DNA from: Xenorhabdus bovienii SS-2004
GTDB taxonomy: Bacteria > Pseudomonadota > Gammaproteobacteria > Enterobacterales > Enterobacteriaceae
Reading direction: 5' to 3'
DNA length: 64,000 nucleotides
Assembly (NCBI RefSeq): GCF_000027225.1
Contig: NC_013892.1
Location: 2,666,001 to 2,730,000, forward strand
The notes under the pieces are model-generated. The model saw only the letters and a list, made by a program, of their open reading frames with translations. It ran no database searches and was not told where the DNA came from. Position 1 is the stretch's first letter; every line of letters begins with the position of its first letter. Below are positions 1-64,000 of the stretch, one piece after another. The translations under genes and the position numbers were made by a program.

Positions 1-223
1 AACACTCAGCATCCTCAAGGGAGGCTTTGGCAGGGACGTAATTGGGAAGATCGATAATCTCAGACGGCGCACCGGCAGCTAAGAGTTCTTCCCGCGAAAA
101 AAATGACACAAGTTCGTGTCCCGCCAATAGATTGCGCCAAAAACTTTGCCAGTCGGGACTTTGGGGAAACCGGCAAGAAATGCCAATAATAGCGACTTCA
201 CTACCCGTATATTCACGCTTCAT
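1..223 (-). CDS. Type I polyketide synthase, N-terminal ketosynthase fragment (runs off left edge)
   Basis: Reading leftwards from ATG at 223, the frame stays open to base 1 and gives about 74 residues. They start with MKREYTGSEVAIIGISCRFP and continue with a FW..LL.G.E.....S.EEL.AAGAP pattern. This is the usual beginning of a type I PKS beta-ketoacyl synthase domain. The start codon overlaps the stop of the upstream NRPS gene (ATGA), so the two are translationally coupled. The catalytic Cys-His-His and all later domains lie outside the window. By position it would extend the peptide made by the preceding NRPS modules with a carboxylated extender unit. Whether it carries its own acyltransferase cannot be seen; a free-standing acyltransferase two genes upstream suggests it may be served in trans. 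Confidence 0.85.
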   Translation of the reverse strand, partial: MKREYTGSEVAIIGISCRFPQSPDWQSFWRNLLAGHELVSFFSREELLAAGAPSEIIDLPNYVPAKASLEDAEC

Positions 224-3200
224 GATACTGAACTTCCTTTCACTTTACGCCGCCTGTCCGCCAGTCTGTTTTTACCTGAGCGAGCCGACGACAGAGTATT
301 TTCTTGGGATAGTTGCTTGCCAGAATCGGATAGCATCACCTCGGCTTCCTCATTTTCGGGAGACAAGTTGCTCTGTTTGATCCAGTTTGCGAAGGCGGTG
401 ATGGTGGGGTGTTCGAATAAGACGGCAACGCCGATTTTCTGGTTGAATGCCCGCTGCATTTGGGATTGCAGCGCGATTATTTTTATTGAGTCACCACCTG
501 CATCGAAAAAATTCACGTTTGCATCAACCACCGGAGTTTCCAGAACCGCGCTCCAGACAGCCTGTACTTTCGCTTCGACAGGATCGGTCAACGGCGCATG
601 ATCCAGGGCAGTTTGTATTGGCAATCGCTGCATTTCGCGTTCCAGCAGTCGCTGACGATCGATCTTACCGGTAATGGTGCGTTCAAAACCGTCTATAACC
701 ACAATAAGCGCAGGAATCCACGACTCTGGAAAATGCCGACGAATATGTTCTCGCACACGGGACTCCAGCATGGCAGACGATTCGCAGCTATCGATGAAAA
801 GACGCCATTGCCGTTTTCCTTCCCGCCCCGTTGCAGACAACAGGCAACAAGCCTTAACCTCCTCCAATGTCTCAACGGCACGTTCCAGTTCACGCGGTTC
901 AATGCGAACGCCGTTCACTTTCACTTGATCGTCAATCCGTCCCAGATACTTAAAGCCTGACTGATGAGAAAAAGTGACCGCGTCACCTGTGCGATAAAAA
1001 GCCTGCTTACTGTATTTGACAAAATATTTATCGGACTCAACCGGATTGGTGGCGTAACCGTGAGCGACCGCCTGCCCCCCAATCCAAAGCTCGCCCCGTA
1101 TCCCCGCAGGCAAAGGTTTACCGAAGACGTCCGCGCAACAGGCAATGACGTTTTGAATTGGCCAGCCGATAGAAACGTCCGCAGAGAGAGACTGTCTGGC
1201 AGTCAGGCAGTCCACCGTCGTCTCACTCGGACCATAATGATTGCTGACGGCGTAACCCTGCCGCAGCAAATCATCCCTGAGCCATTGAGGTAATTCTTCA
1301 CCGCCGAATATCCACAAGCGCATAGCCGGGAAAAAAGGAGCGCCCTGAATAAGCTGTGCAATGGCGCCCGGAATAAAGTTAATCAGCGTGATGGACTCAT
1401 CCCGCAGCAGATCGATAAACGTCTGTCGCTCCAACAATACATTGGATGATGGATAAATCAGCGTAGCTCCGGCAACAAGACTGCCAAACAGATCTTCGAC
1501 GCTGGGATCGAAATTCAGGTCGGTCAGCCCAAGTACCCGATCCGCAGGCGTAAGGTGGGTTTCCCGGACAAACCAATCCAGCAAGTTTGCCACTGATTCA
1601 TTACGGATAGAGATGCCTTTAGGTGCTCCGGTCGTTCCTGACGTGAAGATGAAGTAAAACTCATCTTCAGACCGCCGATTGCGCCATAACGTTGGTTCAC
1701 CAGTGGACTCCGGCCATGTTATCTCTGTTTCGATATCCAGCAGCAAGTAACGCCCGATGTCAGCATCAAGTTCCCCGTTCAAGGAGGCACCACATAAGAC
1801 AATGCCGCAATTCGCCAACGCCAACAGATTTTTTTTACGTTGCCGTGGATCTTTCGGGTTTATACAGAAGTAACTGCCGCCACTGAACAATATCGCCAGA
1901 ATCGCTTGAGTGGATAACAGTCCCTTTTCGAGATGGACAGCCACTCTATCGCCCGGAACGAATCCCGCTCCCCGTAACCGTTCCTGCAAGGCAAAAACGC
2001 CCCGCAATAGTTCGCGATTACTGATCCGATGCTGGCCTTCAATCAGACTGATTTCTTGGGGTGACTGGTTAAGCCGCTGATAAATGCACAGCAGCAACGC
2101 ATTGATATCCGGCGTCTGTGCATTGTGTTCTCCCATGACCAAAGCGGCTTCTTCAGCGCCGTCTGGGTTGAGTTTTAACACCAGATCTTCAATCCGTACA
2201 TCCACAGACCCCTTAATCAGATCCGCTGCCAAAGATTCAAACGCGTTAAACACCCTATTTACCGCGTCAGGATCACTTGCAAAAGTTTCCCCCGCACTTA
2301 ACTCAACTGTCCATTGATCCACACCGGAAACCGTCAGAGTCAAACCAAAATGCGTCGTCTCTTCACTGTGCAAATCCGTCAGAAATGCACCACAATCAGC
2401 GTTCTGTAACTCGGTATCGATCGGGTAATTATCGATAACGACAATAGAGTCATAGAGTTCGTCACGTATTCCCGTCTCTTCTCTTATCAACAGGGGTGGC
2501 GTTTTTTCATGTTGATGAGTCTGTTGCAGCGCTTGAAAAACCGCGCGTAATGCTACTTCCAGACGCCATTTTCCGTCGAGCGTCAGGATCAGCGGCACCG
2601 TATTCGTAAACAGTCCCAGAGGTTGGCGGTCGACGTTTTGTGTCAACGCCGCTCCCCTGCCGGAAAATGTACAACCGAACGTAACGGTTTTTTGGAAAGT
2701 CAACTTGGCCAGTACCAGCGCCCAGCACAGATAGATAAAACTTGCCGGAGTGACACCTGCACAGCGACAAATCAACTCTATCGCCGCTTTACGTTCTTTA
2801 TCCCATATGCGGTTCGCGATGACTTTTTCATCTGTTATTTTTTCTCCCGCTTTATGCTTAATCTCGGTATGTTCGGCAGAACGGAACAGCGGTTCGGCCA
2901 GCAGTTTTGTCGTCGCCGAAGTTTCTCCGTCTGGCAGGTATTGGAAAACACGATGCCAGTGTTCACGACTGAGCCTCAGTTCTTCTTGACTTAGCCCTTT
3001 CCAGAGTTGCTGCGAATAAAGTCGTACAGCCAGAGGAACGATTTTTTGCTGGCGCAATCCCTGTAACCAGAGCGAAATCAGTAGTGAGCTACTCCAACCA
3101 TCCATCAGAATATGGTGAAAAGAGAAAGCGATCCTTAAGATTCCCGCGTCAATATCGTGGAAACAAATGATCCGAAACACCTCGGCATCCAGCTCAAATG

Positions 3201-3564
3201 GCGTCGCTTTCGACTGTGCCAGCCAATCGAGGTCGCGTTGTTTTAGCGACGCCTCCGGGGTAGTTGAATCAACGCGGATATATTCAAGCGGTATCCGTGG
3301 TAATGCGTATACCGCCTGATGGGGAACACGAATGCCTTTCCAGACAAAAACCGCCCTCAGAGCAGGCTGTGACTGCTGTATCTGATACCAGACATCGAGG
3401 ATCTCCTCCTCACTGACATCCGCTTTCAGGCTGAATGCCACGCCAATATGATAGGTACTGTTACCATCTTTCAAAGCGTGAAACAGCAGGCCGTTTGCTT
3501 GCGGCGTTACCTGTAATAATTCTTCGATATAATTGGGTTTGTTGGAATCATTGAGCTGCTTCAT
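220..3564 (-). CDS. Nonribosomal peptide synthetase, one module C-A-PCP
   Basis: A 1114-residue NRPS with one module. The condensation domain carries an intact HHILMDG motif at residues 150-156. The adenylation domain has TSGTTGAPKG near 641-650, HYGPSET near 776, YRTGD, GRIDDQVKVNGVRIEPRELE and a TGKIDR motif. A carrier domain has GGDSI as its phosphopantetheine site, followed by a linker of about 60 residues rich in Ser, Lys and Arg that could be a docking tail. The pocket residues read by eye are D686, P687, E690, N729, I752, G754, H776, V784, D785 and K. D686 indicates an alpha-amino acid, but I cannot assign the code. The gene overlaps its neighbours on both sides by 4 bases. By position it condenses its amino acid onto the D-Asn made by the C-A-PCP-E protein and hands over to the PKS. 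Confidence 0.93.
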   Translation of the reverse strand: MKQLNDSNKPNYIEELLQVTPQANGLLFHALKDGNSTYHIGVAFSLKADVSEEEILDVWYQIQQSQPALRAVFVWKGIRVPHQAVYALPRIPLEYIRVDSTTPEASLKQRDLDWLAQSKATPFELDAEVFRIICFHDIDAGILRIAFSFHHILMDGWSSSLLISLWLQGLRQQKIVPLAVRLYSQQLWKGLSQEELRLSREHWHRVFQYLPDGETSATTKLLAEPLFRSAEHTEIKHKAGEKITDEKVIANRIWDKERKAAIELICRCAGVTPASFIYLCWALVLAKLTFQKTVTFGCTFSGRGAALTQNVDRQPLGLFTNTVPLILTLDGKWRLEVALRAVFQALQQTHQHEKTPPLLIREETGIRDELYDSIVVIDNYPIDTELQNADCGAFLTDLHSEETTHFGLTLTVSGVDQWTVELSAGETFASDPDAVNRVFNAFESLAADLIKGSVDVRIEDLVLKLNPDGAEEAALVMGEHNAQTPDINALLLCIYQRLNQSPQEISLIEGQHRISNRELLRGVFALQERLRGAGFVPGDRVAVHLEKGLLSTQAILAILFSGGSYFCINPKDPRQRKKNLLALANCGIVLCGASLNGELDADIGRYLLLDIETEITWPESTGEPTLWRNRRSEDEFYFIFTSGTTGAPKGISIRNESVANLLDWFVRETHLTPADRVLGLTDLNFDPSVEDLFGSLVAGATLIYPSSNVLLERQTFIDLLRDESITLINFIPGAIAQLIQGAPFFPAMRLWIFGGEELPQWLRDDLLRQGYAVSNHYGPSETTVDCLTARQSLSADVSIGWPIQNVIACCADVFGKPLPAGIRGELWIGGQAVAHGYATNPVESDKYFVKYSKQAFYRTGDAVTFSHQSGFKYLGRIDDQVKVNGVRIEPRELERAVETLEEVKACCLLSATGREGKRQWRLFIDSCESSAMLESRVREHIRRHFPESWIPALIVVIDGFERTITGKIDRQRLLEREMQRLPIQTALDHAPLTDPVEAKVQAVWSAVLETPVVDANVNFFDAGGDSIKIIALQSQMQRAFNQKIGVAVLFEHPTITAFANWIKQSNLSPENEEAEVMLSDSGKQLSQENTLSSARSGKNRLADRRRKVKGSSVS

Positions 3565-4805
3565 ACTCCGCGCCCCACTGCATCAAAGAGGCTTTGCAAC
3601 TTCATCTTTTCCACAGATAAAGAGGTGTCTCCCCTTCCTTCAATCATTTCCAGCCATTGCTGTGTGTGCTGATGAAGAAAGCCGCAGTCTTCAAAGGGCA
3701 GATGTGAGCCTTTTATCCTTTGTGTTACTGCATCCCTGATTTGACGCAGTTGTGCGATCGCTGCCGCATCCTTGATGTCAGGCAATCTGGAGCTATAAAG
3801 ATGGAAATAACAGTGCCTGAAAAACCGCTCCAATCGGCTCTCTGCGGTGCTTAGTGCCTCAGCGAAAGTGAAAATTTCATCCGGTTCGCATAAAGGTTGC
3901 ATGGGCAATCCCGCGCGCTGATTCAGATAACTCAGTACTGTTTTCGGGGAAATTTCCAGATAGCGGGTGACACCGTTTTGCGCGGCATACTGCAAACTCC
4001 GCAGCCACTGCACGGGAGAAGTCAGATGCTGTAAAATTGATGGTTTGAGATCCTCAGCAGGTAACTCTGCGCCACTGACGTTGCAGACCAGTCTGGAGAG
4101 CAGCGTCCCCTGCTTGTCTGTGTCAGGCAGGAAATCAAGCAATGCCGCCAATTTCTCTTGCGCTTCCATCATTAAAGGCGAATGAAACGGGCCACCGATT
4201 TTCAATGGATAAAGCAACCCGCCCAGCGCTTCCATACGCGGCGCAAAGCGTCGAATGTCTGCCATAACGCCAGAAACCGTCACCTGATCAAACGCATCAA
4301 TGGCGGATACATACAATTCTATACCATCGTCTTTTCTGGCTTTATCCACTGCCTGTACCACAACCTCGGCAGGAAGGTGCAATACCCAACACATGTCGCC
4401 CTGTTCGTAACGACGGGCGCAGGCTTCCACGACTTCCGAGCGCAGGTTAACCACTTTGGTCAACGTCGCCAGATCAAGATAGCCAGCAGCGCACAGAGCC
4501 GGATACTGCCCCAGACTGTGTCCCATCATAAACTCAGGAACAAGCCCACAGCGCGTACGTAATATGCCCGCAATGGCGACCGTAGTCGCCGTGAGCGCCA
4601 GTTGGGCAATGCGCACTTGTTTCAAGGTGTCGCGCTGTTCGCCATGAATAACACTAAATAGATCGACCTGAGACAGCTCCGACACTTCTTCCAGACAGGC
4701 TCGATATTCGGGATAGGTTCTGAATGCGGCAAACATATCGGGTTGCTGTGCGCCCACGCCGGGAAATAAAAATACCGTCTTCGCTGAGTCGGTAACCGTT
4801 CTCAT
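3561..4805 (-). CDS. Free-standing acyltransferase (trans-AT) of PKS/aminomalonyl type
   Basis: A 414-residue protein of the malonyl-CoA:ACP transacylase fold. It starts with VFLFPGVGAQQ, has the nucleophile elbow GHSLGQ with Ser97, the conserved LRS Arg122, and the catalytic His208 in GGPFHSP. About 90 residues beyond the normal fold (from about 320) are unassigned. No ketosynthase or carrier domain is attached, so it must act in trans. Zwittermicin (ZmaF) and colibactin (ClbG) clusters use a free AT to move aminomalonyl units from a discrete ACP to the PKS. The neighbouring ACP, acyl-CoA dehydrogenase and Ser adenylation genes suggest the same job here; that is inference, and a malonyl-specific trans-AT is the alternative. 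The gene overlaps the upstream and downstream NRPS genes by 4 bases each. Confidence 0.9.
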   Translation of the reverse strand: MRTVTDSAKTVFLFPGVGAQQPDMFAAFRTYPEYRACLEEVSELSQVDLFSVIHGEQRDTLKQVRIAQLALTATTVAIAGILRTRCGLVPEFMMGHSLGQYPALCAAGYLDLATLTKVVNLRSEVVEACARRYEQGDMCWVLHLPAEVVVQAVDKARKDDGIELYVSAIDAFDQVTVSGVMADIRRFAPRMEALGGLLYPLKIGGPFHSPLMMEAQEKLAALLDFLPDTDKQGTLLSRLVCNVSGAELPAEDLKPSILQHLTSPVQWLRSLQYAAQNGVTRYLEISPKTVLSYLNQRAGLPMQPLCEPDEIFTFAEALSTAESRLERFFRHCYFHLYSSRLPDIKDAAAIAQLRQIRDAVTQRIKGSHLPFEDCGFLHQHTQQWLEMIEGRGDTSLSVEKMKLQSLFDAVGRGV

Positions 4806-7800
4806 GCTGAGGCTCCATTAATAATGAGATCGAGCTCCGGTTGTGAGAGCTGACAAAGGGGAAAATCTGCCGGAATTAACGCCTGTTCCACTTGTGCGCG
4901 ATGTAACGCATCGTTCCAATCGGATAGTCTTTCGTTTAATTGCATCAGGTAGCGTTTGGCATCCACGTCGCCAGCTTCGGGAATGCCCAGTCTCAACTCA
5001 ACAAAAACAGAACCGGATTCGCGATCGTCGTAAATAAGCACATCAAAGTCAGCCACGCTCTTTTCATCGGGATGCCGAAAACCACCCGACAGGGAATCAA
5101 CCAGATTAAAATGGCGCCATGTTCCGTGTTCGCTCAGTCCGAAACCAATATCGTTGATGCAGATGAGCGGCCGCGTCCGCACACCATTCAATCCCAGTTG
5201 TTCTTTCCAGTCTGGGCTGTCTTCATACCGTTGTGATTTCAATGTTCGTAAAAAGAAACCGGGCAAAAAACCGCTTTGATAGCCAGAGGGAACGTGGAGA
5301 TTCAGTTGATTGAAGCCAGTAAACCAACCGACGGAATTCGCCATCACCGCATGCCAGACAGCGGGCGTCTCTGCCTCAGAGAATAAGCGTCCGTGGTTTT
5401 CAAACAGCACCGTAGGCTGTTCCGGTAACATGCCGTTATCCTGCACAATCTCCAGCAAAGCAGCGGCAATCAACTGCGTCCGTTCAGCTTTGTAGCGTTG
5501 TTCCATCAGCCGGAAATCCTCGCCGGTAACTGATAGCGCCAGCGTGACGGGAACGGCTGCCGGCGGATAAAAGGCATGGTCATGTGGTGCAGGTTCAGCA
5601 TAAGAGACGTGATCCCGCAGCCATTTCCCCCAGAGGAATGCACCCTGCTCAACAACAGCGCTGGCTTTATCGACATTAGCTTTATCAACGTTGAGCAGAA
5701 CCGCCGATTCGTTCAGCACCTGATCCAATTCATCCAGTAAGAAAATCCATGAATGGACATCACAGATCAGATGATGGCAAACCCAGATCAGATAATTTTT
5801 GTTCGCAGCCGGATCACATACCACTTCATGCACACTCGGCTTATTTTCCAGACACACTTCGCCTTGCAATCTGTGCAGTCTGCCCTCAAGGCTTTCGTCT
5901 TGCGCCAACACTTGATCCTGCAATAACATATCGCCGTCATGTTGCTCTGGCTCCAAGGACGAAAAATAAAACTCACTCAAACTCCGATTCGATCTCAAAG
6001 CGAAAATTTTATGTCTGGCTTTTACCGCTGCCACCGCGCTATTTATACGCCCGGCGCAAATGGATGACGGTAACTCAAGCACCACACCCTGTTGCAGCCG
6101 TTCACCGTATTTAAAGTGATGTTCCTGAAACCAGCGGACACTGGGTAAATAGTTCACCCAGTTTGCTTCCGGCGCTTCCAAAACAGTCGAGTCGGTGACA
6201 GCAACGTCTGGTTTTTCCGAACAAACTCTTTCAAGCACAGCCCCTAAGGCGGTTGACGTTAACAGTTCACTTGCGCCGACCCGAACGCCTTGTCTGGCGA
6301 GTAATGCGACAAGGCGGATTGCTTTGATTGAGTCACCTCCCTGCGCCAGAAATGAGGCGGTCAGATCCACGGTTTCCGGCCAAATCGGCCTTAAAAACTC
6401 GCCGTCCAGCCATGTCGGGAGTGAATAAGCTTCCGGCTCTCGCTGACCTTGCCTGTCAGTTGCACGAAACTGAGCAGGATCGGCTGCCGCCAGCTTTGCT
6501 TTAGCCGCAACAGTGAGCGCGGCCATATCAACCTTGCCATTGGCATTCATCGGCCAAGGCTGCACAGTACAATAGAGACCCGGCAGCCAAGCGTCAGGGA
6601 TTGTGTTTTTCAGGTTTTTCTGGAATGCAGAGTTGTCGTATGGCACAGATTGACTACTGCACAAAGCGACCGTTTCATATCCATCAATGGCCAGTTTCAG
6701 CGCTTTCAACTCCCGACGGTCATCGTCATGTCCAAGATCCGCCAGAGCTTCTGCCACAGCTTTCTCAATTTCCGCAGGGTGAATCCGATGACCACGCACT
6801 TTGAATTCATCGTCAATGCGCCCAAGGCAATAAAATATTCCCTGTTCATCCTGCAAGCCCAGATCGCCAGTACGATACCAACGATGCTGCCCGTCGGCGC
6901 TGCATACAAACTGCGCCTCCGTCTGCGCGCTGTTGTTGATATATCCATCCGCCAGCACTGAACCGCCGATCCCTATTTCTCCTTTAAATCCACGGGGCAT
7001 ATTTTGCCCCCAAGCGTCTCTTATCGACATCTCCGCTTGCCCCAGCGCTTTACCGATAGGCGCAATCACGGTGCTCGCTCTGTCATTCTCATCAGATTCG
7101 CTCATCGAACTTTCGTTCATCAAATAAATACAGCACCCTACCGTCGCCTCTGTCGGCCCATATTCATTGATCACTCTGCTGCCTGAAGGAAAGAAGCCAA
7201 GCGCTCTGTTCACCAAAGCGACGGACAAATTTTCGCCGCCAACGATAAAGGTCAGCGGATTCCGTCTCCGGACGCTATGCTCAATCAATAATGAGAGATG
7301 GGATGGTGTGCATTTCACTCCCGTCAATGCCTCATCGGAGAGAAGGGTTCGCAGTAGTTCCGGGTTATCGCGAATGTCCTGTTCGTGGGCTTGTATAAAC
7401 CCCCCCGATAAAACCGGGATCAGAATCGCTGTCTGCGTCAGATCAAACCCAAAGGAAGTAAACAAAGGTGCATTAAACGGCGCTTCAGAAGCGTATTCCC
7501 CTTTGGCTGCCAGTGCATAGTTCGCCAGTGCAACAGGGGAAATGACAACACCTTTTGGCTCTCCGGTTGACCCTGAGGTATACAGGATATAAGCAGGATT
7601 GCTGCCTGTTTGTTGTGACCGGGCTTGTTCGGGATGTATGAATTCTGGCTGGATTTCCGGATGCAAGCCCGCGTCACATAAATCTTTATCCAGCGAAGCG
7701 CGTAACAGAGGCAAATTCAGCGCCTCCGCAAGGTCTTGATCCGTTCCCGTATAAATACAGAGAGACGCGCCCGAATTACGGACGATAGTTGATAATCTCG

Positions 7801-9463
7801 CCAACGGCGTGGTGGGACAAACAGGAACCACGGTCACATTTTCAATAAGACAGGTCAAATAGGCGAGCGTCATTTCAGGCGAGCGCCTTCCCAGAATCAC
7901 CACCGGATGGTGTTCGAAACGTCGATCCCGCCTGTCACGCAATTGCGCACTAAACTTGCAAATCCATTGCCATCCTTGACGGTAGGTCAGATTACCCACT
8001 CCCTCACCGGCTTCCTGTTTGAACAGCCAGTTATCGGCATAACGCTGAAAAGCGTCACATAAATGAACGCCGATCGGCTCTGCGAGACAATCAGTCTGTA
8101 CGTTGACTTCTTTTGTTTGCCTTGTGGTTTCTTGTTGCCCCATCACTTCAGCGGCAGCTTCCAGTGCATAATCAATGACGGTTTGCAGGAATGCGTGACA
8201 TTGGTCGGAAGACCAGACTTTGCGAAAATCGGCTTCAATCTTGAAGTCACCGCCCTCAAAGCGATCATGGATGTGCACAGTGGCAAACAACGCCTCCACT
8301 GCCTGAATATGATCAATCTCTATTTCAGCACCTGAGACGGTTTTCTGAAACACGCCTGTTTGATAGGAAACGCCGAAAGCCGGCACAATCTGTCTCCATT
8401 CCTGCGATGCGAAATCTCCCCAACGGGCGCCCGGAGCATACCGTGAGTGCATCACCGCTTTTTGCAGATGTTTTCTGAGGCTACGATAGCAATCCGCGAC
8501 GGTTTCCCCTGCCTCACGAAATACCGGGATCAGAACGGGAGCCACCGCCATGCCCACTGACTGTTTTTCGTCTTCACGCCAACGATTCAGCATAGGTGCC
8601 TGTAATAACGCGCCATTGCCATCTTCAATCACCATTTGTGTATAGGCAACTGCGGCGAAAAACAGCCGAAAAACTGAACCTCCGCGATGGCTGAATTTAT
8701 GCAGCATCTCGTTTTGCGCTTCGCTCAAAGCGATCCGTACACGCATCGTGTGCGGTTTCGAACTACGATAATCCCCTATTGGGTAGCGGCAGGAGATTTT
8801 GGTGGCGCTGACTGACGCCGTATCACCATAAGTATTTGGTTCACCAAAAACCGTCCGCCAATACGCCGCATCCCTTGCCATACGCCGGGAATTCTCGTAA
8901 TCCCGCTCTCTCTCGGCGTGAATAGAGTACAAAGGGGAATTCACCTTCCCCGACCTCTGCACCAATGCATCGGCCAGACGCTCTAGTAATATCGCCAACG
9001 CCGCACCATCCACCGCAGCATGATGCGCTTTCACAAACCATCCCGATTGTTCCTGTCGGAAACGCACCGCAAAAATCCGTATCGGCGTGAGTGATAAGTC
9101 CTCTTCCACCAGCAGTTGACGCTCCACCCAACTTTCAAAAGCCGAACCGGGGTCTGGATGTCTGCTGAAGTCCACTCGTTCCACGGCGGCCTGAGGCGTG
9201 TTGTGCCGAATTCCACGCCATAATATTTCCCAACCAACAACTTCTGGATGAACCGTTTCTAAAGGATCGTTGACGAAGCCGATATGGCACACATCCTGCG
9301 TATTCCTGACAGTTTCGGCCGCCCGCACAAGTTGATCTAACGACACATTTCCACTCAATCGTGCCACACCGCCCAAATAAAATGGGTAGCCGGACAGATG
9401 AAACGCTTCCATTTTGAAAACGGCCTGTTGTGACCGCGATAGCTCAAAAGTCGGTTTATTCAT
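4802..9463 (-). CDS. NRPS C-A(Asn)-PCP-E, candidate N-acyl-D-asparagine prodrug module
   Basis: A 1553-residue single-module NRPS. The order is: condensation domain (HHAAVDG, residues 147-153); adenylation domain with YTSGSTGEPKG (628-638), NEYGPTEAT, YRTGDLG and NANGKVD; carrier site GGDSI with Ser1045; and a C-terminal epimerization domain with HHLICD..SW, an ENHGR motif and VGWFTGFNQLNL. The pocket residues D674, L675, T678, K717, I740, G742, E767, V775, G776 and K977 give DLTKIGEVGK, one position from the known asparagine code. No module lies upstream in the operon, so the first C domain could be a starter type that acylates Asn. Together this predicts N-acyl-D-Asn, the leaving group of the xenocoumacin, zwittermicin and colibactin prodrugs. 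No activating peptidase is visible in the window. The E-domain motifs are somewhat divergent. Confidence 0.93.
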   Translation of the reverse strand: MNKPTFELSRSQQAVFKMEAFHLSGYPFYLGGVARLSGNVSLDQLVRAAETVRNTQDVCHIGFVNDPLETVHPEVVGWEILWRGIRHNTPQAAVERVDFSRHPDPGSAFESWVERQLLVEEDLSLTPIRIFAVRFRQEQSGWFVKAHHAAVDGAALAILLERLADALVQRSGKVNSPLYSIHAERERDYENSRRMARDAAYWRTVFGEPNTYGDTASVSATKISCRYPIGDYRSSKPHTMRVRIALSEAQNEMLHKFSHRGGSVFRLFFAAVAYTQMVIEDGNGALLQAPMLNRWREDEKQSVGMAVAPVLIPVFREAGETVADCYRSLRKHLQKAVMHSRYAPGARWGDFASQEWRQIVPAFGVSYQTGVFQKTVSGAEIEIDHIQAVEALFATVHIHDRFEGGDFKIEADFRKVWSSDQCHAFLQTVIDYALEAAAEVMGQQETTRQTKEVNVQTDCLAEPIGVHLCDAFQRYADNWLFKQEAGEGVGNLTYRQGWQWICKFSAQLRDRRDRRFEHHPVVILGRRSPEMTLAYLTCLIENVTVVPVCPTTPLARLSTIVRNSGASLCIYTGTDQDLAEALNLPLLRASLDKDLCDAGLHPEIQPEFIHPEQARSQQTGSNPAYILYTSGSTGEPKGVVISPVALANYALAAKGEYASEAPFNAPLFTSFGFDLTQTAILIPVLSGGFIQAHEQDIRDNPELLRTLLSDEALTGVKCTPSHLSLLIEHSVRRRNPLTFIVGGENLSVALVNRALGFFPSGSRVINEYGPTEATVGCCIYLMNESSMSESDENDRASTVIAPIGKALGQAEMSIRDAWGQNMPRGFKGEIGIGGSVLADGYINNSAQTEAQFVCSADGQHRWYRTGDLGLQDEQGIFYCLGRIDDEFKVRGHRIHPAEIEKAVAEALADLGHDDDRRELKALKLAIDGYETVALCSSQSVPYDNSAFQKNLKNTIPDAWLPGLYCTVQPWPMNANGKVDMAALTVAAKAKLAAADPAQFRATDRQGQREPEAYSLPTWLDGEFLRPIWPETVDLTASFLAQGGDSIKAIRLVALLARQGVRVGASELLTSTALGAVLERVCSEKPDVAVTDSTVLEAPEANWVNYLPSVRWFQEHHFKYGERLQQGVVLELPSSICAGRINSAVAAVKARHKIFALRSNRSLSEFYFSSLEPEQHDGDMLLQDQVLAQDESLEGRLHRLQGEVCLENKPSVHEVVCDPAANKNYLIWVCHHLICDVHSWIFLLDELDQVLNESAVLLNVDKANVDKASAVVEQGAFLWGKWLRDHVSYAEPAPHDHAFYPPAAVPVTLALSVTGEDFRLMEQRYKAERTQLIAAALLEIVQDNGMLPEQPTVLFENHGRLFSEAETPAVWHAVMANSVGWFTGFNQLNLHVPSGYQSGFLPGFFLRTLKSQRYEDSPDWKEQLGLNGVRTRPLICINDIGFGLSEHGTWRHFNLVDSLSGGFRHPDEKSVADFDVLIYDDRESGSVFVELRLGIPEAGDVDAKRYLMQLNERLSDWNDALHRAQVEQALIPADFPLCQLSQPELDLIINGASA

Positions 9464-11084
9464 GGCTTAAGTTCCCACCTCTGTGATGATCGGTGAAAAA
9501 CAGATCCCGCATATTTTGGGCTATCGTTTTCCTGTCAAGTTTTCCTGAGCCAGACCTCGGCAGATTTCGGGCTTGCCAATAACGAGTAGGTAACATGTAA
9601 GCCGGCACCTGCGCAGCGAGAAATTGGCGAATATCCTGCTCATTAAGCTCCCTTTCGCCTGCAACAATCGCCGCGACCAGCCACTGTTCCTGATCTTCAT
9701 CCTCAACCACGCAAGCAACGGCCTCGGTAATAGCAGGGTAATTGAGCAGATGGTGTTCTATTTCTCCCAACTCAATCCGCAATCCGCGTAATTTGACTTG
9801 CGTATCCTTCCGTCCCTGACAGAAAAAGCCCCGTCCTTTCTCATGCCACCCAAGATCACCGGTCAGATATAGCCGCTGCTGAAGTTCTGGATGGAAGATG
9901 AATACCTTATCCGTCAGATCTTTTCGGTTGTAGTAGCCCTCTGCCAGACATATTCCACCGATGGCAATTTCGCCTTCTTCCGAATCCGCTTTTAACGTCA
10001 GACTGTCTGGTTCCAAGATATATAACTGGCATCCAGTAAGAGGCTGTCCAATGGGAATAGCGTCCGGCACGGTTTCCACGCAGTCATAAAAACTGACATC
10101 AATGGCCGCTTCCGTGGGGCCGTATAAATTGGTCAACAGGCAGCGCGAAGCCAATATTTTCTGAAATTGCGTCACCAGACTGGCCGGCAATGATTCCCCA
10201 CTCACATACACCCTGCGCAGCGCCGATAATGATGGCGTTTCAACACTGTCATCCTGAAGCTCTTGTAGTTCTTGCAGTACGGGCTTCAGCAAACTGGGGA
10301 CGAAGTGGACAACCGTAATATTTTCGCTTACCAATGCAGCGACTATGCCTCTGGGGAATGCTTCCAATCCCGGTTGCAGCAGATAATTGCTCGCACTATT
10401 CAGGGCAGGTAAAAAGAGTTCCCATAAAGACACATCAAAAGTCAGCGCCGTTCTTTGCAGGATGATGTCCGAATCCGTCATCTCACTGTGAGCCTGATGC
10501 CACTCTAATCGGTTAATGAAAGCGCCATGATTAACTAACACACCTTTGGGAATGCCAGTCGTGCCGGAAGTGAAGATTAAGTAAGCCGGATCGGTAGCCT
10601 GTCGTTGACGCGCTTTTTTGCCCGTGTTTTCTGATTGATGAAAATTAAGGCAGCGGTGATCCAGACAATGAGAGGTGGAGATTTCTGTCAGAAATTCACG
10701 CCCGATCAGTTCCAGTCCGGGTTTGGCCTGAGTAAACAGACTTCCCTGTGCCACATTGCAAAAAGCGATACGGCATTGAGCCGTCGCAAACATGGATGCT
10801 AACCGAGCGACAGGCGTTTTCGCCTCTACAGGAAAATAAACACCACCAGCAAGCAGTACCGCATATGCCGCCACCAGAAATTCCGGGCTGCGCTCAAGGC
10901 CAATAGCAACACAATCGCCCTGACATATACCGCGCTCACTCACCAGATAATGAGCCAGTCGTTGCGCTCTTTCGTATAATTCGCCCCAAGATAAAGCGTT
11001 TCCTTTTCCCCACCGTATCGCCGGATTCTGGTTATCTCTCGCCGTACTTTCGAAGTAATCAGTAATAAATCGACCAGTTGCCAT
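9456..11084 (-). CDS. Free-standing adenylation domain, predicted serine-activating
   Basis: A 542-residue adenylation enzyme with no condensation or carrier domain. It has FTSGTTGIPKG (171-181), FDVSLWEL, NLYGPTEAA, LTGDLGW, GRKDTQVKLRGLRIELGE and a C-terminal SGSGKLDRK. The pocket residues are D217, V218, W221, H260, Y293, S295, L320, I328, D329 and K, giving DVWHYSLIDK. This matches known serine codes except at one variable position. In aminomalonyl-ACP pathways a Ser adenylation domain (ZmaJ, or the first A domain of ClbH) loads a discrete ACP, and the seryl hydroxymethyl is then oxidised to a carboxylate. The ACP and dehydrogenase genes lie directly upstream, which fits. It overlaps the following NRPS gene by 8 bases and follows the dehydrogenase gene after 137 bases. 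Confidence 0.92.
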   Translation of the reverse strand: MATGRFITDYFESTARDNQNPAIRWGKGNALSWGELYERAQRLAHYLVSERGICQGDCVAIGLERSPEFLVAAYAVLLAGGVYFPVEAKTPVARLASMFATAQCRIAFCNVAQGSLFTQAKPGLELIGREFLTEISTSHCLDHRCLNFHQSENTGKKARQRQATDPAYLIFTSGTTGIPKGVLVNHGAFINRLEWHQAHSEMTDSDIILQRTALTFDVSLWELFLPALNSASNYLLQPGLEAFPRGIVAALVSENITVVHFVPSLLKPVLQELQELQDDSVETPSLSALRRVYVSGESLPASLVTQFQKILASRCLLTNLYGPTEAAIDVSFYDCVETVPDAIPIGQPLTGCQLYILEPDSLTLKADSEEGEIAIGGICLAEGYYNRKDLTDKVFIFHPELQQRLYLTGDLGWHEKGRGFFCQGRKDTQVKLRGLRIELGEIEHHLLNYPAITEAVACVVEDEDQEQWLVAAIVAGERELNEQDIRQFLAAQVPAYMLPTRYWQARNLPRSGSGKLDRKTIAQNMRDLFFTDHHRGGNLSHE

Positions 11085-11221
11085 GATGCCGACATCCTCT
11101 GAGTGCTGGATTTATTCAAATCTCATTGTGACCTGACGTTACAGGCGAACATCAGGCGATAGAAACCTGTCAGCCGGACGCAACACGCCAGACTTTTCAG
11201 GGGGAATAATGTTGAGACGAT

Positions 11222-12385
11222 TTACGGAATAGTCTGTGCGGCGTTATGGCGATACCGATTGCATACTGCCTTGCCGATCAGCATTTTTTGAAGTTCATTA
11301 CTGCCTTCAACAACTTGCAATATTTTCGCATCCCGATAGAGCCGACTGATGCCGTTGCTTTCATCGCAACCGTGACCACCGTGAATCTGTACCGCTTTCG
11401 CTGCTGCGATGCCAGCTTCATGCGATGAGAAAAGTTTGGCTTGAAGGATCTGCTCAAGAGCGTCTTCATCCCTTGTTTCTTTGGCTTTTGTCGCTGATAA
11501 ACAAATGAGTTGAGAGGCCAGCAGGCTACTGGACATTTCCGCCAGATAGCCGCGAATGATACCTTGATCCGCAAGTAACGTATCAAAGGTGATGCGGGAA
11601 TTAGCCCTGCGAGCGGATGCCGCCAATGCGGCCTGCTGTATTCCGAGCGCCGCCCAGGCCACGCTGATGCGGCCATAGTCCAAGGCATTGTTAGAGATTA
11701 GGTTTTGTCCAAATCCGGGTTTTCCGACAATATTGGTCTTAGGAACCCGACAATCTTTGAAATCCAACACTGCCAAATATGCACTCTTGAAGCCCAGCAT
11801 ATTTTTTTTGGCGGTCACTTTTAGCCCCGGAGTATCTTTAGGAACCAGCACTGCGGTATCCAGCCCCTGATATTTACCGAATACCAGAAATAAATCCGCA
11901 ATCTGGGCAAAAGTGATCCAAGATTTTTGCCCATTAGCCCTGAGATAATTTCCGTCTTCTGCAAACTGCGTCGACAGATTCTTGGAATCTCCGCCAGCGG
12001 ACACTTCCGTTTGCGCGAATGCACCAATGATTTCACCCTTTACCAGCGGTGCCAGAAAGCGTTGTTTTTGATCTTGAGAACCCCAATCTTCAATAGTTTT
12101 CAACACCATGGCGTGTACATTCAGCAACCCCGTGAGCGAACCACTCCCTGCGCCGATAGCCATGTTCAGCAATCCGAAGGTCGTGACATCAAACCCCAGA
12201 CCACCATTTTCGGGTTTCGCCAACCCACCCAACCAACCGTTATGTGCAAGTTTTTGCACAACCGTTGCAGGGATCGCTTCTGCCAAATCCCATTCGTCAG
12301 CATAAGGCGCAATTTCAGTCGCTGAAAATTGCTCAAATACCTGTAACCACTCGTTTTGCAAAGGTGACAAAAAGCGATTAAGCAT
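11222..12385 (-). CDS. Acyl-CoA dehydrogenase-like flavoenzyme acting on ACP-bound substrate
   Basis: A 387-residue protein spanning the usual three parts of the acyl-CoA dehydrogenase fold. FAQTEVSAGGDS and GQKSWIT match the flavin and substrate-binding middle domain. IHGGHGCDESNGISRLYRDAK followed by VEGSNELQ matches the C-terminal helical domain with its glutamate-containing motif. The start overlaps the ACP stop by 8 bases, so the two proteins are probably made together. Family members beside a discrete ACP (FkbI, ZmaI, ClbF) oxidise hydroxyacyl- or aminoacyl-ACP on the way to methoxymalonyl, hydroxymalonyl or aminomalonyl extender units. With a serine adenylation gene next door, aminomalonyl is favoured. 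A proline-to-pyrrole dehydrogenase (PltE type) was considered, but the adenylation code is not proline. Confidence 0.9.
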   Translation of the reverse strand: MLNRFLSPLQNEWLQVFEQFSATEIAPYADEWDLAEAIPATVVQKLAHNGWLGGLAKPENGGLGFDVTTFGLLNMAIGAGSGSLTGLLNVHAMVLKTIEDWGSQDQKQRFLAPLVKGEIIGAFAQTEVSAGGDSKNLSTQFAEDGNYLRANGQKSWITFAQIADLFLVFGKYQGLDTAVLVPKDTPGLKVTAKKNMLGFKSAYLAVLDFKDCRVPKTNIVGKPGFGQNLISNNALDYGRISVAWAALGIQQAALAASARRANSRITFDTLLADQGIIRGYLAEMSSSLLASQLICLSATKAKETRDEDALEQILQAKLFSSHEAGIAAAKAVQIHGGHGCDESNGISRLYRDAKILQVVEGSNELQKMLIGKAVCNRYRHNAAQTIP

Positions 12386-12629
12386 TTACCGCCACCTTTC
12401 TGTCCAAAAAGTTACAGACAGCCTGAATGCTGGAAAAATTGGCATTATCAAGGTCATCAATTTCGACTTTGATTTTGAAGTTTTTTTCGAGAAAGGAGAT
12501 TAGCTGGATAGCGGCCAAAGAGTTAACCAAGCCTGTTTCGAAGATATTGACCGAATCGTCTAAATCCTGCTTGCCAGCAAGTTTGCACAGGTATTCAGAC
12601 ACTAATTTTTTACGCGCAGATACGTCCAT
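12378..12629 (-). CDS. Discrete acyl carrier protein, extender-unit type
   Basis: An 83-residue acyl carrier protein. The phosphopantetheine serine lies in FETGLVNSLAAIQLISFLE, with Asn where most carrier proteins have Asp before the Ser. As I recall, the VNSL form and the following FKIKVEIDDLDNANFSSIQA pattern resemble FkbJ/ZmaH/ClbE-type ACPs that carry methoxymalonyl or aminomalonyl units. The ATG at 12629 has an AGGA site 8 bases upstream; a GTG one codon earlier (12632) is possible. This is the first gene of the operon, so the promoter should lie in the AT-rich spacer to its right. The acyl-CoA dehydrogenase gene overlaps its end. Confidence 0.88.
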   Translation of the reverse strand: MDVSARKKLVSEYLCKLAGKQDLDDSVNIFETGLVNSLAAIQLISFLEKNFKIKVEIDDLDNANFSSIQAVCNFLDRKVAVNA

Positions 12630-12632
12630 CAC

Positions 12633-13481
12633 TAATTTCCTTATGCGAACTTAATTTCGTGGATCTTTCTATTGTAAAAACGGCTGGAACTATTATAGCT
12701 ACCGCATGAGAGTGTGACTTCCCGAAGATAATACAAAATCAGAACAGGTCACTGTGACCGACATTAACATTAGTTGAATGCAGATTAATGACTGTAGATC
12801 TCTTTTTATATAACAAAAAATATTATTTAAATAAAAATCATTAACTCATGATACATTATCAGTTTAGTGAACATATCGTTAATGAACTATATATCTTAAA
12901 AACAATGAATTCTTCTCATTTTTTATGGGTCATAAATAGAATTAAATTAGTCGATAAAACAAATTAGTTCGATATATCAATAGGTTAGTGAAATATATTA
13001 TCTTGAGGAATGAAAGCCGTATAAAAACGGTATAATAGCTATTTTCCATGAGTCAGAATTAAATATAATAACGAAATATTTAATTCTGTCGTAGTACATA
13101 GAAAATTTAGAAGAAGCCCCTTACGCACCTGAAAATACATCTAGAATCCATAGATATCCCAATGCCATAATAACGCCATAGCTTGACAATAAATTAATAT
13201 AGCTCCCTGCAAAGAAAAGCCATAGGGAAAATCATCAGGTTATGATCAAGAAAATAATAACCATGAATATAATCAACCTATATACGCAGGTGTCCATATA
13301 GTGAAAGTTATCTGTTAAGACAACGGTCAACCAAGATTTAACCCCCTGAACGCCTTCATAAAAATAGAGAACCTGTTACAAATAGTTAGTGGTTTTATAT
13401 TAACTTTACTAGCACCTTTACTCATCTCTTTATTCGCAAGCTTATTATAGTAATTACTATAATAATAAATAGCCAAATCTA
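12633..13481. other. AT-rich spacer upstream of the biosynthetic operon, no gene seen
   Basis: About 850 bases with stops in all frames and no recognisable protein remnant. It must contain the promoter of the leftward NRPS/PKS operon. Many TATAAT-like stretches occur, so I do not pick one. Its base composition is clearly more AT-rich than the NRPS genes on its left. No tRNA gene was found. Confidence 0.6.
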
Positions 13482-13511
13482 GAAATCCTCGTTTTTAATA
13501 ACGAGGATTTC
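13482..13511. other. 10-bp inverted repeat, possible weak bidirectional terminator
   Basis: GAAATCCTCG (13482-13491) and CGAGGATTTC (13502-13511) are perfect reverse complements around a 10-base AT-rich loop. There is no long T-run on either side, so calling it a terminator is tentative. It sits just upstream of the integrase remnant. Confidence 0.4.
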
Positions 13512-13594
13512 TCATGATATACTAACAAAACTTCTCTATTCAGAGAGAAGGAATCGATACCATTTTGAATTATATTTAAGAAATTGAATGTCTC

Positions 13595-13738
13595 AAGAAG
13601 AAGTATGCTTGCTGGATGCTATCTGCTGGCGCTAATCCGTTATTTATTGCAACACAGATGGGGCATGTTTTTTCATCATAAATGGTTCATAACGTCTATG
13701 GCGCATGGATGCATGAAAATAGTGATGGGCCAAATTAA
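13595..13738 (+). pseudogene. Tyrosine-type phage integrase, C-terminal remnant
   Basis: One frame reads KKYACWMLSAGANPLFIATQ then MGH, a stop (TAA at 13679-13681), then MVHNVYGAWM before a second stop. This follows the C-terminal catalytic part of tyrosine recombinases: the ACW.L.AGANP.FIA.QMGH box, then the Tyr-containing VYG.WM box. The in-frame stop and the missing N-terminal two thirds show it is dead. It lies between the biosynthetic operon and fliE, so it may mark the edge of an acquired segment. I saw no tRNA or clear att repeat beside it. Confidence 0.72.
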
Positions 13739-13820
13739 GCTATTAATAAAAAGCTCACGATTGCCCCATGTGTGCCCCAAATAATTAATGAAAATAAATT
13801 AATATATATAAATCAGCCTA

Positions 13821-14132
13821 TTACACCTGCATATTCATAATCTCATGATACGCACTGACCAGCTTATTCCTGACCTGAATCCCCATCTGCAATGAAATAC
13901 TCGACTTCTGCATATTGACCATCACGTCATTCAATTCCACACCCGGCACACCCAACGTAAAATCCTGAGACAACTTAGTCGCCGACAGACGGGTTTGATT
14001 TATTTTTTCTACTGCAGCGGTAAGGTGGCTGGCAAAACCTCCCTGTACTGGCATGGGATTGGCAATGTTCGTTGCCTGTAATGCCTGTGCCTTCATCTGT
14101 TGCAGTACACCTTCAATTGCCTGAATTGACAT
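13821..14132 (-). CDS. fliE: Flagellar hook-basal body protein FliE
   Basis: A 103-residue protein matching FliE along its whole length (MSIQAIEGVLQQM at the start, SLQMGIQVRNKLVSAYHEIM at the end). FliE sits at the junction of the MS-ring and the proximal rod and is exported by the flagellar type III apparatus. The normal size is about 104 residues, so it is complete. It is transcribed divergently from fliF, as in E. coli. The 284-base gap between fliE and fliF should hold both promoters. Confidence 0.96.
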   Translation of the reverse strand: MSIQAIEGVLQQMKAQALQATNIANPMPVQGGFASHLTAAVEKINQTRLSATKLSQDFTLGVPGVELNDVMVNMQKSSISLQMGIQVRNKLVSAYHEIMNMQV

Positions 14133-14174
14133 AAAAACCTCGCGTTAAATCACCCTATTGATTATGTGATTAAG

Positions 14175-14203
14175 TGCCATATTAGCCTTGGGCTGACATG
14201 GCA
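14175..14203. promoter_or_regulatory. Imperfect palindrome in the fliE-fliF divergent promoter region
   Basis: TGCCATATTAGCC and GGCTGACATGGCA form 13-base arms with two mismatches around a 3-base spacer. It lies in the intergenic region where class 2 flagellar promoters are expected. The arms contain TGCCAT/ATGGCA as in FlhDC half-sites, but in the opposite orientation to the classical site, so assigning it to FlhDC is uncertain. Confidence 0.35.
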
Positions 14204-14416
14204 ATTTTCCACGCTGCCACCGTAACATAGCCCTTTCAAACTAAAGCGCGTAATTGAAGTAAAAATTCAAAGCTTATTGTGCCATTAAAAGAGGTGTGAA
14301 CAGCGAATAATGATGGGATTAATAGTAGGAAGAATCTTTTCGCTTGCGTATGGGGAGTCTGTTTTGTTACGCCACGCTTTTAGTATTCATGTTGACCAGC
14401 AAGGCAAGGATCGTCT

Positions 14417-16126
14417 ATGAGTGCAGCAACAACCGACGTTGAGAACCAAAATAAAGGTTTCAGCGCTATCATCAGCAGGATAAAAGCTGATCCCAAAGTT
14501 CCATTATTAGTTGCTGGCTCTGCTGCCATCGCTATCGTAGTCGCCCTTTTCCTCTGGATGCGCAGCCCTGATTACCGGGTACTTTACAGCAATCTGAGTG
14601 ATAAAGATGGCGGCGAAATCGTCACGCAATTAACCCAAATGAATATCCCCTACCGTTTTGCTGAAAACAGCTCTGCGCTCATGATACCCGCCGATAAGGT
14701 GCATGAGGCCCGGTTGAAACTGGCACAACAAGGGCTACCCAAAGGGGGAGCGGTGGGTTATGAGTTATTGGATAAAGAAAAATTCGGCATCAGCCAGTTC
14801 AGCGAGCAGGTAAATTACAATCGCGCAAAGGAAGGTGAGTTAAGCCGTACTATTGAGTCCCTTGACCCCGTCGAGAGTGCTCGTGTCATTCTGTCCATCC
14901 CCAAGCCTTCTCTGTTCGTTCGTGAACAAAAATCTCCTACAGCTTCCGTAACGGTAAGATTACTGCAAGGCCGTACTCTGGATGAGGGACAAGTCAACGC
15001 CATTGCGCACCTTGTTTCAAGCGGTGTGGCCGGTTTGCCGCCAAGCAATGTCAAAATTGTGGATCAGTCTGGACGCCTGCTGACTCAGGCCGATGCCAAC
15101 GGGCTCGATTTAAACACCACTCAGTTGAAATACATCCAGGAAGTCGAAAAGCGTTTCCAGCATCGTATTGAAACCATTCTGACGCCGGTGGTCGGCCGTG
15201 GCAATGTTCATGCTCAGGTCACAGCCCAGCTTGATTTCTCTCGCCGCGAACAAACGGCAGAAGAATATAAACCTAATCAGCCACCTAATGAGGCCGCTGT
15301 TCTCTCTAAACAGAGCAGTTCCAGTGAGCAAAGTGGTGGGTCATTGGTGGGTGGTGTTCCGGGTGCTTTATCAAATCAACCGAGTGCAGCACCAAGCGCA
15401 CCGATTGAGAAGCCCAATCCAGACACGAAAGGCAAAGGTGACGAAAAATCCGATCAGAATCGCAATAGCACCTATAACAATTATGAGCGTTTGGTGAACA
15501 ACAGCCGCAATAACCGCCATGACGAACTGATTAACTATCAAGTCGGTAAAACCATTAGCCACACCCAATTGCAGGTAGGCGCAGTAGAACGCCTTTCCGT
15601 TGCCGTTGTCATCAACTATGCCACTACTCAGGGAGAAAATGGCCCTGAAACAAAAGCACTGACACCAGAACAGTTATCCCAGATCGAAGCACTGACTCGT
15701 GAAGCAATGGGCTTCTCAACTAAACGTGGCGATAGCCTGAATGTCGTCAACACACCGTTCAACGATACGGCTGAAGTGATAGAACCCCTGCCGTTCTGGC
15801 AACACCCTGTCCTGCTGGAAAAAACATTAGAGTTAGGTCGTTGGTTACTGTTGGCACTGGTTGCATGGCTATTGTGGCGCAAAATGATCGTGCCTCAAAT
15901 CGCCAAGAAACGTGCGGCGGAAAAAGCCGCACTTAACGCGCAGAAAAATCAACAGAAGCAGCAAGCGCCAGAGTCCAATGCGGAACTGGATGAAAAAATG
16001 CGCCGCAAGCTGGCTCGCCAACGAGTCAATGCCGAGATTCAAAGCCAGCGTATCCGTGAACTTGCAGAAAAAGATCCTCGCGTTGTCGCGCTGGTGATCC
16101 GCCAATGGATGAGTAACGAACAATGA
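14417..16126 (+). CDS. fliF: Flagellar MS-ring protein FliF
   Basis: A 569-residue protein with a transmembrane segment near residues 32-49 ([18 protein letters not shown]). The [14 protein letters not shown] ring-building motif follows, then a low-complexity Ser/Pro/Gln region near 300-345, and a second membrane helix near 470-490 ([15 protein letters not shown]). The C-terminal cytoplasmic tail, ending near [13 protein letters not shown], binds FliG. FliF forms the inner-membrane ring on which the motor and export gate are assembled. The length fits the family. Its stop overlaps the fliG start by 4 bases. It is the first gene of the rightward fliFGHIJK block. Confidence 0.98.
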
Positions 16127-17115
16127 GCCTGACCGGAACAGAAAGAAGTGCCGTCATGTTAATGACCCTGGGAGAAGATCAGGCGGCCGAGGTGTTTAAG
16201 CACCTGAATTCCAGAGAAGTACAGCAACTGAGTATCGCGATGGCGGGAATGAGGCAAGTCTCCAACCAGCAACTGGCTGAAGTGATGGCAGAGTTTGAAG
16301 AAGATGCAGGGCAGTACGCGGCTCTCAGCATCAACGCCAACGACTACCTGCGCAGCGTCTTGGTGAAAGCGTTGGGCGAAGAACGTGCTTCCAGCCTGCT
16401 TGAAGATATCCTTGAATCCCGCGATACCACAACGGGCATCGAGACTCTCAACTTTATGGAGCCACAAATGGCGGCTGATATGATCCGCGATGAACACCCG
16501 CAGATCATTGCCACCATTCTGGTTCACCTGAACCGGGGTCAGGCCGCCGATATCCTTGCCCTGTTCGATGATCGCCTGCGTAATGATGTCATGCTGCGTA
16601 TTGCAACCTTTGGTGGAGTACAGCCGTCCGCGCTGGCTGAATTGACCGAAGTACTGAATAACCTGCTGGATGGCCAGAACCTTAAACGCAGTAAAATGGG
16701 CGGTGTCCGTACTGCGGCTGAAATCATCAACCTGATGAAAAACCAGCAGGAAGAGAGCGTCATTGAGGCAGTGCGTACCTATGATGGTGAACTGGCGCAG
16801 AGAATCATTGATGAAATGTTCCTGTTCGAAAACCTCATCGGTGTGGACGCTCGCAGTATCCAGCGCTTGTTGCAGGAAATTACCACCGATTCCCTGCTTG
16901 TGGCATTGAAAGGCTGCGATCAGGCATTGCGCGATCACTTCCTCAACAATATGTCGCAGCGTGCTGCTGAAATCATGCGTGATGACTTGGCGACCCGCGG
17001 CCCGGTTCGCATGTCTCAAGTGGAAGCCGAACAGAAATCCATCCTGCTTGTGGTTCGTCGTTTGGCAGAGAACGGCGAAATTATCCTGAATGGTGGTGAT
17101 GATACCTATGTCTGA
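16123..17115 (+). CDS. fliG: Flagellar motor switch protein FliG
   Basis: A 330-residue protein with the three FliG regions. The N-terminal part ([20 protein letters not shown]) binds FliF. The middle domain contains [13 protein letters not shown]. The C-terminal torque-generating domain has the charged stretch [20 protein letters not shown] and [15 protein letters not shown]. It forms the rotor face of the C-ring and contacts MotA. It overlaps fliF at its start and fliH at its end. Complete by length. Confidence 0.98.
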
Positions 17116-17812
17116 TAAGTCAAATAAGGGAATTTGGCAGCCGTGGCAGCCAAATGAACTGACTCAGTGGGAAACACTGCGGGCAAAACTGAAGCCCAAG
17201 GACGACGAATCGGAGCCTAGCGAGCAGGAGCGTCTGCTGGATCAGGCCAGAATGCTGGACGCGCTGAAAGAACAAGCGCGTCAGACCGGCCATGAACAAG
17301 GTTTTACGGCAGGCCAGGCGCAAGGTTATGAACAAGGGATACAGGAAGGCCGTCAGGCGGGTCTGGAGCAAGGGTTGCAGGAAGCCAGACAACAGCAGCA
17401 GATTGTTGTTGAACAGTGGAAAGCCTTGCTGGAAGATTTTAGCCATTCACTGGATGGGCTGGATACGGTTATCGCTTCACGCCTGATGCAGCTTTCCCTC
17501 ACAGCCGCTCAGCATATTCTGGGGCAGCCCGCCGTGTGTGATGGCACTGCCCTGCTGAATCAGATCCGTGAATTTATCCAGCAGGAGCCAATGTTCAGTG
17601 GAAAACCACAACTGCGAGTCCACCCACAGAATATCCCGCTGGTTGAACAGCAACTGGGGGAAATTCTGGCATTGCATGGCTGGCGTCTGATTGCCGATAA
17701 CAAGCTGCATCCGGGCGGCTGTAAAGCCAGTGCGGATGAAGGTGATCTGGACGCCAGTCTGGCAACGCGCTGGCACGAAATGTGTCGTCTGGCGGCGTCA
17801 GGAGAATTGTGA
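17108..17812 (+). CDS. fliH: Flagellar export stator protein FliH
   Basis: A 234-residue FliH, the partner and negative regulator of the export ATPase FliI. The ATG at 17108 lies inside the end of fliG and gives [15 protein letters not shown]. An upstream in-frame start at 17090 is less likely because it lies deeper within fliG. The central region (about 75-115) has the typical glycine-repeat helix ([20 protein letters not shown]) and Gln-rich coiled coil. The C-terminal half carries the FliI-binding domain. Its stop overlaps the fliI start (TGATG). Confidence 0.95.
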
Positions 17813-19176
17813 TGACTGCACGACTTGGGCGCTGGCTGGCAACGTTAGATTCACTGGAAAAACGTCTGGAAAAAACCCCGAGAGTCCGCCGTTACGGGCG
17901 TCTGACCCGCGCGACCGGTTTAGTACTGGAAGCTACTGGCATACAGATGCCTTTGGGTGCTACCTGTCTGATCGAACGGCAGAATGGCAGTACGGTTGAA
18001 GAAGTTGAAAGCGAAGTGGTTGGTTTCAATGGTGAAAAACTGTTATTGATGCCATTGGAAGAACTGGAAGGCATAGTACCGGGTGCCCGTGTCTATGCCC
18101 GTTCTTACGGTGAAGATTCGGCTGGCGGACGTCGTTTGCCACTGGGGACTGAATTGCTTGGCAGAGTGCTGGATGGCTCTGGTCGCCCCCTCGACGGCTT
18201 CCCTGCCCCCGATACAGGTTATCGTGCCTTGTTGACTACTCCCCCGATCAATCCACTGCAACGGACACCCATCAGCGATGTTCTGGACGTTGGTGTGCGA
18301 GCCATCAATTCCCTGCTGACCGTTGGACGCGGGCAACGCATGGGGCTGTTTGCCGGATCAGGCGTCGGTAAAAGTGTGCTCCTCGGTATGATGGCCCGCT
18401 ATACCCAAGCAGACGTGATTGTCGTTGGACTGATCGGTGAACGTGGCCGTGAAGTCAAAGATTTCATCGAAAACATTTTAGGTGTGGAAGGGCTGGCACG
18501 TTCAGTTGTCGTGGCCGCACCTGCCGACGTTTCGCCACTGCTGCGGATGCAAGGCGCTTCTTATGCCACCCGTATTGCCGAAGATTTCCGCGATCGCGGC
18601 AAACATGTCCTGCTGATCATGGACTCCCTCACCCGCTACAGCATGGCGCAACGCGAAATAGCCTTGGCTATCGGCGAGCCGCCGGCAACCAAAGGCTACC
18701 CACCTTCCGTATTTGCCAAGTTGCCGGCACTGGTAGAGCGAGCAGGCAATGGCGTCAGTGATGGCGGTTCGATTACTGCGTTTTATACCGTTCTGACAGA
18801 AGGTGATGATCAGCAAGATCCAATTGCCGATTCCGCCCGTGCTATTCTGGATGGTCATATCGTGCTATCGCGTTCACTGGCAGAATCTGGCCACTACCCT
18901 GCCATTGACATTGAAGCGTCCATCAGCCGCGCCATGACCTCGCTGATTGATAACGACCATTATCGACGGGTACAGCAGTTCAAACAGTTGCTTGCCAGCT
19001 ACCAGCGCAATCGGGATTTAATTAATGTCGGCGCTTACGCCGCGGGCAGCGATCCTTTACTGGACAGAGCGATTCAGCTTTATCCTCATATGGCCCAGTT
19101 CCTGCAACAGGGCATGAGTGAACGTAGTGAGTACGATGCGGCATGTATTCAGCTTCAACAATTATTGCCAATATAG
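17812..19176 (+). CDS. fliI: Flagellum-specific ATPase FliI
   Basis: A 454-residue ATPase of the flagellar/type III export family. Walker A is [15 protein letters not shown], and the Walker B region is [20 protein letters not shown]. The signature [16 protein letters not shown] precedes it. The start at 17812 (MTARLGRWL) is coupled to the fliH stop; the frame extends further upstream but would overlap fliH by 31 bases. FliI hydrolyses ATP to help deliver export substrates to the FlhAB/FliPQR gate. A 78-base gap separates it from fliJ. Confidence 0.97.
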
Positions 19177-19254
19177 TTTATTGCTAATACAACTTTGCTA
19201 TTAATGTAATTCAGTAACGCTTATGTCTGTTTTGTCATTAAAACGAGGAAATAC

Positions 19255-19701
19255 ATGCAACAGCACTCCCCTCTCGTGACTTTACGTGAACTTGCTCAAG
19301 ATGCGGCAGAAAAAGCGGCAAAGCAACTTGCACAGATCCGGCAGAGTCATCAGCAAATGGAGCAACAACTCACGGCGTTGACAAATTATCAGGATGAATA
19401 TCGTACACGTTTAAATGACACACTCAGCAGCGGCATGTCCAGCTCAACCTGGCAAAACTATCAGCAGTTCATGAAAACGCTGGAAATGGCGATTGAACAA
19501 CACAGGTTACAGCTTACCCAATGGAAAAATCGGCTTGAGCAGGCCATGTCACAATGGCAGGACAAACAGCAGCGTCTGAACGCCTTCGACACACTGCAAC
19601 AGCGGGCAGAGCACAATTTGAAGTTACACCAGAATCGCATGGAGCAAAAACAAATGGATGAGTACGCACAACGTAGTGCACAACGGAGAATGAAACAATG
19701 A
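19255..19701 (+). CDS. fliJ: Flagellar export chaperone FliJ
   Basis: A 148-residue, almost entirely helical, Gln- and Arg-rich protein (LAQIRQSHQQMEQQL, WKNRLEQAMSQWQDKQQRL), predicted to form an antiparallel coiled coil as FliJ does. FliJ acts as the central stalk of the FliI ring and as an escort for export chaperones. The length is normal (about 147). It follows fliI and overlaps fliK by 4 bases. Sequence conservation in this family is low, so the call rests on order, length and composition. Confidence 0.93.
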   Translation: MQQHSPLVTLRELAQDAAEKAAKQLAQIRQSHQQMEQQLTALTNYQDEYRTRLNDTLSSGMSSSTWQNYQQFMKTLEMAIEQHRLQLTQWKNRLEQAMSQWQDKQQRLNAFDTLQQRAEHNLKLHQNRMEQKQMDEYAQRSAQRRMKQ

Positions 19702-21062
19702 ACCTCACTCTTTTGCCTACTGATATAAAACTCACAGAAAAAAGTCAGCCGACATTGAATGATCCCCTGACCCGTAACAATTCGTCTGAATTTGGGCAGC
19801 ATCTCAATGCAGAAATAGCCTCTGTGCGGAAGACGGCGATTGAGGCTGATAAAAATGGTCTGAATAATGAGAAGTGCTCCGGTGATACCCCAATTGAAGG
19901 TGAATTGGCACCCTTGCTGGCTGTAGCGGACAACACGGTAATACGTGTTGACGGTAAAACGCTGGCTGGAGGCAAACTATTGACAGAAACCTCCACGCTG
20001 GAAAGCGATATTGATTTCGCTGTGTTGAAGGATGAAGATCTCTTATCTGCTGAAGCTCTGGTGGCTGCAATGCCAATCCAACTCGCCGGATTGATCAACG
20101 CTCAGTCGATTCCTGCGGATGGTACTGAAAACACAGACGAACTGCTACGTGGTGAAAATACCGGTGCGGAGACTTTACTGGGTCAGCATGTAAAATCTGG
20201 CAAGAATGCAAAAGTCGATGCTGCACTGAGCACTACAGATCGTACTGACCACACCAAAGATGGCGAACAAGATAAAAGTATCCGGTCTTTCGCCACACAA
20301 GAGACTACCCTGAGCAACAACGCGGAACAATCAACCAAAACACGCCCAACTCTGGCTACCGCTGCCGGGCAAGTGAAACTCGCCATCAATAATAAAGCAG
20401 AACAACACTCCGCTTCCCAAAATAACGGAAAAGAGTTGAACCAGTTCCAGACAGCGATTCAGGGGATACCCGCACTGGTGGCGGTCGCGGCTGAAACTTT
20501 CCAGCCAGAATCACCTGCAATACCGGCTGCCTCTCCCCTGCTTCCGGCGGGACAGCAAACAACCGGTCAATTTCAGTTAAACAGCACTCCTACTCCGTTA
20601 CTGAGCGCCCATATTGGCAGTGAAGAGTGGCAACAACAACTCAACCAACATGTTCTGTTCTTTAATCGCAACGGGCTGCAACAAGCTGAATTGCGCTTAC
20701 ACCCTCAAGAATTAGGCGCACTGCATATCCGCATGAATGTTGAAGACAATCAGGCTCAACTGCATTTTGTCTCAGCACACCAGCATGTCCGTACAGCGCT
20801 GGAAGCAGCGTTACCCGGGCTTCGCCATGCATTGGCAGAAAATGGCATCCAATTAGCACAAAGCAGTGTAGGTGGTGACACTCAGGGAAACTGGCAGCAG
20901 GAACAGACGAGCAATTCACCGAGTCATTCCCATCATTCTGCCAAGGCTCAGGGACAGAATTCAACCGCCGTGACACAGATGCCAACGACTCATGAATCAG
21001 CCATCAAAATAACACCGCAGCAGCTCGCTTCAATTCGCGGAGGTGTTGATATTTTCGCCTGA
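19698..21062 (+). CDS. fliK: Flagellar hook-length control protein FliK
   Basis: A 454-residue protein. The N-terminal two thirds are variable and Ser/Thr/Asn-rich, as expected for the secreted ruler part. The C-terminal conserved domain contains AELRLHPQELGALHIRMNV, QAQLHFVSAHQHVRTALE and LRHALAENGIQLAQSSVG, which signal FlhB to switch export specificity from hook to filament. It is the last gene of the fliF-K block, followed by a 203-base gap before fliL. Confidence 0.95.
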   Translation: MNLTLLPTDIKLTEKSQPTLNDPLTRNNSSEFGQHLNAEIASVRKTAIEADKNGLNNEKCSGDTPIEGELAPLLAVADNTVIRVDGKTLAGGKLLTETSTLESDIDFAVLKDEDLLSAEALVAAMPIQLAGLINAQSIPADGTENTDELLRGENTGAETLLGQHVKSGKNAKVDAALSTTDRTDHTKDGEQDKSIRSFATQETTLSNNAEQSTKTRPTLATAAGQVKLAINNKAEQHSASQNNGKELNQFQTAIQGIPALVAVAAETFQPESPAIPAASPLLPAGQQTTGQFQLNSTPTPLLSAHIGSEEWQQQLNQHVLFFNRNGLQQAELRLHPQELGALHIRMNVEDNQAQLHFVSAHQHVRTALEAALPGLRHALAENGIQLAQSSVGGDTQGNWQQEQTSNSPSHSHHSAKAQGQNSTAVTQMPTTHESAIKITPQQLASIRGGVDIFA

Positions 21063-21138
21063 TTTCAGGATGTACTGCAATAAACGGCAAGAAAAAGAAA
21101 GAAGGCCGATAACAAACGTATGAGTTAATGGTTTTTTC

Positions 21139-21174
21139 CGCGTTTGTTCTCGCTATTGGCGGAACAAAGACGCG
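21139..21174. other. Hairpin in the fliK-fliL spacer
   Basis: CGCGTTTGTTC and GAACAAAGACGCG pair with one bulged region around a loop containing CGCTATTGGCG. It lies in the gap that separates the fliFGHIJK and fliLMNOPQR blocks. It could act as a terminator/attenuator or be part of the fliL promoter; no T-run follows directly. Confidence 0.35.
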
Positions 21175-21265
21175 GGATAATTGGTATCGATTTTGATGGA
21201 TAAGAAGACCCGCCACGGAATGCGCGGGGACTTATTCGTAACGGAAAACAGGAATTTGTCTGTCC

Positions 21266-21742
21266 ATGTCTGATTATAGCTACGAGCGTAAACGCACAAA
21301 TCCAATTTGGATAATACTGTTAATACTGATTGCCGTTCTTAGTGCCGCCATCGGCGGGTATAGCTGGTGGACAATGAAGCAGCCAACCAAGAACAGCACC
21401 GAAAAAGCCAAAGTCATCAGTACTCCGGTATTTATGACGCTGGAAAATTTTACCGTCAATTTGATCGACAACGAAGACCATATTGACCGTGTTTTATATG
21501 TTGGAGTGACACTGCGTCTGCCTGATGAAAAAACCCGTCAGCGCTTCCATGATTATCTGCCAGAAGTTCGCAGCCGTATGCTGCTATTGTTATCCCGTCA
21601 GAAAGCAATAGATCTGGCGAAAAATGACGGCAAGATGCGTTTGATGGCCGATATCAAGCAGACGCTGCACCCAACGATGATACCCGGTGAGCCAGATCAA
21701 GTGGTCACCGATGTGTTGTTTACCACGTTTATTCTGCGATAA
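21266..21742 (+). CDS. fliL: Flagellar basal body-associated protein FliL
   Basis: A 158-residue inner-membrane protein with one N-terminal transmembrane helix (IWIILLILIAVLSAAIGGYS, about 14-33) and a periplasmic domain containing LENFTVNLIDNEDHIDRVLY. FliL rings surround the stator units and support torque at high load. Length and order are standard. It opens the second flagellar block, 203 bases after fliK and 5 bases before fliM. Confidence 0.96.
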   Translation: MSDYSYERKRTNPIWIILLILIAVLSAAIGGYSWWTMKQPTKNSTEKAKVISTPVFMTLENFTVNLIDNEDHIDRVLYVGVTLRLPDEKTRQRFHDYLPEVRSRMLLLLSRQKAIDLAKNDGKMRLMADIKQTLHPTMIPGEPDQVVTDVLFTTFILR

Positions 21743-21747
21743 TCACG

Positions 21748-22755
21748 ATGAGTGACAATATTCTTTCACAGGCAGAGATTGATGCTCTGCTCAATGGTGA
21801 CAGTGCCACTGCTGATGACATAGAACCCACTGCGTCAGGGGAGAGTGAGATTCGACCTTACGATCCCAATACGCAACGTCGTGTTGTACGCGAACGTTTG
21901 CAGTCACTGGAAATCATCAATGAACGTTTTGCCCGTCAATTCAGAATGGGGCTGTTTAATATGCTGCGTCGCAGTCCAGATATTACGGTCGGCGCCATTA
22001 AAATCCAGCCCTATCACGAATTCGCCCGCAATCTGGCCGTGCCAACCAACCTCAATCTGGTTCATCTGAAACCCTTAAGGGGAACCGCATTATTCGCTTT
22101 TGAACCCAGTCTGGTTTATATCGCCGTTGATAACCTGTTTGGCGGTGATGGCCGTTTTCCGACGAAAGTCGAAGGCCGTGAATTCACCTATACCGAACAG
22201 AGAGTCATCAACCGGATGCTGAAACTGGCACTGGATGCCTACCGTGACGCATGGGATTCCATCTTTAAAATTGAAGTGGAATACGTCCGTTCCGAAATGC
22301 AGGTGAAATTCACCAATATCACCACCTCACCGAACGATATCGTGGTTACGACGCCGTTTCAGGTGGAAATTGGCGCACTGTGCGGAGAATTCAACATTTG
22401 TATTCCTTTCGCCATGATTGAACCGCTGCGCGAACGGCTGACCAATCCTCCTGTAGAAAATGTACGTCAGGAAGAAGGCCAGTGGCGTGAAAGTCTGGTG
22501 AAGCAGGTTCAGCATTCAGAATTGGAACTCGTTGCTAACTTTGTTGATATTCCCCTGCGACTGTCAAAAATTCTCCAACTGAGACGCGGCGATGTTTTGC
22601 CGATTGAGAGACCGGAACGCCTTATCGCTCACGTTGATGGTGTGCCCGTGCTCACCAGCCAATATGGAACACTGAACGGGCAGTATGCCCTGCGTGTTGA
22701 ACATCTGATTAACCCTGTTTTAAATGCTCTGGATGAGGAAAAGCCCAATGAGTGA
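21748..22755 (+). CDS. fliM: Flagellar motor switch protein FliM
   Basis: A 335-residue C-ring protein. The N-terminal LSQAEIDALLNGD is the CheY-P-binding peptide. The middle CheC-like domain includes the FARQFRMGLFNMLRR and LFGGDGRFPTKVEGREFT segments. The C-terminal SpoA-like domain near 250-330 binds FliN. It receives the chemotaxis signal that reverses rotation. Its end overlaps the fliN start by 8 bases. Confidence 0.98.
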   Translation: MSDNILSQAEIDALLNGDSATADDIEPTASGESEIRPYDPNTQRRVVRERLQSLEIINERFARQFRMGLFNMLRRSPDITVGAIKIQPYHEFARNLAVPTNLNLVHLKPLRGTALFAFEPSLVYIAVDNLFGGDGRFPTKVEGREFTYTEQRVINRMLKLALDAYRDAWDSIFKIEVEYVRSEMQVKFTNITTSPNDIVVTTPFQVEIGALCGEFNICIPFAMIEPLRERLTNPPVENVRQEEGQWRESLVKQVQHSELELVANFVDIPLRLSKILQLRRGDVLPIERPERLIAHVDGVPVLTSQYGTLNGQYALRVEHLINPVLNALDEEKPNE

Positions 22756-23155
22756 TGCTAAACAACCCGCAGAAGCCAGACTGACTGAAGATATGTGGGC
22801 AGAAGCACTGGAACAACAGGCCGCACAGCAAACCTCTGACAGCGGCGCGTCAATATTTGAGAACCTTGAGCCGCAGGATGCACTCGCTCAGCTTTCTGAT
22901 ATTGACCTGATCATGGATATTCCCGTTAAGCTTTCTGTTGAGCTGGGACGTACTAAAATGACTATCAAACAACTCCTGAGACTATCCCAAGGCTCAGTGG
23001 TTCCTCTTGATGGTCTTGCCGGTGAGCCACTGGATATTCTGATCAATGGCTATTTGATTGCACAAGGGGAAGTGGTTGTCGTATCCGATAAATACGGTAT
23101 CCGTATCACGGATATCATCACGCCTTCTGAACGCATGCGTCGTTTGAGTCGTTGA
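22748..23155 (+). CDS. fliN: Flagellar motor switch protein FliN
   Basis: A 135-residue C-ring protein. The ATG at 22748 (MSDAKQPAEARL) overlaps the end of fliM. An earlier in-frame start (22724) would lie deeper in fliM and is not supported. The C-terminal SpoA domain has IPVKLSVELGRTKMTIKQLL, GLAGEPLDILINGYLIAQGE and GIRITDI. FliN binds FliH and FliM and docks the export ATPase complex at the C-ring. Complete by length. Confidence 0.97.
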   Translation: MSDAKQPAEARLTEDMWAEALEQQAAQQTSDSGASIFENLEPQDALAQLSDIDLIMDIPVKLSVELGRTKMTIKQLLRLSQGSVVPLDGLAGEPLDILINGYLIAQGEVVVVSDKYGIRITDIITPSERMRRLSR

Positions 23156-23157
23156 CC

Positions 23158-23655
23158 ATGATGGCGAACCAGCCTTCCCTTTATGCTTCTTTTCAACATG
23201 GTGCAGCATCTGATGCTGCACCGGTTAACGCAAAAGCTAATACCCTATCTGCAAACACGGTGAAACCCGCAGCCAGTCCAGAACCCCTCCCCGCCAGTCA
23301 GACACTGATGCAGGTCAGCAGTGCGCTAGGGGGTATCCTGCTGCTGATTTTTGTCATGACATGGCTGATTCGCCGTCTGGGGCTTGCTCCTGCCAAGAAC
23401 AAAAATCACCGGTTGCTCAATGTGAAAGCGAGTTGCTCTCTTGGGCCAAAAGAACGGGTCGTTGTGCTGGAGATCGAAGACAGTTGGCTCGTATTAGGCG
23501 TGACATCCCAACAGATTAATGTCTTGCATCAGATGCCTGTACCGTCTGATAACGCGGAAAAGGAAACTGCACTCAAAACATTACCCTTCAGCCAAATGTT
23601 AAAAAATACGCTCCAGCGAAAAAGCAAAAACGACAAGGATGACGATGAAAAATAG
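23158..23655 (+). CDS. fliO: Flagellar biosynthesis protein FliO
   Basis: A 165-residue single-span membrane protein with a transmembrane helix near residues 52-70 ([19 protein letters not shown]). A cytoplasmic domain with [25 protein letters not shown] follows, the conserved FliO/FliZ pattern. FliO helps FliP assemble into the export gate. I start it at the ATG at 23158, two bases after the fliN stop; a TTG at 23152 and an ATG at 23161 are alternatives. The end overlaps fliP. Confidence 0.94.
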
Positions 23656-24454
23656 CGTTTTCTTTATGACCGGCACTCCAATGACTGGCAAGAAATTTGT
23701 TTCTCTCCTCCGGCCTGTGCATTTAGCAACCCTGCTGATGGCGCTTTTGTTGCCGCTATTCCCCATGAATGCCGCGGCCGCATTGCCTGGCATCATCAGC
23801 CAGCCGATGGCAAATGGTGGACAAAGCTGGTCACTGCCGGTGCAAACTCTGGTTTTCATCACGGCACTGGGTTTTATTCCAGCCGCTTTGCTGATGATGA
23901 CCAGCTTTACCCGCATCATTATCGTGCTTGGTTTACTGCGTAACGCACTGGGGACACCTTCTGCCCCACCCAATCAAATCATGATTGGCTTGGCGCTGTT
24001 CATGACTTTTTTCATTATGTCACCCGTATTCGATAAGGTTTATCAAGATGCTTACCTGCCTTTCAGTGAGGACAAAATAAGTCTGGAAGCTGCACTGGAT
24101 AAAGGTGCCCAGCCTCTGCGTCAGTTCATGTTGCGCCAGACACGCCAAACCGATCTGGCACTGTTTGCCCGTCTTGCGGATCAGGATGCTTTTGAAACAG
24201 CGGATTCCGTCCCCATCCGGGTTCTGGTTCCGGCATTTATTACCAGTGAATTGAAAACCGCCTTCCAGATTGGTTTTACGCTCTTCATTCCTTTCCTGAT
24301 CATCGATCTGGTCGTTGCCAGTGTTTTGATGGCCTTGGGGATGATGATGGTTCCACCTGCCACCATATCGCTGCCCTTCAAACTCATGTTGTTTGTCTTG
24401 GTGGATGGCTGGCAATTGCTGCTTGGCTCATTGGCACAAAGCTTTTATGTCTAG
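23645..24454 (+). CDS. fliP: Flagellar export gate protein FliP
   Basis: A polytopic membrane protein of about 269 residues with an N-terminal signal-like segment ([20 protein letters not shown]). Conserved FliP motifs follow: [40 protein letters not shown], and [22 protein letters not shown] near the end. With FliQ and FliR it forms the export gate. The ATG at 23645 is preceded by AAGGA at a good distance; the ATG at 23639 overlaps that site and is less likely. A 14-base direct repeat covers its last codons and is repeated 20 bases downstream. Confidence 0.96.
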
Positions 24455-24476
24455 CGAACAGTTTTTATGTCTAGCG
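24443..24476 (+). repeat. 14-bp direct repeat at the fliP stop
   Basis: TTTTATGTCTAGCG occurs at 24443-24456, covering the last FliP codons and stop, and again at 24463-24476. The spacing suggests a short tandem duplication that lengthened the fliP-fliQ spacer. Confidence 0.8.
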
Positions 24477-24536
24477 CGAAACTTGCGTGAAATCCTATTG
24501 GAACAAGATCGAAAAAGCGGTTTAAAAAAATTATGA
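24447..24536 (+). CDS. 29-codon small ORF coupling fliP to fliQ
   Basis: An ATG at 24447 inside the last codons of fliP opens a 29-residue frame beginning [18 protein letters not shown] and ending KSGLKKL. Its TGA at 24534-24536 overlaps the fliQ ATG (ATGA). Both ends therefore have the overlap geometry of translational coupling. I know no product of this kind in flagellar operons. The peptide is charged and could form a helix. It may only carry ribosomes from fliP to fliQ, whose start has no good ribosome binding site of its own. It could also be chance, created by the local duplication. Confidence 0.4.
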
Positions 24537-24802
24537 CTCCAGAATCGGTAATGGCTCTCGGCATCGAAGCAATGAAAGTGGCGCTGGCGCTGGCCGCCCC
24601 GCTGCTTCTGTCTGCCCTGATATGTGGTTTGGTGATCAGCCTGTTGCAGGCAGCAACTCAGATAAACGAAATGACCTTATCGTTTATTCCTAAAATTCTG
24701 GCTGTTTTTGTCACTATTGTTATCGCTGGTCCGTGGATGCTGAACTTACTGCTAGATTACATGCGCGTGTTATTTAGCAGCATTCCAACCATTATTGGTT
24801 AA
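24533..24802 (+). CDS. fliQ: Flagellar export gate protein FliQ
   Basis: An 89-residue protein with two transmembrane helices (LALAAPLLLSALICGLVISL and IPKILAVFVTIVIAGPWML) and the conserved LQAATQINEMTLSFIPK loop between them. Four FliQ copies wrap the FliP-FliR core of the export gate. The length is standard. The upstream sequence is A-rich without a clear Shine-Dalgarno sequence. It ends 2 bases before fliR. Confidence 0.97.
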   Translation: MTPESVMALGIEAMKVALALAAPLLLSALICGLVISLLQAATQINEMTLSFIPKILAVFVTIVIAGPWMLNLLLDYMRVLFSSIPTIIG

Positions 24803-24804
24803 TC

Positions 24805-25587
24805 ATGATCCCGTTTGATAGCGAAATGCTCTCTCGTCTTGTCAGTGATTTTTTCTGGCCACTGGTACGCCTTTTGGCGCTATTCAGCACAGCGCCCATT
24901 TTCAGTGAAAAACAAACGCCGATAAAAGTCAGAATGAGTTTGGCGCTGGCGATCACCTTCTTGTTGGTTCCTAACATACCCTCTCCGCAAATTCCGGTAT
25001 TTTCCGTTGCGGGGGTTTGGGTCATGATACAACAGGTGTTAATTGGTGTTGCCTTGGGATTAACCATGCAGATTGCTTTTGCAGCAATACGTCATGCCGG
25101 AGAAATACTCGGCTTACAGATGGGACTTTCATTCGCCACATTTTTTGATCCTACCGGTGGCCCGAATATGCCGATTTTGGCGCGTATTCTGAATTTGCTG
25201 ATGATGTTGATGTTTCTGGCTTTGGATGGGCATTTATGGTTACTGAGCATTCTTGCCGGTACGTTTGATTCGATTCCCATTCAACCAATGCAACTGAATC
25301 CCAAAGGTTTTCTGCTGTTAGCCCAAAGCGCCCATTTAATCTTTATCAATGGCATGATGCTGGCAATGCCGCTGATTACCCTGCTGTTGGTTCTGAACTT
25401 CGCTTTGGGGATGCTCAACCGCATGACGCCACAACTTTCCGTGTTCGTCATCGGCTTTCCGCTGACGCTCACTGTGGGGATCTTTACACTTTCTCTGTTG
25501 TTCCCGATGCTGGCGCCCTTTACTGAACGGCTAATGGCCGAAATATTCGATCGGCTGGCAGTGATTATCGGGGAACTGGTGTTATAA
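24805..25587 (+). CDS. fliR: Flagellar export gate protein FliR
   Basis: A 260-residue polytopic membrane protein with typical FliR motifs: FWPLVRLLALFSTAPIFSEK, GEILGLQMGLSFATFFDPTG and LNFALGMLNRMTPQLSVFVI. FliR completes the FliPQR gate and adopts a shape like a fused FliP-FliQ. It is the last gene of the flagellar block here and converges on the SDR gene 27 bases later. No strong terminator is visible in that gap. Confidence 0.97.
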   Translation: MIPFDSEMLSRLVSDFFWPLVRLLALFSTAPIFSEKQTPIKVRMSLALAITFLLVPNIPSPQIPVFSVAGVWVMIQQVLIGVALGLTMQIAFAAIRHAGEILGLQMGLSFATFFDPTGGPNMPILARILNLLMMLMFLALDGHLWLLSILAGTFDSIPIQPMQLNPKGFLLLAQSAHLIFINGMMLAMPLITLLLVLNFALGMLNRMTPQLSVFVIGFPLTLTVGIFTLSLLFPMLAPFTERLMAEIFDRLAVIIGELVL

Positions 25588-25614
25588 ATCACCACTCCCC
25601 GGTACCCTTTATAT

Positions 25615-26373
25615 TTAACTAAAATTGGGCTGACCATTTGATGCTGTAACACCACCATCGATTGGCAGGTTAACACCATTAATAAAGCTGGCATCTTCGC
25701 TGGCTAAAAATGCAATGGCTGATGCAACTTCAGCCGGAGTTCCCGCTCTTTTCATTGAGATGCGAGAATCGAATTTTTGCAGAACGTCATCGGACATATA
25801 CTCGGTCATTGGTGTGATGATCAGGCTTGGGCACACCGCGTTAACCCTAATTCCCTGTGAGCCATGATCCAATGCCATGGCACGGGTCAGATTGACCACC
25901 GCCCCTTTTGCCGTACAGTAATAAGCATTGCCCCAATCAGCCCTTATCCCCGATACAGAGGCATTATTGACAATACATCCTTTGCTTTTGAGTAAGTGAG
26001 GCAAGGCAAAATGGCTGCAATAAATAACACCATCAAGGTTGGCCGCCAACACTTTTTTGCCATCATCCAGCGAAGTATCCAATATCGTACTGGGAATATA
26101 CAATCCGGCATTATTGACGAGAATATCTATCTTGCCGAAATGTTCGATGGTCTCATCAATCATCATCTTGACGGAATCCTGATCCGACACGTCCGCCTGA
26201 ATGACCCGTGCATAACTGGATGACAGCTCACTGTACACACGATTAAGTTTATCAACATTGCGTCCCACCAAAACAACAATAGCGCCTTCCTGAGAAAAAC
26301 GCTTCGCGGTGGCTTCACCGATACCACTTCCCGCACCGGTAATCACGACAACTTTATTTTCAAATCGCATCAT
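25615..26373 (-). CDS. SDR-family NAD(P)-dependent oxidoreductase
   Basis: A 252-residue classical short-chain dehydrogenase. The nucleotide-binding TGAGSGIGEA is at about 13-22, then DVSDQDS and NNAG. Catalytic Ser is in NNASVSG and catalytic Tyr/Lys in YYCTAKG. The end has SEDASFINGVNLPIDGGVT, as in 3-oxoacyl-ACP reductase/glucose dehydrogenase-like SDRs. The substrate cannot be told. An AGGT site lies upstream of the tandem ATGATG start. It stands alone between fliR (convergent) and an insertion sequence just upstream of its promoter, so its expression may be altered by the element. Confidence 0.92.
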   Translation of the reverse strand: MMRFENKVVVITGAGSGIGEATAKRFSQEGAIVVLVGRNVDKLNRVYSELSSSYARVIQADVSDQDSVKMMIDETIEHFGKIDILVNNAGLYIPSTILDTSLDDGKKVLAANLDGVIYCSHFALPHLLKSKGCIVNNASVSGIRADWGNAYYCTAKGAVVNLTRAMALDHGSQGIRVNAVCPSLIITPMTEYMSDDVLQKFDSRISMKRAGTPAEVASAIAFLASEDASFINGVNLPIDGGVTASNGQPNFS

Positions 26374-26483
26374 ATTATTAATTTACCTATAAAAAACATA
26401 TGATTATATAATAATCCAAGTGAAATAAAGTATGCACACTAATATGTACAAACTAAAAGAGCGCTTAATATGACACTTAGAGC

Positions 26484-26885
26484 CTATCCCAATAGGATTA
26501 TATTCCAGACAATTAAACTACAAGCCAAATGAAGCATGGCTTCATAATTTTCAACCCGTTTTTCCCAACGAACCAGAATACGACGAAAACGATTAAGCCA
26601 ACTGTGTGTCCTTTCAACAACCCAACGGTTCACTTTAAAATCATATTGTTCGGCCAGCGCATCTTGTTCTTCTTTTCTTGATTGTATGCAGGGGACGTAT
26701 CCACGGGTTTTTAATTCTTTTTCCAGCCATTCCGCCTCATAAGCTTTATCCAGATGGAGTTTGGTTCCATAACCCCGGCGTCCTGTCTGTAAACCGTCCA
26801 GGGTGGCTATAACAAGTCTGATATCATGAATATTAGCGGGCGCAACGGCAATCGCTAATGGCAAGCCCTGTCCATCCGTGAGCAA
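26484..26885 (-). CDS. IS5/IS427-group transposase, second part (orfB)
   Basis: This frame carries the second half of the DDE transposase: LLTDGQGLPLAIAVAPANIHD, the second Asp in KLHLDKAYEAEWLEKE, and the catalytic Glu in WVVERTHSWLNRFRRI. It ends at the left inverted repeat. It is probably made mostly as a fusion with the first frame by -1 frameshifting, because the conserved joining segment TGRNPTDRGKQGVKRSLLTD is read in this frame upstream of the first ATG. Confidence 0.88.
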   Translation of the reverse strand: MLTDGQGLPLAIAVAPANIHDIRLVIATLDGLQTGRRGYGTKLHLDKAYEAEWLEKELKTRGYVPCIQSRKEEQDALAEQYDFKVNRWVVERTHSWLNRFRRILVRWEKRVENYEAMLHLACSLIVWNIILLG

Positions 26886-26893
26886 ACTTCGCT

Positions 26894-27301
26894 TTACGCC
26901 TTGTTTTCCCCGGTCTGTTGGGTTGCGGCCTGTTTTTTTGAGCCGGCCAGGGGCGCTTTAGTCAAACAGCCATCCAGTGCCAATTTGCCCCAGTCGATAG
27001 CCCCTATTTTTTCACTGGCGAGTAAGCCATTTTGCCAGAGTCGCTCAAAGACGCCTCCCGCCACCCATTCCTGAAAACGGCGGTGAGCACTGCTTGAAGA
27101 ACAAATCCCTGTGGCATTGAGGGCATTCCACTGGCATCCGGTTCGTAACACAAAAAAGATAGCATTCATAGCGGCCCGATTATCGACACGGCGGCGATGG
27201 CAGCCCAAAGGGTGATGGGTTTTATGTGGAGGGAGTAAGGGTTCAATTTTCTGCCAGAGTTCATCAGAAATGAACCATTGGGCTATTGATTTCTTATTCA
27301 T
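26894..27301 (-). CDS. IS5/IS427-group transposase, first part (orfA)
   Basis: A 135-residue N-terminal part: the DUF4096-like SDELWQKIEPLLPPHKTHHP, the FVLRTGCQWNALN segment, and the first catalytic Asp in AIDWGKLALDG. The frame stops shortly after GGCTCAAAAAAACAGG. Slipping back one base on the seven A gives the conserved continuation into orfB. This is the usual arrangement in this IS group. Confidence 0.88.
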   Translation of the reverse strand: MNKKSIAQWFISDELWQKIEPLLPPHKTHHPLGCHRRRVDNRAAMNAIFFVLRTGCQWNALNATGICSSSSAHRRFQEWVAGGVFERLWQNGLLASEKIGAIDWGKLALDGCLTKAPLAGSKKQAATQQTGENKA

Positions 27302-27764
27302 GAAAAAATCCCCTAAATGTAAAAAAACAGGCTGACTATAATATCAAATATCTCCTATTGGGATACACTCTTAGAAATTGATTTCATACTATTAGATAGA
27401 AGAAGTTGAGAGTAGTTCCAAAATGAGAATGAGAATGAGAAGATAGATGGCTGTCACTATAGGGCAGAAATCTGACCTTTAGATAACTTGTTGAGTTTGC
27501 GTAATTCCTGTATGAAACGTGAATTTAATTAAATCAATGAGTTAAAAACGGTGTAATTCTCCCATTTAGATAAGTGACAACTAAAAAAACTTATATATAT
27601 GAAGATATTAAGTGTTTGTATAAATTTTACCCAAAAAAAATAGATATAGAAAAATCCGTCAATGAGGCTAATAAATAGTGCAGCCAGATTGCACCAAATC
27701 CGAATGGAAGGTGCTGGCAATATAGCCAAAACGTAATCAGGGCAATCACATCTAAATTTGCCGG

Positions 27765-28061
27765 GCTTTAATTCCTGCTTTGGCAGGTATAGGAGGTAAC
27801 ACAGGCAACCAGACCATTACCATGATCGTTCGGGCGTTGTCACCTGTCTACTCGATGGCGATCTTGCGATGGGCGGTGTGATGACAATGGAAATGATATT
27901 AAATCTGCTGATGGCAGCTCTAATGGGAGTATTGATTCCATTTATTAATGATGAAACTGGGGCGAGATCCGGCCATTGGTTCCAGTGTGATGATCACGGC
28001 AATGACCGATACTGGCGGATTCTTTATCTTTTTGGGGTTGGCAACGCTGTTTTTGATTTGA
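27765..28061 (+). pseudogene. mgtE: mgtE magnesium transporter, C-terminal remnant
   Basis: Three pieces in different frames match the membrane part of MgtE: ALIPALAGIGGNTGNQTITM followed by IVRALS; then [20 protein letters not shown]; then, after a one-base frameshift near 27955, [20 protein letters not shown] followed by [13 protein letters not shown] and a stop. The first piece ends in a stop (TGA near 27879) and the helix-containing stretch that should follow is missing. All N-terminal cytoplasmic domains are absent. The remnant begins about 400 bases from the IS element; IS activity may have removed the rest. Confidence 0.8.
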
Positions 28062-28073
28062 GCTTCATGGGAG

Positions 28074-28105
28074 AAACGCCGATTTATAAATGATATCGGC
28101 GTTTT
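28074..28105 (+). terminator. mgtE: Rho-independent terminator of the mgtE remnant
   Basis: AACGCCGAT (28075-28083) and ATCGGCGTT (28095-28103) form a 9-base stem followed by TTTTC, 13 bases after the mgtE stop. Confidence 0.7.
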
Positions 28106-28178
28106 CGATCCCGTTTCTAAATTTGTGTCATTGCCTGTTTTTAATATGTTTAATTTATCAACGAGAACAGGTGACAAG

Positions 28179-28229
28179 ATGAACGAAAAACAGTGACACA
28201 CCTTGGCTAGTGAGCTGGCTAAAAACCGA
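28179..28229 (+). pseudogene. Possible IS256-type transposase N-terminal scrap
   Basis: ATG AAC GAA AAA CAG is followed by a stop and then HTLASELAKN in frame. This resembles the MDEK..L..LA.ELAK opening of IS256-family transposases. It is very short and already interrupted, so the assignment is weak. Confidence 0.3.
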
Positions 28230-28356
28230 TTCTGTCGCATTAACAGAGAAAGTCTAAATAAATGTAGGGTTGATTGTTATTTGCGTAGTCAATCGATAAA
28301 ACCTCCCTGCTGGTGAGATCATAGGCTTATAGAGCAATTACGGCTGTAGCACTAAC

Positions 28357-28434
28357 ATGCGATTCGTCAGCATCAAAACGCCTGAACAGCAATCGTTACT
28401 ATCGTTCCATCAAAATCTGGGACTAATCACCTAG
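28357..28434 (+). pseudogene. IS110-family transposase scrap
   Basis: A 25-residue run MRFVSIKTPEQQSLLSFHQN followed by LGLIT and a stop matches the internal IS110/IS1111 transposase segment (MRFV.IK...QQ....HR). Both sides are lost. It ends against the last codons of the convergent gene. Confidence 0.5.
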
Positions 28435-29989
28435 AATCCCTATCTTCTCCCATTTTAGTATCAGCAATAATCTCTGTAATATACCAATGATTTTTACTTT
28501 GGTTTTGCCTCAAAAAATATTGATTTTCACCAATGGAAAATGGAATTAAATATTGATAACTCGTATCCCATGGTTCTGCGTGTTCGTTAACATGCTCAGG
28601 AACACCCTTACTATATATGTAAGAAATAAACCAATAGTTATCATAGAATCTCTGACCAGTGTAATAATACTTTCCTTTAATAAAGTATGGAAACTGAGGA
28701 TAGTAATAATATGACCACGTATCAGAATATGCTAGCTTACCTAAGGTTCCATCTTTGTTAAACTCAAATGTATAAATATTTTTAGTAGTCTTTGTATGAC
28801 AGTATATATATTGATTACCTTCCATTGAAATAAAGAATACAACTCCGTAAAAATTATCCCAGTTTTGTTGACATATCGGTTTACGATTCATTTTTACTTT
28901 TGTAAAAATTTCGTAACATATAATAGGCCATCCATTTCCTTTACCATGAAGTAAGATAAACTGTCTACCTCCAATATTATATGCAAACCCAACATCATAA
29001 CTAACATCAAAATATCCACTATCTATTATTTCTTTCTGTCCGTTTTCATCCAACTTTGCAATCATCCAAAATGATTTATCTGTATTTTGTGGTGCATTAA
29101 TAAAGTCCTTGGCTAAACCAAAAACATATTGCTCATTCTCAATAACAAATGGGAACATTAAATCATAATAATTTACCCACTTTTGCCCGGTCGAAGTTTG
29201 CTCTCCCTGTTTCCCGCCAGCAAGCAATTTATGTACAGTGACCAAATGATCGCATTGGCGCTGGCGTAAAAGGTATTGATCATTATTAATAGAATAAGTA
29301 AAAATTGTTCTAATATATATTTCGTTACTAGGGGGATGAGCATCACAATCCAGGTTAGGCTGGAAATGAATTTGTTCCGTATTATGAGATATTTTATTAC
29401 CACTCAATTGGCCTGCCAGGGTGACAGTCTCACCACTATTATTTGCATCATAAAGTTCAAAACTCACATTACCTAACGGATCAGTATTAATAGAAGTGGT
29501 CTGGGTTACCTTATTTTGCTCAAAAGAAGCAGAACCTGTCACAATTAAATCCAACTGGCGGTTTTTGAGATCAAACACGGTTCCCATTCCCGTCAGAATC
29601 GCATTAACTTTATTACTCTGTTTACCATCTGCCATTGCATAGTCACCAGTAACACTAAAGTTAAGCTGATAGTCTGTTGTTATTAGATCGTAAGGTAATA
29701 TGCCAATCTGCTTATTATTCTCCCTAAGGGAAACAGTCAGTTGACCATTGCCACCTGTCATTGGCCCCACAACCAAGACAGATGTTTCTCCAGTGCCGCC
29801 AATCTTGCCAAAAAGTCTTTTTTTACCTGTATCTTCACCATTAACAACAAAGCTACCGACTGAGCATTCAAAAACAATCTCTAACCCAGGTAATGACTCC
29901 GAATATTCATAAGCTAATATATTAATATTAACCGCCGATCTATCTTGAAATACTTCATATGATGGAGTAAAGTTTATTGTAATAGCCAT
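28427..29989 (-). CDS. Ig-like plus six-repeat beta-propeller-like protein, function unknown
   Basis: A 520-residue protein, not recognised as a named family. The first ~220 residues look like bacterial Ig-like/Big-1 beta modules (ADGKQSNKVNAILTG, FDLKNRQLDLIVTGS, DPLGNVSFELYDANNSGETV). From about 225 to the end there are six repeats of about 47-55 residues. The pattern is W..xY....PF.I...QY......W.I..I, for example YQYLIPFSIGENQYFLRQNQ and YYPQFPYFIKGKYYYTGQRF. Such repeats suggest a beta-propeller, as in many lectins; that is inference. There is no signal peptide. It is last of four co-oriented genes behind an inverse autotransporter, 6 bases after the previous gene, so translation is probably coupled. 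The coding sequence is markedly AT-rich. Confidence 0.85.
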   Translation of the reverse strand: MAITINFTPSYEVFQDRSAVNINILAYEYSESLPGLEIVFECSVGSFVVNGEDTGKKRLFGKIGGTGETSVLVVGPMTGGNGQLTVSLRENNKQIGILPYDLITTDYQLNFSVTGDYAMADGKQSNKVNAILTGMGTVFDLKNRQLDLIVTGSASFEQNKVTQTTSINTDPLGNVSFELYDANNSGETVTLAGQLSGNKISHNTEQIHFQPNLDCDAHPPSNEIYIRTIFTYSINNDQYLLRQRQCDHLVTVHKLLAGGKQGEQTSTGQKWVNYYDLMFPFVIENEQYVFGLAKDFINAPQNTDKSFWMIAKLDENGQKEIIDSGYFDVSYDVGFAYNIGGRQFILLHGKGNGWPIICYEIFTKVKMNRKPICQQNWDNFYGVVFFISMEGNQYIYCHTKTTKNIYTFEFNKDGTLGKLAYSDTWSYYYYPQFPYFIKGKYYYTGQRFYDNYWFISYIYSKGVPEHVNEHAEPWDTSYQYLIPFSIGENQYFLRQNQSKNHWYITEIIADTKMGEDRDSR

Positions 29990-29995
29990 ATTATT

Positions 29996-31372
29996 TTACT
30001 CAAATGTTAGCGGATCGACAAAAACGATAGTGTTATTAATTTGTTCCATATAAATACCTTTACCACTGGCATTAATAGAAAAATTAGCCCTAAATGCTTT
30101 ATTTGAAGTTATTTTATAGCTTAAAGTTTTATTAGAAACAGGATTATTTATTGGTATAGAACTCTTAACAACATCATCAATTATGATATCTGGTGTATCA
30201 AACTTAACATTAATAGTCTCAATTCCAGTTATTAGCGGTTCAATAAAAAGGAAACATTGGCACGTTCCATCTGCAACACCATAAGAGCTATAAGTATATT
30301 TAATTTCTTCACTTGATGATAATAACCAAACCGAAAAATTCAAACAAACCTTATAAGCATTAACAGGATCTAGATAGTTAAGAGTTAGAACACTATTTTT
30401 AGCAATATCTTTACTATAAATATTCAGATACCCCACTCCATTGTTATTTATTTCCCCCAGTGGGGTTCTATTAGAACCATCACTAAAGTAAGCATTGGAT
30501 ACTTGGGCAATAATTGCATTGCTATTTGATCCTGTATACACTACTGCTGTTAAAAAAGGTTTTACATCAGGAGATTCACTACTAGTACCAATATTTTGAG
30601 TCAATTGTACTTTGACATTAACATTATCTAAATCGTTATAAATAGAAATTTGAGATAAAGAGGATGTTATATTAATATCAGCACTATAAAAACCAGCCAA
30701 AATAGATTTAGCCTCTACAAAATTAATCCCACCCTCACCTGTGCTTATTGTATAATCAGCATAGTCTTGATTTACCTGATCTTGGAGCAATACTTTGTCA
30801 GATTTTAAAGTATTTATTGGGCTATTTTCTTCATCTAAAATCTTTAATGTAATAGTGATGGTATCCCCAGCCGTAAAACCTTTAAAGTTTGTACGAATCC
30901 TTATTCCTCTTTCACGAGAAATACTACTTAAATATAATTTACGATTTTTAATGTCAGTAAACGTTATTTCATTATCTGAAGCGTTCATAGAAGGGTCCTC
31001 TATAATATTAACACTTGAAATTGGTGAAGTATTTTTATTGTCATTTAAACTTGTCACTGTATATACTGCTTCGTATAATCCATATGTATGAAAATCGTTT
31101 ACATTAAAAATCACAGAATAATAATCATAGTCGTTATCTAAAACATCTGGCGTTACACAGTAAGTAATGCTTTTTATTTTAATCTTTGAATTATCTTTTA
31201 GATAGAGTTCACCATCTATACTATCTAATAGCTCTACTCCATCATATTTATTCACTTTCATTACTAAATATTTAATTCCCATCGTTTTAACTTCAAGGAT
31301 ATTAATGACGTTATTTGAATCACTTTGGGGGAATTCAGGTTTAGATAAAACGATGTTATTTTTTATATTCAT
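29996..31372 (-). CDS. Hypothetical beta-rich protein of the adhesin-linked cassette
   Basis: A 458-residue protein with no family I can name. The sequence is full of alternating hydrophobic/polar stretches and Asn, Ser and Thr, typical of stacked beta-sandwich domains. Segments such as FTAGDTITITLKILDEENSP and AGFYSADINITSSLSQISIY look Ig-like. There is no signal peptide, membrane helix or catalytic motif. A GGTGAT site precedes the ATG at 31372. It lies 66 bases after the 500-residue gene and 6 bases before the propeller-like gene, so it belongs to the same transcript. The role is unknown; structural or adhesive function is a guess from composition and neighbours. Confidence 0.78.
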   Translation of the reverse strand: MNIKNNIVLSKPEFPQSDSNNVINILEVKTMGIKYLVMKVNKYDGVELLDSIDGELYLKDNSKIKIKSITYCVTPDVLDNDYDYYSVIFNVNDFHTYGLYEAVYTVTSLNDNKNTSPISSVNIIEDPSMNASDNEITFTDIKNRKLYLSSISRERGIRIRTNFKGFTAGDTITITLKILDEENSPINTLKSDKVLLQDQVNQDYADYTISTGEGGINFVEAKSILAGFYSADINITSSLSQISIYNDLDNVNVKVQLTQNIGTSSESPDVKPFLTAVVYTGSNSNAIIAQVSNAYFSDGSNRTPLGEINNNGVGYLNIYSKDIAKNSVLTLNYLDPVNAYKVCLNFSVWLLSSSEEIKYTYSSYGVADGTCQCFLFIEPLITGIETINVKFDTPDIIIDDVVKSSIPINNPVSNKTLSYKITSNKAFRANFSINASGKGIYMEQINNTIVFVDPLTFE

Positions 31373-31438
31373 ATATCACCATTTTAAACATAGTTTTAAT
31401 GTAATTTAAATTATACATATATGCCTAGTGAATTGATT

Positions 31439-32941
31439 CTAATCTGTAACGATATGACCAGACCAAATACCACCATACGTCACATCCCTATCATTATCAT
31501 CACCAACCTGATAATCAAAATATATCATCCCGTCATGGAAAGGAAATGCAAAATGACCATTTAATAATTTATAACGTATATTAAATCTTAATACCGCTGT
31601 TTTTCCATCTTTATTATCTGGATGATATGGCATTATACAATTAAAAGGTAGTGTGACTGTTTTGTTTTTAGAATTAATATATAAATTTAAAGTAACTTTT
31701 GATCCGAGTTTTACTTTAGTATTATCACTATTATCATTAGTTCCTGTTATTGTAACAAACAAGCCAGCATCATCTGGATTTTTTGCATGGTTAGATATTT
31801 TTTGATTGTTTATATCACCATCCTGCTCTATAACATCATTAAAGCTAGTATAAACCTTACAGGGTTCATATATTCTATCAACATCTGTCCATGGTTTATT
31901 TGTCCTTCCTCTGTAAGTAACATCTACAGGATAGGATTTAGCTATAATATCTCCATTCCCTCTTATTACAAGATAAGAAAGATTTGATAATTTATTTTTC
32001 TCAAGAATAAAGTAAGGTAATTTAATTAAGCATTGATTGTCTTCAATTACATCAAATCCTCTGACATAATACTTGTATTCACCATTAATATTGAATAATA
32101 AAAAATCATCAACATCATAAGCTGTACATGGTGTTGTATCTAGCCAAAATTTACTTTCTCCTTTCGATGTTAAATCACCATCAATAGCAGTAACCGCTTC
32201 AGGTTCTTGTCGGTTATATTTCTTATTATCAAAAATGATGAAAACAGTACTATGAGAAATAGCATAATCGGATGGAATCCTTATAGTTGAAGACAAGTCA
32301 ATAACTAATGCCAGTGGTTTAATTGGAGAAATATAAAATTCCACCTGACCTTTATCACCTGAATTTATAGAAAAACCAGAATAAAGAGAAAGGTTTTGAA
32401 CATTTATTTTATTTCTTACATCATTAGCATAAATATATACTTCTTCTAGCTGATTAAATGCTCTACTCTTTATAAAGATCGGAATTCCTGATAATGGATT
32501 ACCATCTTTATCTTTGATAATGGTGTGTACTTTAGTTGATACAGTACCTATTTGAGAATGATCATATGATGTTGGTACTGATAAAAAAGCATTATCAACG
32601 CTCAACCTCAATGATTCAGGATAAATTTCTTTTGCAAGATATTGCAATTTTTTTTGCTGAATACCACTTAATGATGTTTTTACACTAAAATGAATCTCCT
32701 CATTTTCTGCTATCAAATTACTTACGGTAAGCGTCACTGTTGCCGTGGCTTTTTTATTGTCACTTTCCAAATTTACGGAAACATCTCCAATTGGTACAGA
32801 AATGTTTTTAGTATTAAAAAATGAAATTATTGAACTGCCATCTATAACCTCATCAGAGGATAATATCACTGTAAATAAAAAAGTTTGCCCTATGATTAAA
32901 TTCCCCGTTTCTGGCTGTGAAAAAGTCATAACATTAGACAT
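31439..32941 (-). CDS. Ig-like module protein, paralogue of the 658-residue neighbour
   Basis: A 500-residue protein. Residues about 1-100 form one Ig-like module (NLIIGQTFLFTVILSSDEVI ... EEIHFSVKTSLSG). A Big-1-like module follows (KVHTIIKDKDGNPLSGIPIF). A third region has LIKLPYFILEKNKLSNLSYL and VDVTYRGRTNKPW, and the C-terminal domain contains VTLNLYINSKNKTVTLPFN and MIYFDYQVGD. Each of these aligns by eye with the 658-residue protein upstream, in the same order, so the two genes arose by duplication. No signal peptide is seen. An AGAGGAA site precedes the start. The function is unknown; the gene pair is specific to this AT-rich cassette. Confidence 0.82.
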   Translation of the reverse strand: MSNVMTFSQPETGNLIIGQTFLFTVILSSDEVIDGSSIISFFNTKNISVPIGDVSVNLESDNKKATATVTLTVSNLIAENEEIHFSVKTSLSGIQQKKLQYLAKEIYPESLRLSVDNAFLSVPTSYDHSQIGTVSTKVHTIIKDKDGNPLSGIPIFIKSRAFNQLEEVYIYANDVRNKINVQNLSLYSGFSINSGDKGQVEFYISPIKPLALVIDLSSTIRIPSDYAISHSTVFIIFDNKKYNRQEPEAVTAIDGDLTSKGESKFWLDTTPCTAYDVDDFLLFNINGEYKYYVRGFDVIEDNQCLIKLPYFILEKNKLSNLSYLVIRGNGDIIAKSYPVDVTYRGRTNKPWTDVDRIYEPCKVYTSFNDVIEQDGDINNQKISNHAKNPDDAGLFVTITGTNDNSDNTKVKLGSKVTLNLYINSKNKTVTLPFNCIMPYHPDNKDGKTAVLRFNIRYKLLNGHFAFPFHDGMIYFDYQVGDDNDRDVTYGGIWSGHIVTD

Positions 32942-33071
32942 ATGTTTATTCCTCTTATAAACTTCATATTTTTAATTATCTATGCTATAGAAAAAAATCC
33001 CTTTACCACAGTAAGTTAATTAAACATTTTATATTATATATAAAATAAAAATATAACTATCTTCCAAACAT

Positions 33072-33104
33072 TTCCTTACTCCTTGATATATTAGGAGCAA
33101 GGAA
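33072..33104. terminator. Inverted repeat between the two paralogous genes
   Basis: TTCCTTACTCCT and AGGAGCAAGGAA form 12-base arms with one mismatch, 85 bases after the stop of the 658-residue gene. There is no clean T-run on the minus strand, so it may attenuate rather than fully stop transcription into the next gene. Confidence 0.45.
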
Positions 33105-33188
33105 ATTTATTATTTTCAGTTATTCGTTATAATAAAATACTATTTCCACTACTTTATGAAATCACATCACACATACATTCTCTTTCGA

Positions 33189-35165
33189 TTAATTAGAACC
33201 ATCAAGCGGTTCGGTACCAATATATCCATTCCAAACAGCACTATACTGAATAACCTCATCTTTAAAGAATTGATAATCAAAACTGATATTCCCTCTCCAC
33301 TTAACACCAACAATATCATCATATGGAATATGAAAGAAAATAGAGTCTTTATTACCAGGGCCACTTATATCTGCCAAATTAATCTGTTTGGTATAAGGTT
33401 TAGTGAAGTTTTTATTATCTGAATTAATATACATATTCAGAGTAATATCCTTTATATTTAATGGAACTGGATTTAATTTTGAAGCAGCATCGTTAGATTT
33501 TAAACGTACTATTTCAATAAATAATCCATCATATTTATGATGAGGATATTTCTTAATATTTTCATAACCAATATCATTATCAGCTGGTATAAAAACATCA
33601 GGATCAACACCAGTACTGGGGTGAACTATGCAAAGCTCATAGCTTCTCTTAGCTTCTTGATCAGGTACATATGGTGTTCCTCCTAAATAAGTTACTGGTA
33701 ATGTGTCAGAGTATAAAGCTGATCCATCCGGCTTAACAACAGTATAAGAAAGTTCCGACGATATAGACTGTTCAAAAATCGTATAAGGAAGTTTCATACT
33801 ATACCGATCTAATTGTGTTTTAGGATCATCAATCAACTCCGTATAGCCAGTAAATTTAGGAGCTTTCGTAGAGTTTAATTTATTAACAAAAAATAAAACC
33901 GTATCACCTTTTGATATTCTAGGATCACCACTAACGGATACCATAAAATATGGTAATATCGAATCTGCACGTATACCAGCAGTACTATAGCCAGAAATAT
34001 CAGGCATACCTATAGAATTAAAGAAAGTAGGCTTAATATAGTTCACTGCATAGATTACTTGCTTAGCTTCACGTCTAATATCTGTTGTATAACTTATAAT
34101 ATAGCTCCATAAATTAACAACACTTACCAGTGCTGTTTGAGGATAGAGATAGAACTTTACTAAACCATCATCTTTAGAAGCGATAATTAATCCTTTAGTA
34201 TTATCTTTCTCCTCAAGAATTATAGGATTGTTCCCATCGCCATCCTTAAATTTAAATTCTTCTATTTGATTACGCTTTTGTGATGTAATAAATACAGGTG
34301 TTCCCACCAATGGTTTCTGTGTATTTCTATTCTTTAAATAAGTATATATTGCCGTAGGATGTTGTTGATCACTTTCTGATGACATTTGCAGAAAAGGGTT
34401 CTCAACAAAAAGTGCCAGTGAATCCATATCAATTTCGTTTGCTGTGCCATTGAATGGAACAGAACCGAAATTACCTTCAGACGTCAACGCATCAGTATGG
34501 ATTACAAATGTAATAGCATCACCATCTTGTGCAGATGCTCCACCTGACACACCATCAAGTACGGTAAAACTTAACTTCGCAGATACTTTATTACCAACTT
34601 GGCTATAAATCGGAATAGTCTTAGTCGTATCTTGATCAAACTTTATATTGGAACTAATTTTTTCTATGGTTATATTACCTGCTGGTAAAATAGGATTATC
34701 TGAGTTTAATTCTACAAAAAAACTCACTTTCTGACCTATAACTAAATCGGCATTTTTATTAATTGTGATATCTATTTTATTGCTATTTACTGGCTTAACT
34801 TTAATTTTACTATTGTACGTGTGGGGCATGTTTGGAAATACAGTTGCATCCGATTTCGCATCAGTATTGATTGTAAATGAAATAGAATCATTATTATTCA
34901 CATTCGCCCCTACTCCTCCGATTTTATCAAGCACCGTAAAATCAAATTCGGCAGTTGCGGTAAAAAGCCCACTTTCATTTTTATCGACAAGTAGAACTTT
35001 TAAGTTATCAAATTTTATATTTTGAACGTAGCCACTTTCTACTATTATATACTTGTTATTATCAATAGGTTTATTCGATGTTAATTTTACTGAAAATGTT
35101 ACTTTCTGGCCCACCTCTAATTCATTCGCCAGTGGTGAAATTTTCGTGCTAGTAATAGCTGCCAT
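33189..35165 (-). CDS. Multi-Ig-like module protein of the adhesin-linked cassette
   Basis: A 658-residue protein. Two tandem N-terminal modules of about 110 residues repeat the same pattern (ELEVGQKVTFSVKLTSNKPI ... FDFTVLDKIGG and DLVIGQKVSFFVELNSDNPI ... LSFTVLDGVSGG). Then come a Big-1-like module (KNRNTQKPLVGTPVFITSQ), a domain with LPYTIFEQSISSELSYTVVK and VTYLGGTPYVPD, and a C-terminal domain with ITLNMYINSDNKNF and WRGNISFDYQF. The N-terminus has no signal peptide. A GAGGT site lies upstream of ATG. It follows the inverse autotransporter gene after 350 bases that include a strong palindromic terminator, so it probably has its own promoter. No function is known to me. Confidence 0.82.
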   Translation of the reverse strand: MAAITSTKISPLANELEVGQKVTFSVKLTSNKPIDNNKYIIVESGYVQNIKFDNLKVLLVDKNESGLFTATAEFDFTVLDKIGGVGANVNNNDSISFTINTDAKSDATVFPNMPHTYNSKIKVKPVNSNKIDITINKNADLVIGQKVSFFVELNSDNPILPAGNITIEKISSNIKFDQDTTKTIPIYSQVGNKVSAKLSFTVLDGVSGGASAQDGDAITFVIHTDALTSEGNFGSVPFNGTANEIDMDSLALFVENPFLQMSSESDQQHPTAIYTYLKNRNTQKPLVGTPVFITSQKRNQIEEFKFKDGDGNNPIILEEKDNTKGLIIASKDDGLVKFYLYPQTALVSVVNLWSYIISYTTDIRREAKQVIYAVNYIKPTFFNSIGMPDISGYSTAGIRADSILPYFMVSVSGDPRISKGDTVLFFVNKLNSTKAPKFTGYTELIDDPKTQLDRYSMKLPYTIFEQSISSELSYTVVKPDGSALYSDTLPVTYLGGTPYVPDQEAKRSYELCIVHPSTGVDPDVFIPADNDIGYENIKKYPHHKYDGLFIEIVRLKSNDAASKLNPVPLNIKDITLNMYINSDNKNFTKPYTKQINLADISGPGNKDSIFFHIPYDDIVGVKWRGNISFDYQFFKDEVIQYSAVWNGYIGTEPLDGSN

Positions 35166-35337
35166 TTTATTACCTCATATTATTATTAATAGATAATCAT
35201 TAACCACATTACATTTAAAAAAATCACTCCAAAAATAGTTTTAAATATAAACTTATTATAAAAAAACTTTAATATTGACTGCTATATAACCATCTCAACT
35301 CTGCTCTCCAGCATAAGCATAAAAAAATAAAACACTA

Positions 35338-35373
35338 ATCAAAAAAAATTATCAATTGATAACTTTTTTTGAT
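35338..35373. terminator. Perfectly abutting palindrome, bidirectional terminator type
   Basis: ATCAAAAAAAATTATCAA and TTGATAACTTTTTTTGAT are 18-base arms with one G-T-type mismatch and no spacer. A-runs and T-runs form the outer stem. It lies about 140 bases after the stop of the inverse autotransporter gene and would terminate it on the minus strand. Confidence 0.6.
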
Positions 35374-35441
35374 TACTATAATTTATTATTTTTTACTATC
35401 CTTTTTATCTCGATACTAACCAAGCTTAAAGATGTGAGGTA

Positions 35442-35466
35442 TCTATCCCCGTGAAGTGGGGATAGA
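35442..35466. other. GC-rich hairpin after the inverse autotransporter gene
   Basis: TCTATCCCC and GGGGATAGA form a perfect 9-base stem around GTGAAGT, 50 bases past the gene end. No T-run follows on the minus strand. Its GC-rich stem stands out in a very AT-rich region. It could stabilise the mRNA 3' end. Confidence 0.45.
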
Positions 35467-35515
35467 CAATGCTTCACATGGTTTTATAGTAACTCAGTGT
35501 TTTAATGGTATAGTC

Positions 35516-38500
35516 TTAATTTTTACCTGATTTTAACCAGTGATCATAACAAAAAATAACCCCCTCTGACTGTTGATCGAAAGTATTATTTTTAGAATCA
35601 TAAATCCTAAATCGTTTACTACTAGCAGAACTGGTACTCTTTACTATAATAGTAGCTTTTTCAGCGTTGTGATTATTAACTTCGTCGAAGAGTCCCCAAT
35701 CGTATAAACTGTACCTTTCTCCCCGTTCAGTTTCCCCCCATTCATTATGTATAGAATAAGGATTAGTAGGATCAGATGCTTCCTTATCTGAATACAAATC
35801 TTGCCTTCCTCCCTTTAAGTTAACCCCACAATCAATATTACTCCCATTTACACTTACATAGCCTTTTTGATTATTAACTGATGAGACACTTTTGATATCT
35901 ATTTTATATTTATATAATTTAATTTCGCCACTTTGCATTGTTACGTTTGAATATATCTCTACAATCCCCATAGCTCTAAATTGAATTGGGCCATGTTCTT
36001 TGTCACCAAAAGTTAATGTAATACCTCCATATGGCGCCTCGTCCTTATTAAATTTCATACTATAAATAACTTCAGAAACGTCTGGATCATCATAAAAAGA
36101 TTTAGGATTTTTAGGGTCTCTTAACTCCCCTCGTAAAGATTCAAACACATTACTTGGACGGTTCAAGTTGTCTTTGTTATCAAAATATTTATATATTTTT
36201 TTATCATTTCTATTATAAACATATAATAGCGCTACTTTGGCTACCGGAGTGAATTCAACTCCCGCCGTTGTCGTAAGCTCCTCATTAGTATTCTTTGCTC
36301 CGGAAACTTTTAATGTCATATTAACTTTTTTAACGCCGACCGAACTTTTTAACGTCGCATATAAATATCCTTTATCATCTGTTGTATACACATCTTTATT
36401 TGTTGGTGAATAAAGTTCAGGAGAAGGAAGTTTTGCTGATTCTATTTTGTTATGATCGTGTATCCAACTAATATCTTTAGGTTCGAATTTTCTACCCGCT
36501 ATTATTTTGGTATTATCTTTATAATCAACAATCTTTGCTCTATATTGATATTTTGAATTACCATCTCCCAACAATGGGCTAGCCGGATCAAAATTAATCA
36601 CTTCAATACTATCAATCTTAAAATCCTGCACAAAATTTATCAGCTCAGAACATATATCTGAGGCAGAATCTCTACCTTCAATATTAATACACGCTTTAAC
36701 CTGTTCATTATTCGCTTTATTTCCGCTAATATGAGTTTCCAATTTACCCTGGGAATCTACAGATTGAGGAGTACCCGGTGATGGTTTGGAAGTCACGCCG
36801 GAGGCATTATTACCATTTTCAAGTTTCAGATCCTTCCATACGAACTTAATGTCCTTCCCTTTATTCTCTGTATTCCCCGTATATACTTTACCGCCTTTTT
36901 CGCGCAAGATGGTTGCTCTCACGGTATAGTGTTCCACCTCATCCCCATCAGTTGTACTTTTCGACAGCGGATCTAGGGTGATTTCTGGCCAACTAAAATT
37001 GATTTTATTTGATTTATAAGTCGGTTGACCATCATCAACAGAGGCTATAACAACAAGACCTGAAAGCTCAGTAGAGCTAGTTAAGGTTGCCGTGGCTTCC
37101 CCATCGGCATTAGTTTGCTCGATAACAGGTATCGGTTGAAGTTTATTGTGTCCTTCCACTTTCCAATTGACTTTTTTTCCTATGATATAGTCACTTTTAC
37201 CTTTAGCACCCGTTACTATTGCCTTACATATATAGGACTCGTTCACTAATACCGGAGTTTCACCCTGAGCCTGGCATTTCACCTCAATGTTTTCAGGTTT
37301 ATCTGGTACGGGCTTAACAGGATCAAAATTCACTTCACCTATTTCTTGTTTTGTCGCACCATCTAACTGTATATACACTTTGACTTTATCATTCTGGTTT
37401 TTATTTTTACTGACTAAAATGTTAGATATTGGTTTCCTGTTTTCATCGATTAATTCACCTTTTTCATTTGTTTGAGCTGGTCTATTATTCCATGCAAAAC
37501 TTAATTCAGATTCATCACCTAAAGAGGATTCCACTATCCAGCGCACATTATCAATTTTACCATTTTTAACAATTTCTCCTTTAATCACACCTTGATAAGT
37601 AATAACTAAATCAGTAAATTTATAGCCATTTTTTTCCTCATCTGTTGATTCTAGAGATTTAGGTGGAATAACTTTTACTTTTCCATCAATCAAAAAAGGT
37701 AAAATTTTTATTGGCATATGTGTATTTTTAATTCTTTCCTGATTATCCATGATGGATATATCGAGGATGTAATCCTGTTTATGAGCTTCTTGATAGCTAG
37801 GGAGTGTAACCGTAATGTCTTTTCCTAAATCAGAAGAAAGTTTTCCGTTATATTGCTCAAATGCCTTATCAGCCACTTTCCAACTAGCCTGTTTAATATT
37901 TTTATGAGTTCGGACGGGAACGCTGATCTTTATTTCCTGATGCCCATAACCAAGAATTGGTTCGACAGCGAGTAGTTCTATTTCCTCTATTTTTTTATGT
38001 TCCAAAACAATATTATTATTTCGTTCTACCAAATCATAGCGGCTGCCTGCTAATGTCCGCATTGAAGCGACATTATTATGATCTAGTTGAGTGCTGATTG
38101 GTATACCAAATCTATAATTCAGATTCACTAAAAGTTGGGTTTCACTACGACCGCTTTCCCCCTGTCTGTAATCCACTCCTATTGTAAAAAGCGGAATTGG
38201 AGTATAAGTCAAACCCATTTTTGCCAGACTCGGGTTTTTCTGTTTGGTATCACGATTAAATAAAGTGACACTATCACCAAAATATTTTTCATAGCTTAAT
38301 TTGGCACCCAGATTAGGGTAAAAAGGCAGGTAAAATTCGCTATTAATATCATAGCCATTAGCAGGGCGCTCGTAGTAATAATCGAAATTACGTGAGTTTT
38401 GCCAGTCACTTAAGCGATAATAAGCATTGGCTGAGAGTTTAATATAATCCCCCCATATTTCACTTCCCAAGCCTATACGCCTGTTTTTACCAGTAATATC

Positions 38501-39025
38501 ATAGTCATAAAATGTATTCAGCCCATACATCCAATTCTGATAAAAATAACGCCCGCCTAAGCCGATATTTATCGTATTTCTGCTGTCTTTATTGCGATAA
38601 CCTAATTGGGAAAAGAACAGCCAGTCGGCTTTGTTATCGTACAATGGCAATAAGAGATCAAGTGAGTGATTTTTCAGTTTCCAGTCCCTGTCTAAGCCAA
38701 AATTAATGCTTACTGTACCAAACTGTGATAACCATTTTTGTGTTTCTGATAATATGGTGCTGTTAAGTTTACCCAACGCATAAGAAGTTGCTTGCGTCTT
38801 AAGCTCTGAAGGAGAAGAAGATAATACCTGACTCATGGTTTGGAGATTATTGACAATGAAATTCTGCGCATCAAATTCTGGGGTATTCTGTGTTTCTTTT
38901 GAATGTGGATGCGATGTCTCATGTCTTATAGCATCTTTGGCTAAAGCGAACGTTATTGTAGAAGGTATCAATAAGGCATAAATAAAAATAAAAGTCCCAA
39001 TGATTTTTTTCGCAAATGATGGCAT
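35516..39025 (-). CDS. Inverse autotransporter adhesin (intimin/invasin family)
   Basis: A 1169-residue outer-membrane adhesin. There is a signal peptide at about 1-29 (IIGTFIFIYALLIPSTITFA). A periplasmic helical stretch (YALGKLNSTILSETQKWLSQ) precedes the intimin/invasin-type beta-barrel, about 100-345, with GTVSINFGLDRDWKLKNHSL, LLLPLYDNKADWLFFSQLGY, GLGGRYFYQNWMYGLNTFYD and LVNLNYRFGIPI. Several Ig-like Big-1 type modules follow (EVKCQAQGETPVLVNESYIC, TNADGEATATLTSS). The C-terminal ~120 residues hold two cysteines (NIDCGVNL, GVIFCYDHW) and could be a lectin-like tip. The N-terminus has no LysM domain. It is first in the adhesin cassette; a GAGGTG site precedes the start. No partner domain tells the receptor. 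Confidence 0.93.
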   Translation of the reverse strand: MPSFAKKIIGTFIFIYALLIPSTITFALAKDAIRHETSHPHSKETQNTPEFDAQNFIVNNLQTMSQVLSSSPSELKTQATSYALGKLNSTILSETQKWLSQFGTVSINFGLDRDWKLKNHSLDLLLPLYDNKADWLFFSQLGYRNKDSRNTINIGLGGRYFYQNWMYGLNTFYDYDITGKNRRIGLGSEIWGDYIKLSANAYYRLSDWQNSRNFDYYYERPANGYDINSEFYLPFYPNLGAKLSYEKYFGDSVTLFNRDTKQKNPSLAKMGLTYTPIPLFTIGVDYRQGESGRSETQLLVNLNYRFGIPISTQLDHNNVASMRTLAGSRYDLVERNNNIVLEHKKIEEIELLAVEPILGYGHQEIKISVPVRTHKNIKQASWKVADKAFEQYNGKLSSDLGKDITVTLPSYQEAHKQDYILDISIMDNQERIKNTHMPIKILPFLIDGKVKVIPPKSLESTDEEKNGYKFTDLVITYQGVIKGEIVKNGKIDNVRWIVESSLGDESELSFAWNNRPAQTNEKGELIDENRKPISNILVSKNKNQNDKVKVYIQLDGATKQEIGEVNFDPVKPVPDKPENIEVKCQAQGETPVLVNESYICKAIVTGAKGKSDYIIGKKVNWKVEGHNKLQPIPVIEQTNADGEATATLTSSTELSGLVVIASVDDGQPTYKSNKINFSWPEITLDPLSKSTTDGDEVEHYTVRATILREKGGKVYTGNTENKGKDIKFVWKDLKLENGNNASGVTSKPSPGTPQSVDSQGKLETHISGNKANNEQVKACINIEGRDSASDICSELINFVQDFKIDSIEVINFDPASPLLGDGNSKYQYRAKIVDYKDNTKIIAGRKFEPKDISWIHDHNKIESAKLPSPELYSPTNKDVYTTDDKGYLYATLKSSVGVKKVNMTLKVSGAKNTNEELTTTAGVEFTPVAKVALLYVYNRNDKKIYKYFDNKDNLNRPSNVFESLRGELRDPKNPKSFYDDPDVSEVIYSMKFNKDEAPYGGITLTFGDKEHGPIQFRAMGIVEIYSNVTMQSGEIKLYKYKIDIKSVSSVNNQKGYVSVNGSNIDCGVNLKGGRQDLYSDKEASDPTNPYSIHNEWGETERGERYSLYDWGLFDEVNNHNAEKATIIVKSTSSASSKRFRIYDSKNNTFDQQSEGVIFCYDHWLKSGKN

Positions 39026-39276
39026 AGATAAACACCTCGGAAAAATTTATATCAACGGATAGCTATCATTGTTTTCATACCGCTTTAACATACTCATTGG
39101 TTAATATTAGTAAAAAATTTAAAATTCGTCTTACTTTACTGTAGAGCATAAAATCTATGGTTGCCTGGCTCAATGATGCGCTCCGCCGCACACTTCTATA
39201 CCAATGAGGCAGGTGTCTTGGTTTGAAAAGAATTCGAGGAATTTGTTACGCCTGATAGCGTTGCTAAAGATTTCAC
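39026..39276. other. Promoter region of the inverse autotransporter gene, no gene seen
   Basis: The first ~110 bases are very AT-rich and should contain the leftward promoter of the adhesin gene. Further right, the sequence becomes more GC-rich and merges into the IS6-type scrap. I could not name a protein in 39140-39276. Confidence 0.45.
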
Positions 39277-39420
39277 CTGATTGAACAGGATTATCGCAAC
39301 ATCAAACGGCGAACACGTCCTATGCTGGGATTCAAAAACTTTAGGGGGGCTCAGGTCCTGTTTGCCGTGATCGATACCAATAAGGTTATATTATTTATTC
39401 ATGGCGATGGCCTCTTGTAA
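39277..39420 (+). pseudogene. IS6/IS26-family transposase, C-terminal remnant
   Basis: LIEQDYRNIKRRTRPMLGFK followed by NFRGAQVLFAVID matches the IS6-family end (.EQDHR.IK.R.RPMLGFK.F..A). It then runs on to a stop. The rest of the element is gone. It lies between two surface-protein genes and points to past IS activity at the cassette edge. Confidence 0.68.
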
Positions 39421-39456
39421 AAAAAATCCCCCTGCCAACATACGCCTACAGGGGGA
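39419..39456 (-). terminator. Rho-independent terminator of the GDSL autotransporter gene
   Basis: On the minus strand CCCCCTG and CAGGGGG (39428-39434 / 39449-39455) form a GC-rich stem followed by a run of eight T, 69 bases after the stop codon of the esterase gene. Confidence 0.85.
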
Positions 39457-39524
39457 GGGAGACTAACTTGCTTGTGAATTTTCTTTTGCATTTCTTCCTG
39501 TTTTTTTATCCTGCATTCGGTATA

Positions 39525-41507
39525 TCAAAAGCTGATATTGAAACCGAGGTTGAAACCATAATTATGATTTGATGTCTTATCGCTTTTTTCATGTGATATC
39601 GCTGCAAATGCCCGAAAATTATTGGTCAGGTTAGCATTGACCCCAACGGTATATTGGAAACGGTTTCTATCTTGCTTTTCCTCCCGTTGTATGAAGGAAG
39701 TTTTAGTGGAATTAATGGCGCTACGAAGTATGTAAGATTCATCATCGAATTGGTGACTGAACAGGATAGAAGCGTAAGGATTGAAGCGGCCTAATTGAGT
39801 ATCCACTCGCCAGCCGACTGAACCCACTTTAGAGTTATAGTGTTGATCCTCAAAATGCATGGAGGTGCTATTGTTACCGGATTCACGATAGCCATCAACA
39901 TTCCCTTTATCCCAAGCATACTGGATGATTGGACTGGTGGTCAGGTAATGGGTGATAGGGATATTCCAGCCAGCCGTGATTCGCCATCCCCACTGTTTGC
40001 CGGTAGTTGAGCCTGTTTCTCTACGCGTGGCTTGACCAAGCTGGATGGAACGTGACAGGTTATCGTAGTTGGTGCGTGAATAATGGAGATCGCCACTCAG
40101 CCAGCCGTGGTTATAATAGTTCCAGAGTGCATAAGCCGTTACGACATGACCAGTAGCGGCATAATTGAAATTAGAAGCTGAACTTTGTTCATCTCGATAA
40201 CGTGAAACTGTCGCCCCTAATAGCAAGTCATTTGTCAGTTGATAATCACTGCCCAATGTGAGAGTGCTATTGTGGTTACCTGTATAACCGCCGAATATTC
40301 CAATTTTACCTTGTGCATTACGACCATTGCGAAATTGTTGCAAGTGTCCATCAAGTGAATTTAGGACACTTATGACGGGTACTCGATTGATGTGATTCAA
40401 CGTCATCACCTGTAACGGGGCATTATAGATGGACATAATGTACTGACTTATCATCAGATGTACATAAGGTGTTGGATGGAAGCTATCAGAAAACAAGTAT
40501 GATTGGCTTTTATCAAAGTCGGGATCGGAAGAAGAACAAAACGCGGCAAGTCCACCTTGTGTGCAGCCATAACCAAGGGTATTGGAAATACCATAGATGG
40601 TCGGATTCTCAATCACTTCCCGTAAGAGGTGGTTGATATCGGCACGAAGAATATTACCATTACCAAGCTGGTCTTCTTCTTTCTGGTTATATTCGTCAGA
40701 AAATTGGGAAGCAATTTTGCTACTTTGATTATAAGCATCGAGTAGTTGGTTATAGATTTCTTTAGCTTTGCTTGGATTTTTAGGAGCAGCATCTTCAGCA
40801 ATTTTTTTAAAAACTCCTTCGATGATTTGATGCCGGGTAGCAATATTCGGTGTAGGGTACTGGTTGATAGCTTGGTGAGCTTTTTTCAGAATCTGCTTGA
40901 TTTCTTTTGCAGACACTTTACTTTTCCCTAATGCTCCTTGAAGTACTTCCTCCATAATTTTTGGAGTTGTGCCAATATCGGGAACATTAGGCACAATAAC
41001 CAGACCTGCTCCGGCCTTAATAAGATTATTGACCTGCGATGCTGCGGATGCAGAACTGTCATTGATAATTTTTTGTGCTGTATATTTATCGCCTTTCGCG
41101 ACATTATCGAGTGCTTCATCAATATTATTACCGCCCACCCAATGTATATACAGACCATTAGAATCAGCCTTTCCAGAGTGTGCCTTCAAATAACTGTCGA
41201 TTTGTTTTTTTGTTGTGGGATTAAATAGGAAATGCGATGGATTCAGTGAACCATTGGCAGTTGCCCCACCTTGTGCATAATTAGTTCCGCCACGTCTAGA
41301 TGGTATTAGCTTTTTGCCAGTTAATTCTCGAGTTATATATTCATTGTATAATTCAGAATTTTCTCCATCTGTTGTGAATCTACCGATATTTCCACCATCA
41401 CTCAAACTATCACCAAAAACATAAACATTGTCATAGGCATGGGCATTTGTAATGGAATTCAATAAAAATAATGTTGTAGCTGATATCAAAAAAAGTGCTT
41501 TTTTCAT
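39525..41507 (-). CDS. GDSL esterase/lipase autotransporter (EstA type)
   Basis: A 660-residue secreted esterase anchored by its own beta-barrel. There is a signal peptide at about 1-24 (KKALFLISATTLFLLNSITN, cut after AHA). Catalytic Ser is in VFGDSLSDGGN, a block with GGTNYAQGGA follows, the oxyanion GGNN is in HWVGGNNIDEA, and Asp/His are in SDSFHPTPYVHL near residue 365. The C-terminal ~270 residues form an autotransporter barrel ending with NYGFNLGFNISF. I start it at the ATG at 41507, which has AGGAGA just upstream; the frame opens at 41534. Family members cleave short-chain esters and affect surfactant and motility. It is monocistronic with a strong terminator. Confidence 0.95.
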   Translation of the reverse strand: MKKALFLISATTLFLLNSITNAHAYDNVYVFGDSLSDGGNIGRFTTDGENSELYNEYITRELTGKKLIPSRRGGTNYAQGGATANGSLNPSHFLFNPTTKKQIDSYLKAHSGKADSNGLYIHWVGGNNIDEALDNVAKGDKYTAQKIINDSSASAASQVNNLIKAGAGLVIVPNVPDIGTTPKIMEEVLQGALGKSKVSAKEIKQILKKAHQAINQYPTPNIATRHQIIEGVFKKIAEDAAPKNPSKAKEIYNQLLDAYNQSSKIASQFSDEYNQKEEDQLGNGNILRADINHLLREVIENPTIYGISNTLGYGCTQGGLAAFCSSSDPDFDKSQSYLFSDSFHPTPYVHLMISQYIMSIYNAPLQVMTLNHINRVPVISVLNSLDGHLQQFRNGRNAQGKIGIFGGYTGNHNSTLTLGSDYQLTNDLLLGATVSRYRDEQSSASNFNYAATGHVVTAYALWNYYNHGWLSGDLHYSRTNYDNLSRSIQLGQATRRETGSTTGKQWGWRITAGWNIPITHYLTTSPIIQYAWDKGNVDGYRESGNNSTSMHFEDQHYNSKVGSVGWRVDTQLGRFNPYASILFSHQFDDESYILRSAINSTKTSFIQREEKQDRNRFQYTVGVNANLTNNFRAFAAISHEKSDKTSNHNYGFNLGFNISF

Positions 41508-41713
41508 CGTAGTTCTCCTGAAAAACTCGCTCACTATTTTTACGCCAGCACAAAACCGTGAATTAAAAGATCATTTATCTATTACCTATCCACTATCTCT
41601 GGTTGAGGGCTGATATTTTGATGATTTCAGTTAGATACTACTTCGAGGCACATATACGGAAAATCAACGTCATGTTGATGTGTATATATGAATGTTAAAT
41701 AGCGAAAAAATAA

Positions 41714-41748
41714 AAACGCAAGACAGTGATATTTATTGTCTTGCGTTT
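41714..41748 (-). terminator. 12-bp-arm hairpin with minus-strand T-run
   Basis: AAACGCAAGACA and TGTCTTGCGTTT are perfect 12-base arms. On the minus strand a T-rich run follows. No minus-strand gene lies to its right, so it may block antisense transcription or be left from a lost gene. Confidence 0.6.
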
Positions 41749-41956
41749 CTGATTGAGGTCTTGTTTCTGTTTTTCGATGGTTTATTTACATCGATTTATT
41801 GTTAGTTTTTCCATCTTATCTGTCATCGATTGATCAATGAGGCCTGTCTTTTTCACTATCATCGAATTTTATCCTTCCGCCACTTTTACCTACATTGTGT
41901 AGATCTAAACCCTACGCCAAAGCCCAAGACAGGCAACTCGTTGACATAACTTCCAT

Positions 41957-41974
41957 ATTTTCTCCATCATTGGC
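41957..41974 (+). promoter_or_regulatory. BaeR-box-like site upstream of mdtA
   Basis: ATTTTCTCCATCATTGGC matches the E. coli BaeR box, as I recall it (TTTTTCTCCATDATTGGC), at 16 of 18 positions. It starts 121 bases before the mdtA start codon. This implies that the BaeSR system encoded at the end of the operon controls its own pump genes. Confidence 0.75.
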
Positions 41975-42077
41975 TATTTCCCTTTGGTTACACTATTAAT
42001 ATATGTTTATTAAACCGATTTAGCATAAGATGCTGCATGACTGGTCACTGCAACAATACTGAGAGAATGTCGAGCAC

Positions 42078-43319
42078 ATGAAAAATAAACGTCGTACTTA
42101 CTTTTTCCAATTTGCGGTACTAGCCGTTGTCATCGCAACAGCTTATTTCGCGTGGAACTACTTCAAAGCATCCACAATATCAGAAGAAAAATCTGCTCAG
42201 GCATCAAAATCTCTACAAGATTTAAAATATTTGCTACAACCGCCTGTGCAAGTAGCAACAGCCAAAATACAGTCCGTCCCCCATTATCTGGGAGGACTAG
42301 GTACTGTTCAGGCGGCCAATACCGTCACTGTCACTAGCCTTGTTGCTGGTCAATTAACCGCCCTGCATTTTGATGAAGGTCAGTTCGTCAAGCAAGGCGA
42401 TTTATTAGCAGAAATCGATCCCCGTTCCTTTCAAATCCAACTGGCAAAAGTACAAGGACAATATGCCAAAGATCAGGCAACACTAGCCAATTCCCGACAG
42501 GATTTAGTTCGCTATCAGCAATTAGCGAAAAACAAATCAATTTCCCAACAGGATCTAGACAAGCAGATTTCTACAGTGCGCCAGTATGAAGCCCTCCTGA
42601 AAGCCGATCAGTCAAGTATTGATGATGCGAGACTGCAATTGACTTACAGCCGGATTACAGCTCCCATTTCCGGCCGTGTTGGTCTGAAAAAAATTGATGT
42701 TGGCAATTACATATCTGCCGGTGGAGGAACTCCGCTCGTGATCATCACTCAGGTCGATCCGATTGATGTGTTGTTTGCTCTGCCGGAAAACGATATCAGC
42801 GCGGTATTGAAAGCACAGAAAAATAATAAGGATGTTGTCGTCACCGCCTGGGATCGCAATAACCAGCAGCAATTGGCACAAGGTAAATTACTCAGTATCG
42901 ATAACCTGATTGATGTGACTACTGGCACGATTAAAATGAAAGCACGATTCGATAACCAAAACAACGTGCTGTTTCCCAATCAATTTGTCAATATTCAGAT
43001 TAAGGTTAATACACTGGAAAATGCCATCGTTATCCCGAATGCCGCATTACAGATGAGTAGTGAGGGGCATTATGTCTGGAAGGTGGACAAAGAAAACAAA
43101 GTCAACAAGCGTAAAGTCACCATCGGGTTACAAAATGCTCAACTGGTAGTCATCAGCAAAGGTTTGGCAACAGGTGATCGGGTCGTTACGGATGGTACTG
43201 ACGCATTAACCGAAGGTACTGGTATCACGATTGTCAAACCACTAAAATCAGAATCTGCCAATACTTACGATCAGATGGATAAATCAAAGCCATCAAACAG
43301 TAAAGTGGAGAATACTTAA
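42078..43319 (+). CDS. mdtA: RND efflux periplasmic adaptor MdtA
   Basis: A 413-residue membrane fusion protein. An N-terminal membrane anchor ([20 protein letters not shown], about 9-28) is followed by lipoyl-like halves ([37 protein letters not shown]), a coiled-coil hairpin ([20 protein letters not shown]) and beta-barrel segments ([20 protein letters not shown]). It links the inner-membrane MdtB/MdtC transporter to an outer-membrane channel such as TolC. It is the first gene of mdtABC-baeSR; the TAA stop overlaps the mdtB ATG by one base. The tail is Ser/Lys-rich. Confidence 0.95.
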
Positions 43320-46300
43320 TGCATTCTGATTCTCCAATGACTGGCGGTGGTCCATCTCGCCTATTTATTCTACGTCCAGTTGCTACCACGCTGTTTATGA
43401 TAGCAATACTACTGGCAGGGATCATCGGCTACCGGATGCTGCCAGTTTCCGCTTTACCTCAAGTGGATTATCCTACTATTCAGGTGGTGACTCTCTACCC
43501 CGGAGCAAGTCCCGATATCATGACGTCTGTCGTAACTGCCCCGCTAGAACGTCAATTCGGGAAGATATCCGGCCTGAAACAGATGACATCACAAAGTTCT
43601 GGGGGTGCCTCCGTTATAACACTGGTGTTCCAGCTTTCGTTGCCATTGGATGTCGCAGAGCAGGATGTACAGGCAGCGATTAATGCAGCGACGAATCTAT
43701 TACCCAATGACCTGCCTTATCCACCAATTTACAGCAAGGTCAATCCGGCTGATCCTCCCATCTTGACGTTGGCCGTCACTTCTGATGCCCTGCCGATGAT
43801 TCAGGTACAGGATATGGTAGAGACCCGTATTGCCCAGCGTATTTCTCAAGTCGGAGGAGTTGGCTTGGTGACACTGGCTGGTGGGCAGCGTCCGGCTGTG
43901 CGCGTGAAGTTTAATGCACAGGCCATCGCCGCACATGGACTAAACAGCGAAACCATTCGTACCACAATAATGAATGCGAATGTAAGTTCAGCAAAAGGCA
44001 GTTTTGATGGCCCGACTCGCTCAGTGACGTTAACCACCAATGATCAAATGAAATCCATCGACGAATACCGCAATTTGATCGTGGCCTATAAAAATGGTGC
44101 TCCTATTCGTCTGCGTGATGTCGCGACTATTGAACGAGGCGCGGAAAATACCAAATTAGGCGCTTGGGCAAATGAGAAACCCGCCATTGTTATCAACGTT
44201 CAACGTCAGCCTGGTGCCAATGTCATCGATACCACGGACAATATCCGTGCCATGCTGCCAGAGCTGATCAACAGTTTGCCCAAATCGGTTAACATGGATA
44301 TTTTGACAGATCGGACTGTCACTATCCGTGCGTCGGTACAAGATGTTCAGTTTGAGTTATTATTGGCCATTGCACTAGTCGTGATGGTGATTTATGTGTT
44401 TTTACGTAATGCAACAGCGACCTTGATTCCAAGCATTGCAGTGCCACTTTCTCTGGTTGGCACATTTGCCGTCATGTATTTCTGTGGCTTCTCTGTCAAT
44501 AACCTCACGTTGATGGCATTAACCATCGCAGCAGGTTTCGTTGTAGATGATGCAATTGTTGTGATCGAAAATATCTCCCGCTATATCGAACGAGGAGAAA
44601 AACCGATGGCTGCTGCCCTGAAAGGAGCAGGAGAAATCGGTTTTACCATCATATCCTTAACGTTTTCATTAATTGCCGTTCTGATCCCACTTTTGTTCAT
44701 GGGAGATATTGTCGGCCGGCTGTTCCGAGAATTCGCCATTACACTTGCTGTCGCCATCTTAATTTCTGCCGTGGTATCACTTACATTAACGCCAATGATG
44801 TGTGCACGGATGCTGAAAGCAGAAGCTGAAATTAAACATAACCGCTTTGAACAGGCCAGTGAACACTTCTTTGAGCGAATAATTGCAATATATGGCGGAT
44901 GGCTGAAACGGGTTCTGAATCATCCTTGGATAACTCTCGGAGTTGCATTCAGCACATTGGCATTCACCGCCCTGCTCTATTTAACGATCCCAAAAGGATT
45001 TTTCCCATTGCAGGATAACGGCTTGATTCAGGGTACACTGGAAGCGCCACAATCTATTTCATTCAATGCCATGTCAGATAAACAGAGAGAAGTTACGGCT
45101 CTGCTGCTGCAAGATCCTGATGTGGAAAATGTGACAACGTTCATTGGTGTTGATGGCAGCAACTCAACGCTGAATAGTGGGCGTCTGCAAATCACCTTAA
45201 AACCTCTCAATCAGCGTGATATCCGAGTTGATGAGATCATCCCGCGTCTACAGGCTCGCGTCGCTAACGTACCTGACGTCAAACTGTATCTACAACCGAC
45301 ACAGGATTTAACGATTGATACCCAAGTTGCCCGCACGCAATATCAATTTACATTGCAAGGGACTGTCTCCAATGACCTTAACATTTGGGTTCCCAAACTA
45401 CAGGAAGCACTGAAACAGCGCCCTGAATTGGTGGATGTTGGTACTGACTGGCAGAATCGGGGGTTAGTGGCTTATATCAATGTCAATCGTGATATGGCCA
45501 GTCGATTAGGTATTTCCATGACTGCCATAGATAATGCACTGTACAACGCTTTTGGCCAACGTTTGATTTCAACAATTTACACCCAAGCTAACCAATATCG
45601 GGTGATCCTTGAGCAGGATACACAAAATGAAGCGGGTATGAATGCATTCAATAATGTTCACCTGATCGGAACCGATAACAAGGTAGTGCCACTCAGTACA
45701 ATTGCCACTGTTGAGCAACAATTGGGGTATTTATCCATCAATCATCTGCAACAATTTCCTGCTGTCACTTTTTCGTTCAATGTCGCACAAGAAGCTTCCC
45801 TTGAAGCAGCAGTTAATGCAGTCAAAGAAACAGAACGGTCGATTGGGATGCCAAAAAACATCAATACGCAATTTCAAGGAGCAACACTGGCGTTTCAGGA
45901 TGCGCTTGGCAATACCCTATGGCTGATTTTGGCTGCCGTTATCTCCATGTATATCGTGCTTGGTATTTTGTACGAAAGCTTTATTCATCCTGTTACGATC
46001 CTGTCAACTTTGCCCACTGCCGGCGTAGGGGCATTGTTAGCCCTGATGGTAGGTGGCTATGAGTTGGATATTATTGCCATTATCGGGATCATTTTGCTGA
46101 TTGGTATTGTGAAGAAGAATGCCATCATGATGATCGACTTTGCCCTGGCAGCGGAACGTGAAAAAGGCATGTCGCCTTATGACGCGATTTTTCAGGCTTG
46201 CCTTCTGCGTTTCAGACCCATTTTGATGACGACTATGGCTGCACTGCTGGGAGCATTACCGTTAATGCTCAGTACAGGAATCGGGGCAGAGTTACGCCGT

Positions 46301-46489
46301 CCATTAGGTATCTGTATGGTGGGCGGATTGATCATGAGCCAGATCCTGACGCTATTCACAACGCCTGTTATTTATCTGTTATTTGACCGATTAGCGAATT
46401 ATTTTAAAAACAAGCGCCAAAACAGACTCCAGAGTCAGAATCAAAGGGAATTAGATCATTCACCGGTTAATCATCAGGAGCCGCTGTGA
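43319..46489 (+). CDS. mdtB: RND multidrug efflux transporter MdtB
   Basis: A 1056-residue RND pump with the usual two repeats of six transmembrane helices and large periplasmic loops. [20 protein letters not shown] starts the first helix. Proton-relay acidic residues are in [20 protein letters not shown]. The second half has [20 protein letters not shown] and [17 protein letters not shown]. In E. coli, MdtB2C heterotrimers export bile salts, novobiocin and related compounds, driven by protons. It overlaps mdtC by 4 bases. Complete length. Confidence 0.97.
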
Positions 46490-49400
46490 AGTTTTTCGCC
46501 CTATTTATCCAACGGCCTGTCGCCACGACGCTACTGAGTTTAGCCATTACTTTATGTGGCGCACTCAGTTTTATTCTGCTGCCTGTATCACCGCTGCCGA
46601 AGATGGACTACCCCTTCATTTCAGTTAGTGCTTACATGCCAGGCGCATCACCTGAAACCATGGCATCTTCCGTTGCTACACCACTGGAACGTTCACTCGG
46701 TAAGATTGCTGGCGTGAAGGAGATGTCCTCCAACAGTTCGCTAGGTAACACTAACATTACGCTGGAATTCGAGCTTAGCCGGGATATCAATGGCGCCGCA
46801 CGGGATGTCCAAGCGGCGATCAATGCAGCAGAAAGCCTGCTGCCTTCCGGTATGCCAAGCCGGCCAAGGTACTATAAGGCGAATCTCTCTGATTCCCCGA
46901 TTATGATTTTGACTTTAACGTCAACTAATCATAGTGTAGGGCAACTGTATGATATTGCCTCAACCTACCTTGCTCAAAAGCTTTCTCAAGTAGAAGGTGT
47001 CAGTAATGTGTCTGTCGGAGGCGGTTCTCTGCCTGCGGTAAGGATTGAACTGAATCCCAATGCCCTGTTTAATCAGGGTGTTTCACTCAATGATGTCAGC
47101 CAAGCCATCAACAGTGCCAATGCCCAACGCCCAACAGGACATGTGGATTCAGCGCAACAGAACTGGCAAGTACATACCAATGACGAACTGAAGAACGCAG
47201 ACAGTTATCGTTCTATTATTGTGCATTATCGTAATGGTTCTCCTGTGCGTTTGCAGGATGTTGCTAATATCAAGGATTCCGTCGAAAATACCCGAGTAGC
47301 AGGAATGTCCGGAGGTGAGCCCGCCATCGTACTGGTTATTCGTCGTGAATCGGGAGCCAATATCATTGCAACCATAGACCGAATTCGTGCTGAACTTCCT
47401 GTTCTGCGTGAATCTATTCCTGCCAATATTCAGTTTAATATTGCACAGGAGCGCTCACCGACCATTCGTGCCTCCCTGCAAGAAGTGAAACAGTCACTTG
47501 CCATTGCTGTCGCTTTAGTGATTCTGGTGGTTTTTCTGTTTTTGCGTTCAGGCCGCGCCACCCTGATTCCCGCAATTGCAGTACCTGTATCACTCATTGG
47601 TACATTTACTGCCATGTATTTATGTGGTTTCAGCCTGAATAACCTTTCTTTGATGGCATTGACCATTGCGACAGGATTTGTTGTCGATGATGCCATTGTG
47701 GTACTGGAAAATATTTCCCGCCATCTGGAGGCTGGGTTGAAGCCTGCCCAAGCCGCACTAAAGGGGGTCAGAGAGGTTGGATTCACGGTTCTTGCCATGA
47801 GTGTTTCACTCGTCGCCGTTTTCATTCCGCTTGTATTGATCGATGAATTACTCGGCAGGATGTTCCGCGATTTTGCTGTGACACTCGCAACAGCTATCGG
47901 AATTTCACTACTGATTTCTCTTACCTTAACCCCAATGATGTGCGCACACCTGCTCAAATCATCACCGCAAAAATCGCAAAAACGCATTAGAGGTTTTAGC
48001 AAGGTACTGTTAAAAATTCAGCAGGGATATGGGCGTTCTCTGAAATGGGTACTCAATCATACCCGCTGGGTACTGCTAACATTAATTGGCATCGTTGTGC
48101 TGAATGTTTGGCTCTATATCAACATCCCGAAAACCCTTTTTCCTCAGCAAGATACCGGACGGATTTTGGGATTCGTCATTGCCGATGAAAACAGTTCATT
48201 CCAGTCCATGCGCGACAAGATGAAACATTTTATGCAGGTCATTAATGCCGATCCAACGGTCGAAAATGTGGAGGGATTTACTGAGAGCAGCTCAGGATTT
48301 ATGTTTATAGCACTAAAGCCACTAAAAGAGCGTACTGAAAGTATCGAAAAAGTGATCATCCGTTTAAAAGGGAAACTCTCGAATGAAGCGGGTGCCCAAC
48401 TGTATTTGCTCCCCATTCAGGAACTCAAATTGGGTGGACGCGGCGGAGCGAAATCAATTTATCAGTTTGCGTTGTTGTCCGATGATCTTGGTGAACTGCG
48501 CAAATGGGAACCGATTATTCGAAAAGCATTGGCGAAATTGCCCCAATTGACTGATGTTAATTCGGATTATGAAAATAAAGGCTCAGAAATAGCCATTATC
48601 TATGATCGCGATCTGATGGCTCGTTTGGGCATTAGTGTCAATGAAGCCAATGCCTTGCTTAGCAATGCTTTCGGTCAGCAGTCTATTTCCACAATTTATC
48701 TGCCCCGAAATCAATACAAAGTGGTTATGGAAGTCGCACCTGAATATACACAAGATGCCAGCTCGTTGGAAAAAATGTTTGTAATCAATGCCAAGGGTGA
48801 ACGTATTCCACTTTCCTATTTTGCCCGCTGGCAACCTGCGAATGCACCATCAGGTGTTTATCATCAGGGGCTGTCAGCCTCCTCGACTATCGCTTTCAAT
48901 GTTGCAGAAAACTATACACTGTCGGATGCAATCAGTGCGATAGAACGAACAATGACAGAGTTGAGTGTCCCTTCCGCAGTACGCAGCTCTTTCGCAGGCA
49001 TAGCCCAAGATTTTCAGAAAACTCAGAGCTCACAATTGTGGGTGATCCTCGCAGCTATCGTGACCGTTTATCTGGTTTTAGGGGTACTTTATGAGAGTTA
49101 TATCCACCCTCTGACCATTCTTTCAACTCTGCCTTCTGCGGGTGTTGGCGCTTTACTTGCACTAGAGCTGTTCAACACACCATTTAGTCTGATCGCCATG
49201 GTTGGGATCATGCTGCTAATTGGCATTGTGAAGAAAAATGCCATCATTATGGTGGATTTTGCCCTTGAAGCGCAGAAAAGCGGAAAATTGAGTGCACAAG
49301 AAGCGATACTTCAGGCCAGTTTATTGCGCTTCAGGCCAATTATGATGACTACCCTTTCAGCATTATTCGGTGCCTTACCTTTAGTTCTGAATAGTGGTGA

Positions 49401-49569
49401 TGGGGCTGAACTGCGTCAGCCTCTGGGTATTACCATTGTCGGGGGGCTAGTGATGAGCCAGCTTCTCACATTATATACCACGCCTGTTGTATATCTGTTT
49501 TTTGACCGACTGCGTAAAAAATGGCACCACCGCCGTACGATAAAATCTCAGGTGGTAAAATCATCATGA
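46486..49569 (+). CDS. mdtC: RND multidrug efflux transporter MdtC
   Basis: A 1027-residue RND protein, the heterotrimer partner of Mdt[21 protein letters not shown] opens it, [20 protein letters not shown] carries the acidic pair, and [20 protein letters not shown] marks the second half. It is as long as E. coli MdtC (about 1025). Its stop overlaps the baeS start directly, so the mdtD gene that sits here in E. coli is absent. Confidence 0.97.
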
Positions 49570-50966
49570 GACACATGATAAGAACAAGTGTCAGTGGTAA
49601 GCTATTTTTGGCTATTTTCGCGACCTGTATGCTGGTGCTGGTGACAATGCACTGGGGGATTCGCCTCAGCTTCCAGCATAGTTTCATTGGTTATATCAAG
49701 CAGAATAGCCAAATACGCGCCAATAAAATGGCAGAAGCACTGACAGAACAATACCAGAAATATGGTAATTGGGATTTCCTGCTTCAAAACGATCGGATGA
49801 TCTTTCAACTCATTCGAGCCATTGAACAAAACAGTGATAGCCACCAAAACCCGTCATCCCGTGGCTGGCGCAGTCAATTCTGGGTAGTTGACAATAAAAT
49901 GCTTCGTCTGGTCGGTCATTCGGGTAAGATCCCTACGGACACCTATCGGAAACCAGTGATTTATCAAAATAATATCGTCGGATGGGTCATTGTCAGCACA
50001 TCAGACAAAATCACTCGTCAAGCGGATATCAGTTTTGACCACCAGCAGCAATTAACCAGTTGGATTATCGCTGGTTTTTCAACCTTGCTGGCGCTGATTG
50101 CCACTTTTCTCCTGTCCCGTGGTTTTCTAAAGCCCGTTAAACGGTTGGTAGAAGGAACACATAAACTTGCTGCGGGTGATTTCAGTGTTCGGGTGAAGCC
50201 ATCCAGTACAGATGAGATTGGTCAATTAGCATCAGACTTTAATCGGCTTGCCAGTACACTGGAAAAAAATGAACAAATGCGCCGTGATTATATGGTGGAT
50301 ATTTCTCATGAACTGCGTACTCCGCTTTCTGTGCTGCGTGGTGAACTGGAAGCTTTGCAGGATGGCGTTCGCCAATCAACGCCAGAGACAATCCACTCAT
50401 TACTGACGGAAATCACCACACTGACAAAGCTGGTGGATGATTTGCACTTATTATCCCTTTGTGATCGTGGTTCGTTAGCCTACCGACAGGAACTGACCAA
50501 TGCCAACGATCTGCTGCAAATCACCTTAGCCTCTTATCGTGGACGTTTTGCTGACAAGCAGATCACACTGGAACTGAACTTGACGGAAAACGCAATTTTG
50601 TTCGCAGACCCAGGTCGGCTAACACAGTTATTCCAAAACTTGCTGGAAAATAGCCTGCGCTATACCGCTGCTCCCGGAAACATCATCATTCGGACACATC
50701 TCACTCCCCAAAAGTGGATCCTGGATTGGCAGGATAGCGCACCCGGACTGACTGTCGAACAGTGCCAACAGATTTTTAAACGTTTTTACCGCTGTGAGTC
50801 TTCCCGTAATCGCGCCAGTGGTGGTTCAGGTTTGGGGCTGGCTATCTGTTACAATATCGTCGAAGCACACGATGGCATTATTTATGCTGAAAGATCACCT
50901 TTAGGCGGTCTTAAAATTCACGTAGAATTACCGCTGGTTGAACTGCCTGAATATAAAGCACAATGA
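49566..50966 (+). CDS. baeS: Sensor histidine kinase BaeS
   Basis: A 466-residue two-transmembrane sensor kinase. Helix 1 is near 11-29 ([20 protein letters not shown]), with a periplasmic sensor part to about 155 and helix 2 near 162-182 ([20 protein letters not shown]). A HAMP domain follows, then the phospho-acceptor His in [20 protein letters not shown], the N box [12 protein letters not shown] and the G box [15 protein letters not shown]. BaeS senses envelope damage and foreign compounds and phosphorylates BaeR. The ATG at 49566 overlaps the mdtC stop; the frame extends 45 bases further upstream into mdtC without support. Confidence 0.95.
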
Positions 50967-51670
50967 GTACACATTCTATACAATACACCATTTTAATCGT
51001 TGAAGACGAGCCAAAATTAGGGCAACTGCTCATTGATTATCTGCAAGCCGCAGATTATCAGACACAATGGCTGATACGTGGTGATGAAGTTATTGCCCAT
51101 GTTCAGAAACGCCAACCTGATATTATCCTGCTTGATATCATGCTACCCGGCCTTGATGGGATATCGATTTGTCGCGAAATTCGCCGGTTTTCTGATGTTC
51201 CCATTGTGATGATGACCGCCAGAACAGAAGAAATTGACCGGCTACTAGGGTTGGAAATCGGTGCCGATGATTATATCTGCAAGCCTTATAGCCCAAGGGA
51301 AATGGTTGCCAGAGTGAAAACCATTTTGCGCCGTTGCTATCGTCCACAAGATATCATCAGCGAACATGGCTCCCTGACAATTGATGAAAATCATTTTCAA
51401 GCACGCTATCTTGATCGCGTTCTTGAGCTGACGCCTGTTGAATTTCGCTTACTGAAGATCATGTCCAGCCAGCCGGGGCGAGTATTCTCCCGCGATCAAT
51501 TGTTAAATAACCTCTATGATGATCACCGCATTGTTAATGATCGTACTATCGACAGCCATATCAAGAACTTACGCAGAAAACTGGAACAATTAGATGAGGA
51601 TAAGTCCTTCATTCGTTCCATCTATGGGTTAGGCTATCGTTGGGAAGCGGAGATATGCCGTTTGGTATAA
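50963..51670 (+). CDS. baeR: Response regulator BaeR
   Basis: A 235-residue OmpR-type regulator. The receiver domain has [20 protein letters not shown], phospho-acceptor Asp in [13 protein letters not shown], and Lys in [13 protein letters not shown]. The C-terminal winged helix has [20 protein letters not shown] and [16 protein letters not shown] ending in YGLGYRWE. Its start overlaps baeS by 4 bases. It should bind the BaeR-box-like site before mdtA, closing a positive feedback loop. Confidence 0.96.
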
Positions 51671-52046
51671 ATGTTCATCATCACACTCACTATATTGAAA
51701 GCGTGATGCCGCTTTAACACACTATCACAAGCGTAATACCCACTCTTTGATATGACTCCAATGAAAATTCATCCAACTGGAACCGTGATAGTCAACCTCA
51801 TCTGTCGGCTCCCGAAAAGATACCCAAAATACCACTGTTAATTATTTCCAAACCGAAGTGACTTTTCATAACCCTTCCGGCGATAATCACAAAAGCCAAG
51901 TTTTTTCCTTTTCCATCGACTGTAAGCACAAATCTATTCCCACAATAAATTTGTGCCATAGATAGATTAAACGTTAAAATTCTTGTTCCCGTAGCCTTGC
52001 TTTTAATGACAAGGCCTGATTTGAACTCAGATCGAGAACGTTATTA
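51671..52046. other. Spacer between baeR and trhP with two hairpins
   Basis: No gene is seen. A weak hairpin AAAGCG/CGCTTT near 51697-51714 could end the mdt-bae transcript. GCACAAAT/ATTTGTGC (about 51928-51955) and GCCTTG/CAAGGC (about 51993-52014) lie in the probable leader of trhP and could fold in its 5' UTR. Confidence 0.4.
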
Positions 52047-53426
52047 ATGATGTTTACTCCAGAATTACTGTCTCCTGCCGGCTCCTTGAAAAACATGCGC
52101 TATGCGTTTGCTTATGGTGCAGATGCTATCTATGCCGGGCAGCCCCGTTATAGTCTGCGTGTCCGCAATAACGAATTTAATCATGAAACTCTGGCTCAGG
52201 GGATTAAGGAAGCGCACGAGTTAGGCAAACGTTTTTATGTGGTCGTCAATATTGCTCCCCACAATGCAAAGCTGAAAACGTTCATCCGCGATTTGAAACC
52301 TGTCGTTGAAATGGAGCCTGATGCGTTGATTATGTCCGATCCTGGCTTAATTATGATGGTACGTGAAGCATTTCCTGAGATAGATATCCATCTTTCAGTT
52401 CAGGCCAATGCCGTTAACTGGGCCACGGTTAAGTTCTGGAAACAGATGGGACTGACACGCGTTATTCTCTCCCGTGAGCTTTCGCTGGAAGAAATTACTG
52501 AAATTCGTCAGCAAGTTCCTGATATGGAGCTTGAAGTTTTTGTTCATGGTGCACTTTGTATGGCTTATTCTGGTCGCTGTCTGTTATCAGGCTATATCAA
52601 CAAACGTGATCCAAATCAGGGTACATGCACCAATGCCTGCCGCTGGGAATACAATGTGCAGGAAGGCAAGGAAGATAATGTCGGTAATATCGTTCATATG
52701 CATGATCCTATTCCGGTCAAAAAAATGGAGCCGACACTTGGGCAGGGAACGCCGACAGACAAAGTTTTCATGATTGAAGAAGCTAAACGCCCAGGCGAAT
52801 ATATGAGTGCTTTTGAAGATGAGCATGGCACTTATATCATGAATTCGAAAGATCTTCGTGCGATTGAGCATGTCGAAAAATTGGCCAGTATAGGGGTTCA
52901 TTCACTGAAAATCGAAGGACGCACTAAATCCTTCTATTATTGTGCCCGTACTGCACAAATGTATCGCCGTGCTATTGATGATGCCGCTGCTGGCAAGCCT
53001 TTTGACTCCACTCTGATGACCACACTGGAAGGTCTGGCACACCGTGGTTACACAGAAGGGTTCCTGCGGCGCCATACTCATGACGCGTACCAGACTTATG
53101 AATACGGCTATTCAATGTCAGATACCCAGCAATTTGTCGGCGAATTCACTGGCAATCGTGTAAATGGTCTGGCTGAAGTTACCGTAAAAAATAAATTTCT
53201 GGTCGGAGATCAACTGGAACTGATGACACCATCAGGTAATATCAACTTTACGCTGGAATCTATGGCAAATAAAAAAGGCCAGGCAATTGAAGTAGCACCC
53301 GGAGATGGTCATATCGTCTATCTGCCCATTCCTGAAGAAATTATTTTGAACTATACGCTGCTTATCCGAAATTTAAAGGGAACCAATACCAGAACACCAC
53401 AACCAAAGGAAATACAAGAAAAATAA
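52047..53426 (+). CDS. trhP: tRNA 5-hydroxyuridine synthase component TrhP (YegQ), U32-type
   Basis: A 459-residue peptidase-U32-family protein, near-identical in pattern to E. coli YegQ: FTPELLSPAGSLKNMRYAFA, VFVHGALCMAYSGRCLLSGY, RDPNQGTCTNACRWEYNVQE and LKIEGRTKSFYYCARTAQMY. The Cys set CMAYSGRC...C...C probably binds an iron-sulfur cluster. TrhP makes 5-hydroxyuridine at the wobble position of tRNA, from prephenate. The tandem ATGATG start allows 52047 or 52050. CyaR lies downstream, as in E. coli. Confidence 0.96.
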   Translation: MMFTPELLSPAGSLKNMRYAFAYGADAIYAGQPRYSLRVRNNEFNHETLAQGIKEAHELGKRFYVVVNIAPHNAKLKTFIRDLKPVVEMEPDALIMSDPGLIMMVREAFPEIDIHLSVQANAVNWATVKFWKQMGLTRVILSRELSLEEITEIRQQVPDMELEVFVHGALCMAYSGRCLLSGYINKRDPNQGTCTNACRWEYNVQEGKEDNVGNIVHMHDPIPVKKMEPTLGQGTPTDKVFMIEEAKRPGEYMSAFEDEHGTYIMNSKDLRAIEHVEKLASIGVHSLKIEGRTKSFYYCARTAQMYRRAIDDAAAGKPFDSTLMTTLEGLAHRGYTEGFLRRHTHDAYQTYEYGYSMSDTQQFVGEFTGNRVNGLAEVTVKNKFLVGDQLELMTPSGNINFTLESMANKKGQAIEVAPGDGHIVYLPIPEEIILNYTLLIRNLKGTNTRTPQPKEIQEK

Positions 53427-53462
53427 CCGAAAATAAATTTTTAAAGAAATTGTTCTGTTTTT

Positions 53463-53505
53463 TTAGAAATAGATCACATCAATGCTATTTTATTTCTCGT
53501 ATTAT
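53463..53505 (+). promoter_or_regulatory. cyaR promoter with CRP-like site
   Basis: A CRP-type right half TCACA (53474-53478) pairs with a degenerate left half TTAGA (53463-53467), centred about 40 bases before the RNA start. A -10 box TATTAT lies at 53500-53505. In E. coli cyaR is activated by CRP from a similar position. Confidence 0.6.
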
Positions 53506-53509
53506 CGAG

Positions 53510-53602
53510 CTTGAAAAATGAAGAACTAAAAAAGTTTTACTGTAAGACTAGGAACCACCTCCTTGGCTGGCTCAATCTCCCTTGAGCTGGCCTTTTCTTT
53601 TT
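53510..53602 (+). ncRNA. cyaR: Small regulatory RNA CyaR
   Basis: About 92 nt downstream of trhP/yegQ, the same place as in E. coli. The core AGGAACCACCTCCTT matches the conserved CyaR seed region that pairs with ribosome binding sites (ompX, luxS and others in E. coli). The 5' end starts GCTTGAAAAATG, like the E. coli GCUGAAAAAC. A terminator stem GGCTGGCTCAA / TTGAGCTGGCC around TCTCCC, followed by TTTTCTTTTT, closes it. It is expected to be Hfq-dependent and cAMP-CRP activated. Confidence 0.9.
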
Positions 53603-53946
53603 ATTCGGAAATAAATAAAATTCAATAAATTCAAATAGTTAAAATTAATCCCATAATAAAAATATGTTGTTTTAATTAATACTTTCTGTTTCTTCATTAC
53701 AAATACCCTAACAAATAATTAATAACTCTATTTATTATAAATAAAAAAATCATCTTATGATAAATATCATTAATAATCCTTCAGTTTAGTGAAGGAAATT
53801 TTAGGAAAACTCTTTTCAAATTATTAGATTGAAGAACAATACTTATGTTTAATTTTCATCATGCCAAACCAAATGATGATTATTTAACTTAACTACCCTG
53901 CAAGATAGTTAAGTTTTAATAAGTACTGTTCTAACTGGTTCGTTAT
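53603..53946. other. AT-rich spacer after cyaR, no gene seen
   Basis: About 340 bases with stops in all frames. An imperfect repeat TAAGTTTTAATAAG-like stretch occurs near 53910, but nothing can be named. Confidence 0.5.
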
Positions 53947-54160
53947 CAGCTTGCTAACTGTTATATGGGACGTGCGGGATTGATCAACTCTGGCGGTGCA
54001 TCCTGAGCGACTCTGTCCGCACTGCCTTCATCAACAAACGAGCGGTGGTATGGGGCTGATTCTTGGCCGTAAGGCGTTCAAAAAATCAATGAAAGAAGGA
54101 GTAGAATTAATCCACTCGGTTCAGGATGTTTACCTCAACAAGACAGTAACCATTGCCTAA
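53947..54160 (+). pseudogene. fbaB: fbaB (class I fructose-bisphosphate aldolase), C-terminal remnant
   Basis: [19 protein letters not shown] is followed by a stop. In another frame [20 protein letters not shown] then [19 protein letters not shown] and a proper stop follow. This is the FbaB C-terminus with frameshifts and without the first two thirds, including the Schiff-base lysine region. fbaB lies between yegQ and thiD in E. coli as well, so the remnant marks a decayed ancestral gene. Confidence 0.82.
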
Positions 54161-54244
54161 CCGCACTTCTTCAACTCGCCATTTTTCATGATGGGGATAT
54201 AGTTATTCCCATTATTTAATCACCATATGGCTATGATGCCACTA

Positions 54245-55042
54245 CTACCACCATTGATGAAAATGGTGCACTGGCCCTATTCCCTTTCCAACATCCAGTG
54301 TATCCGCCTGCGCCAGTGCATTCTGCAAATAAGTTTTCGCCGCTGGCAGTGTGTTTTTCCAATCAGGATAACGGGGACGTAATGCTGCAAGCGCTGCGGA
54401 GAGCGTACAACCTGTGCCATGAGTATGTCGCGTATTGATTCTGGGAGCAGTAAAACGCCACTCTCCTTCAACAGTAAACAGCCAATCTGGACTTTCTTCA
54501 TTAACCAGATGTCCCCCCTTCAGTAAAACCGCCTGACATCCCATTGAAAACAGTTCACGCCCCTGCTGCAACATTTCACCTTCCGTTTCGGCAATGTTAC
54601 ATTTCAGTATGGCCGCCGCTTCTGGCAAATTTGGCGTAATTAGTGAGACGTTTGGCAAGAGTTGCTCTACCATCGTAGTTATTGCTTCTGGGGATAATAA
54701 GGGATCACCACTCTTAGCCACCATAACCGTATCCAACACGATATGGGGAACAGGGTAACGATTCAGAGCTTCTGCAACTACATTGACATTAGCAACATTG
54801 GATAACATACCTATCTTGATGCTATCCATTCTGACATCAGAAAGCACCGATTCAAGCTGCTCAGCGACAAAGCGGGGATCAATGTCATAAACTGATTGGA
54901 CTCCCATTGTATTTTGAGCAACCAGAGCGGTTATTACTGTTGTGCCATAGGCTCCAAGTGCGGAGAAAGTTTTTAAATCAGCCTGAATGCCGGCACCACC
55001 GCTAGGATCGGTTCCTGCGATGGTCAATGAATTAATTCTCAT
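54245..55042 (-). CDS. thiD: Hydroxymethylpyrimidine/phosphomethylpyrimidine kinase ThiD
   Basis: A 265-residue ribokinase-like enzyme that phosphorylates HMP and HMP-P for thiamine synthesis. Motifs are LTIAGTDPSGGAGIQADLKT near the start, VMVAKSGDPLL and the anion-hole/ATP motif NTRHTHGTGCTLSAALAA near the end. The ATG at 55042 (MRINSLTIAG) has GGAG 9 bases upstream and gives the normal length; the frame is open to 55099 inside the leader. A TPP riboswitch lies directly upstream. thiM is not next to it in this window. Confidence 0.95.
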   Translation of the reverse strand: MRINSLTIAGTDPSGGAGIQADLKTFSALGAYGTTVITALVAQNTMGVQSVYDIDPRFVAEQLESVLSDVRMDSIKIGMLSNVANVNVVAEALNRYPVPHIVLDTVMVAKSGDPLLSPEAITTMVEQLLPNVSLITPNLPEAAAILKCNIAETEGEMLQQGRELFSMGCQAVLLKGGHLVNEESPDWLFTVEGEWRFTAPRINTRHTHGTGCTLSAALAALRPRYPDWKNTLPAAKTYLQNALAQADTLDVGKGIGPVHHFHQWW

Positions 55043-55099
55043 GATGGTGACTCCTAGCACCAGCCAAAGAAAAGCCAGTATCAGAATAGGAGATACCAT

Positions 55100-55173
55100 G
55101 ACTTCCCTACGCTGGCATTATCCAGATCAGGTAATACGGGTACTTCTCAGCTCAATCAAGAACGCCCCGAGTC
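55100..55173 (-). promoter_or_regulatory. TPP (THI-box) riboswitch of thiD
   Basis: On the minus strand the element opens with GACTCGGGG and has CTGAGA, ACCCGTATTACCTGATCTGG and ATAATGCCAGCGTAGGGAA, all conserved TPP aptamer segments in the right order. It ends 57 bases before the thiD ATG. Thiamine pyrophosphate binding should reduce thiD expression, probably at translation as no terminator follows. Confidence 0.95.
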
Positions 55174-55180
55174 AAAATAA

Positions 55181-55217
55181 AAAATCACTCTATTAGTAAC
55201 GCAATAGAGTGATTTTT
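55181..55217. terminator. Terminator between the csp gene and the thiD leader
   Basis: AAAATCACTCTATT and AATAGAGTGATTTTT form a perfect 14-base stem with A- and T-runs on either side, so it can work on both strands. On the minus strand it ends the cold-shock gene transcript before the riboswitch. Confidence 0.85.
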
Positions 55218-55299
55218 GCAATCAGTTATCGTCAAGAAGCCAAACTAATGATAAATATATTTGGTCAGTAATCAAATACCAGCCAAAATAAGTTTGTTA

Positions 55300-55509
55300 C
55301 TATAAAGCTGTGACGTTTGCAGCCGCAGGACCTTTAGGACCATTCTGAATTTCGAACTCAACTTGTTGGCCTTCAGACAATGTTTTAAACCCATCGTTCA
55401 TAATTGCAGAAAAATGTACAAATACATCTTTGCTACCATCAGCTGGAGTAATAAAACCAAAACCTTTAGACTCGTTGAACCACTTCACAATACCAGTGAT
55501 TTTTGCCAT
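55300..55509 (-). CDS. Cold-shock family RNA chaperone CspC/CspE
   Basis: A 69-residue cold-shock domain with RNP1 (KGFGFITP) and RNP2 (VFVHFSAI). It differs from E. coli CspE and CspC by a handful of residues and shares features with both (MAKI start, [14 protein letters not shown] end), so I give no symbol. It binds single-stranded RNA and melts secondary structure. AAAGGAAA precedes the start. It is transcribed alone and ended by the bidirectional terminator. Confidence 0.95.
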
Positions 55510-56402
55510 TTCAAAAATTTCCTTTGAATCGCTTTATTCGCCGATTGACATAAAAATAAACAAACCCATATTCGTCGCTGTTATTCATTAACAGAACCAA
55601 TACTTCGTTTACCCATGTGTTTTATCACATACTCTTTATATAATCGCAAGCCATTTTTTTCAGGGGCTGAACCCAACGCACACATTTAAAACCCTTAACA
55701 ACTGTTCCTGTTTTTAAATTACTAAAAAGTCCATAAATAACACAACAATATGAATTTATGTAAAAATAAAATTTTAACCCCAGGAAACCAATTTAAATAA
55801 TCTAATACTTTATGCTGTTTTTCACACCTATTATGAAGCACACCAGAGATTTATAATTTCCAAAAAATATTTCAGATAACAATAAAAATTATGACTAACT
55901 TCATTTCAAGGCTGGTATATACAATATAATTATTTTAAACATAACTAAGTTATATTTTATTTATCCTTTATTAAATATTATTCAATCCTAATATGGAGCC
56001 ATATTCATCCACTATTCTATTAGAGCAATATTTTATTTCATAAAGCTTACAGCGTGTGGATATCAGGCACTTTGGATAGTTTCAGAATCAGAATCAGAAT
56101 GGGATTGGGATTGACATTAAATGTCACAGCAAATAATAATTATTATATCCCCCTCCTCTTGCCATTACCGATTTTTTATCGAATATAACAGGCTGTCATT
56201 TTAGTCAACTTATATTTCCGGGACCTACAATAGCAGGAATATGCTTTTTGGCTGGCTACGCTGGCAATGGTGATACAAGATAACTGAACGGAGAAGTTAG
56301 ACTGAGTGGTACACATTATGTTACGCAAATTCTACTTCCTGTATCATTTCCCTGCTGAATATGATACTGGCTATAGGAAGTTTAATAAAACTAATCATAA
56401 GA
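55510..56402. other. Long AT-rich spacer right of the csp gene
   Basis: About 890 bases. The first ~150 should hold the csp promoter and leader. Near 56091 short hexamer repeats occur (CAGAAT x3, then GGGATT x2). From 56160 to 56400 the composition becomes gene-like, but I could not match any frame; it may be a worn-out gene. Confidence 0.45.
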
Positions 56403-56426
56403 CCAGCCGGAAATAGATCCGGCTGG
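56403..56426 (-). terminator. Terminator of the aromatic amino acid permease gene
   Basis: CCAGCCGG and CCGGCTGG form a perfect GC-rich stem around AAATAGAT, 24 bases after the permease stop. The minus strand continues TCTTATGATTAGTTTTATT, moderately T-rich. Confidence 0.75.
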
Positions 56427-56449
56427 AAGAATACTGAACAAATTTACCG

Positions 56450-57820
56450 TTAGATAACTCGCACCTTTGCCTTTTTAGCCTTGGAAAACAAGTAGCCTCC
56501 CCATAACATGCCAATCCAGAACGGCATCAGGATAACTGAGATACGTATTTCCGGTGTCATCAGAATAATGACGAGAATGAATGCAAGGAATATTAAGCAC
56601 AAATAGTTACCGAATGGATACCAAAATGCCTGAAACTTCGTCTTAATTCCTTCTGCATTTTTTGCAGTTCGGAATTTCAGATGTGCCAGACAGATCATGA
56701 TCCAGTTAATGACCAACGTTGTCACTACCAACGCCATCAACAGTTCAAATGCTTTTCCGGGCATAATATAGTTAACCAGCACCCCTATAGATGTTGCCAA
56801 TGCTGACAATCCTATTGATAAAACAGGTACACTGCGCTGATTAACTTTTGTCAGGATGCGAGGAGCATTACCCTGTTTTGCCAAACCATACAGCATCCGG
56901 CTGTTACAGTACACGCCACTGTTATAAACAGATAATGCCGCCGTTAATACAACCACATTCAGGATATTAGACACCCAAAAGTTATCCAAGTGATCGAAAA
57001 TCAAAACAAATGGGCTGCCGCCTTCGACCACATTCATCCATGGGTAAAGCGAAAGCAGAATAGACAATGAACCAATATAAAACAGCAGGATTCGATAAAC
57101 GACCTGATTAGTTGCCTTTGGAATATTTTTTTCAGGATCTTCAGCTTCTGCCGCAGTAATCCCGACCATTTCCAGCCCACCAAATGAAAACATGATCACA
57201 GCCATCGCCATAATCAGACCGGAAACCCCGTTTGGCATAAACCCGCCATACTGCCATAAATTGGTTACACTAGCCTGTGGCCCGCCAGTGCCGCTGATGA
57301 GCAAATAAGCCCCAAAGATAATCATGCCAATAATGGCAGTAACTTTGATGATAGAAAACCAGAATTCCGTTTCACCATATAACCGGACATTAATCAGGTT
57401 AATGGCATTAATCAGCACAAAGAATATTGCAGCGGAAATCCATGTTGGGATTTCCGGCCACCAATAATGAATATACATGCCGACTGCCGTCAATTCTGCC
57501 ATTCCGACAAGAATGAACATTGCCCAGTAATTCCAGCCAGACAGAAAACCGGCAAAATTACCCCAGTATTTATAAGCAAAATGGCTAAACGAGCCAGCGA
57601 CAGGCTCTTCGACAACCATTTCACCCAGTTGGCGCATAATTAGAAATGCAATAAAACCACCAATGGCATATCCGAGAAGTACCGAAGGCCCAGCCATTTT
57701 TATGGTTTGAGCAATCCCCAAAAACAATCCCGTTCCTACTGCACCACCGAGGGCAATAAGCTGAATATGCCTGTTCTTTAAACCACGCTTAAGCGTAGAT
57801 TGTTCTGCTTGTTCTACCAT
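56450..57820 (-). CDS. pheP: Aromatic amino acid permease (PheP/AroP type, APC superfamily)
   Basis: A 456-residue inner-membrane permease with about 12 helices. The family opening LKRGLKNRHIQLIALGGAVG, the TGLFLGIAQTI loop and FLIMRQLGEMVVEEPVAGSF are nearly invariant in AroP/PheP. FILVGMAELTA, NVRLYGETEFWF and NWIMICLAHLKFR look closer to PheP than AroP, so phenylalanine is the likelier substrate, but tyrosine or tryptophan uptake cannot be excluded. It should be a proton symporter. An AGAGGA site precedes ATG at 57820. Monocistronic with its own terminator. Confidence 0.93.
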   Translation of the reverse strand: MVEQAEQSTLKRGLKNRHIQLIALGGAVGTGLFLGIAQTIKMAGPSVLLGYAIGGFIAFLIMRQLGEMVVEEPVAGSFSHFAYKYWGNFAGFLSGWNYWAMFILVGMAELTAVGMYIHYWWPEIPTWISAAIFFVLINAINLINVRLYGETEFWFSIIKVTAIIGMIIFGAYLLISGTGGPQASVTNLWQYGGFMPNGVSGLIMAMAVIMFSFGGLEMVGITAAEAEDPEKNIPKATNQVVYRILLFYIGSLSILLSLYPWMNVVEGGSPFVLIFDHLDNFWVSNILNVVVLTAALSVYNSGVYCNSRMLYGLAKQGNAPRILTKVNQRSVPVLSIGLSALATSIGVLVNYIMPGKAFELLMALVVTTLVINWIMICLAHLKFRTAKNAEGIKTKFQAFWYPFGNYLCLIFLAFILVIILMTPEIRISVILMPFWIGMLWGGYLFSKAKKAKVRVI

Positions 57821-57844
57821 CTAGTCCTCTTAATTATAATGCTT

Positions 57845-58225
57845 AGAACCCGTCTCATTAAGCTATTTTATTTGTCGTTTTGAACCTGAACAGGGCGAGA
57901 AATTCTCTCATTTCCCCTAATTTCTGCGCGATTTGTCGTGCTCAAACTACCTTAACAATTGTAGCTATTGGGTTAAGCTCTGATTTTAGCGCAACATTTA
58001 AACTAACCCCATTAAGCTATCTTATTTATCACTTTGAACCTAGACTGTGTTCATACGAAAGCAATAGTTTTTAAACGCGTTTTAGTACAACCCAAAGGGG
58101 AAGCTCCGCGAATCATCTTCACGTGCTACCCCTTAAGAAACTACGTTTATACTCCGGTTTCTACACACAGTCCGTGTTCGAACTGCCGTCAACAATTAAC
58201 GCCTGCTGGGATAAGCTCTTAGTCC
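57845..58225. repeat. Two related repeat units, possible decayed MITEs
   Basis: CATTAAGCTATTTTATTTGT (57857) returns as CATTAAGCTATCTTATTTAT (58010), each followed by a TTTGAACCT motif. Each unit also ends in a TTGGGTTAAGCTCT- or TGGGATAAGCTCTTAG-like segment. The reverse complement of the last (GAGCTTATCCCAGCAGG) resembles the terminal repeat of the IS element at 26480 (GAGCCTATCCCAATAGG). These may be short non-autonomous elements in the permease promoter region. Confidence 0.4.
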
Positions 58226-58654
58226 GCTAATTAGAATCAGATGAATATTAAAACATCATTTCCCAAGAATGAATACTGCAAACGTATGTTAGCACAGATA
58301 GTTGCAAGAGGATGATTGAGGTGAATATCAAAAAGGCAGGTATCGAGTAATTGAACAGATCCCCAACTCAAACCCTTCATTACCTTGATCACAATGGATA
58401 TCCAATGCTAATAAATATAAAAACAGACACACTGTTATTAAACATAGCACTAAAAAAGTTTTTTTTATGTTCAATTGAGTCACCTTACAATAATTTCATT
58501 GTAGTTAGCTTTATAATAAAATATTATAGAGAGTTTTTATGTGGAAAAATTAAATTTCACGTTTGATTACTGAAAATACCTATGCTGATGGGTTTTGTCA
58601 TCTTGAAAGGAAGTTGTGTATACTCCTTAAACCTTCAATCAATTTAAAATTGTA
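58226..58654. other. Spacer upstream of the MarA-like gene, no gene seen
   Basis: About 430 AT-rich bases. A 71-codon frame at 58351 lacks an ATG start, has no ribosome binding site and a composition unlike a gene; I do not call it. The promoter of the MarA-like gene should lie in the right part. Confidence 0.5.
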
Positions 58655-59041
58655 ATGCCACAAGATAACCACTTAGCACTTGTATGCGCACTGAGTAAAT
58701 GGATCGAAAACCACCTTGGACGAGTTATCCATCTTGAAGAGCTTGCTGCTTATTCTGGCTATTCGCTTTGGCACATGCAGAAAATATTCAAGGAAGTCAC
58801 GGAAATTTCGCTTGGGAAGTACATACGCCAACGGCGGTTGGCCGGCGCTGTTCACCTGCTGAGAAACAGCTCCTTGTCTATTTTTGATATTGCCTTAGAT
58901 TTCGGCTTCGGCTCTCAATCTCATTTCACCTATATGTTCCGTAAAGAATATGGCATTACACCTTACGATTTTCGTCAAAGTACAGATATAGAACTTGAGG
59001 TTAAGCTTCCATTGCATTTGACTTATAATTGCCAGTTATGA
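58655..59041 (+). CDS. AraC-family regulator, MarA/SoxS/RamA-like
   Basis: A 128-residue protein made of just the two helix-turn-helix motifs of the AraC family. The first is LEELAAYSGYSLWHMQKIFK; the second is IFDIALDFGFGSQSHFTYMF with RKEYGITPYDFRQ. This size and the W.Q..FK pattern are those of MarA, SoxS and RamA, which bind marboxes and turn on efflux and stress genes without a ligand domain. A gene of this class 9 kb from mdtABC could contribute to drug tolerance, but no link is visible. A hairpin follows the stop. Confidence 0.92.
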   Translation: MPQDNHLALVCALSKWIENHLGRVIHLEELAAYSGYSLWHMQKIFKEVTEISLGKYIRQRRLAGAVHLLRNSSLSIFDIALDFGFGSQSHFTYMFRKEYGITPYDFRQSTDIELEVKLPLHLTYNCQL

Positions 59042-59056
59042 ACTCTAGCACCATCA

Positions 59057-59085
59057 GCGGCCATTCGTTAAGGCCGCAGTTTCCT
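59057..59085 (+). terminator. Terminator of the MarA-like gene
   Basis: GCGGCC and GGCCGC form a GC-rich stem around a 9-base loop, followed by AGTTTCCTTCC, 16 bases after the stop codon. The T-run is weak. Confidence 0.5.
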
Positions 59086-59151
59086 TCCCTCACGTCATGA
59101 TACCTATTCCAGTGTTCTGAATAGCACAGCACTATCGTGCTATATTAATCA

Positions 59152-59985
59152 TCATTTATATTTTTCGACTAATGCCAAAACAATCGCTTCCGTTTCCGCA
59201 TCAGGAACACCACTGATATCTGATGGACGGAAGTGCATCTGAAACGCCTGAATGATTTTATGAGTATCTTCATCCAAATGACCTGTCTGAGGTATGGAGT
59301 AGCCATAAAGAGCCAACGCTTTCTGTATACCAATGACGGGAACAGGCATACTCGGCACCCTGTTGGCCAGATATTTATTAACCGTTATGAGATCCGGCCA
59401 AGCACCAATACCTTGTTGATAAAGTGCTTGCCACGGAAAAACAGGACCAGGGTCTTTTTTCCTGAGTGGCGCGATATCACTATGGCCAACAACATTCACA
59501 GCCTCAATTTGATACCTCTGAATAATATCTTTTACCAATCGGATTAATGCATCAATTTGTGATGGGTGGTATAAGCACCATTCTTTTTTGATAAAGTGCT
59601 GCTTAAAACCACAATTAACGATTTCAATCCCAATAGAATTACTATTTAAACTCTTATATCCCCTCCAGCCACTCGTCCCTGCATGCCAGGCCTTTTCATT
59701 TTCAGAAACCAACTGAAAAATAACGGGTTCTTTATTCTCATATTCTGGCCGCGATGGGATGAGATAATGGGCACTGACATTACCTCCGGTCAATATCTGT
59801 AAAGAATTTTGATCATTCAATGCCGTATAATGCAAAACAAGAAATCGGGCTGAATCGATACCTTGCTTAGTCGAATAAGAATACGAGTGATCAACGATAT
59901 AATCATTTCTGACTTCCCGTTGAGGCTGATGACTACAACCAATCAACAACGTAATACATGCACCTAATCTTAATCTTCTTATCAT
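59152..59985 (-). CDS. amiD: N-acetylmuramoyl-L-alanine amidase AmiD (lipoprotein)
   Basis: A 277-residue zinc amidase of the AmpD/AmiD class. The signal with lipobox LLIGC (about 13-17) predicts an outer-membrane lipoprotein. Zinc ligands are in FLVLHYTA and NVVGHSDIAPLRKKDPGPVF, with the second conserved region WHAGTSGWRGYKSLNSNSIG. The C-terminal peptidoglycan-binding part has VIGIQKALALYGYSIP and IIQAFQMHFRPSDISG. It cuts the amide between MurNAc and L-Ala. I prefer the start at 59985, which puts the signal at the N-terminus; an ATG at 60024 would add 13 residues. Confidence 0.93.
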   Translation of the reverse strand: MIRRLRLGACITLLIGCSHQPQREVRNDYIVDHSYSYSTKQGIDSARFLVLHYTALNDQNSLQILTGGNVSAHYLIPSRPEYENKEPVIFQLVSENEKAWHAGTSGWRGYKSLNSNSIGIEIVNCGFKQHFIKKEWCLYHPSQIDALIRLVKDIIQRYQIEAVNVVGHSDIAPLRKKDPGPVFPWQALYQQGIGAWPDLITVNKYLANRVPSMPVPVIGIQKALALYGYSIPQTGHLDEDTHKIIQAFQMHFRPSDISGVPDAETEAIVLALVEKYK

Positions 59986-60096
59986 TTTTGATGAGTGATT
60001 ATGGAGGAAAAATAGAATCATCATGACTATATGTTACTCATAATGAATGTATACACTCACCTTTCAAATTGTTGCTTTATTTGTGGCTTTCACTCA

Positions 60097-60128
60097 CCCC
60101 AGAAATATAGCTAGCTATATTCCTGGGG
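60097..60128. repeat. 32-bp palindrome between alsT-type gene and amiD
   Basis: CCCCAGAAATATAGCT and AGCTATATTCCTGGGG are 16-base arms with one mismatch and no spacer. The flanks TCACTCA and GATTCGCTTCGCTC look like parts of a larger repeat. It lies 63 bases after the symporter stop and may serve as its terminator, or be a dispersed extragenic palindrome. Confidence 0.65.
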
Positions 60129-60190
60129 ATTCGCTTCGCTCATTTACCACCGCGCTGCAACATGCAATTTATTAAGCATAAAACTCAGTA

Positions 60191-61645
60191 TCAATGACTA
60201 CACTTTTGGCTGTCCTGAGATAGCTTATTATCCCAGATGCCTTCTTCAACTTCCTTCTGAAGTTCTGGATACATATTGATATCGAATGTCGGCAACTGCC
60301 CTGCTTTTCTCTGCTGGTTGTAGTCCTTAGCCAGCTTTATCGCAATACCTGATAGCAAAAGAATAGCAATCAAGTTAACAATCGCCATACATGCCATCGA
60401 TAAGTTCGCCATATTCCAGACTAATGGCACTTCTGCCAACGAACCAAACATCACCATGCCTAACGTAGCCAAGCGTAGGATAAACAAACCTGCGGTGTGG
60501 TTACGCTCCAGGAATATCATGTTACTTTCAGCATAAGCATAGTTGGCAATAATCGATGTAAAAGCAAAACAGAAAATTGCAATGGCAATGAATGTCGTTC
60601 CCCAATGCCCAACAGCCGATGATAATGCCCGCTGAGTCAATTCAATTCCACTGATAGCAGTCACATTTTCATTGAGAATACCAGAAGACAGGATAATGAC
60701 AGCGGTTGCACTACAGATAACAATCGTATCCATAAATACCCCCAGCATCTGCACATAGCCCTGAGAGGCTGGATGTGGCGGATATGGAGATGCGGAAGCC
60801 GCCGCGTTTGGTGCAGAACCCATCCCCGCTTCATTCGAGAATAGCCCCCTTTGAACACCCTGAATCATCGCCTGAGAAATGCCATAACCCAATGTTCCCG
60901 CAATCGCTTCCTGAAGACCAAAGGCACTTTTGATAATTAATGCAAATACTTCTGGAATACGCTCAATATTGTGACCAATAACCCAAAACGCCAGTAACAA
61001 ATAAGCACCAGCCATAAATGGTACAATTAATTCCGCAACCCGTGCAATCGAACGCAACCCGCCGAAAATAATCGCGCCACTGATAATGACTAATACAATA
61101 CCGACATAAATAGGTTTGACATGAAAGGCAAAAGCAGCTGCTTCCGCAATTGAGTTTGCCTGAACAGAATTAAATACAAGACCAAACGCGATAATAAGGA
61201 AGACTGAAAACAATACCCCCATCCATCGCTTCTTCAACCCTTTCTCCATATAGTAGGCAGGGCCGCCACGATAATTCCCTTGATCGTCCTTCGTCTTGTA
61301 CAACTGGGCAAGTGTGCTTTCCACAAAAGAAGTTGCCATACCAATAAAGGCGACTACCCACATCCAAAAAATAGCGCCAGGCCCACCAGCCGTAATCGCA
61401 ATTGCAACTCCCGCCAGATTACCCGTTCCAACACGTGCTGCAAGGCTAGTACATAAAGCCTGAAAAGATGAAATGCCAGAATCATCTGACTTATTACTAT
61501 TTTTCAAGACTGAAAACATGTGGCCAAAATGACGAAGCTGTATAAGACCAGTGCGCAGTGTGAAGTAAAGGCCAACTCCAAGGAGTAAATATAATAATAC
61601 GTAGTCCCAAAGCATGTTGTTAATGAAGTTAATCAGATCCGTCAA
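60191..61645 (-). CDS. Sodium:alanine symporter, AlsT/AgcS family
   Basis: A 484-residue membrane transporter of the alanine/glycine:cation symporter family. Signatures are GTGNLAGVAIAITAGGPGAI, FVESTLAQLYKTKDDQGNYR and GVQRGLFSNEAGMGSAPNAA. About 11 helices are visible. The start is a TTG at 61645, chosen because AAGGGGAA lies 8 bases upstream and the family opening DLINFINNMLWDY follows; the next ATG (61615) would cut the conserved N-terminus. It probably imports alanine or glycine with sodium. The 60-residue tail is charged and cytoplasmic. Confidence 0.94.
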   Translation of the reverse strand: MTDLINFINNMLWDYVLLYLLLGVGLYFTLRTGLIQLRHFGHMFSVLKNSNKSDDSGISSFQALCTSLAARVGTGNLAGVAIAITAGGPGAIFWMWVVAFIGMATSFVESTLAQLYKTKDDQGNYRGGPAYYMEKGLKKRWMGVLFSVFLIIAFGLVFNSVQANSIAEAAAFAFHVKPIYVGIVLVIISGAIIFGGLRSIARVAELIVPFMAGAYLLLAFWVIGHNIERIPEVFALIIKSAFGLQEAIAGTLGYGISQAMIQGVQRGLFSNEAGMGSAPNAAASASPYPPHPASQGYVQMLGVFMDTIVICSATAVIILSSGILNENVTAISGIELTQRALSSAVGHWGTTFIAIAIFCFAFTSIIANYAYAESNMIFLERNHTAGLFILRLATLGMVMFGSLAEVPLVWNMANLSMACMAIVNLIAILLLSGIAIKLAKDYNQQRKAGQLPTFDINMYPELQKEVEEGIWDNKLSQDSQKCSH

Positions 61646-62427
61646 GATATTTTCCCCTTACTATTAGCAAACATTAGCTGACCATAAATCAGTATCCTGC
61701 AAAATTTATTGTGCTCAATATCCTTTATAATTAACCAGTCACAAGCAACACAATTCTGTATACAAAAATACAGAGATACCTACCAGTAAAACGAAAAGAA
61801 TGTAACACAATATCTATTTCAATGGGTAACTTTTAATAATTTTTTTACATTTACTTTAGCATTTATTAAGATTTACACTAAGTTTCACTGGATATTTATT
61901 GCCCATTTCAAGCCTCTCAAGCGCATTTTACCAGTAATATATGCTACGTAATCTTGTTTCCGGATATATTGCAAAAATACAATTTAATTAACATTTTCAC
62001 CCATAATAAACAACCATTTGGCAATCAGAATACAACCACCACAAAGCAATCTCAATACAATACACTTATAAAAAACGTGCTTTAATCAGAAGTTCCCTTA
62101 CTACAAGAATACCAAATGTATCACTCACTTTGCCTCCCTTCCATATACTGTCATGTACCTTATGTAGCAATAACTCTATTTATTAAAAATAATAAAATAA
62201 TTACAAAATTTAATATTGAAATTTCTCAGATTTACGAAAACATATAGTAATATTCTTCTTCAAATGAGATTATTAAATTTTAATACTGTGATAGTTGGAA
62301 AAAACCATCATGGCATATTAAAATTTTCAATTGTTATTTTTACAGTAGAAACAACAACGATAAGTTAATAAGATGTTAATGTTCCACTATCTGGCCATCA
62401 GATAATCTGCTAGTGAGGTTATAATTG
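61646..62427. other. AT-rich spacer upstream of the symporter gene, no gene seen
   Basis: About 780 bases of strongly AT-rich sequence with stops in all frames. It should hold the leftward symporter promoter. I recognise no remnant or structured element. Confidence 0.5.
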
Positions 62428-62619
62428 ATGTTAGAGCGAAAAAGAAAAAACCCCGCAGACAACATTTTGCCTAAACGGGTTTATAGAGGAAAATCAAAAT
62501 ACGAGTATCACCCAGCAACAGGCGGTTCGATCTCTATCTGTTGTTTAAGTTCACCAGTATCCGTTGTTTGGAAAGAATACAACAAGGTTGTAGAAAAAAT
62601 TGAAAAAAACAGCACGTAG
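62428..62619 (+). pseudogene. Phage-type integrase, N-terminal fragment
   Basis: A 63-residue frame reads RKRKNPADNILPKRVYRGKS, then KYEYHPATGGSISICCL and SSPVSVVWKEYNKVVEKIEK before a stop. This is the usual beginning of lambdoid/enterobacterial tyrosine integrases (RKNP....P..VY.GKS.YE.HP..GG...LC......VW..YE). The whole core-binding and catalytic part is missing. A good terminator starts 29 bases after the stop, so the short gene might still be made. Confidence 0.65.
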
Positions 62620-62647
62620 AGTTTGATATATGTTGAGATTAATAAAG

Positions 62648-62675
62648 CGGGAGTTTCCACTCCCGTTGATTTTTT
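62648..62675 (+). terminator. Rho-independent terminator after the integrase fragment
   Basis: CGGGAGT and ACTCCCG form a stem with a TTCC loop, followed by TTGATTTTTT. Confidence 0.85.
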
Positions 62676-63043
62676 GGCTTTCAATTAATTTCATTCATAC
62701 TTTCAAACAAAAAATAACCAATGTGTAACGAATTGTTGGATATTTCTCAAGAATGATATATCTCAATTAGAATAAAATTCAGCATCCATATCAAAAAAAA
62801 CCATATTACGAAATATTTTCTTGTTATTTATAGTCAATAACCACACTTTTAATATTAAAATAATAATAAAATTTACTAATAATCCGCACTGAAATCACAT
62901 TTTCTTACTTATAGGCTATCAACCTAACCCAATTGACAACTTCATCCGGCCAGTAAGCATCTCAGCTTTTGAAATCCATGCTACGATATAAATTTAATAC
63001 CACCCACACGTTGAAACAAACAATAGCCAATGGAGTATTGCTT
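62676..63043. other. Spacer upstream of the PliI-like gene
   Basis: About 370 AT-rich bases without a gene. The frame of the PliI-like protein is open back to 62969, but the ribosome binding site and signal peptide place its start at 63044, so the promoter should lie here. Confidence 0.5.
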
Positions 63044-63526
63044 ATGTATTTGTGTAAAATACTAAAAATTGCTGTTATCCCTGCTCTACTCGTTCTATCA
63101 CTATCAACCCCGGCTCTCGCAAAAGACGCAGCATTGATTAATTTACCTGATAAGAGATTTGCCGTCATATCCGTTAGCGATCTGGAAAGTAGATCAATCG
63201 GCAGCTACTCTATCGCTGTTTTCAAAGATCGGGATCTGACGGAATTCGAAACCGGAGCTGTTTTTTCCCGTGATGGTTCGGTGTTCGAAGATAACAATAA
63301 GCCAAGAGTGACATTTGCAGATATTAACGGTGATGGCGTCAAAGAGTTGATTGTGTACAAACTTACGGCAGGCTCTGGGAATTATCTTGAAGTTGATGCA
63401 CTCAAGATAACAGATAAAAATGTCAGATTCCTCGCCCGAATCAATACAGATAGTAAACATGACCCAATTCAGTTACTCCGCATCCTGTGTAAAAAAGGCC
63501 AGTGCACAGGTCAGCTACACCATTAA
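63044..63526 (+). CDS. PliI-like periplasmic lysozyme inhibitor
   Basis: A 160-residue secreted protein with a signal peptide (ILKIAVIPALLVLSLSTPAL, cut after ALA). The mature part has GSYSIAVFKDRDLTEFETGA, ADINGDGVKELIVYKLTAGS and GNYLEVDALKI, the pattern of the PliI family that blocks invertebrate (I-type) lysozyme with an exposed loop. GGAG lies 8 bases before the ATG at 63044. Two cysteines near the C-terminus (ILCKKGQC) could form a disulfide. For an insect-associated bacterium, a defence against host I-type lysozyme makes sense; that is inference. Confidence 0.78.
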   Translation: MYLCKILKIAVIPALLVLSLSTPALAKDAALINLPDKRFAVISVSDLESRSIGSYSIAVFKDRDLTEFETGAVFSRDGSVFEDNNKPRVTFADINGDGVKELIVYKLTAGSGNYLEVDALKITDKNVRFLARINTDSKHDPIQLLRILCKKGQCTGQLHH

Positions 63527-63636
63527 TCACATAACCAAGGCACCCAGTTTTCCACCGGAATTCGGGGCAAGCCATGAATAATGTACTATTGTTAATGTTG
63601 TCACCACTACCCCGGTCTAGTCGATAAGAGGAAACT

Positions 63637-64000
63637 ATGAAACGTCTTTTACTACCACTTTTCCTTGTCCCATTCTTCTCTTATGCCGCACATATGAATG
63701 CAGATAAAACAGCGGAAACCTATTGTGATTTATTTGGAAAAGCCTCTGTAGAAGCATTCAAAACTAATGCTTCACCAGATGCTATAGCTCAAAAAACCTT
63801 TAATGAGTTGAACAAGAAGGGATTCGATCTTAAGGAAATCCATAGCAACAAGGATGAACTGATTTCCTCTGTCAAACAAACAGTCATAGAAGTCAGAAAG
63901 AATAAACAGGTATTTCCGAGCCATAAACATTTTGACGAATCATTAGATAAGTCCGTCAAGACCTGCAAGGCTCAAATAAAAGATACCTTATCTCAAAGTA
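63637..64000 (+). CDS. Small secreted protein, function unknown (runs off right edge)
   Basis: An ATG at 63637 with AGAGGAAA just upstream opens a frame that continues past base 64000. It begins with a signal peptide (MKRLLLPLFLVPFFSYAA, cut near AHA/A). A Lys-rich helical sequence follows, with Cys in TYCDLFGKASVEAF and in VKTCKAQIKD, which may form a disulfide. I do not recognise the family. It follows the PliI-like gene by 110 bases in the same direction and could share its periplasmic role. Confidence 0.8.
   Translation, partial: MKRLLLPLFLVPFFSYAAHMNADKTAETYCDLFGKASVEAFKTNASPDAIAQKTFNELNKKGFDLKEIHSNKDELISSVKQTVIEVRKNKQVFPSHKHFDESLDKSVKTCKAQIKDTLSQS

Follow-up and report, generated by a model that had tools for sequence, protein, structure and literature searches.

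The closest described system is the rdb cluster of Xenorhabdus budapestensis, for which the product, a peptidase knockout and activation of the operon by promoter exchange have been published; in the part of the main text considered here, its products are pre-rhabdobranins that contain an aminomalonyl unit and are capped by N-acyl-D-Asn (PMC9177418). In the same part of that text, the first A domain in RdbH and the TE in RdbI are class features of rdb, while Pro does not form part of the rdb definition (PMC9177418). The preliminary description of the locus of the insect-killing Xenorhabdus bovienii SS-2004 had proposed an N-acyl-D-Asn prodrug line joined to aminomalonyl-ACP machinery, and this proposal is supported by the three predicted parts located left of base 1 and by the published orthologue. 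We read the locus as the rdb (rhabdobranin) cluster of SS-2004 in a Ser-Ser variant, with a probability of about 0.83. Gene content, specificity codes, core replacement and peptidase residues are established by the sequence. The rdb cluster family itself has already been published, and the variant is apparently new.

The cluster is of the rdb PKS/NRPS type, lies on the (-) strand and spans ~43 kb. Its first 12.6 kb fall inside the window (the whole 64,000-nucleotide stretch analysed, NC_013892.1 positions 2,666,001 to 2,730,000), and it does not stop at base 1 but runs on for ~30 kb to the left. All seven window features of the preliminary description were located on the (-) strand where it had placed them. 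Five of the six gene junctions overlap by 4-8 bp each, as it had noted for nearly all, and at the sixth the dehydrogenase and free A domain genes are separated by 137 bp. The best Pfam E-value per window protein ranges from 3.8e-08 (ACP) to 8.4e-74 (free A), which is far from chance. Chance or domain misassignment as the source of these features is ruled out by the E-values together with the collinearity described below.

The RdbA-type discrete acyl carrier protein (12378..12632, 84 aa; PF00550, E 3.8e-08) has the carrier serine motif VNSL, is 97.6-98.8% identical in X. bovienii T228 and two Photorhabdus, and is the predicted seryl/aminomalonyl carrier. The RdbB-type acyl-CoA dehydrogenase (11222..12385, 387 aa; PF00441, 2.4e-30; PF02771, 2.4e-22) is predicted to carry out an oxidation step toward aminomalonyl-ACP. 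In the PDB it matches FkbI (1r2j) at E 7.6e-43, with 13 general acyl-CoA dehydrogenases ranking above. The RdbC-type free adenylation domain (9456..11084, 542 aa; PF00501, 8.4e-74) has the Ser code DVWHYSLIDK, and the RdbD-type C-A-T-E NRPS (4802..9463, 1553 aa), predicted to make the N-acyl-D-Asn cap, has the Asn code DLTKIGEVGK. Both strings, extracted independently at positions set by what we take to be PheA numbering, are identical to those first reported; A-domain substrates here and below are predictions from such codes. The C, A and T domains of RdbD were detected by Pfam and our own domain HMMs, and its E region, with HHLICD at 1230, matches Pfam Condensation at 4e-07 and 29.5 bits against a cut-off of 30.6. 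The RdbE-type free acyltransferase (3561..4805, 414 aa; PF00698, 2.2e-18) has a GHSLG motif and is predicted to transfer aminomalonyl to the AT-less RdbJ module. Among 71 rows, its full-length relatives are 34 proteins with 49-95% identity, three partial relatives have 58-60%, and below these the identity drops to ≤34%; a plasmid search with this AT gave no match of at least 60% identity among 651 records, 18 of them with 80% coverage. The RdbF-type C-A-T NRPS (220..3564, 1114 aa), assigned by Pfam, has the code DPENIGHVDK. The RdbG-type KS-AT-KR-DH-ER-ACP PKS (1..223; genome 2659726-2666223, 2165 aa), identified from its ORF, Pfam and AT/KS motifs, has its remainder left of the window.

Three parts had been predicted to the left of base 1, and the 3-hydroxyacyl-CoA dehydrogenase (3HCDH), the S12 D-Asn-type peptidase and the exporter were all located there. 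The 3HCDH gene lies at genome 2635506-2636357. The S12 peptidase and an ABC transporter form a single polypeptide of 1102 aa (genome 2656548-2659856), in which all eight ClbP-type residues checked (E, S, K, Y, T, N, W, W) are present. The catalytic SxxK and Y are S130, K133 and Y224; the counterparts of the ClbP D-Asn pocket residues N331 and S/T188 and of E92 are N379, T226 and E127. The membrane-domain residues W460 and W466 correspond to W531 and W537, in a segment whose alignment on its own is not significant. In RdbJ, a domain search detects KS, KR, ACP and C and gives no AT (Acyl_transf_1) match at E 0.001. The cluster thus holds Ser-A, ACP, ACAD, 3HCDH, a free AT and an AT-less recipient PKS module, which we take to be the aminomalonyl-ACP gene set of the Zma/Clb type with its recipient. 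The TE of RdbI matches PF00975 at 27.7 bits on residues 1935-2193 (cut-off 26.4) and at 26.1 on a longer slice; its GYSLG motif is found in 10/10 RdbI compared and is missing from one further RdbI (L059). No Pfam family matches the N-terminal ~300 residues of RdbI. For the GNAT, the single PDB match is weak (3iwg, 0.00035) and the single NCBIfam match falls far below its cut-off, so a role in self-resistance is putative. The Cupin_8 gene matches JMJD6 and others in the PDB weakly, over ~50 residues, and has no match in the X. budapestensis draft genome; an extra oxygenase step, absent from X. budapestensis, is predicted for the SS-2004 pathway.

In X. bovienii T228, all 14 cluster genes are present in the same order at 89-99% protein identity, so the cluster is a conserved unit. 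Comparison by blastp/tblastn with X. budapestensis and nine other genomes finds the collinear set ACP-ACAD-A(Ser)-CATE(Asn)-AT-CAT-PKS-peptidase-RdbH-RdbI-RdbJ-GNAT-3HCDH. Orthologous rdb clusters occur in 10 named genomes, one of them broken off at a contig end: the Parachitinimonas contig stops short of where the cupin, GNAT and 3HCDH would lie, so nothing follows from their absence there. The Chromobacterium genes were masked by long antisense ORFs in the ORF list and were recovered by tblastn and plus-strand ORFs. With rdb-type loci in both Chromobacterium and Parachitinimonas, the family reaches beyond nematode symbionts. The gene order had not been recognised in the preliminary description, which is accurate as to what its author could identify; the order itself was already known, as the locus belongs to the rdb family described in the main text of PMC9177418.

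The variant lies in RdbH. Its first A domain is present (residues 27-551) with a Ser-type core, and the two A domains read Ser, Ser in SS-2004 and T228, not Pro then Ser as in the characterised producer. The X. budapestensis RdbH codes are Pro-type then Ser-type and fit the Pro-Ser branch given in the main text (PMC9177418). Across 13 RdbH, the first core is Pro-type in nine, including X. budapestensis, by a code that is incomplete because two positions fall in alignment gaps; it is Ser-type in the two X. bovienii and deleted in two Photorhabdus. Over residues 61-450, identity between the X. bovienii first A and its own second A is 90-100% in 12/13 windows and 70% in one, against 16-67% to Pro-type homologues of three species. 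Over residues 451-630, the first A is 73-80% identical to the Pro-type X. lircayensis and 11-53% identical to its own second A; the poorly aligned windows 1-30 and 631-660 were left out. In a core tree, which has no Photorhabdus first cores as none exist in either genome, both X. bovienii first cores fall within the Ser clade (100/100). In an A-sub+T tree, the first-module parts group with Pro-type modules (100/100); the trees hold 21 and 20 rows, and the P. khanii remnant was too short for the A-sub+T tree. By these comparisons the X. bovienii first core (~residues 60-450) was copied internally from the second, Ser-type core, with replacement boundaries near residues 55-62 and 447, and the flanking A-sub and carrier domains retain Pro-module ancestry. 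The similarity of the SS-2004 cores is uneven: residues 130-180 are 82.4% identical in DNA, the SS-2004 second core deviating there from the other three copies, so conversion has been patchy. A Ser-type first RdbH core in X. bovienii is apparently not reported in the published main text.

The swapped core might have little effect if the first RdbH module were inactive or skipped, leaving a one-residue (Ser) branch of the kind expected of the core-deleted Photorhabdus. The two Photorhabdus clusters have kept both the downstream remnant and everything else in RdbH, so it may be that the core is not needed; however, the X. bovienii first core is complete, its code residues and motifs are the same as in the second core, and the two are still 92.9% (SS-2004) and 99.2% (T228) identical in DNA, which makes this reading rather unlikely. 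That the near-identical cores are an assembly artefact is very improbable. T228 is a draft, and the 100% identity of its two cores across 801 bp might be an assembler effect, whereas SS-2004 is assembled as one contig, its cores are 94.5% identical over the same stretch and differ at 7.1% of bases overall, and the same Ser code is found in the first core of three more X. bovienii protein records (two partial, one representing 67 sequences). These records come from a search with RdbH residues 440-760, whose 5020 matches, of which the best 120 were considered, were dominated by general NRPSs; the code pattern was run on six records, and no code was found by it in one (P0180).

Under the Ser-Ser reading, we propose the following pathway, in which the chemistry in SS-2004, the sequence in which RdbJ and RdbI act and the functions of the individual C domains are all deduced. 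RdbC would charge the ACP with Ser, and the resulting Ser-ACP would be converted to aminomalonyl-ACP by the two dehydrogenases. RdbD would produce N-acyl-D-Asn, RdbF would add one residue and RdbG one fully reduced malonate, and the free AT would hand aminomalonyl to the AT-less RdbJ. As no condensation domain precedes its first A domain, RdbH would prime a separate dipeptide. Its C-terminal C domain scores more weakly in Pfam (1.4e-18) and reads SHACIDG, where S stands in place of the initial His of HHxxxDG; the motif is unchanged in 11/11 RdbH and in two more. This domain would join the dipeptide to the aminomalonyl amino group, giving a T shape. In this lineage the second RdbH module has supplied a copy of its Ser-loading core that replaced the Pro-loading core of the first, and the SS-2004 branch should therefore be Ser-Ser and not Pro-Ser. 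The prodrug would be exported through the peptidase-ABC fusion and the N-acyl-D-Asn removed. RdbI has the TE, yet RdbJ comes after RdbI in gene order, so orders other than this non-linear one are possible. Neither the T-shaped branch nor the Ser-type priming core was visible to the preliminary description. No product of the SS-2004 cluster was found in the parts of the main texts covered.

At about even odds, repeated gene conversion of the A core keeps the X. bovienii priming module in step with the extension module and turns the Pro-Ser branch of the T-shaped product into a Ser-Ser one. With the core-deleted Photorhabdus version counted in, this would be a natural three-way subdomain exchange on a branching line, and it would suggest that RdbH is an independent side line and that the aminomalonyl nitrogen is acylated by its last C domain. 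The variant amounts to a clean experiment of nature: one module has had its substrate-choosing core alone exchanged, with the A-sub and carrier domains kept, and the core boundaries mark cut points tried by evolution. It offers a concrete predicted product difference, Ser-Ser versus Pro-Ser, checkable by LC-MS, and suggests the enzyme responsible for the unusual rhabdobranin branch.

A cluster of the zwittermicin/colibactin kind that made a new class of product and had no relation to rhabdobranin would share the aminomalonyl parts and D-Asn prodrug logic that we take to mark those gene sets, but it is ruled out, to within the slimmest chance, by gene-by-gene collinearity with the X. budapestensis DSM 16342 rdb cluster at 57-88% identity, the cupin gene and ABC part excepted. 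Genes and order are alike there from the ACP through 3HCDH, as are the codes of the Ser loader, RdbF and the second RdbH A domain, while the Asn code differs at one position. SS-2004 differs in its Ser-type first RdbH core (Pro-type in X. budapestensis), its ABC-fused peptidase of 1102 aa (565 aa in X. budapestensis) and its Cupin_8 gene. Photorhabdus tasmaniensis and P. khanii share the peptidase-ABC fusion, the cupin and all other genes at 73-100% identity, whereas their first RdbH A core is deleted, with a downstream remnant left, and that of SS-2004 is complete. The equivalents of SxxK/Y, N331, S/T188, E92, W460 and W466 are shared with colibactin ClbP and other D-Asn prodrug peptidases, and the SS-2004 peptidase has a fused C-terminal ABC exporter where ClbP has a three-helix membrane domain, as described in the part of PMC9889268 considered. 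The core replacement resembles the wollamide/desotamide A-domain recombination, since both swap much of the A core and its pocket by intragenomic copy and keep the A-sub. In the wollamide/desotamide case, as far as the relevant part of the paper describes it, the new core comes from another NRPS locus and the gene that receives it has been duplicated (PMC9205934), whereas in RdbH it comes from the following module of the same protein.

The preliminary description had read seven features at the left edge of the window, and all of them are confirmed on the minus strand: an ACP (RdbA, 12378-12632), an acyl-CoA dehydrogenase (RdbB, 11222-12385), a free adenylation (A) domain (RdbC, 9456-11084), a C-A-T-E NRPS (RdbD, 4802-9463), a free acyltransferase (AT; RdbE, 3561-4805), a C-A-T NRPS (RdbF, 220-3564), and the beginning of a PKS (RdbG). 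The gene letters A-J and P have been assigned in this analysis from the published names rdb1A, RdbH, RdbI, and rdb1P. The genes nearly all overlap, as had been claimed, by 4-8 bp at five of the six junctions, with a 137-bp gap at the sixth. Both of the described codes, DVWHYSLIDK (Ser) and DLTKIGEVGK (Asn), were recovered exactly, with code positions following PheA numbering.

The window covers bases 2666001-2730000 of a genome assembled as one 4,225,498-bp contig, and the operon extends ~30 kb to the left of its first base, with 14 genes in the cluster. The proposal of an N-acyl-D-Asn prodrug line beside aminomalonyl-ACP machinery is supported by this extension, where the predicted 3-hydroxyacyl-CoA dehydrogenase, S12 peptidase, and exporter were all found. 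In genome coordinates, it holds the rest of RdbG (KS-AT-KR-DH-ER-ACP, whole gene 2659726-2666223), a fusion of an S12 peptidase with an ABC transporter (2656548-2659856), the NRPSs RdbH (A-T-C-A-T-C, 2650016-2656555) and RdbI (A-T-C-A-T-TE preceded by ~280 residues, 2643445-2650026), RdbJ (KS-KR-ACP-C without an AT, 2638451-2643460), a Cupin_8 protein (2637340-2638518), a GNAT protein (2636428-2637156), and the 3-hydroxyacyl-CoA dehydrogenase (2635506-2636357). The KS active-site motifs are legible in both PKSs, and residues 1-300 of RdbI have no Pfam match. The cluster has a G+C content of 51.3%, versus 41.7% and 43.0% in its flanks. Its near end is bordered by fliE and fliF and its far end by IS6/IS240- and IS1-type transposase genes; at the latter, two IS1-type gene pairs adjoin, the second ORF of one being shorter (101 versus 140 aa), together with the IS6/IS240-type gene (sequence pieces L006:7050-8366 and L013:4487-5200).

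Elsewhere in the window, four adjoining ORFs of 520, 458, 500, and 658 aa (28427-35165, minus strand) have no Pfam match at 1e-5 and no NCBIfam match above cut-off; of these, the last two are paralogous (29% over 559 aa). An inverse autotransporter (IAT_beta, 1.6e-97) adjoins a GDSL-lipase autotransporter (35516-39025 and 39525-41534, both minus strand).

The SS-2004 system is a member of the published rdb family. In X. budapestensis DSM 16342, the rdb cluster has been activated and N-myristoyl-D-Asn species found; the peptidase gene has also been deleted and the structure of a pre-rhabdobranin solved, in which a Pro-Ser dipeptide sits on the nitrogen of an aminomalonyl unit (PMC9177418). Eight rdb clusters have been reported, in seven Xenorhabdus strains and one Photorhabdus strain (PMC9177418), and SS-2004 may well be among them since section 13 of that paper leaves the other seven strains unnamed.

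Scanning of genome contigs identified ten rdb-type loci in named organisms; three weaker loci were left out. By gene-by-gene comparison, SS-2004 shares its gene order with X. bovienii T228, Photorhabdus tasmaniensis, P. khanii, X. budapestensis DSM 16342, X. vietnamensis, X. mauleonii, X. lircayensis, X. yunnanensis, Chromobacterium subtsugae, and, up to its contig end, Parachitinimonas caeni. The Asn code of X. budapestensis differs from that of SS-2004 at one position. Over 71 rows, full-length relatives of the AT number 34 (49-95% identity), with three more that are partial (58-60%), after which identity falls to ≤34%. The AT (E ≤ 1e-100) and the peptidase (E ≤ 1e-80) occur together in 9 of 30 genomes of the genus, and the AT in 2 of 198 sampled genomes of the family, the SS-2004 genome and one from another genus. 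The C. subtsugae PRAA4-1 and Parachitinimonas loci lie beyond Xenorhabdus and Photorhabdus, and AT relatives are also present in Hahella and Massilia. In X. mauleonii (L046-L048), the free Ser-type A gene is two ORFs (204 and 337 aa) versus one in the relatives, and may be broken because of this split.

The best solved relatives of the peptidase are ClbP entries (7mdc, E 1.6e-39). All eight ClbP-type residues examined are kept in an alignment using the numbering of PMC9889268: ClbP E92, S95, K98, and Y186 correspond to E127, S130, K133, and Y224, and S/T188, N331, W460, and W466 to T226, N379, W531, and W537, the alignment piece with the tryptophans being not significant by itself. ClbP N331 is reported to enforce D-Asn specificity (PMC9889268). 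Peptidase and exporter form one full-length protein in SS-2004, T228, both Photorhabdus, Chromobacterium, and Parachitinimonas, while the other seven of the nine in-genus genomes match the peptidase part alone. The Cupin_8 gene is found in the clusters of 7 of 10 relatives; it has no match anywhere in the draft genomes of X. budapestensis and X. yunnanensis, and its position is past the contig end in Parachitinimonas. The RdbI of G017, a further genome (L059, 2180 aa), is without the GYSLG thioesterase motif present in ten other RdbI and is perhaps the TE-less type among the published rdb classes.

In zwittermicin-type systems, a dehydrogenase pair oxidises ACP-bound Ser to aminomalonyl, and by analogy the same conversion would take place here. 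RdbD would provide the N-acyl-D-Asn start, RdbF would add one residue, and RdbG would extend the chain by one reduced C2 unit. Of the two PKSs, the AT-less RdbJ would receive aminomalonyl from the free AT. RdbH may begin its own dipeptide since its first domain is an A domain. SHACIDG is conserved in the terminal C domain of all 13 RdbH, and we suggest that this domain acylates the aminomalonyl nitrogen. The terminal C domain of RdbJ carries HHIVCD in 10/10 RdbJ (four proteins of like length in the motif listing are RdbD or RdbH, outside the ten) and could pass the chain to RdbI, which has no recognisable complete C domain ahead of its first A domain and a TE at its end. The product would then be exported and cleaved in the periplasm. 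The Pro-type and Ser-type codes of X. budapestensis RdbH agree with its published Pro-Ser branch, in support of a predicted Ser-Ser branch for SS-2004.

Among 13 RdbH, which include all nine in-genus genomes found, the first A core is Pro-type in nine, Ser-type in two (SS-2004 and T228), and lost in two (both Photorhabdus). The Pro type was called by code, with two code positions in gaps, in X. budapestensis, X. vietnamensis, X. mauleonii, X. lircayensis, X. yunnanensis, C. subtsugae, and P. caeni, and from similarity and motifs in the further genomes G016 and G017. The first core also carries the Ser code in three additional protein records of X. bovienii, of which two are partial. The Pro type is probably ancestral, because Chromobacterium and Parachitinimonas carry it.

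Over 13 windows of 30 residues (61-450), the first A domain of the SS-2004 RdbH matches the second at 90-100% identity in 12 and at 70% in the remaining one, versus 16-67% for comparisons with the Pro-type first domains in X. lircayensis, X. budapestensis, and C. subtsugae; the control, X. lircayensis A1 against A2, gives 13-63%. The affiliation is reversed at residues 451-630 (73-80% to X. lircayensis, 11-53% to the own second module), and residues 31-60 are also Pro-like (87% versus 57%). Trees of 20 cores and of 21 pieces of A-sub (the flanking subdomain) plus carrier domain show the same switch, with the relevant branches at 100/100. At the DNA level, the two cores (residues 62-447) are 92.9% identical in SS-2004 and 99.2% in T228 (100% over 801 bp), versus 50-52% between the RdbH modules for the subdomain and carrier piece. 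The perfect T228 stretch may be an assembly effect since that genome is a draft; the SS-2004 assembly is one contig.

The fused peptidase, the cupin, and the Ser-type core appear to be unreported variant features in the text passages covered by the literature search. A domains are known to undergo core replacement (PMC9205934); in comparison with the case described there, the SS-2004 swap occurs inside one protein.
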